Source: a virus
Strand: one strand, 5' to 3'
Length of the DNA: 21,917 nt
IMG/VR virus record: IMGVR_UViG_3300047359_000932
Span: 1 to 21,917 of that record
A program made the translations under genes and the position numbers. The notes below the pieces were generated by a model, which did no database searches, was not told the origin of the DNA, and saw nothing but the letters and a program-made list of their open reading frames with translations. The stretch's first letter is position 1. Every line of letters starts with the position of its first letter. This document shows, in pieces, positions 1 to 21,917 of the stretch.

Positions 1-1
1 C

Positions 2-814
2 GTCCGAGTGCGCGCATATGGATATCACACCGATAGCAAAGATCAAATACCAACAGAAAATCTACCTTGGGCAATACCTTTGAATGGCGTTGATTCCGCT
101 TCAGTAAGTGGGGTTGGTACATCGCCGACGGGGATGGTTGAGGGAACGTGGGTTGTTGGTTTCTTTTTGGATGGAGATAGGGCGCAGGAACCTGCAATAA
201 TAGGAACTATTGCTGGGGCGCCATCCGAGGCTGCTGAGCCAACACTAGGATTCAATGACCCAAATGGCGTTTATCCAAAATATGTTAATGAATCTGATTT
301 GAATAAAAGAGCGCGAGGCGTTGCTGATGACACTACTGAAGACGCAGGGAAAATAAGTATCCCAGCTTCTCCATATTCGCCAGTTTATCCAATGAATCAT
401 GTCAAAGCTACAGAGTCGGGACACTATAAAGAGTATGACGATACATCTGGAGTTGAGCGAATAAAAGAATTTCATAAAAGCGGGACTCATTATGAAATTT
501 ATCCAGATGGAACTAAAGTCACTCGAGTTGTTAAAGATAATTACACTTTGGTGGCCAATGACGATTCTGTTCATGTCAAAGGTAATGTAACTGTGTTTGT
601 TGATGGCGATGCTAGTTTAACTATTGCTGGAACTACAACTGTAGATACTCCAACAACTAACTGGACAGGTGATATAAATTTAACAGGTGATATTAATATT
701 ACTGGAACATCAACAGCGTCTGGTGATCATATTTCTGCTGGTATCTCTGGTAAAGGTCATACTCATACAGATACTCCAGGAACTGGCGCTGGAACTACTA
801 GCAAGCCAAAATAA
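2..814 (+). CDS. gp5: gp5-like baseplate central spike protein, lysozyme-less, 5' end outside the window
   Basis: This is the C-terminal 271 codons of a baseplate hub/spike protein; the frame is open to the window edge, so the GTG at 8 is only an internal codon. The first ~75 residues look like the gp5 OB-fold (VRVRAYGYHTDSKDQIPTEN, then LPWAIPL and GTWVVGFFLDGD...PAIIGTI), the part that in T4 sits on the gp27 trimer. It then runs directly into a gp5C/VgrG-type segment (HKSGTHYEIYPDGTKVTRVV, VHVKGNVTVFVDGDASLTIAG) and a short Gly/Thr-rich beta repeat (GDINLTGDINITG). No lysozyme domain lies between the two, unlike T4 gp5. The end, GKGHTHTDTPGTGAG, carries an HxH that could lie at the spike tip (inference). 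The family is clear; the length of the missing N-terminus is unknown. Confidence 0.88.
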   Translation, partial: VRVRAYGYHTDSKDQIPTENLPWAIPLNGVDSASVSGVGTSPTGMVEGTWVVGFFLDGDRAQEPAIIGTIAGAPSEAAEPTLGFNDPNGVYPKYVNESDLNKRARGVADDTTEDAGKISIPASPYSPVYPMNHVKATESGHYKEYDDTSGVERIKEFHKSGTHYEIYPDGTKVTRVVKDNYTLVANDDSVHVKGNVTVFVDGDASLTIAGTTTVDTPTTNWTGDINLTGDINITGTSTASGDHISAGISGKGHTHTDTPGTGAGTTSKPK

Positions 815-854
815 TATTGTAAGGTGAATATTAAGTTATAATCTTTCTAGCGGT

Positions 855-862
855 TATAAATA
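855..862 (+). promoter_or_regulatory. T4-type late promoter -10 element TATAAATA
   Basis: A perfect TATAAATA lies in the 118-bp gap between gp5 and the next gene. In T4-like phages this octamer alone specifies late promoters read by the gp55 sigma factor. Transcription would start a few bases downstream, leaving a leader of about 65 nt before the ATG at 933 and probably serving the small basic protein, gp25, gp6 and onward. The rest of the gap holds no other gene and no convincing terminator. Confidence 0.75.
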
Positions 863-932
863 GAAACTTATATACCTTAAAGCGGTACACCTTTATTATA
901 CCTGATTGTTTGGAAAAGTCAAGGATTATTTT

Positions 933-1100
933 ATGAATCACGATAGTTTAGTTAATTTGTTTGAAACATATATTCAAGAAAACGATAAATTTCAAGGTGG
1001 AAATAAGTCAGCTGGTACAAGGGCAAGAAAGGCTCTAGCTGAAATAAGCAAACTTTGTAAAGATCGAAGAAAAGAAATACAGGAATCTAAGAACTCATAG
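933..1100 (+). CDS. Small basic histone H1 (Hc1)-like protein, 55 aa
   Basis: The protein has an acidic/hydrophobic first third (MNHDSLVNLFETYIQENDKF) followed by a lysine/arginine-rich stretch (GNKSAGTRARKALAEISKLC, then KDRRKEIQESKNS). The pattern GNK.A..R.RK....L.K..K..RKE.Q resembles small Hc1-type histone-like proteins and related short proteins of marine T4-like phages. DNA binding is inferred from this resemblance only. The ATG at 933 is preceded by AAGGAT at good spacing. A TTG at 906 would add nine residues, but it has no ribosome binding site, so I prefer 933. It lies downstream of the late promoter at 855 and 9 bp before gp25, so it should be made late together with the baseplate. 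It could instead be a minor structural or assembly protein. Confidence 0.72.
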   Translation: MNHDSLVNLFETYIQENDKFQGGNKSAGTRARKALAEISKLCKDRRKEIQESKNS

Positions 1101-1109
1101 TAGGTAATA

Positions 1110-1514
1110 ATGGCTGGAGTTAAAACCAAAAAGAAAGAAATATTCAGCGATTTGGACTTGGGCTTTTTCGCTCATCCAATCACGAGAAAGGTTTCGAGAA
1201 AGGTTAACAGGGATGCTGTTAGGCAATCAGTAAAATCATTGATACTTACAGATTATTATGAGCGACCATTTAAATCTAATATTGGTTGTAGTATTCGATA
1301 TTATCTTTTTGAATTATTCACTCCAGCAATAAAACAGCAAATGGAAAATACTATTCGAGAAGTGATATCAAATTATGAACCAAGAGCTGATGTAATTGAG
1401 GTTTTGGTAGAAGAAAGAAGAGAAGAACATGCGCTAATTGTTTCAGTGGCGTTTATGATAATCAACGATCCAGAGCCAATTGTTCTGGATGTAATATTAG
1501 AAAGAGTCAGGTAA
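1110..1514 (+). CDS. gp25: gp25-like baseplate wedge subunit
   Basis: The 134-aa product matches the gpW/gp25 family in length (T4 gp25 is 132 aa) and in motif. It has the family's N-terminal pattern (DLDLGFFAHPITRKV, residues 15-28), a segment RDAVRQSVKSLIL then YYERPFKSNIG (34-59), and the conserved EPR triplet at residues 90-92 (NYEPRADV). In T4-like baseplates gp25 clamps the gp6 dimer to the sheath-initiating core of the wedge; the same fold occurs as TssE in type VI secretion. The start is ATG with AGG just upstream (GTAGGTAATAATG). The stop directly abuts the ATG of gp6, which suggests coupled translation and equal supply of the two wedge partners. Confidence 0.93.
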   Translation: MAGVKTKKKEIFSDLDLGFFAHPITRKVSRKVNRDAVRQSVKSLILTDYYERPFKSNIGCSIRYYLFELFTPAIKQQMENTIREVISNYEPRADVIEVLVEERREEHALIVSVAFMIINDPEPIVLDVILERVR

Positions 1515-3284
1515 ATGACGGCAAATACATATTTACAAGTTTCAGAACTAGACTTTGATCAAATAAGATCAAATCTAAAAACATATTTAAGCAGCCAAGA
1601 CCAATTCAAAGATTATAATTTTGAAGGTTCTGCGATGGCAGTTCTTCTTGATGTGCTTGCGTATAATACTCATTATAACGCATACTATTTGAATATGGTT
1701 GCTAATGAAATGTTTTTGGATACTGCTCAACAAAGAGACTCAGTTGTATCAAGAGCTAAAGAATTGGGTTATGTTCCAATTTCTTCCGTCGGCGCTAGGG
1801 CTGAAATTAATATTCAATTCAAAGGAGTTGGCGCTACAGTAAATCAATTTACAATTCCTAAGAATTCAAAATTCACCACAACAGTTGATGATATAACATA
1901 CACATATGTCACCCCTTCGGCAAATAAAGTAACTCGTTCTTCTGCTAATACTTTTGTTAAGAAGATAACAATTAAAGAAGGAGAGCCACTTTCTCATAGT
2001 TGGACTGTGAGCGCAACGAATCCTGTTAGATATATTATACCAAATGCTGGCGTTGATACAACTAGCATAACAGTAAGCGTTCAAGAATCTGCGACCGATA
2101 CAACCACTATCGAATACAATCGCGCGACTAATATTGAACAAGTGGGGTCAACAAGTCCATTATATTTTATTGAAGAAGCTGCTGATCAAAAATATGAAGT
2201 CGTTTTCGGTTCAGGATCATTAGGTAAGTCAGTTAAGCCAGGAAATATAATCACAGTTGAATATCTTGTAAATAATGGCGAAGAAACTAATGGCGCATCT
2301 ACGTTTAGTGTTGATTCAATTGATATTGGGACGCCATATACTAGCGCAGTTGTAACTTCTGTTGCGACAAACGCAAACGGTGGTCGTCCACAAGAAACCA
2401 TAGAATCAATCAAATTTTCGGCTCCCAGAAATTACCAAACGCAAAATAGGGCAGTTGTTGCTGAGGATTATCAACGAATACTTTTAAGCGAAAATCCTGA
2501 CTTACAATCTGTGATAGCTTATGGTGGCGAGCAAGCATCTCCTGCCGTAAATGGTAAGGTTTTTATTGCTGTTAAGCCTTTTGGCGAGCAGTTTGCAACT
2601 CAAAACAGAAAACAAGCAATCAGATCATCAATAATTACAAGAACGCCTCTTGCTGTTGATCCAGTTATTATTGACGCTGATTATACATATATCATTCCTT
2701 CGATCACCACATATTATGACATAACACGTTCTTCCTTGACAGATTCTGCGGTTGAGCAAAATATTAGAACAGCTGTCCAAGAATATGCCACAAATAATCT
2801 AGAAAGGTTTGGTAATAGGTTTAGATTCTCAAGATTTGTTCGTTCTTTGGATAATACATCTGGCGGTGCTATTTTGAATAATGGCGCGAGTATTGAGATT
2901 CAAAAACGAATTACTCCGAATACAAATATTGCTGAGTTGGTTGAACTAAATTATAATAATGAGATTAGGCCTGGATCGTTATCTTCAACTGAATTTACAT
3001 ATAATGGATTCCCAGCATTCCTCGGAGACGATGGTCTTGGGGTTGTTTCTATATTTAGATATAATGATCAAAAGCAAAAAGTAAACATTATTGTTTTGGC
3101 TGGAACTATTGATTATACAAATGGTATTGTCAAAGTTGAAAACTTCTTGCCATCTTCTTATGCTGATACTGAATTAAAAGTAACTGTGGTTCCAGAAAAC
3201 TTGGATATCATTCCAGTAAGGGAACAGATTCTTCTTATGGAATCTGGCGATGCAATAATTAATGTTGTTGGTGAACAAACCTAA
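1515..3284 (+). CDS. gp6: gp6-like baseplate wedge subunit
   Basis: The 589-aa product is slightly shorter than T4 gp6 (660 aa). Its N-terminal 90 residues carry the strongly conserved gp6 pattern: DFDQIRSNLKTYLSSQDQF, then FEGSAMAVLLDVLAYNTHYN, then YLNMVANEMFLDTA, then the DSVVSRAKELGY helix. A Baseplate_J-like middle follows, and a C-terminal part with RNRF-type text (RFGNRFRFSRFVRSLDN) and a beta-rich end. In T4, gp6 forms dimers that tie adjacent wedges into a ring and bind gp25 and gp7. It starts immediately after the gp25 stop and ends in a TAATG overlap with the next gene. The identification rests on the N-terminal motif and the gp25-gp6 gene order. Confidence 0.92.
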   Translation: MTANTYLQVSELDFDQIRSNLKTYLSSQDQFKDYNFEGSAMAVLLDVLAYNTHYNAYYLNMVANEMFLDTAQQRDSVVSRAKELGYVPISSVGARAEINIQFKGVGATVNQFTIPKNSKFTTTVDDITYTYVTPSANKVTRSSANTFVKKITIKEGEPLSHSWTVSATNPVRYIIPNAGVDTTSITVSVQESATDTTTIEYNRATNIEQVGSTSPLYFIEEAADQKYEVVFGSGSLGKSVKPGNIITVEYLVNNGEETNGASTFSVDSIDIGTPYTSAVVTSVATNANGGRPQETIESIKFSAPRNYQTQNRAVVAEDYQRILLSENPDLQSVIAYGGEQASPAVNGKVFIAVKPFGEQFATQNRKQAIRSSIITRTPLAVDPVIIDADYTYIIPSITTYYDITRSSLTDSAVEQNIRTAVQEYATNNLERFGNRFRFSRFVRSLDNTSGGAILNNGASIEIQKRITPNTNIAELVELNYNNEIRPGSLSSTEFTYNGFPAFLGDDGLGVVSIFRYNDQKQKVNIIVLAGTIDYTNGIVKVENFLPSSYADTELKVTVVPENLDIIPVREQILLMESGDAIINVVGEQT

Positions 3285-6145
3285 TGATAAAGGCAAAACT
3301 GTCAAAACTTGTAAAGAATCAATTCCCAGATTTTTATAAAGAAGATGGGCAAAATTTTCTTGCGTTTGTTGAAGCATATTATGAGTATCTTGAGCAAAAT
3401 GGTAAGTTGACAGATGTCATTCAAAACATTCAAGATTATAGAGATATCAATACCACACTAGATGAATATATTGATTTCTTTCAAGACACTCTTCTTCCAT
3501 CAGTTCCTCATGATATTTTGGCTGATAAGAGAAATTTTGCAAAATATGTAAAATTATTCAACAACCGACGAGGATCGCTTTCTTCATATAAACTTCTTTT
3601 TAGAATCATCTACAATGAAGATGTTACGGTGAATTATCCAGCAGATCAAATGTTAAAAGTATCTGATGGGGATTGGAGGCTTGATAGATATTTAGTTGTA
3701 AACTACAACCCAAAAGTTTACAACTTTATTGGAAAGACTATAATAGGAACTGAGTCTGGAGCGCAGGCTCTTGTTGAAGATGTTGTTGGTAGAGTTGTTA
3801 GAAGCCGTGATATTATGCAAATCATTGTATCAAATATCAAGGGTTCATTTAATCACTTAGAGCCTGTTCGATTACTGGGCGAAGTGACAGCAAACACATT
3901 TTCTCCATTGGTTGAAGCTGGAATATCTTCTGTCACAATCGTAAACAGCGGTGCTGAATATAGAAAGGGTGATGTAGTTAAAATCATTTCGGATAAAGTT
4001 GGTGATTTTGGTAAGGTTGTTGTTACAGATACGGTTGACCTTGGTGGCTCGATAACTTTTTCTATCACAGAAGGCGGTTCAGGATATACTTCTTCAATAG
4101 GCGGTGAAGATCAAGGCGAAACTCAAATCAATATATTTGGTGGAGATGGGCAATCGCCTGCCAGTTTCGATTTACAGCAATCAGATATCGGCGACACATT
4201 CGCATTATCGTTCAATACTAATTTGATTAGCGGGAATAATGCTTTTGGTTCTTCTGGTCCGCTTGTCACATATTCTGACAGTTCTACTGGAATAATGGAC
4301 ACATTTGCGAATACGCTTCTTTCTTCTCCAAGTTTTGGGTTTCCTGAACAAAATGAGGTTTTGGTTAACAACGATTTTAGAGATAACACAAACGCAGCTA
4401 TTAATATCGCAACGACTGGAGCTGGAGTTCTGAGCGTTGGCGATTCAATCTTTGGTGTAACATCAGGCGCTAACGGTATTGTCAATGAAATTGTAGACGG
4501 GACGTCTGGCGACGCTTGGTTTAGAGTTGATACCTATAAAAGATTTACATCAACAGAAACTGTCAAAAAACATTTTGCTGGTGGCGGTGGGACATCTATT
4601 GGAACAGTTTCTTCTTTTCAGTCTAATACTGTTGGCGGTCATGCTTTACAATTAGGTGTGTTCAGTAACACTCATACAATATCTGAAGGCGATGAACTTG
4701 TTTCTCAAAGCGAATCGCCATACAGTAATAATTATGTTTTTGCTGTTGTTAAAAAAGTTGTCAACACAATCCCAAATGGATATGATGCTGGTGGTGGGGA
4801 TGTTAGAGACTTAATTACATTTAGAGTTACTGCGAATACAACAGCTAATCTGTCAAGTCAATTTGAAACTGGACCGATGGCTTCATTTGTACAGGGGCAA
4901 AATGTCAGAAAGGTCGGAAGCGCAACTACTGTGGGCGTTGTTGCTACTACATCTTCTAACACAACTTTTGAAAATGTATATACAAAACTCGAAGATTCTT
5001 TATTATTTAAAACTACAACCTTTGGTACAATAGAAGAACTTTCAAATAGGGTTGGCGGTTCAGGGTTTACTGTAGCTCCAACAGTTCAAGTGGTCGAACC
5101 AAACATTTCTGCTCTTGGAATCGGAGAACAGTATATTACATTACAATCGGATGATGTGAATTGGGTTACTGGAAACTCAAGCGTAACATCACTCGATACC
5201 AATGATGCGTTGTTCCAAGCAAATACTGGGGCTTCGGGTGACATTAAAGCTGGCTCTGGTCCAAACCTTGTACCAACAACAACTGTTCTCGCCAACGGAA
5301 CATATCAAACAACGGTCAGAGTTTGGCAAGATTTCTTACAGAGAGAGCCTGGAAATGTAATTTTCAAAGTTGGCGAGCCAGTTGCTATTTACAAATATGA
5401 CGGCAGCTATGTTCCTGGTGGATTAGATAATAGAACCTTAACTGGAACTGGTAGCGCTAAAGTTGTAGCAGTTGAAGATAAAGGTGTGCTCGGTAAAAAT
5501 GCTGTAATAACTCCAGGCGTTGGAGCTAACGGAACAGCAACAAGTTTCAGAATAATTGATTCTGGATATTCATATTCTGATGGGGAAAGAGTTAGAATTC
5601 AAGATTCAGGGAGAACAAATTCAACACAAGCTGTTGTCGATTTGAAATTAAATAATGTTGCGAATACGCAAGGGTATTATTCTAGCGCGAGAAGTCATGT
5701 TTCCTCTAAGCGTGGGCACATACAAGACAGTAAATACTATCAAGAATACTCATATGAAATTGTTTCTCCGATTTCTTTGCAACGATATAAAGAAATTGCT
5801 TTGAAACTTGTACATCCTTCTGGGCAATCGCTGTTCGGCAAATATCAATCTCATTCGAATGTTGTTGTTGAGGTCACGACAACTGCAAACAATACTACTA
5901 GAACGCAGGCTAATGGAACCGTGGCGCTTTCTAATACTACTTTCAATTTGGTGGGCACGAATACCGAATACACTAAACACTACTCCAATGGCGATCTAAT
6001 AATTATCGAAACATCACCAAAACAATATATAAAAATGCCACTAAATATAGTATCAAGTGACACTTTGGCAAATACAAAAGTGCAGTGGGCAGCAACTGAT
6101 ATTGCTGCTGCTGACATATTTTACACTAAAGGAACGATTTCCTAA
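3284..6145 (+). CDS. Large baseplate wedge protein in the gp7 position
   Basis: The 953-aa product is close in size to T4 gp7 (1032 aa) and lies between gp6 and gp8, as gp7 does in T4. Residues 1-180 form a helical, aromatic-rich domain (LVKNQFPDFYKEDGQNFLAF, then VEAYYEYLEQNGKL, NRRGSLSSYKLLFRIIYNED, VNYPADQMLKVSDGDWR) known from marine T4-like wedge proteins. The long middle is Ser/Thr/Gly/Val-rich beta structure with repeated 'GxxYxxGD' modules (near 3942, 4070 and 5558). The last 140 residues return to a conserved segment (YYQEYSYEIVSPISLQRYKE, ALKLVHPSGQSLFGKY). It probably links the inner gp6/gp25 core to the outer baseplate. Homology to T4 gp7 itself is not obvious by eye, so no symbol is given. 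It overlaps gp6 and gp8 by one base through TAATG on each side. Confidence 0.78.
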   Translation: MIKAKLSKLVKNQFPDFYKEDGQNFLAFVEAYYEYLEQNGKLTDVIQNIQDYRDINTTLDEYIDFFQDTLLPSVPHDILADKRNFAKYVKLFNNRRGSLSSYKLLFRIIYNEDVTVNYPADQMLKVSDGDWRLDRYLVVNYNPKVYNFIGKTIIGTESGAQALVEDVVGRVVRSRDIMQIIVSNIKGSFNHLEPVRLLGEVTANTFSPLVEAGISSVTIVNSGAEYRKGDVVKIISDKVGDFGKVVVTDTVDLGGSITFSITEGGSGYTSSIGGEDQGETQINIFGGDGQSPASFDLQQSDIGDTFALSFNTNLISGNNAFGSSGPLVTYSDSSTGIMDTFANTLLSSPSFGFPEQNEVLVNNDFRDNTNAAINIATTGAGVLSVGDSIFGVTSGANGIVNEIVDGTSGDAWFRVDTYKRFTSTETVKKHFAGGGGTSIGTVSSFQSNTVGGHALQLGVFSNTHTISEGDELVSQSESPYSNNYVFAVVKKVVNTIPNGYDAGGGDVRDLITFRVTANTTANLSSQFETGPMASFVQGQNVRKVGSATTVGVVATTSSNTTFENVYTKLEDSLLFKTTTFGTIEELSNRVGGSGFTVAPTVQVVEPNISALGIGEQYITLQSDDVNWVTGNSSVTSLDTNDALFQANTGASGDIKAGSGPNLVPTTTVLANGTYQTTVRVWQDFLQREPGNVIFKVGEPVAIYKYDGSYVPGGLDNRTLTGTGSAKVVAVEDKGVLGKNAVITPGVGANGTATSFRIIDSGYSYSDGERVRIQDSGRTNSTQAVVDLKLNNVANTQGYYSSARSHVSSKRGHIQDSKYYQEYSYEIVSPISLQRYKEIALKLVHPSGQSLFGKYQSHSNVVVEVTTTANNTTRTQANGTVALSNTTFNLVGTNTEYTKHYSNGDLIIIETSPKQYIKMPLNIVSSDTLANTKVQWAATDIAAADIFYTKGTIS

Positions 6146-7917
6146 TGGCAACATATAGATACGCAACTAAAGATCTGTCAATCAATAATGCTAAGGCTTT
6201 TGTCAAGGCATTAAACGCATCAGATGGAAGAAATACAAAAAATTCTGTCATTCTGTATGCGGTTCTTGGAAATACTGTAGATTGGGAAAATGAGCCAGCG
6301 CCATCTTTTGTGGTAGATACCGAACAAAGTTTACAATATGATATTCATAGAAAGTTTGTTGGAGCTAAAAAGATTGACACTGGTAGTGTTTCTCATGTAA
6401 CAACAAGGCACGATTGGTCTTCAGGTACGGTTTATTCAATGTATCGAGATACGGATGTTGACATATATTATAGAAAGTTTTATGTGATGACTGACGAAAA
6501 TAATGTTTATAAGTGCCTGTATAATAACAAAGGTCAATCATCAACCGTAAAGCCGACAGGGTTTTCTACTCTACCATTTACCACTTCTGATGGCTATACA
6601 TGGAAATATATGTACACAGTTTCTTTAGGAGAAGCGGATAAATTCTTAACATCAGTACATATTCCAGTTAAAAATATTGAAACTCCAGACGCTTCTCCAG
6701 AACAAACTAGGCAGGCAGCAGTTCAAAACGCAGCGGTGAATGGTGCGATTGAAGTTATTGAAACTAATGATGTCGGTTCTGGATATAAACAAGTTATTGA
6801 CGGTGTTGTTGAGGTTGGTGGTCGCAGATCTTTGAGAATAACTGGTGGCGATGTTTCTTCTATTCAGGGTTATTATAATGGATCTAGTGTATATATTTCT
6901 TCAGGAACTGGTGTTGGACAATTGCGAAGAATTATAAAGTGGGAAGGTTCTAGCAAAACACTAACAGTGAATGCTGCGTTTGCGACAACTCCAAATACTG
7001 ATTCTCGAGTTGTCATATCGCCAACTGTGACTGTTGTTGGGGATGGTAAGGGGGCGCAAGCATATTCAAAGGTTAACACTGGAACTGGATCAATTGCCAA
7101 TGTTTCGGTAATTAATGTTGGTTCTGATTACACAAGAGCCAAGGTTCGGATCACAGCAAATAGCATACATGGCGTTGGCGCCACTGCTAATGCGATCATA
7201 TCGCCAGTTGGTGGTCATGGTTCAGACCCAGTTAGAGAACTTGCTGCTGATAGAATTGCTTTGAATGTACAATTTAATGGAAACGAGGGCGTGTCAGCCA
7301 CAGGCGCTGGTTACATACCTTCTAATACTGAGTTTAGAACAATCAGTATTTTAAAAGATCCAGTTCTTAAGGTGAATTCAAATAATGTTTTCCAAGCAAC
7401 AGAATATATCGCCAACACTTCTAACAGCCCATCAACTTTAAGGTTGACAACTAGGGCAACTATATCATATGTGAGTTCTGATGGGGATCAGCCAGTTAAT
7501 CCTTTATACTCAGATGATATCATAACAAACGAAAGAAACAGATTATCTGCTGAGTTGGGAACTCTTGAATTTGTGACCGAACTTGGTCCATCGCAACGAA
7601 TAGCAAATGCGATGAAAAATGCGGTACAGGGCGCTAATGCTCAAATTGTTTACATCAGAGATGATGAAACACAATCTGACACATCCTTCTACACAATGTA
7701 CCTAAATAGTGTACAGAGTTATGGGGAACAACCTGCGTTCACTAAAGATGATGTTATTTTGAAAAGCGATAGTAACACATCAATAGCAACCGTTGAAGCA
7801 ATTGTTGGACCAGAGGCAAATACATTTTCTGGTGAGATTCTCTACGCTGAAAACATAACAGCAGTGAGTAGAACACCTGATCAGATAGAAGATATTAAAA
7901 TTATACTAGATTTCTAA
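6145..7917 (+). CDS. gp8: gp8-like baseplate wedge subunit, enlarged
   Basis: The 590-aa product resembles T4 gp8 at the N-terminus and around residue 149, where DGYTWKYMYTVS matches the family's 'DGY.W.Y...' motif. It also has the gp8-type opening that mentions a missing-data-like pattern of genome position (NSVILYAVLGNTVDWENEPA, residues 34-53). T4 gp8 is 334 aa; here about 250 residues are added, mostly beta-rich, with 'VGSGYKQ' and 'VGSDYTRAKVRI' modules and a conserved GGHGSDPV.EL segment. gp8 dimers brace the outside of the wedge in T4, and the extension may replace contacts supplied by other T4 wedge proteins. AAAGGA lies about 11 nt before the ATG, within the end of the upstream gene, and the junction is TAATG. 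Confidence 0.85.
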   Translation: MATYRYATKDLSINNAKAFVKALNASDGRNTKNSVILYAVLGNTVDWENEPAPSFVVDTEQSLQYDIHRKFVGAKKIDTGSVSHVTTRHDWSSGTVYSMYRDTDVDIYYRKFYVMTDENNVYKCLYNNKGQSSTVKPTGFSTLPFTTSDGYTWKYMYTVSLGEADKFLTSVHIPVKNIETPDASPEQTRQAAVQNAAVNGAIEVIETNDVGSGYKQVIDGVVEVGGRRSLRITGGDVSSIQGYYNGSSVYISSGTGVGQLRRIIKWEGSSKTLTVNAAFATTPNTDSRVVISPTVTVVGDGKGAQAYSKVNTGTGSIANVSVINVGSDYTRAKVRITANSIHGVGATANAIISPVGGHGSDPVRELAADRIALNVQFNGNEGVSATGAGYIPSNTEFRTISILKDPVLKVNSNNVFQATEYIANTSNSPSTLRLTTRATISYVSSDGDQPVNPLYSDDIITNERNRLSAELGTLEFVTELGPSQRIANAMKNAVQGANAQIVYIRDDETQSDTSFYTMYLNSVQSYGEQPAFTKDDVILKSDSNTSIATVEAIVGPEANTFSGEILYAENITAVSRTPDQIEDIKIILDF

Positions 7918-7928
7918 AGGTATCATAA

Positions 7929-10900
7929 ATGGCATCAATCGAAACTAACCTTAACCAAAGTCCTTTCTTTGACGACTTTAATGAGGATAAGAACTTCCAT
8001 CGGGTGTTGTTCAGACCTGGATATGCTGTACAAGCTAGGGAACTGACACAACTACAGACAATATTGCAAAATCAAATTGAAAGGTTTGGCGATAAGATTC
8101 TTCAAAATGGAACAGTTATAAGCGGATGTGATGTCGAAGTACAAAAATGGGATTATGTCAAACTTAGAGATAAAGATGCCAATAATAGAATTATACTTCT
8201 AACAGATTTTTTCAATAATGCTGTTATCGCAAACTGCACGGTGACAGGGGAATCTACTGGCATGACCGCCAAACTGTTAGATGCCGTTGATGGATCTGAA
8301 GGTGCAGCACCTGACTATTTTACTGCTTTTGTCTCATACACAAACTCAGGCGCAAATAATACAACCAAAACATTTGCCGATAATGAAACTCTGATCTTTA
8401 GAAATTCAGTTGGTAATACATTTATTGTTGCTGCGAACACAATTACATCTTCTGCTACTGGTAGAGGTCTTGGGGCTAGAGCGAGCGAAGGCGTTGTCTA
8501 CCACAAAGGGCATTTTATAAGATCGCACAACCAAAGTGGTGTTGTGAGCAAATATAGTACAACTCCAACTTTAAGAGTTGGTTTTGAAACAATAGAAACA
8601 ATTATAGATTCGAATCAAGATTCATCTTTGTTGGATAACGCATCAGGCGCAACTAACTTCACAGCTCCTGGCGCAAGTCGTCTCAAGATATCAACTAAAA
8701 TCAAATCAAAATTATTGACTGATGCGAACACCGCTGGATTTTTCCCTGTTTTGGATTTGCAAGAAGGAAGAATTATTAGGGAAAATGATACAAACTATGG
8801 CGATCTTGAAGTTGAGATGGCCAACAGAACATACGAAGAATCTGGCGACTATGCGTTAGAGCCGTTCAAAGTTAGAATTGAAGAACATTTAAAGACTGAA
8901 GTGAATGGCGGTGTTTATTCCGCAGGCGCTCCAGAAAATGGAGACAGAAATAAGTTGGTAGTCGAGGTCGAGCCTTCAGTTGGTTATATTCGAGGATATC
9001 GAACAGAATTGACAGACATTGTTCGAGAATCGATCGATAAAGCTACAACATTCGATGTTAAAGAAGATGTTATTGTTGGGCAGGCTTATGGCAACTATGT
9101 GGTCTGTGATGAAGTTGCTGGTTCTTGGGATTTCCAAGGGCTTCGTCAGGTAACTCTTTACGACACAGCCCAAAATGCTATTACTGACCGAGAGTTTGGC
9201 AGCGTATCGCTCAGCGGTAGTTCGATCGGTACTGCTCGCGTCAGAGGATTCCAATACCATTCAGGCGTAGCTGGAACACCTGATGGTCGATTTAGAATAT
9301 ATCTATTTGATATCCAAATGAATTCGGGGAAATCTTTTTCTGATGTAAGGTCTTTATATATTTCAAATTCAGACGCTGATGGCGTTGGTGATATTGTTCT
9401 TCAAAATAATACCGCCAGACTACAAGATACCAGTTTGACATCTTTAGTTTTCCCCTTACAGAATTCGGGCGTTAAAAAACTTGCTGATGCTACTGATTCG
9501 GTCCAAACACAATATGTCTTTAGGACTGAAAAGTCAGTTACATTTTCTCAAGCAGGGACAGCAACAGTCTCAGCCAATACAGCACATACTGGTGGGTCTG
9601 AGGGCAACAACGATACTGGCGCTCCATTAACAAGTGTTGACGAAAAGAATGTAATTATTGTTGGCAAAACTGCTGCCGAAACTACCCCGATGACTGGTCA
9701 AGTTTCGCAGTCAGGATATTCAATAACTGGATCCGGAACATCTTTTTCCACTCAATATAGAGTTGGCGAGTATATAAAGGTTGGGTCCAACCCGATCCAA
9801 AGAATTGTTGATATTGTCAATAACACATCCATGAGCGTATCAACCAGTAATACTTATGGGACATCTTCTCACGCCAAGTCTTTTCCTGCTGGATACATTT
9901 ATGATTTGGCCTCTAATGGGACAATTACATCAACCACTTCGCAGCATCAAATTAATCTAGAACAAGCTAATCTAGCATCAACCTTTACCGCTTCTGTTTA
10001 TTTTGATGTACTGAGGTCTAATGCCACTCAAGCTAATAAGACGGTTGTAAAAGATAAGTTCATACATATCAACACAGGAAGCCATTCGGCTTCTTCTGAT
10101 GGACCATGGTCTCTTGGTGTTTCTGATGCATTTAAAATATCTGCTGTTTATTTGGGTGGGAATACTACTGTAACATCTGCAGATACAGATGTCACTCAAG
10201 AATTTAAACTCGACGATGGGCAAAGAGATTCATTTTATGATACATCTAGATTGGTCAAGAATGCAACTAGCAGTTTAGATACTGTAAACAAAGGGCTTCT
10301 TGTCAAATTCAGCTATTTTGGTCGCGATCGTTCTGCTGGTATAGGGTTCTTAACTGTTGATTCTTACCCAATCGATGATGCTAACCCAACTGGTGCGACA
10401 AATATAACAACTCCAGAAATACCGAAATATGCAACTCAAAGCGGAACAGTATTAGATTTGAGGGATAGTGTAGATTTCAGACCAATAAAGGCAAATACAG
10501 CAGAACCTAATGCAAACACTGCTGGCGTTTCTGCTCCCACTAATCCAAGTTTAGCAACAACATTTGATGTTGATCCTGATGGTGCGTATCTACCAGCACC
10601 TGATAAAAACTTCCAAGCTGATATCCAAAGATATCTTCCTCGAATAGACTTGGTGACTTTGAGATCAAACGGAATTGTTAGTGTTATTAAGGGCGCTCCA
10701 GGAGAAAATCCAAAAGTTCCAAAAGAAGATTCAAACGCTATGACTTTGGCGACTGTGATTATACCGCCATATCCTTCTTTGTCACCCGAAGCTGCAACAT
10801 ATTATGGAAGACCAATTTATGAGGTTTTGGTGCAGGAGAAAGATAACAAACGATTTACTATGGCTGATTTGCGAGGTCTAGAGCAAGAAGTTATAAATCA

Positions 10901-11396
10901 TCATAATTTGATTTATTTGAATCGTTCTGAGATTGAGGCGTTGAAGACTAGCGCATTGAGACCTGATGATCCAATTAATTGCGCAGAACCGCCTAAAGAC
11001 TCAATTATTGTTGATCCAGCGCCTTCTGATGATATAACGAATACGCTTCGGAGTAGTGATTTATCTTTTTCAGAAAGCCCATTAAGAGCAATACCGACTC
11101 TAGAAGATATAGAATTGAAGCTTCAAACTGGCGCTTCAAATGTTTCTACAGGCTCTGAAAAAATTACTATTACAGAAACTGGAACTGGAACTTTGGTTTC
11201 TCAACCGTTTGCCACTGGAAATAGAACTGTTTCTGTACAAACCACTACGCCGGCCAAGTTGTATAATGGGCAAATGAAATTAAGTCATTCTGTTTGCGCA
11301 ATAGAGCAAGAAGTTGAAGCAATTAAAAAACCTGAACCTACTACAGTCAACACAGGTAGCACTTTGTGGTATCATCCTTGGTTTGGGGCGTTTTAA
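7929..11396 (+). CDS. DUF4815-type large virion structural protein (baseplate rim / fibre connector)
   Basis: The 1155-aa product opens with a motif typical of DUF4815 proteins in T4-like marine phages: SPFFDDFNEDKNFHRVLFRP, then GYAVQARELTQLQTILQNQI, then RFGDKILQNGTVISG. The body is beta-rich. Near residue 973 comes a helical segment (KRFTMADLRGLEQEVINHHN, then LIYLNRSEIEAL) like the 'RYTMRD...LE.RI..LE' helix of related large proteins. It ends with SHSVCAIEQEVEAIKKPEPT and WYHPWFGAF. AAAGG overlaps the upstream stop, 8 nt before the ATG. It is probably a peripheral baseplate protein that anchors fibres. Its exact role is unknown, and it occupies the place of T4 gp9-gp10. I see no enzymatic motif. 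Confidence 0.8.
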   Translation: MASIETNLNQSPFFDDFNEDKNFHRVLFRPGYAVQARELTQLQTILQNQIERFGDKILQNGTVISGCDVEVQKWDYVKLRDKDANNRIILLTDFFNNAVIANCTVTGESTGMTAKLLDAVDGSEGAAPDYFTAFVSYTNSGANNTTKTFADNETLIFRNSVGNTFIVAANTITSSATGRGLGARASEGVVYHKGHFIRSHNQSGVVSKYSTTPTLRVGFETIETIIDSNQDSSLLDNASGATNFTAPGASRLKISTKIKSKLLTDANTAGFFPVLDLQEGRIIRENDTNYGDLEVEMANRTYEESGDYALEPFKVRIEEHLKTEVNGGVYSAGAPENGDRNKLVVEVEPSVGYIRGYRTELTDIVRESIDKATTFDVKEDVIVGQAYGNYVVCDEVAGSWDFQGLRQVTLYDTAQNAITDREFGSVSLSGSSIGTARVRGFQYHSGVAGTPDGRFRIYLFDIQMNSGKSFSDVRSLYISNSDADGVGDIVLQNNTARLQDTSLTSLVFPLQNSGVKKLADATDSVQTQYVFRTEKSVTFSQAGTATVSANTAHTGGSEGNNDTGAPLTSVDEKNVIIVGKTAAETTPMTGQVSQSGYSITGSGTSFSTQYRVGEYIKVGSNPIQRIVDIVNNTSMSVSTSNTYGTSSHAKSFPAGYIYDLASNGTITSTTSQHQINLEQANLASTFTASVYFDVLRSNATQANKTVVKDKFIHINTGSHSASSDGPWSLGVSDAFKISAVYLGGNTTVTSADTDVTQEFKLDDGQRDSFYDTSRLVKNATSSLDTVNKGLLVKFSYFGRDRSAGIGFLTVDSYPIDDANPTGATNITTPEIPKYATQSGTVLDLRDSVDFRPIKANTAEPNANTAGVSAPTNPSLATTFDVDPDGAYLPAPDKNFQADIQRYLPRIDLVTLRSNGIVSVIKGAPGENPKVPKEDSNAMTLATVIIPPYPSLSPEAATYYGRPIYEVLVQEKDNKRFTMADLRGLEQEVINHHNLIYLNRSEIEALKTSALRPDDPINCAEPPKDSIIVDPAPSDDITNTLRSSDLSFSESPLRAIPTLEDIELKLQTGASNVSTGSEKITITETGTGTLVSQPFATGNRTVSVQTTTPAKLYNGQMKLSHSVCAIEQEVEAIKKPEPTTVNTGSTLWYHPWFGAF

Positions 11397-11426
11397 GATA
11401 TAAATTCGAGACATTAATACCAATTG

Positions 11427-11434
11427 TATAAATA
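11427..11434 (+). promoter_or_regulatory. T4-type late promoter -10 element TATAAATA
   Basis: A perfect TATAAATA lies in the 61-bp gap after the DUF4815 gene, 23 bp before the next ATG. A one-mismatch copy (TATAAATT, 11399-11406) lies 28 bp further upstream. The gap also holds AAAGGA (11443-11448) as ribosome binding site. This should give the 806-aa protein and the fibre genes behind it a late transcript separate from the wedge genes. I see no terminator in the gap, so readthrough from upstream is also expected. Confidence 0.75.
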
Positions 11435-11457
11435 ATATTTTTAAAGGAATCGTTTAA

Positions 11458-13878
11458 ATGAGTATTGATACAAAGGCTTCTACAACCGCAGCAGCCTTGA
11501 AGCAACAATATAAAGACGCTGGTATTGACTACACTGGTCTTGCTGAATTTTCAGATGTTTCTGGATATAAAGACGGTACTAATTCATATACACTAAAAGC
11601 CCATAAGCCAATAGATGTTACATGCACTAATTTGAAACCAAACACTCGCGTTTGGCCAAGATTTGACGGTAGAGATGTATCAAACTATTCCAAACCTGAA
11701 GGTGGTTCATATGGAAATGCTTTGATAACTGATTCTTCTGGCAATTTGACTTTTTATTTTAAAATACCAAACGATTCTGTCATGAAGTTTAAAGGGTTTA
11801 AGCATCTGTTGGAAGTCAGTGATGTTAAACCACCAGCAGGAAACGGTATAAGCTCAGGAAAGGTTGGAGCTACAACTCGTTGTGGTCAGTACTATTATTC
11901 TCCATCGAATAAGGCAGGGTGGTCAGCTAGGGATGTGAAACAAACCAGTGGCATCTCTTTATCTGAATTAGCTGCTGACGGTACTAAGGTTCTTGTGACA
12001 ACAACGCAAGTTGAGGAAGAAGTTCCTGATTATCTATCTCAAGCATTTATAGTGCAGTCGGGATCCATCAACGATGGTGTATTTCTTAAGAATGTAAAAT
12101 TGTATTTTAAAAAGAAACCATCAAGCTCTCTTTCTTCAGTTCTTATTCAAGTCAGAACAACTGGTAAGGACGGAAAGCCAACTGATGTTTTGTTGGGACA
12201 AAGTGCGTCAATAAATTCCAATTCTGTAAATACTTCCGCAACAGCAGCACAATCAACTACCTTTACATTTGATGATAATATATTCTTGAAGAATGGCGAA
12301 AGGTATGCTATCACTGTAATTCCAACAGAAGATTCTACTGACTTTGAATTGTGGACAGCTCGAGCGAATCAAGCAGATATTGCGAATGACAGGCAAGCGT
12401 TTTTTAGCAAAGATATAGGCGCTCTATATGGTTCTGCTACTGGTAAAGTTTGGTCTAACTTGCCTAATGAATCCCTGAAGATGGAACTTTCTTATGCTAC
12501 ATTCTCTACTACAGTTACTTCTGAATTTGTGTTTGAAAATGATGATTTGGAATTTTTGAATATAAGTGATCTCAGCCCATCTGGGCAACCAACATTCAAT
12601 ACAGGTTTCCAGATTGATGAGACTGTGATTGGTGAGTCTGTTTTGGGAATAGATTATTCTGGTGGAACTGCTCCTACTTTAGGAACTTTGGTTCAAAATG
12701 TTGTTGCTAAAAACGGAGCAAGTCCATTTGTAACAGGATATGCTCAGGGCACAATACGATCAATTGTAAATGATGACACAGTTAATGATATATTGACTGT
12801 AAAAATAGATTCTTGTGGTACTTTTGTTGCCGAAGCCAATGTTTACAATTCTTCTGGAACTAAAATTGGCTCGGCTAATACATTCACAGCCAATACCGTA
12901 TCCGGAACTGTTTCTTTTGTAAATACAGATTTCGGCAGATTGAGACTAACCGATTCAACCGCAACACCTGTTGCAGACGCAAAGTTCACTGCTGGGGAAT
13001 ATGTTCGTGGGCAAACATTTGGGGCATCCGCAAAGGTTGATGGTGTAGTAAATCCTAAAATAGATTCTGTTGATATAAGAACTCCATTTATTTCTGGTCA
13101 TGGAACAAGTATTGATTGGTATGTAAAGGCAACAAGCACTGCTGGGGCGGTTGATACAAGTTGGTCTAAGATTACTGGCGCAACTGAAGTTGAGTTTGAT
13201 AAAGAAATGAAAAGAATTTATAGTCGATCTAATAAAACTGGGTCGACTCTTTTGATTAAAGGCGAAATGACCACTACTGATGACAAAGTTTCTCCAGTTG
13301 TCAACATTGACGAGATTAATGTTGTTGCGTCCAGAGAAAGGTTGAGTAGTAATGCAACTAATGAAACCATTCCTGCTGGAGATGCGGAAGCTAGATATAT
13401 CAGTAAGCCGATGAGGGCAACTAGCAAAACATCTAGTGATCCTTCTGAAAGAATTAATATTGTGACATCGGCATATTATCCAAATGAAAGTGGAATATAT
13501 TTGTATGTTAGGGCAAAGAATGATAATGATTCAGAACCACTAGCTGACAAAAATTATACTCAAATGACAATTTATGATTCTTACCCGAAAGAACGATCTA
13601 CTCTTGGGGATAGGGGTGATAAGATATTACTGAGTCATAGAATTTCAGCAAATACTAATGGTGACAATTTCTTAGGAACAAGTAATTTGTTGAGAGAAAA
13701 TACATCCAATAATGGTGTCATTTCATATCGTTCTGGTGACGGTTCAATTCATCATGGTATTGATGAATATCAAATAAAGGTCGTATATACAAAACCTGAA
13801 ACTAGAGGAACATCTTATTCTCCAGAAATAGATAATTTAGCCGTTGAAGCGCATAAGGCGCCATTGCCAATAACATAA
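11458..13878 (+). CDS. Large virion structural protein with 'LKPNTR..FDG' module (tail/baseplate)
   Basis: The 806-aa product carries at residues 59-77 the pattern LKPNTRVWPRFDGRDVSNY, followed by ALITDSSGNLTFYFKIPN. This series (LxPNTR.Y.FFDG.DV..Y, then TD..G....F.IP) recurs in large structural proteins of marine T4-like phages. Next comes a jelly-roll-like block from about residue 190 to 345 (LSQAFIVQSGSINDGVFLKN, then a TTFTFDDNIFLKNGERYAIT strand and ELWTARANQ) that reads like a carbohydrate-binding or lectin-like beta sandwich. The remainder is Ser/Thr-rich beta structure. In some relatives, text of this kind seems to follow the DUF4815 text in one chain (from memory), so the two genes here may make one functional unit. 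A host-surface or fibre-anchoring role is inferred. It ends in a TAATG overlap with the next gene. Confidence 0.78.
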   Translation: MSIDTKASTTAAALKQQYKDAGIDYTGLAEFSDVSGYKDGTNSYTLKAHKPIDVTCTNLKPNTRVWPRFDGRDVSNYSKPEGGSYGNALITDSSGNLTFYFKIPNDSVMKFKGFKHLLEVSDVKPPAGNGISSGKVGATTRCGQYYYSPSNKAGWSARDVKQTSGISLSELAADGTKVLVTTTQVEEEVPDYLSQAFIVQSGSINDGVFLKNVKLYFKKKPSSSLSSVLIQVRTTGKDGKPTDVLLGQSASINSNSVNTSATAAQSTTFTFDDNIFLKNGERYAITVIPTEDSTDFELWTARANQADIANDRQAFFSKDIGALYGSATGKVWSNLPNESLKMELSYATFSTTVTSEFVFENDDLEFLNISDLSPSGQPTFNTGFQIDETVIGESVLGIDYSGGTAPTLGTLVQNVVAKNGASPFVTGYAQGTIRSIVNDDTVNDILTVKIDSCGTFVAEANVYNSSGTKIGSANTFTANTVSGTVSFVNTDFGRLRLTDSTATPVADAKFTAGEYVRGQTFGASAKVDGVVNPKIDSVDIRTPFISGHGTSIDWYVKATSTAGAVDTSWSKITGATEVEFDKEMKRIYSRSNKTGSTLLIKGEMTTTDDKVSPVVNIDEINVVASRERLSSNATNETIPAGDAEARYISKPMRATSKTSSDPSERINIVTSAYYPNESGIYLYVRAKNDNDSEPLADKNYTQMTIYDSYPKERSTLGDRGDKILLSHRISANTNGDNFLGTSNLLRENTSNNGVISYRSGDGSIHHGIDEYQIKVVYTKPETRGTSYSPEIDNLAVEAHKAPLPIT

Positions 13879-14087
13879 TGAAATTGATTAATGTTGCCAA
13901 TCGTCCAGATTTGAGAAAAGATATATCCAGTGGAGTTATTTTTTTCAACAACGATTCTGAAAAAAGAAAACACTCCATGACTAAAGATAGGATTCAGAAT
14001 AGACAAGATTTGCGCGAAGAAGTCGATCAATTGAAAAATGATTTAGCTGACATAAAAACAATGTTAGCAACACTAATAAATAAGTAA
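13878..14087 (+). CDS. Small coiled-coil protein of the structural module, 69 aa
   Basis: The product starts MKLINVANRPDLRKDISSGV, a pattern (MKL.N......LRKD..SG.V) that I associate with small conserved proteins beside the fibre genes of T4-like marine phages. The second half is a charged helix with heptad-like spacing (NRQDLREEVDQLKNDLADIK, then TMLATLINK), so an oligomeric coiled coil is likely. It overlaps the 806-aa gene by TAATG and lies just before the large collagen-like fibre gene. It might be a fibre-assembly helper comparable in size to T4 gp57A (79 aa), or a minor virion protein; the sequence does not decide. No ribosome binding site stands out, so translation is probably coupled to the upstream gene. 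Confidence 0.72.
   Translation: MKLINVANRPDLRKDISSGVIFFNNDSEKRKHSMTKDRIQNRQDLREEVDQLKNDLADIKTMLATLINK
14075..14082 (+). promoter_or_regulatory. Possible late promoter (AATAAATA)
   Basis: AATAAATA, one base from TATAAATA and a match to the looser NATAAATA form described for cyanophages, overlaps the end of the 69-aa gene, 32 bp before the fibre ATG at 14114. The position is right for a late promoter of the fibre gene, but the match is imperfect and the region is AT-rich. Confidence 0.4.
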
Positions 14088-14113
14088 AATAACTTTGACA
14101 ATAGAGATTCCAA

Positions 14114-17100
14114 ATGACAGTTAATGTTTCAAATACAGAACTTAACAATAGTTTCAATACTTGGAGGCTGAACACAAACTATATTGCTACAATCATTAGC
14201 AATAATGTTGTGACAGTTGCTCGAAGCGGTTCTGCCAACAGAGGTGCAGTTTCTCAAGGAAATGGTCACATTAAAGGAACTTTATCCGCAACTGAATTTA
14301 GAGCGAATACGCTAAAGGGTGGCAATACATCCACTGTTACTGGCGGGACAATTACAATCGCTTCAAATACAATTGTTAATCCTCAAACATTCACTGTAAA
14401 TGCCAATACTACATTCAATGGTAATGTGATATTTAATACAGCTGGTGCTGACCGAGTCAACCTTGGCGATATCAGCCGAATAATTGTTGGTGGCGGTAGT
14501 ACTGGCCAATTCTTAAGAATTTCAGGAGAAAACGATAACCCAGAATTCAAATCTTTAACTCTACGAGATGTTACTGATTTATCGTCAAACTCTGCTCATC
14601 TTATTCTTTCTGGCTCAAACACAACTTTTAGCGATAATAAAGATTCTCCTCATTTGAGGTTTGCTGGTGGCGAAGGCGACAAGGTAGAAATATTCCTTGC
14701 AGCTGATGCGACTATTGGCGATTCTGACTTGTATTTACAATTAGCTGATACTGCTGGAGATTCAAAACTTGTTATAACTGATTCAGCAAACTCAGTTGTC
14801 GCAACTGTTGATTCGGACGGATCTGCTACTTTTGTTGGTAACATGAGTGTTTCGGGTTCTAGCGCATTAAACGGAACAACTGTAACAACTCTAACAGCTA
14901 ATGGCGCTGTTGATTTCAATTCTAGTTTAAATGTTGATGGAAGTTCTACTCTTAATGGTTTGTCTGTCACCACTCTGACTGCCAATGGAGCTTCAGCTCT
15001 TAATGGCGTGACTGCTACAACTCTAACAGCTAATGGCGCTGTTGATTTCAATTCTAGTTTAAATGTTGATGGAAGTTCTACTCTTAATGGCTTGAGCGTG
15101 ACTTCTTTGACTGCCAATGGAGCTTCAGCTCTTAATGGCGTGACTGCTACAACCCTAATAGCCAACGGATCAATACAATTTAAAGATAGCATTTCTTATA
15201 ATTCTACAGTTATATTTGGACAGAACGGTAAGCTGCATGTAAACAATTCTATTACTGATAGTACCATAAGAAACGCCCAAATACATAAAAGCAGTTATAC
15301 TATAGCGACAGATGGAACTGGCGCTGATTTTTCTCCAGAGTTTGGTGAGACAATAAACTTCAATGAAGGTGAAGGCGTAAACATTGCGTTAACTGCAAAT
15401 ACAGTAACTATAAGCGGTGAAGATGCTTCTGCTACTAACAAAGGTATTGCTAAATTTGATACTGATGATTTTGATGTTTCTAGCGGAAATGTCACTCTTG
15501 GCAATTCATTAAATGGTGCGGTTCTTTCAGTTGCAGGAACTACTAATGAAGTTAATGTTTCAAGAACAAATGGAACTGTTACTGTAGGGTTGCCTGACGA
15601 TGTAACGATTGGCGACGACTTAACAGTGACTGGAGATCTGAGCGCTGGTGGGTCTACATCATTACACGCTGCGAGCGCAACTACGCTGACAGCAAACGGT
15701 GCTTCAAATCTATATGGTAACTTAACTGCTAATGGATCTACAGTAGAAATTGGTACTGACCGAACTCTTGAAAGCGAAGCAACCAGAAGCGCGATGCACG
15801 GTAATGGCGGTCTTTCTACATTAAGAGTATATGCTAATACTGTATTTTATGATCGAGTTGATATTCCTGGAGGGATTACTACCACAGCATCATCTAATTT
15901 CAGTAACATAACTGTAACAAATAATTCGGATCTTCAAAATGATGTTACGGTCGGTGGTCAACTGAGCGTTTCAGAAAACGTAGTAATTTCTGGAAATTTG
16001 GTTGTTTCTGGAACCACTACCACTGTCAACACTGAAGAAATAAAATTAGCTGATAACATTATAACTCTTAATAGCGACCTTGGCTCTGGAGTTGCGCCAT
16101 CTCAACATTCTGGGATTGAAGTTAATCGAGGAAGTTCTGCTAATGTTGCGCTTCGTTGGAACGAAACAAGTGATATATGGCAAATAACTGAAGACGGCAC
16201 AAACTATGATGAAATACTAACCGACAGCGGTAGAACTATTTCTGATAGAACTGACTTGTCAACTAGCGTTCTTGGTAGTGATTATCTATTAATTCTTGAT
16301 AGTAGCGACACTGGTAAATTGAAGAAAGCATCAATTACCAATGCAGCACTACAAGGTCCAAAGGGTGAAAAAGGTCAGAAAGGTGAAGTTGGCCAGAAAG
16401 GCGAAGTTGGCCAGAAAGGGCAAAAGGGTGAAGTTGGCCAAAAAGGTGAAGTTGGCCAGAAAGGTCAAAAGGGTGAAGTCGGAGCCACTGGAGCTAAAGG
16501 CGATACAGGACAAAAAGGTCAAAAGGGTGAAGTCGGAGCCACTGGAGCTAAAGGCGATACTGGAGCTAAAGGCGATAAAGGTCAGAAAGGTCAAAAGGGT
16601 GAAGTCGGAGCCACTGGAGCTAAAGGCGATACTGGAGCTAAAGGCGATAAAGGTCAGAAAGGTCAAAAGGGTGAAGTCGGAGCCACTGGAGCTAAAGGCG
16701 ATACAGGACAAAAAGGTCAGAAAGGCGAAGTTGGCCAGAAAGGCGATACTGGCCAGAAAGGCGATAAAGGTCAGAAAGGTCAAAAGGGTGAAGTTGGCCA
16801 GAAAGGCGATACTGGCCAGAAAGGCGATACAGGACAAAAAGGTCAGAAAGGCGATAAAGGTCAGAAAGGCGAACAGGGCGTCATTTCTTTAACTGATCCA
16901 GATGCTGATCGTATTGTTTTCTGGGATGATAGTGCGACCGATTTTGCATTCCTTACTCCGAGTACAGGGTTATCTATCAGCGGTACGAGTTTAATTGCAG
17001 ATGTCGTCACGAGCGCTTCGTTTAATACAGGGAATGGCGTTTTAACTCTTGATACATCGGTCGGTACTGATATCACTGTGGATCTTGATGGAAGGTTTAC

Positions 17101-17596
17101 TGATAATTCTTTTGCTGATACTATGAACCAGAATCTAAGAACAACTGATAATGTTCATTTTGAAGGATTGATGATTGGTCAAACTACTGGGTCGGCAGCA
17201 AATGAAATTCGTTGTGTGGGTGACATTGTTGCATACTATTCTGACGACAGACTAAAAACTAGAATAGGTAACATCGAAAACGCTCTTGATAAGGTAAACA
17301 AATTAAATGGATTCACATTCAAGCCAAACGAACTAGCAATAAAAATGGGTCTTGATCCAAACGATAAGATAAGAGTTGGCGTGAGTGCGCAAGAGGTAGA
17401 ATCTGTATTACCAGAAGCAGTAACAGATGCGCCAATCGAGAACGACCAAGGATACAAAACAGTACAATATGAAAAAATTGTGCCACTATTAATTGAATCA
17501 ATTAAAGAAATTACAGAACAAAATAAAGAGCTTAAATCTCAAATTCAAGAAGTTCAGAAGCAGATAGAACTGGAAAAAGAAGAAAAGGGCGAGTAA
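14114..17596 (+). CDS. Long tail fibre with collagen-like shaft and Peptidase_S74 chaperone
   Basis: The 1160-aa product is built from modules. (1) An N-terminal virion-attachment-like segment (SNTELNNSFNTWRLNTNYIA, residues 5-24). (2) Beta-rich shaft with 'LTANG...LNG' repeats, including a perfect-period 44-aa tandem (258-345). (3) A FGQNGKLHVNNSI module near 367. (4) A common fibre domain (VNTEEIKLADNIITLNSDL, then GIEVNRGSSANVALRWNE, about 636-735). (5) 58 uninterrupted Gly-X-Y triplets (748-921). (6) A short beta domain. (7) A C-terminal Peptidase_S74 domain beginning YSDDRLK. In that family the chain cuts itself before the Ser, with a Ser/Lys dyad six residues apart, here Ser1043 and Lys1048. 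The released 118-residue chaperone ends in a long coiled coil. This should be a trimeric host-recognition fibre. It ends in a TAATG overlap with the next gene. Confidence 0.87.
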   Translation: MTVNVSNTELNNSFNTWRLNTNYIATIISNNVVTVARSGSANRGAVSQGNGHIKGTLSATEFRANTLKGGNTSTVTGGTITIASNTIVNPQTFTVNANTTFNGNVIFNTAGADRVNLGDISRIIVGGGSTGQFLRISGENDNPEFKSLTLRDVTDLSSNSAHLILSGSNTTFSDNKDSPHLRFAGGEGDKVEIFLAADATIGDSDLYLQLADTAGDSKLVITDSANSVVATVDSDGSATFVGNMSVSGSSALNGTTVTTLTANGAVDFNSSLNVDGSSTLNGLSVTTLTANGASALNGVTATTLTANGAVDFNSSLNVDGSSTLNGLSVTSLTANGASALNGVTATTLIANGSIQFKDSISYNSTVIFGQNGKLHVNNSITDSTIRNAQIHKSSYTIATDGTGADFSPEFGETINFNEGEGVNIALTANTVTISGEDASATNKGIAKFDTDDFDVSSGNVTLGNSLNGAVLSVAGTTNEVNVSRTNGTVTVGLPDDVTIGDDLTVTGDLSAGGSTSLHAASATTLTANGASNLYGNLTANGSTVEIGTDRTLESEATRSAMHGNGGLSTLRVYANTVFYDRVDIPGGITTTASSNFSNITVTNNSDLQNDVTVGGQLSVSENVVISGNLVVSGTTTTVNTEEIKLADNIITLNSDLGSGVAPSQHSGIEVNRGSSANVALRWNETSDIWQITEDGTNYDEILTDSGRTISDRTDLSTSVLGSDYLLILDSSDTGKLKKASITNAALQGPKGEKGQKGEVGQKGEVGQKGQKGEVGQKGEVGQKGQKGEVGATGAKGDTGQKGQKGEVGATGAKGDTGAKGDKGQKGQKGEVGATGAKGDTGAKGDKGQKGQKGEVGATGAKGDTGQKGQKGEVGQKGDTGQKGDKGQKGQKGEVGQKGDTGQKGDTGQKGQKGDKGQKGEQGVISLTDPDADRIVFWDDSATDFAFLTPSTGLSISGTSLIADVVTSASFNTGNGVLTLDTSVGTDITVDLDGRFTDNSFADTMNQNLRTTDNVHFEGLMIGQTTGSAANEIRCVGDIVAYYSDDRLKTRIGNIENALDKVNKLNGFTFKPNELAIKMGLDPNDKIRVGVSAQEVESVLPEAVTDAPIENDQGYKTVQYEKIVPLLIESIKEITEQNKELKSQIQEVQKQIELEKEEKGE
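14885..15148. repeat. 132-bp tandem repeat, two copies plus a partial third
   Basis: Two copies (14885-15016 and 15017-15148) encode a 44-residue unit with the pattern TLTANGAVDFNSSLNVDGSS, TLNGLSVTTLTANGASALNG, VTAT. A third copy begins at 15149 (ACAACCCTAATAGCC) and decays after about 20 bp. The copies are nearly identical in DNA, differing mainly around the LSVTT/LSVTS codons. The unit itself contains two shorter 'TLTANGA...LNG' half repeats. This is a recent in-frame duplication in the shaft of the first fibre. Confidence 0.88.
16355..16876. repeat. Collagen-like Gly-X-Y tract of fibre 1 (58 triplets)
   Basis: Every third codon is Gly from residue 748 to 921 with no interruption. The X-Y pairs are almost all QK, EV, DT, AK, AT and DK; the only proline is in the first triplet (GPK). 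Lys in Y is usually followed by Gly-Glu or Gly-Asp, the pairing known to form stabilising salt bridges between collagen chains. The tract should form a rigid trimeric rod of about 174 residues just before the distal beta domain and the chaperone. Confidence 0.93.
16517..16660. repeat. Exact 72-bp tandem duplication inside the collagen tract
   Basis: The 72 bases starting at 16517 are repeated without change from 16589. Shorter copies flank them: the same first 43 bases also start at 16463 and 16661, with spacings of 54, 72 and 72 bp. All periods are multiples of 9, so the Gly-X-Y register is kept. Identity at synonymous sites means the expansion is recent. Confidence 0.88.
17240..17593 (+). 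other. Predicted self-released Peptidase_S74 chaperone domain of fibre 1
   Basis: This is residues 1043-1160 of the fibre. It starts at the Ser of SDDRLKTRIGNIENALDKVN and continues with KLNGFTFKP, VGVSAQEVESVLPEAV and VQYEKIVPLLIESIKE, all standard features of intramolecular chaperones of the S74 family. Cleavage before Ser1043 after the trimer has folded is known for the family and inferred here. The last ~45 residues form a charged coiled coil. Confidence 0.82.
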
Positions 17597-17934
17597 TGGG
17601 AGCAAAGGCGAATATAATCATCGATCAGGGTGCTGATTACTCAACTTCACTTACTGTGACAGAGGATGATGGAACTGCAACTGATCTGACTGGTTACACT
17701 GGCGCTGGTCAAATTCGGAAACATTATGCTTCCTCGACAGCTTATGATTTTGATATTATCTTTGCTGCTGACAGAAGCAGTGGGGTTGTTACCTTATCTT
17801 TATCGAGAGCAACTACCGAAACAATAGAAGCTGGAAGATATGTTTATGATGTTGAAATAACAAGCGCAGCAAACAATAGAACAAGATTAGTAGAAGGAAT
17901 CGCCACCGTTACTCCTCAGGTCACTAAAATATAA
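17596..17934 (+). CDS. Small beta-sandwich virion protein (Ig-like / BppU-N-like)
   Basis: The 112-aa product is all-beta in character: KANIIIDQGADYSTSLTVTE, DDGTATDLTGYTGAGQIRKH, then SGVVTLSLSRATTETIEAGR, YVYDVEITSA and VEGIATVTPQVTKI. The order (N-terminal strand with QGA, 'DLTGYT...QIRK', 'G.v.lslt...t..i..G.YvYD.ev', 'eGi..V.P.vT') is that of small Ig-like proteins found next to fibre genes in T4-like marine phages, and it resembles the N-terminal domain of lactococcal-phage BppU. It probably decorates or connects a fibre. The start overlaps the fibre stop (TAATG), with AAAAGGGCGAG just upstream as ribosome binding site. The function is inferred from fold-like pattern and context. Confidence 0.78.
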   Translation: MGAKANIIIDQGADYSTSLTVTEDDGTATDLTGYTGAGQIRKHYASSTAYDFDIIFAADRSSGVVTLSLSRATTETIEAGRYVYDVEITSAANNRTRLVEGIATVTPQVTKI

Positions 17935-17946
17935 TTCAGTCGAGGA

Positions 17947-17954
17947 TATAAACA
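17947..17954 (+). promoter_or_regulatory. Weak late-promoter-like octamer TATAAACA
   Basis: TATAAACA (one mismatch to TATAAATA) lies in the 41-bp gap before the ATG at 17976. The position fits a late promoter but the mismatch falls in a conserved base. GGGAGA (17965-17970) is the ribosome binding site of the next gene. Confidence 0.25.
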
Positions 17955-17975
17955 GTAGCGACTTGGGAGATATAG

Positions 17976-18227
17976 ATGTCGGAATTTAATGTAAAGTTTG
18001 GAACCACCAATACGAATAGAGTCGTCCAAAGAGATTCTGGTACCAATGTCACTCTGAAAACATTTCAACCTGGATCTAATGTCAAAGATCTCGCTGATGT
18101 TGATATGAATTCCCTTCCAGATGGTGCTGTTTTAGTATATGAAGCAAGTTCTAAAACATTTCAATTAAGAAACCTATTAGTTGTAGATGGAGATGTTGTT
18201 TCTCTCGATGGAGGAAACGATTTCTAA
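17976..18227 (+). CDS. Short fibre-associated protein, 83 aa, ending LDGGNDF
   Basis: I do not recognise a named family. The N-terminal half (MSEFNVKFGTTNTNRVVQRD) is polar. The middle carries 'VKDLADVDMNSLPDGAVLVY', like the 'DLSDVD....DG.VLVYD' strand-turn found in many phage fibre proteins, then SSKTFQLRNLLVVDGDVV and the C-terminal SLDGGNDF. That ending resembles the last residues of the next gene (NGGEYS) and of the 379-aa fibre (DGGTY). It is probably a minor virion protein or the proximal piece of a segmented fibre. It has a good ribosome binding site (GGGAGA, about 6 nt before the ATG) and overlaps the next gene by TAATG. Confidence 0.72.
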   Translation: MSEFNVKFGTTNTNRVVQRDSGTNVTLKTFQPGSNVKDLADVDMNSLPDGAVLVYEASSKTFQLRNLLVVDGDVVSLDGGNDF

Positions 18228-18649
18228 TGCCTGAGCAAATTGTAATAGCCATAAAGCGAAGCCAATCAAATAATGCTCCTGCGAGTTTGGCTAATGGTGA
18301 ATTGGCATATTCGTTTTCTTCTGATAAGCTGTATATTGGTCAAACAGACACATCTGGTTCTGCAGTTTCTGTTGAGTATATTGGTGGGAAACTTCTTGTC
18401 GATAAGGTTGCCAATCTAGAAAGTATAGTTATGGGAACAGATGTTGATAGAACATTCAGCAGTATAACAGTTCAAGAAAAAGCTACAGTTGAGAAATTAG
18501 TTCTTACCAATTTTGTTGAAAATGGTTTAATGTACACTGCTGCTAATGGTATGGTCGTACAAGCAACAGGCACTAGCGGTCAAATAATGCAAGTTTCTAA
18601 CACAGGCGCTCCAGTTTTTGATGATTTGAATGGTGGTGAATATTCGTGA
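18227..18649 (+). CDS. Short tail-fibre-like protein, 140 aa
   Basis: The N-terminus (IVIAIKRSQSNNAPASLANG, then ELAYSFSSDKLYIGQTDTSG) is the same module that opens the two following fibre genes: a basic IKxKRS strand, a variable loop, GELA, and DxKLY. After a helix/strand middle (VANLESIVMGTDVDRTFSSI) it ends with GTSGQIMQVSNTGAPVFDDL and NGGEYS, the 'G..GQ.L.V...G.P.F..L.GG' element of phage fibres. It is short, with no shaft, so it may be a connector or cap and not a complete receptor-binding fibre. GGAGGA about 13 nt before the ATG lies inside the upstream gene; the junctions are TAATG upstream and GTGA downstream. Confidence 0.75.
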   Translation: MPEQIVIAIKRSQSNNAPASLANGELAYSFSSDKLYIGQTDTSGSAVSVEYIGGKLLVDKVANLESIVMGTDVDRTFSSITVQEKATVEKLVLTNFVENGLMYTAANGMVVQATGTSGQIMQVSNTGAPVFDDLNGGEYS

Positions 18650-18963
18650 ATGATTTTGTTGATGCTGAGAAAATTTTAGGAGCATATAGTAAACAAGCAG
18701 AAAGTGAAATAGCAGAACTGAATAAAATTATTGTTGCCTTGAGAACCAAAATTATTATGTTGACAGAAACGCTCGAAGGCGAAAGAGCTAGAGCTGAGGC
18801 TATACCAGTTCCTCCTCCAATTATCTCTCAAATTGCTGAAATGACTGAGACAATTGAAAGGCAAGGCAAAGAAATAGAGTATTTAAAAACTCATGTTGAC
18901 AAATCTGTTATTATAAATAAAGAAAGAAAAGTTCCCCCAACAAGAAAGGGCGGTCTCAGATAA
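18646..18963 (+). CDS. Coiled-coil protein with proline hinge, 105 aa
   Basis: The reading frame starts with GTG in a GTGA overlap with the upstream stop; an ATG at 18650 is out of frame, and no other in-frame ATG occurs until about 18755, inside the helix. Residues 8-48 are a long charged helix (KILGAYSKQAESEIAELNKI, then IVALRTKIIMLTETLEGERA). A hinge (IPVPPPI) follows, then a second helix (SQIAEMTETIERQGKEIEYL) and a basic tail (KERKVPPTRKGGLR). No family is recognised. The layout suggests a small oligomeric rod or fibre chaperone. Its position between two fibre genes supports an assembly or connector role (inference). The DNA encoding its C-terminal part contains a perfect TATAAATA for the next gene. 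Confidence 0.72.
   Translation: MNDFVDAEKILGAYSKQAESEIAELNKIIVALRTKIIMLTETLEGERARAEAIPVPPPIISQIAEMTETIERQGKEIEYLKTHVDKSVIINKERKVPPTRKGGLR
18912..18919 (+). promoter_or_regulatory. T4-type late promoter -10 element TATAAATA inside the upstream gene
   Basis: A perfect TATAAATA lies within the last 17 codons of the coiled-coil gene, 74 bp before the ATG of the 379-aa fibre at 18994. It is coding sequence (Ile-Asn-Lys region), so the octamer could be chance. Its distance from the fibre start equals that of the 855-862 promoter from its gene, which favours a real site. Confidence 0.5.
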
Positions 18964-18993
18964 TATAATAACTACAAAAATAGGATCTTAACA

Positions 18994-20133
18994 ATGGCGT
19001 CTATTATAAAATTAAAAAGAAGTTCAACGCCCAGTTCGGTGCCATCTTCCCTTGAGGTCGGCGAACTCGCTATTAACTTAGCTGATAAAAAATTATACTC
19101 ATATGATGGTTCGAATATTATTACCGTTGCTGGTGCTACTGCTGATACGCTCACTACAGCAAGAACAATCAGTCTAACTGGTGATATCAGCGGTTCAGTT
19201 TCTTTTGACGGTTCTCAAGATGTTTCTATCTCAACCACCATTGGCGCTAATGCGGTTGCCCTTGGTACTGACACTACTGGTAATTATGTTGCTACAATTG
19301 CTGGTACTGCTGGAGAAATTGATGTTTCTGGTTCTGGTAGTGAATCCGCAGCGATAACTCTTAGCTTACCAGATCAAATTACCGCAAATACATCTGGCAA
19401 CGCTGCTACTGCTACTGCTCTGGAAACTGCCAGAACAATTGGTGGCGTTTCGTTCGATGGTACTGCCAATATCAACCTTCCAGGCGTAAACACTCAAGGT
19501 AATCAGGATACAACTGGCAACGCTGCTACTGCCACCGCTCTAGAAACTGCCCGAAACTTCAGCTTAACTGGTGATGTTTCAGCTTCTTCTGTAAGTTTTG
19601 ACGGTTCTGGTAATGTAGAACTAACCACAACTATTCAGCCAAACTCCGTTGCTCTTGGTACAGATACCACTGGTAATTATGTTGCTGGAATTTCTGGTAC
19701 TGCCAACGAAATTAGCGTTTCCGGATCTGGTAGTGAAAATTCCACAGTAACAATCGGATTACCAGATGATGTGACTGTTACTGGTCAATTGAATGTTGGT
19801 GAAAACCTTGTTGTTTCTGGTAATACTCATATTGACGGCAATTTGACCGTTGAAGGTTCTACCACTTATATTTCATCTTCTACCGTAAATGTAGATGATT
19901 CTATGCTGAAGTTGTCTGCTAATAACGCAGCCGACACAGTTGATACTGGTGTGTATGGTATGTATATCGAGTCAGCTACATCCAAATATGCTGGTTACTT
20001 CAGAGATGCATCTGATGGTGCGTTCAAATTCTATGATGGCCTCACTTCTGAGCCAGGATCAACTGTCAACGCAGCCCACGCTTCATACGCATTGGCGCAA
20101 GTTGATGCAATTATTGATGGCGGAACTTACTAA
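18994..20133 (+). CDS. Modular tail fibre protein, 379 aa
   Basis: The N-terminus (MASIIKLKRSSTPSSVPSSL, EVGELAINLADKKLYSYDGS) is the IKxKRS...GELA...DxKLY module. Two ~72-residue shaft blocks follow (about residues 56-128 and 186-258), each reading TAR..SLTGD, SFDG, ALGTDTTGNYVA, GTA.EI.VSGSGSE, LPD. Between them lie two TGNAATATALETAR elements. Next is a standard fibre segment (NLVVSGNTHIDGNLTVEGST, TYISSSTVNVDDSMLKLSAN, then GVYGMYIESATSKYAGYFRD, ASDGAFKFYDGL). The chain ends ALAQVDAIIDGGTY. It has no S74 chaperone and no collagen. It is probably a trimeric fibre or fibre segment. AGGATC lies about 10 nt before the ATG. A strong hairpin terminator follows the stop. Confidence 0.83.
   Translation: MASIIKLKRSSTPSSVPSSLEVGELAINLADKKLYSYDGSNIITVAGATADTLTTARTISLTGDISGSVSFDGSQDVSISTTIGANAVALGTDTTGNYVATIAGTAGEIDVSGSGSESAAITLSLPDQITANTSGNAATATALETARTIGGVSFDGTANINLPGVNTQGNQDTTGNAATATALETARNFSLTGDVSASSVSFDGSGNVELTTTIQPNSVALGTDTTGNYVAGISGTANEISVSGSGSENSTVTIGLPDDVTVTGQLNVGENLVVSGNTHIDGNLTVEGSTTYISSSTVNVDDSMLKLSANNAADTVDTGVYGMYIESATSKYAGYFRDASDGAFKFYDGLTSEPGSTVNAAHASYALAQVDAIIDGGTY
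19159..19773. repeat. Duplicated 72-74-residue shaft blocks in the 379-aa fibre
   Basis: Block 1 (about 19159-19380) and block 2 (about 19549-19773) encode the same series: TAR, SLTGD, SFDG, ALGTDTTGNYVA, SGSGSE, LPD. The two TGNAATATALETAR 14-mers sit near 19390 and 19510. Protein identity is high in the motifs but the DNA has diverged at many sites, so this is an older duplication than the collagen repeats. Confidence 0.75.
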
Positions 20134-20146
20134 ATAGCCTAAGTTC

Positions 20147-20190
20147 GGGGGAGAAATAATGCTTATATAAGCATCTCCCCCTTGTATATT
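20147..20190 (+). terminator. Hairpin terminator after the 379-aa fibre gene
   Basis: GGGGGAG (20147-20153) pairs with CTCCCCC (20175-20181). Inside, a perfect 16-base palindrome (ATGCTTATATAAGCAT, 20159-20174) adds six pairs around an AUAU loop, after a 5-nt AAATA bulge. The sequence after it (TTGTATATTT) is U-rich but not a clean run. It lies 14 bp after the fibre stop, and it is the only strong hairpin I see in the window. Factor-independent termination is the simplest reading; an RNA-processing or stability hairpin is possible. Confidence 0.75.
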
Positions 20191-20203
20191 TACCTTATAT
20201 AAG
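20162..20203. repeat. Two identical CTTATATAAG palindromes, 32 bp apart
   Basis: CTTATATAAG occurs at 20162-20171 (the loop of the terminator) and at 20194-20203, where it extends to ACCTTATATAAGGT (20192-20205). The centre spacing of 32 bp is three turns of the helix. They fill the 94-bp gap before the last fibre gene, in which no TATAAATA is seen. Confidence 0.8.
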
Positions 20204-20227
20204 GTTTGATCAAAGAGAACCATAGAT

Positions 20228-21917
20228 ATGGCATCAGTTGTCAAAATCAAGCGAAGCAATGTCGCTGGAAATAATCCAACCACATCAAATATAGTCGAGG
20301 GAGAACTCGCTCTCAACACCGCAGATCAGAAACTCTATTCTCGTGGCGGTGATGACATATTTGAGATTGGCGCAAATCTATCATCCCTCACGATCAGCGG
20401 TAATGAAGTTTTCGGAACTAACGGTAAACTACACGCAAATAATTCTATCAACATTGGAACTATTACTGGAAACATGCTTTCTAGTGACATCTATGGTGAT
20501 GATGTTGAATACGATTTCGGTTCATTTTCCAGCCCAACAACGCCATATTCGGTAACTGCAAAGGGCGATATTGGTCAAAAGGGCGATATAGGTCAGAAAG
20601 GCGACACAGGCGCAACAGGCGCCAAAGGTCAGAAAGGTGAAATAGGCGACACTGGCTTAACTGGAGAAAAGGGTCAGAAAGGCGAGGTTGGACTTACTGG
20701 CGACACTGGCGACAAGGGTCAAAAAGGCGATATTGGCGCTAAAGGCGATATAGGCGACAAGGGTCAGAAGGGGGAGATTGGTCAGAAAGGCGACACTGGC
20801 GCAACAGGCGCCAAAGGTCAAAAGGGTGAGGTTGGACTCACTGGCCAAACTGGCGACAAAGGTCAGAAGGGAGAAATTGGCCAGAAAGGTGATACAGGTG
20901 ACACTGGCGCTAAGGGTCAAAAGGGTGAGGTTGGACTCACTGGCTTAACTGGCGACAAAGGTCAGAAAGGTCAGAAAGGCGACACTGGTGATATAGGCGC
21001 TACTGGGGATAAGGGTCAGAAAGGTGAAGTTGGCGATAAAGGTCAGAAAGGTGAAGTTGGCCAGAAAGGCGATACTGGCCAGAAAGGTGATATAGGTCAG
21101 AAAGGCGATAAAGGTCAGAAAGGCGACACTGGTGGAACTGGCGCAAAAGGTCAGAAAGGCGATAAAGGTCAAAAAGGTGAAACTGGTTTAGGGTTTAACA
21201 TAGCAAAAACCTATTCCTCAGTGTCAGCGCTGACAGCCGATAGTTCGCCAACTGGTATTTCGGCTGGTGAATTTGCTATCATCGAAACTGGTGATGTTGA
21301 GGATTCTGAGAACTCAAGACTTTATCTTTGGGACGGTTCTTCATACTCCTATGTATCAGATCTATCTGGTGAAGCTGGTGTTAAGGGCGTTGCTGGATCC
21401 AATGGCGATAAGGGTCAGAAAGGTGAAGTTGGCGATAAAGGCCAGAAGGGAGAAATTGGCCAGAAAGGTGATACAGGACAAAAAGGTCAGAAAGGCGAGG
21501 TTGGCCAGAAAGGTCAGAAAGGCGAAGTTGGCCAGAAAGGCGGTACAGGCGACAAGGGGCAGAAAGGCGACAAGGGACAGAAAGGCGAAGCAGGAACGAA
21601 CGGAACGAATGGTGACAAGGGTCAGAAAGGCGAGGTTGGCCAGAAAGGTGATACAGGACAAAAAGGTCAGAAAGGTGAAGTTGGCCAGAAAGGTCAGAAA
21701 GGTGAGCAGGCTGGGATTACTGCAATTTCTAATTTTGTTAACAACAGAGTTTTAACTGCTTCTTCATCTACTGCTATCAATGCAGAGGCTGGGTTATTAT
21801 TTGATGGAACTACATTACAATCTCAAAAATATCATATAGGCACTCCCGATAATCATGGTATGATTAAGATGAGTAATAACACTGGGTCTCATTATGGATT
21901 TGATCCAGAACACAGTT
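20228..21917 (+). CDS. Second collagen-like tail fibre, 3' end outside the window
   Basis: The frame is open from ATG 20228 to the window end (563 codons), so the product is longer than seen. Residues 1-44 are the shared module (MASVVKIKRSNVAGNNPTTS, then EGELALNTADQKLYSRGGDD). A FGTNGKLHANNSI segment like that of the first fibre follows. Gly-X-Y tracts cover residues 113-319 (69 triplets) and 381-494 (38 triplets). They are separated by a ~60-residue globular insert (FNIAKTYSSVSALTADSSPT, then AGEFAIIETGDVEDSENSRL, YLWDGSSYSYVSDL), a unit seen in other phage fibres. After the second tract comes the usual distal text (NNRVLTASSSTAINAEAGLL, FDGTTL). GAGAA lies about 9 nt before the ATG. The receptor-binding end and any chaperone are not in view. 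Confidence 0.86.
   Translation, partial: MASVVKIKRSNVAGNNPTTSNIVEGELALNTADQKLYSRGGDDIFEIGANLSSLTISGNEVFGTNGKLHANNSINIGTITGNMLSSDIYGDDVEYDFGSFSSPTTPYSVTAKGDIGQKGDIGQKGDTGATGAKGQKGEIGDTGLTGEKGQKGEVGLTGDTGDKGQKGDIGAKGDIGDKGQKGEIGQKGDTGATGAKGQKGEVGLTGQTGDKGQKGEIGQKGDTGDTGAKGQKGEVGLTGLTGDKGQKGQKGDTGDIGATGDKGQKGEVGDKGQKGEVGQKGDTGQKGDIGQKGDKGQKGDTGGTGAKGQKGDKGQKGETGLGFNIAKTYSSVSALTADSSPTGISAGEFAIIETGDVEDSENSRLYLWDGSSYSYVSDLSGEAGVKGVAGSNGDKGQKGEVGDKGQKGEIGQKGDTGQKGQKGEVGQKGQKGEVGQKGGTGDKGQKGDKGQKGEAGTNGTNGDKGQKGEVGQKGDTGQKGQKGEVGQKGQKGEQAGITAISNFVNNRVLTASSSTAINAEAGLLFDGTTLQSQKYHIGTPDNHGMIKMSNNTGSHYGFDPEHS
20564..21184. repeat. Collagen-like tract A of fibre 2 (69 Gly-X-Y triplets)
   Basis: Gly falls at every third codon from residue 113 to 319 without a break and without proline. 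Triplets are mostly QKG, EVG, DKG, DTG, AKG and LTG types. Recurrent blocks such as GQKGEVGLTG and GQKGDTGATGAKGQKGE appear, but synonymous codons differ more between copies than in fibre 1. Confidence 0.92.
21368..21709. repeat. Collagen-like tract B of fibre 2 (38 Gly-X-Y triplets)
   Basis: The tract runs from residue 381 (GEAGVKGVAGSNGDKG) to 494 (GEQ), again uninterrupted and proline-free. It contains near-identical DNA copies of the GDTGQKGQKGEVGQKGQKGE block around 21470 and 21650. Confidence 0.92.

Follow-up and report, generated by a model that had tools for sequence, protein, structure and literature searches.

This locus raises the question of how a collagen-like phage fibre can be held together with almost no proline. 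Proline and hydroxyproline are the classic stabilisers of collagen, and we know of no hydroxyproline in phage collagens of the proline-poor class, nor in bacteria generally. The DNA analysed (the window, 21,917 nucleotides, 39% GC) carries two fibre genes and stops inside the second. Its source is an uncultured virus of bacteria, probably marine.

Collagen tracts in two tail fibres

The features of the window relevant here, all on the + strand, are as follows.

14114..17596, +, fibre 1 gene, 1160 aa (homologues in L248-L251, L375, L491, L492, L498 and L500)
16355..16885, +, collagen tract 1 (fibre 1), 59 triplets, 1 Pro, 36 Lys in Y
17240..17257, +, SDDRLK (motif SDxRLK), aa 1043-1048 of fibre 1, start of Peptidase_S74
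17596..17934, +, small gene 3' of fibre 1, PHROG 1084 / 3304, L-shaped tail fibre assembly
18227..18649, +, small conserved gene, synteny marker (55-58% in L500, L524, L375 and L250)
18994..20133, +, fibre-like protein without collagen, 379 aa, synteny marker by alignment
20228..21917, +, fibre 2 gene, at least 563 aa, truncated at the contig end
20564..21193, +, collagen tract 2 (fibre 2), 70 triplets, 0 Pro, 35 Lys in Y
21368..21709, +, collagen tract 3 (fibre 2), 38 triplets, 0 Pro, 22 Lys in Y

Together the tracts hold 167 uninterrupted Gly-X-Y triplets; an earlier note on this DNA had counted 165, and was right that there is only one proline, in the first triplet (GPK). This is one of 334 X/Y positions (0.3%), and proline makes up 3.3% of the other window proteins. 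Pfam Collagen (PF01391) matches both fibres (E = 2e-28 and 7e-52; 98 and 173 bits vs a cut-off of 27). All four Gly codons are in use, and therefore the frame is not just a recent perfect DNA repeat. Antisense ORFs across the tracts (16349-16837 and 21362-21661) were rejected as genes and regarded as by-products of repeat composition. Long Gly-X-Y tracts with almost no proline are thus confirmed as real in both fibres. It is very improbable that they form some other Gly-rich fold (e.g., polyglycine II) or a flexible linker, given that glycine occupies every third residue without a break for 59, 70 and 38 triplets, that the fibre context is predicted to be trimeric, that X is biased to D/E and Y to K as in verified collagens, and that a triple helix was demonstrated for the Gly-X-Y domains of phage EPclA (PMC3368898).

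In fibre 1, N-terminal fibre modules are followed by the collagen tract, a post-tract domain and a Peptidase_S74 intramolecular chaperone (aa 1043-1104; PF13884, E 7.7e-13), whose SDDRLK motif has a Ser/Lys spacing that we take to be like that of self-cleaving chaperones. This fibre also matches a long tail fibre distal subunit (PDB 6f45, E 1.9e-5), and PHROG searches of the window fibres returned tail fibre matches. The adjacent small gene (17596..17934) is a synteny marker with 64-74% identity in L500, L250 and L524/L147, and the window homologue of gp6 is 36-37% identical to those of HTVC008M and Melnitz. From the tail/baseplate neighbourhood and the homologous fibres, both are assigned as T4-like tail fibres; the C-terminal domain of fibre 2 is lost to the contig end. 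No Gly-X-Y run of at least 6 triplets was found in the 49 kb searched of each of HTVC008M and Melnitz.

Charge pairs and the scarcity of proline

All 93 tract lysines are in Y (56% of Y positions), in the context X-Lys-Gly. The two residues that come next are Gly-Gln in 39%, Gly-Glu in 31% and Gly-Asp in 28%, as had been claimed for nearly every lysine. An acidic +1 axial partner is present for 55 of the 93; KGQ forms no salt bridge. Acidic X residues number 23, 33 and 16 in tracts 1, 2 and 3, with net charges per chain of +13, +2 and +6, and are preceded by Lys-Gly in 23/23, 21/33 and 11/16 cases. Under permutation of triplet order, KGE/KGD pairs reach the maximum possible in tract 1 (23 vs 14.0 expected, p = 5e-5), exceed expectation in tract 2 (21 vs 16.4, p = 0.02) and are close to it in tract 3 (11 vs 9.1, p = 0.18), although the tandem repetition of the tract DNA makes these p values optimistic. 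The description of a proline-poor collagen rich in KGE/KGD therefore holds, with tract 1 saturated.

The earlier note went further and proposed charge alone: an unmodified triple helix in which axial Lys-Gly-Glu/Asp salt bridges replace proline, with salt-dependent stability. The saturation of tract 1 favours this, as does the strength of these pairs, which raise stability by 15.4 C (KGE) and 17.5 C (KGD) in host-guest peptides, and the Tm of streptococcal Scl2 varies with pH and ionic strength (PMC7824840). Yet 38 of the 93 lysines lack an acidic +1 partner, tract 1 retains its large positive charge, and ordinary KGD collagens use D/P/E-K-G-D, unlike the Q-K-G-Q/E found here. As a general principle the proposal is not supported by our survey. 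About a quarter of an unbiased sample of phage collagens have ≤1% Pro, and KGE/KGD is absent in 24 of 29 such loci; most Pro-free phage tracts are uncharged. Nor do these pairs replace proline generally, as the two are positively correlated across unbiased phage collagens (rho +0.32) and negatively only inside the GQKG class (-0.42). Lys-Gly-Asp/Glu pairs are a general feature of collagens in phages and bacteria, Pro-rich ones among them; of the spacings between a basic Y and an acidic X, the axial +1 offset ranks first in 25 of 32 phage loci and 21 of 30 cellular loci. A general link to marine salt is contradicted by the bark Erwinia phage Simmy50, which is denser in KGE/KGD (0.46 per triplet). 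We consider charge alone doubtful for the window fibres.

Proline scarcity tracks base composition. Proline is lower at lower GC across phage collagen loci (rho 0.39), with ≤1% Pro in 12 of 20 unbiased loci of 35-40% GC, the range that includes the window. An AT-rich genome could thus drain proline while tandem duplication amplifies any unit, leaving a chaperone-clamped trimer without special chemistry, in which composition has little function. The strong tandem repeats in the tract DNA and the many phages with Pro-free uncharged GSS/GTS tracts are consistent with this. However, lysine in Y is independent of GC (rho 0.02) and is retained by homologues, KGE/KGD exceeds chance precisely at the +1 offset across independent tracts, and there is an association with a lysine-modifying enzyme, described below. 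We consider drift of this kind improbable.

A tblastn search of the tract against named phages gave no match, as low-complexity masking would lead one to expect; blastn matches were to cyanophages and to Erwinia and Pseudomonas jumbo phages.

Lysine is retained in homologous tracts

Among tracts homologous to that of fibre 1, proline ranges from 0 to 29% and KGE from 0.01 to 0.39 per triplet, and lysine in Y is retained at 0.33-0.8. The homologue in L491 is a Pro-free (GTKGAK)n tract whose 70 triplets contain 54 Lys, 6 acidic residues and a single KGE, which also argues against charge alone. The trait conserved among relatives is thus lysine (Lys-Gly at Y), rather than salt bridges.

A three-domain enzyme beside GQKG collagens

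Several relatives with GQKG-type collagen encode a single protein that combines GT25 (COLGALT1-like), LH3-type glucosyltransferase and lysyl hydroxylase regions. Pfam GT25 and GT_PLOD were found in 20 of 20 phage enzymes; the Pfam 2OG model matches 11 of the 20, and the other hydroxylase domains were assigned by profile and fold comparison. Profile matches to PDB entries include LH3 (3e-55), COLGALT1 (7e-34) and mimivirus L230 (6e-15). The AlphaFold model (pLDDT 86.5) has full-length LH3 as its best Foldseek match (1.9e-27). Catalytic residues are invariant among the phage enzymes, as is a lysine (K608) at the 2OG-binding site. Usually, 2OG is bound by arginine. The protein is therefore predicted to be a GT25, GT_PLOD and 2OG-Fe(II) lysyl hydroxylase with its catalytic residues in place.

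The gene is always 3' of a collagen fibre gene and on the same strand; in L524 it lies at 10001-11866. Synechococcus phages S-CAM9 and S-8S55 are examples of phages that carry this cassette. It occurs in 12/68 Lys-rich, 1/113 Lys-poor and 0/48 collagen-less fibre loci, and the reverse association is 24/24 vs 18/115; most enzyme loci trace to a seed set picked by the GQKGE motif, and in the unbiased scan alone the association is 2/4 vs 0/111 (p = 0.0009). A GQK share of at least 20% is seen in 21 of 23 enzyme loci, vs 2/27 phage loci without the enzyme and 1/28 cellular loci; in the window this share is 66%. GQKG is thus the signature of phage collagens adjoining the three-domain enzyme gene. 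The enzyme and GQKG collagen could be co-inherited in a single phage lineage; only Roseobacter phage CRP-6, which lies outside the T4-like phages, departs clearly from this.

Small 2OG-Fe(II) oxygenases alone were rejected as the partner: they occur in 27/64 Lys-rich, 7/111 Lys-poor and 10/48 collagen-less fibre loci, at a density of 0.59 per 10 kb vs 0.62 in collagen-less T4-like fibre loci. Unlike these, the three-domain enzyme is informative. Prolyl hydroxylation was also rejected, as Pro-free tracts offer no substrate and oxygenase presence has no significant dependence on proline (p = 0.13).

There is no GT_PLOD match in the 21.9 kb window, nor was the enzyme found in the DNA examined from L248-L251 and L375, which are the closest relatives. 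It is present in syntenic L500, L524/L555 and L644; in L500 and L524 it follows the window's gene order. Of four syntenic relatives that have GQK-type collagen and extend at least 2 kb downstream, L644 and L555 carry the enzyme, and it is absent in L608 (Pro-free, 7.7 kb downstream) and L659. The latter two, lacking the enzyme in the DNA examined, are consistent with charge alone.

Proposed mechanism and significance

The fibres would be trimeric, with shafts that contain collagen triple helices. The C-terminal module and S74 chaperone would align three chains, which may then zip into the helix. One stabiliser would be the axial Lys(Y)-Gly-Glu/Asp(X) pairs. The second, more speculative, would be modification of the abundant Y-position lysines, the relatives' enzyme converting lysine in X-Lys-Gly to glucosyl-galactosyl-hydroxylysine. 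We infer that the window phage also modifies its lysines, and predict that it encodes the enzyme, most likely just past the truncated 3' end. That charge pairs and hydroxylated, possibly glycosylated lysine together hold the fibre shafts of this T4-like marine myovirus is the explanation we favour, at about even odds. More tentatively, Pro-free phage collagen fibres, including those of the window phage with its enzyme just outside the contig, may owe their stability or surface properties to phage-encoded lysine hydroxylation and Gal/Glc glycosylation by a single-chain COLGALT1/LH3 fusion.

Phage collagens almost without proline form a large natural class, to which these fibres belong, and homologous tracts in which proline, charge pairs or acid-poor repeats of lysine take each other's place are ready comparisons of triple-helix stabilisers. 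With the enzyme beside such fibres, the hydroxylation and glycosylation of collagen lysines would extend to bacteriophages. This enzyme also suggests what substrate the long members of PHROG 61 may have; that family, common in marine phages, carries no annotation beyond '2OG-Fe(II) oxygenase'.

Comparison with known systems

Like the window fibres, phage collagen-like fibres (E. coli prophage EPclA/EPclB; PHROG 6320, 5073 and 819) have a trimeric Gly-X-Y shaft, with acidic X, Lys/Arg in Y and no hydroxyproline (PMC3368898), but proline in X is 48% in EPclPs and averages 22% in viral collagens, compared with 0.6% in the window. EPclPs have PfC, and fibre 1 has an S74 chaperone instead. Streptococcal Scl2 also lacks hydroxyproline and has a triple helix with charge-dependent stability, but it has proline in X and is a cell-surface protein. 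The Erwinia phage Simmy50 fibre (KU886223) shares low proline (3.5%) and very dense KGD with the window, but is of GDKGD rather than GQKG type and comes from a plant-surface jumbo phage; no three-domain-type enzyme is annotated within the 6.9 kb examined.

Mimivirus collagen is likewise poor in proline and rich in lysine, although mimivirus is a giant virus of amoebae, unlike the window phage. Its L230, with a GT25-like N-terminus and lysyl hydroxylase C-terminus, modifies collagen lysine (Luther et al. 2011, reviewed in PMC9614988), and hydroxylysine was detected in virions (PMC9614988). The mimivirus system differs from the window, where the enzyme is not seen in the DNA, and L230 is described with two domains (PMC9614988), to which all 20 phage proteins add an LH3-type GT_PLOD. 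In humans, LH3 (PLOD3) and COLGALT1 are two proteins in a complex (PDB 8zgc), whereas the relatives' phage enzyme brings all three domain types into one chain, with predicted activity.

Collagen-like tracts and gene setting

The window, a 21,917-base IMG/VR virus record, encodes a T4-like baseplate module and then fibre genes.

1515-3284: gp6 homologue, nearest to Methylophilales phage Melnitz (37%) and Pelagibacter phage HTVC008M (36%)
14114-17596: fibre 1, C-terminal end a Peptidase_S74 chaperone (motif SDDRLK)
16355-16885: tract 1 (fibre 1), 59 Gly-X-Y triplets
20228 to end: fibre 2, running past the contig end
20564-21193: tract 2 (fibre 2), 70 Gly-X-Y triplets
21368-21709: tract 3 (fibre 2), 38 Gly-X-Y triplets

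The nearly proline-free collagen described in the earlier note is real: the 167 triplets hold a single proline, in the first triplet of the fibre 1 tract, and proline makes up 3.3% of the window's remaining proteins. The tract is of a known kind, a phage collagen-like fibre. All lysines are in Y (93/93) and all acidic residues in X (72/72). In tract 1, every acidic X is preceded by Lys-Gly (23/23; expected 14.0, p = 5e-5), giving the axial charge pair KGE/KGD. The excess is weaker in tract 2 (p = 0.02) and tract 3 (p = 0.18), and these p values overstate the evidence because the DNA is tandemly repeated. Towards its N terminus (14885-15162) fibre 1 also has a tandem repeat of 132 bases, in about two copies that match at 93%; in the homologues L249 and L250 the corresponding region is enlarged to many 'TINNNATVKGT' repeats.

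Charge pairing and proline content

Distances between basic Y and acidic X were scanned, with offset +1 corresponding to the KGE/KGD geometry. This offset was strongest in 25/32 phage and 21/30 cellular loci, with a median observed/expected ratio of 2.4 and 2.7, respectively, and for the most part in collagens that contain Pro. KGE/KGD pairing is a general rule that the window obeys, and is not peculiar to proline-free or marine collagen. In Erwinia phage Simmy50, which comes from bark, the density reaches 0.46 KGE/KGD per triplet (3.5% Pro).

IMG/VR and GTDB genomes were scanned with an unbiased pattern, 30 repeats of GG plus seven free bases; both scans are samples rather than a census, and their figures hold among the matches listed. 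Among these matches, the 119 usable viral loci have a median Pro share of X/Y of 10.9%; 18 are Pro-free and 29 have ≤1% Pro, as do 15/112 genome loci from GTDB. The Pro share rises with the GC content of the contig (rho 0.39); at 35-40% GC, 12/20 of the loci among the matches listed have ≤1% Pro (window GC, 39%). Low proline is therefore common. KGE/KGD is absent from 24 of the 29 low-Pro viral loci among the matches listed, and only L030 reaches at least 0.2 per triplet. Few loci of the unbiased sample join low proline to dense KGE/KGD (1/115 non-redundant viral loci, among the matches listed). The combination is common among Lys-rich GQKG collagens (13/55 non-redundant loci).

Long phage tracts with neither proline nor much charge were identified (L022, L024, L029, L041, L060, L093 and others), built of GSS, GTS, GAT or GYS/GFS units and exceeding 100 triplets in several. 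Two cellular-genome tracts (L368, L369) have almost no Pro and carry 0.47-0.58 KGE/KGD per triplet. Loci akin to the fibre module contain perfect (GAF)n runs of 16-22 units (L387 7586, L397 7619), which may be another repeat read out of frame.

Homologous tracts

Two sets of fibre 1 relatives were compared, one sharing the adjacent gene (58-62%) and one related through the pre-tract module. Their tract lies at the identical place, after '...LKKATITNAALQ'.

Composition of homologous tracts
Window: 0.8% Pro; KGE/D 0.39
L251: 0% Pro; KGE/D 0.14
L250: 29% Pro; KGE/D 0.01
L375: 19% Pro; KGE/D 0.10
L491: (GTKGAK)n type, 70 triplets; 1 Pro in 140 positions, 54 Lys, 6 acids, 1 KGE

Homology of L491 to the window covers both tract flanks and the next gene. 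Charge pairs do not readily account for its tract, because repulsion reportedly keeps polycationic homotrimers, for example (PKG)10, from assembling (PMC7824840). The element conserved across these tracts is lysine in Y, not the salt bridge. Stabilization by charge alone, as first suggested for the window, is possible but is not the best-supported reading.

A putative collagen-modifying enzyme

In Synechococcus phage S-8S55, a Lys-rich collagen fibre is followed by one small gene, two 2OG-Fe(II) oxygenases and a 621-aa protein annotated as '2OG-Fe(II) oxygenase', the only label given to the family by PHROG 61 and a 2026 survey. This protein matches Pfam GT25 and GT_PLOD, as do all 20 relatives of alignment A3. 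Compared with the PDB, a profile of these 20 phage proteins matched, in N to C order, COLGALT1 (7e-34), the glucosyltransferase domain of LH3 (3e-55) and the lysyl hydroxylase domain of mimivirus L230 (6e-15). The top Foldseek hit of the AlphaFold model (pLDDT 86.5, pTM 0.84) is full-length human LH3 (1.9e-27); for single domains the target TM-scores are 0.83 (LH3 GT, 6wfv) and 0.75 (L230, 6ax6). At 0.31 the whole-chain TM-score is low, which means that the domains are arranged differently or that their arrangement is uncertain. Conserved motifs are DxYD (DxFD in two members), DDQ, HGNG, HxD and a distal His. IMG/VR holds 503 relatives.

Loci with the enzyme (about 620 aa; COLGALT1-like GT25, LH3-like GT_PLOD, lysyl hydroxylase), all downstream of collagen fibres
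L491: 8903-10774
L500: 9980-11845
L524: 10001-11866
L462 (S-8S55): 1620-3485
L455 (S-CAM9), L454 (S-PRM1), L544 (CRP-6)

One or two small 2OG-Fe(II) oxygenases separate fibre and enzyme in cyanophages and L500 (L455 5702-6867, L460/L462, L500 9411-9983). A variant architecture near collagen fibres combines a GT4-type glycosyltransferase, GT25 and an OGFOD2-like domain (L218 1982-4279, L224 2910-5177).

The enzyme is present in 12/68 Lys-rich collagen, 1/113 Lys-poor and 0/48 collagen-less T4-like fibre loci (non-redundant, kinship uncorrected; Fisher 4e-5 and 1e-3 for Lys-rich against the other two). The tract of the one Lys-poor locus, L063, does contain GSKGQKGEV. Gly-X-Y tracts occur in 24/37 enzyme loci, and in all 24 the enzyme is encoded downstream and on the same strand. 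Lys fills at least 15% of Y in all 24 as well, a level reached by 18/115 unbiased loci among the matches listed (7e-16, kinship uncorrected). In enzyme loci Gln is the commonest residue before Lys (49%), with Gln or Glu in the following X; in other Lys collagens Asp, Pro or Glu precedes and the following X is Asp. A GQK share of at least 20% is found in 21/23 enzyme loci against 2/27 phage and 1/28 cellular others (window, 66%). Lys context separates the two groups. Loci picked up by a GQKGE motif were the starting point of the enzyme set; with only the unbiased scan the figures are 2/4 against 0/111 (p = 0.0009, among the matches listed, kinship uncorrected).

Synteny with the window

L500 keeps the window's gene order (11458-like gene, fibre 1, 17596, 18227, 18994, fibre 2); a small 2OG oxygenase comes next, then the enzyme (9980-11845). 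In L524 the stretch from 17596 to fibre 2 leads on to more fibre genes, a collagen-S74 fibre (8731-9993) and, from 10001, the enzyme; none of the 184 triplets of L524 contains Pro. Of 75 syntenic clusters (non-redundant), three show the enzyme, all with Lys-rich collagen; it is seen in none of the 55 with no or Lys-poor collagen. Where at least 2 kb lie downstream, two GQK-type clusters have the enzyme and in two (L608, L659) it was not found; the chance that the window's phage encodes it nearby is therefore about one half. Five more GQK-type clusters end inside the fibre, as the window does. Such endings are frequent in GQK-type contigs (window 21917; L250, L571, L623, L624, L641), probably because repeats break assembly, and genes just downstream are then hidden.

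We found no paper on phage collagen-lysine modification in the open literature searched, which consisted of open-library articles and few subscription papers. Lysine modification by a phage enzyme resembling LH3 and COLGALT1 would be a testable addition to the reading of the window tract and, if true, would be new for bacteriophages within the open literature searched.
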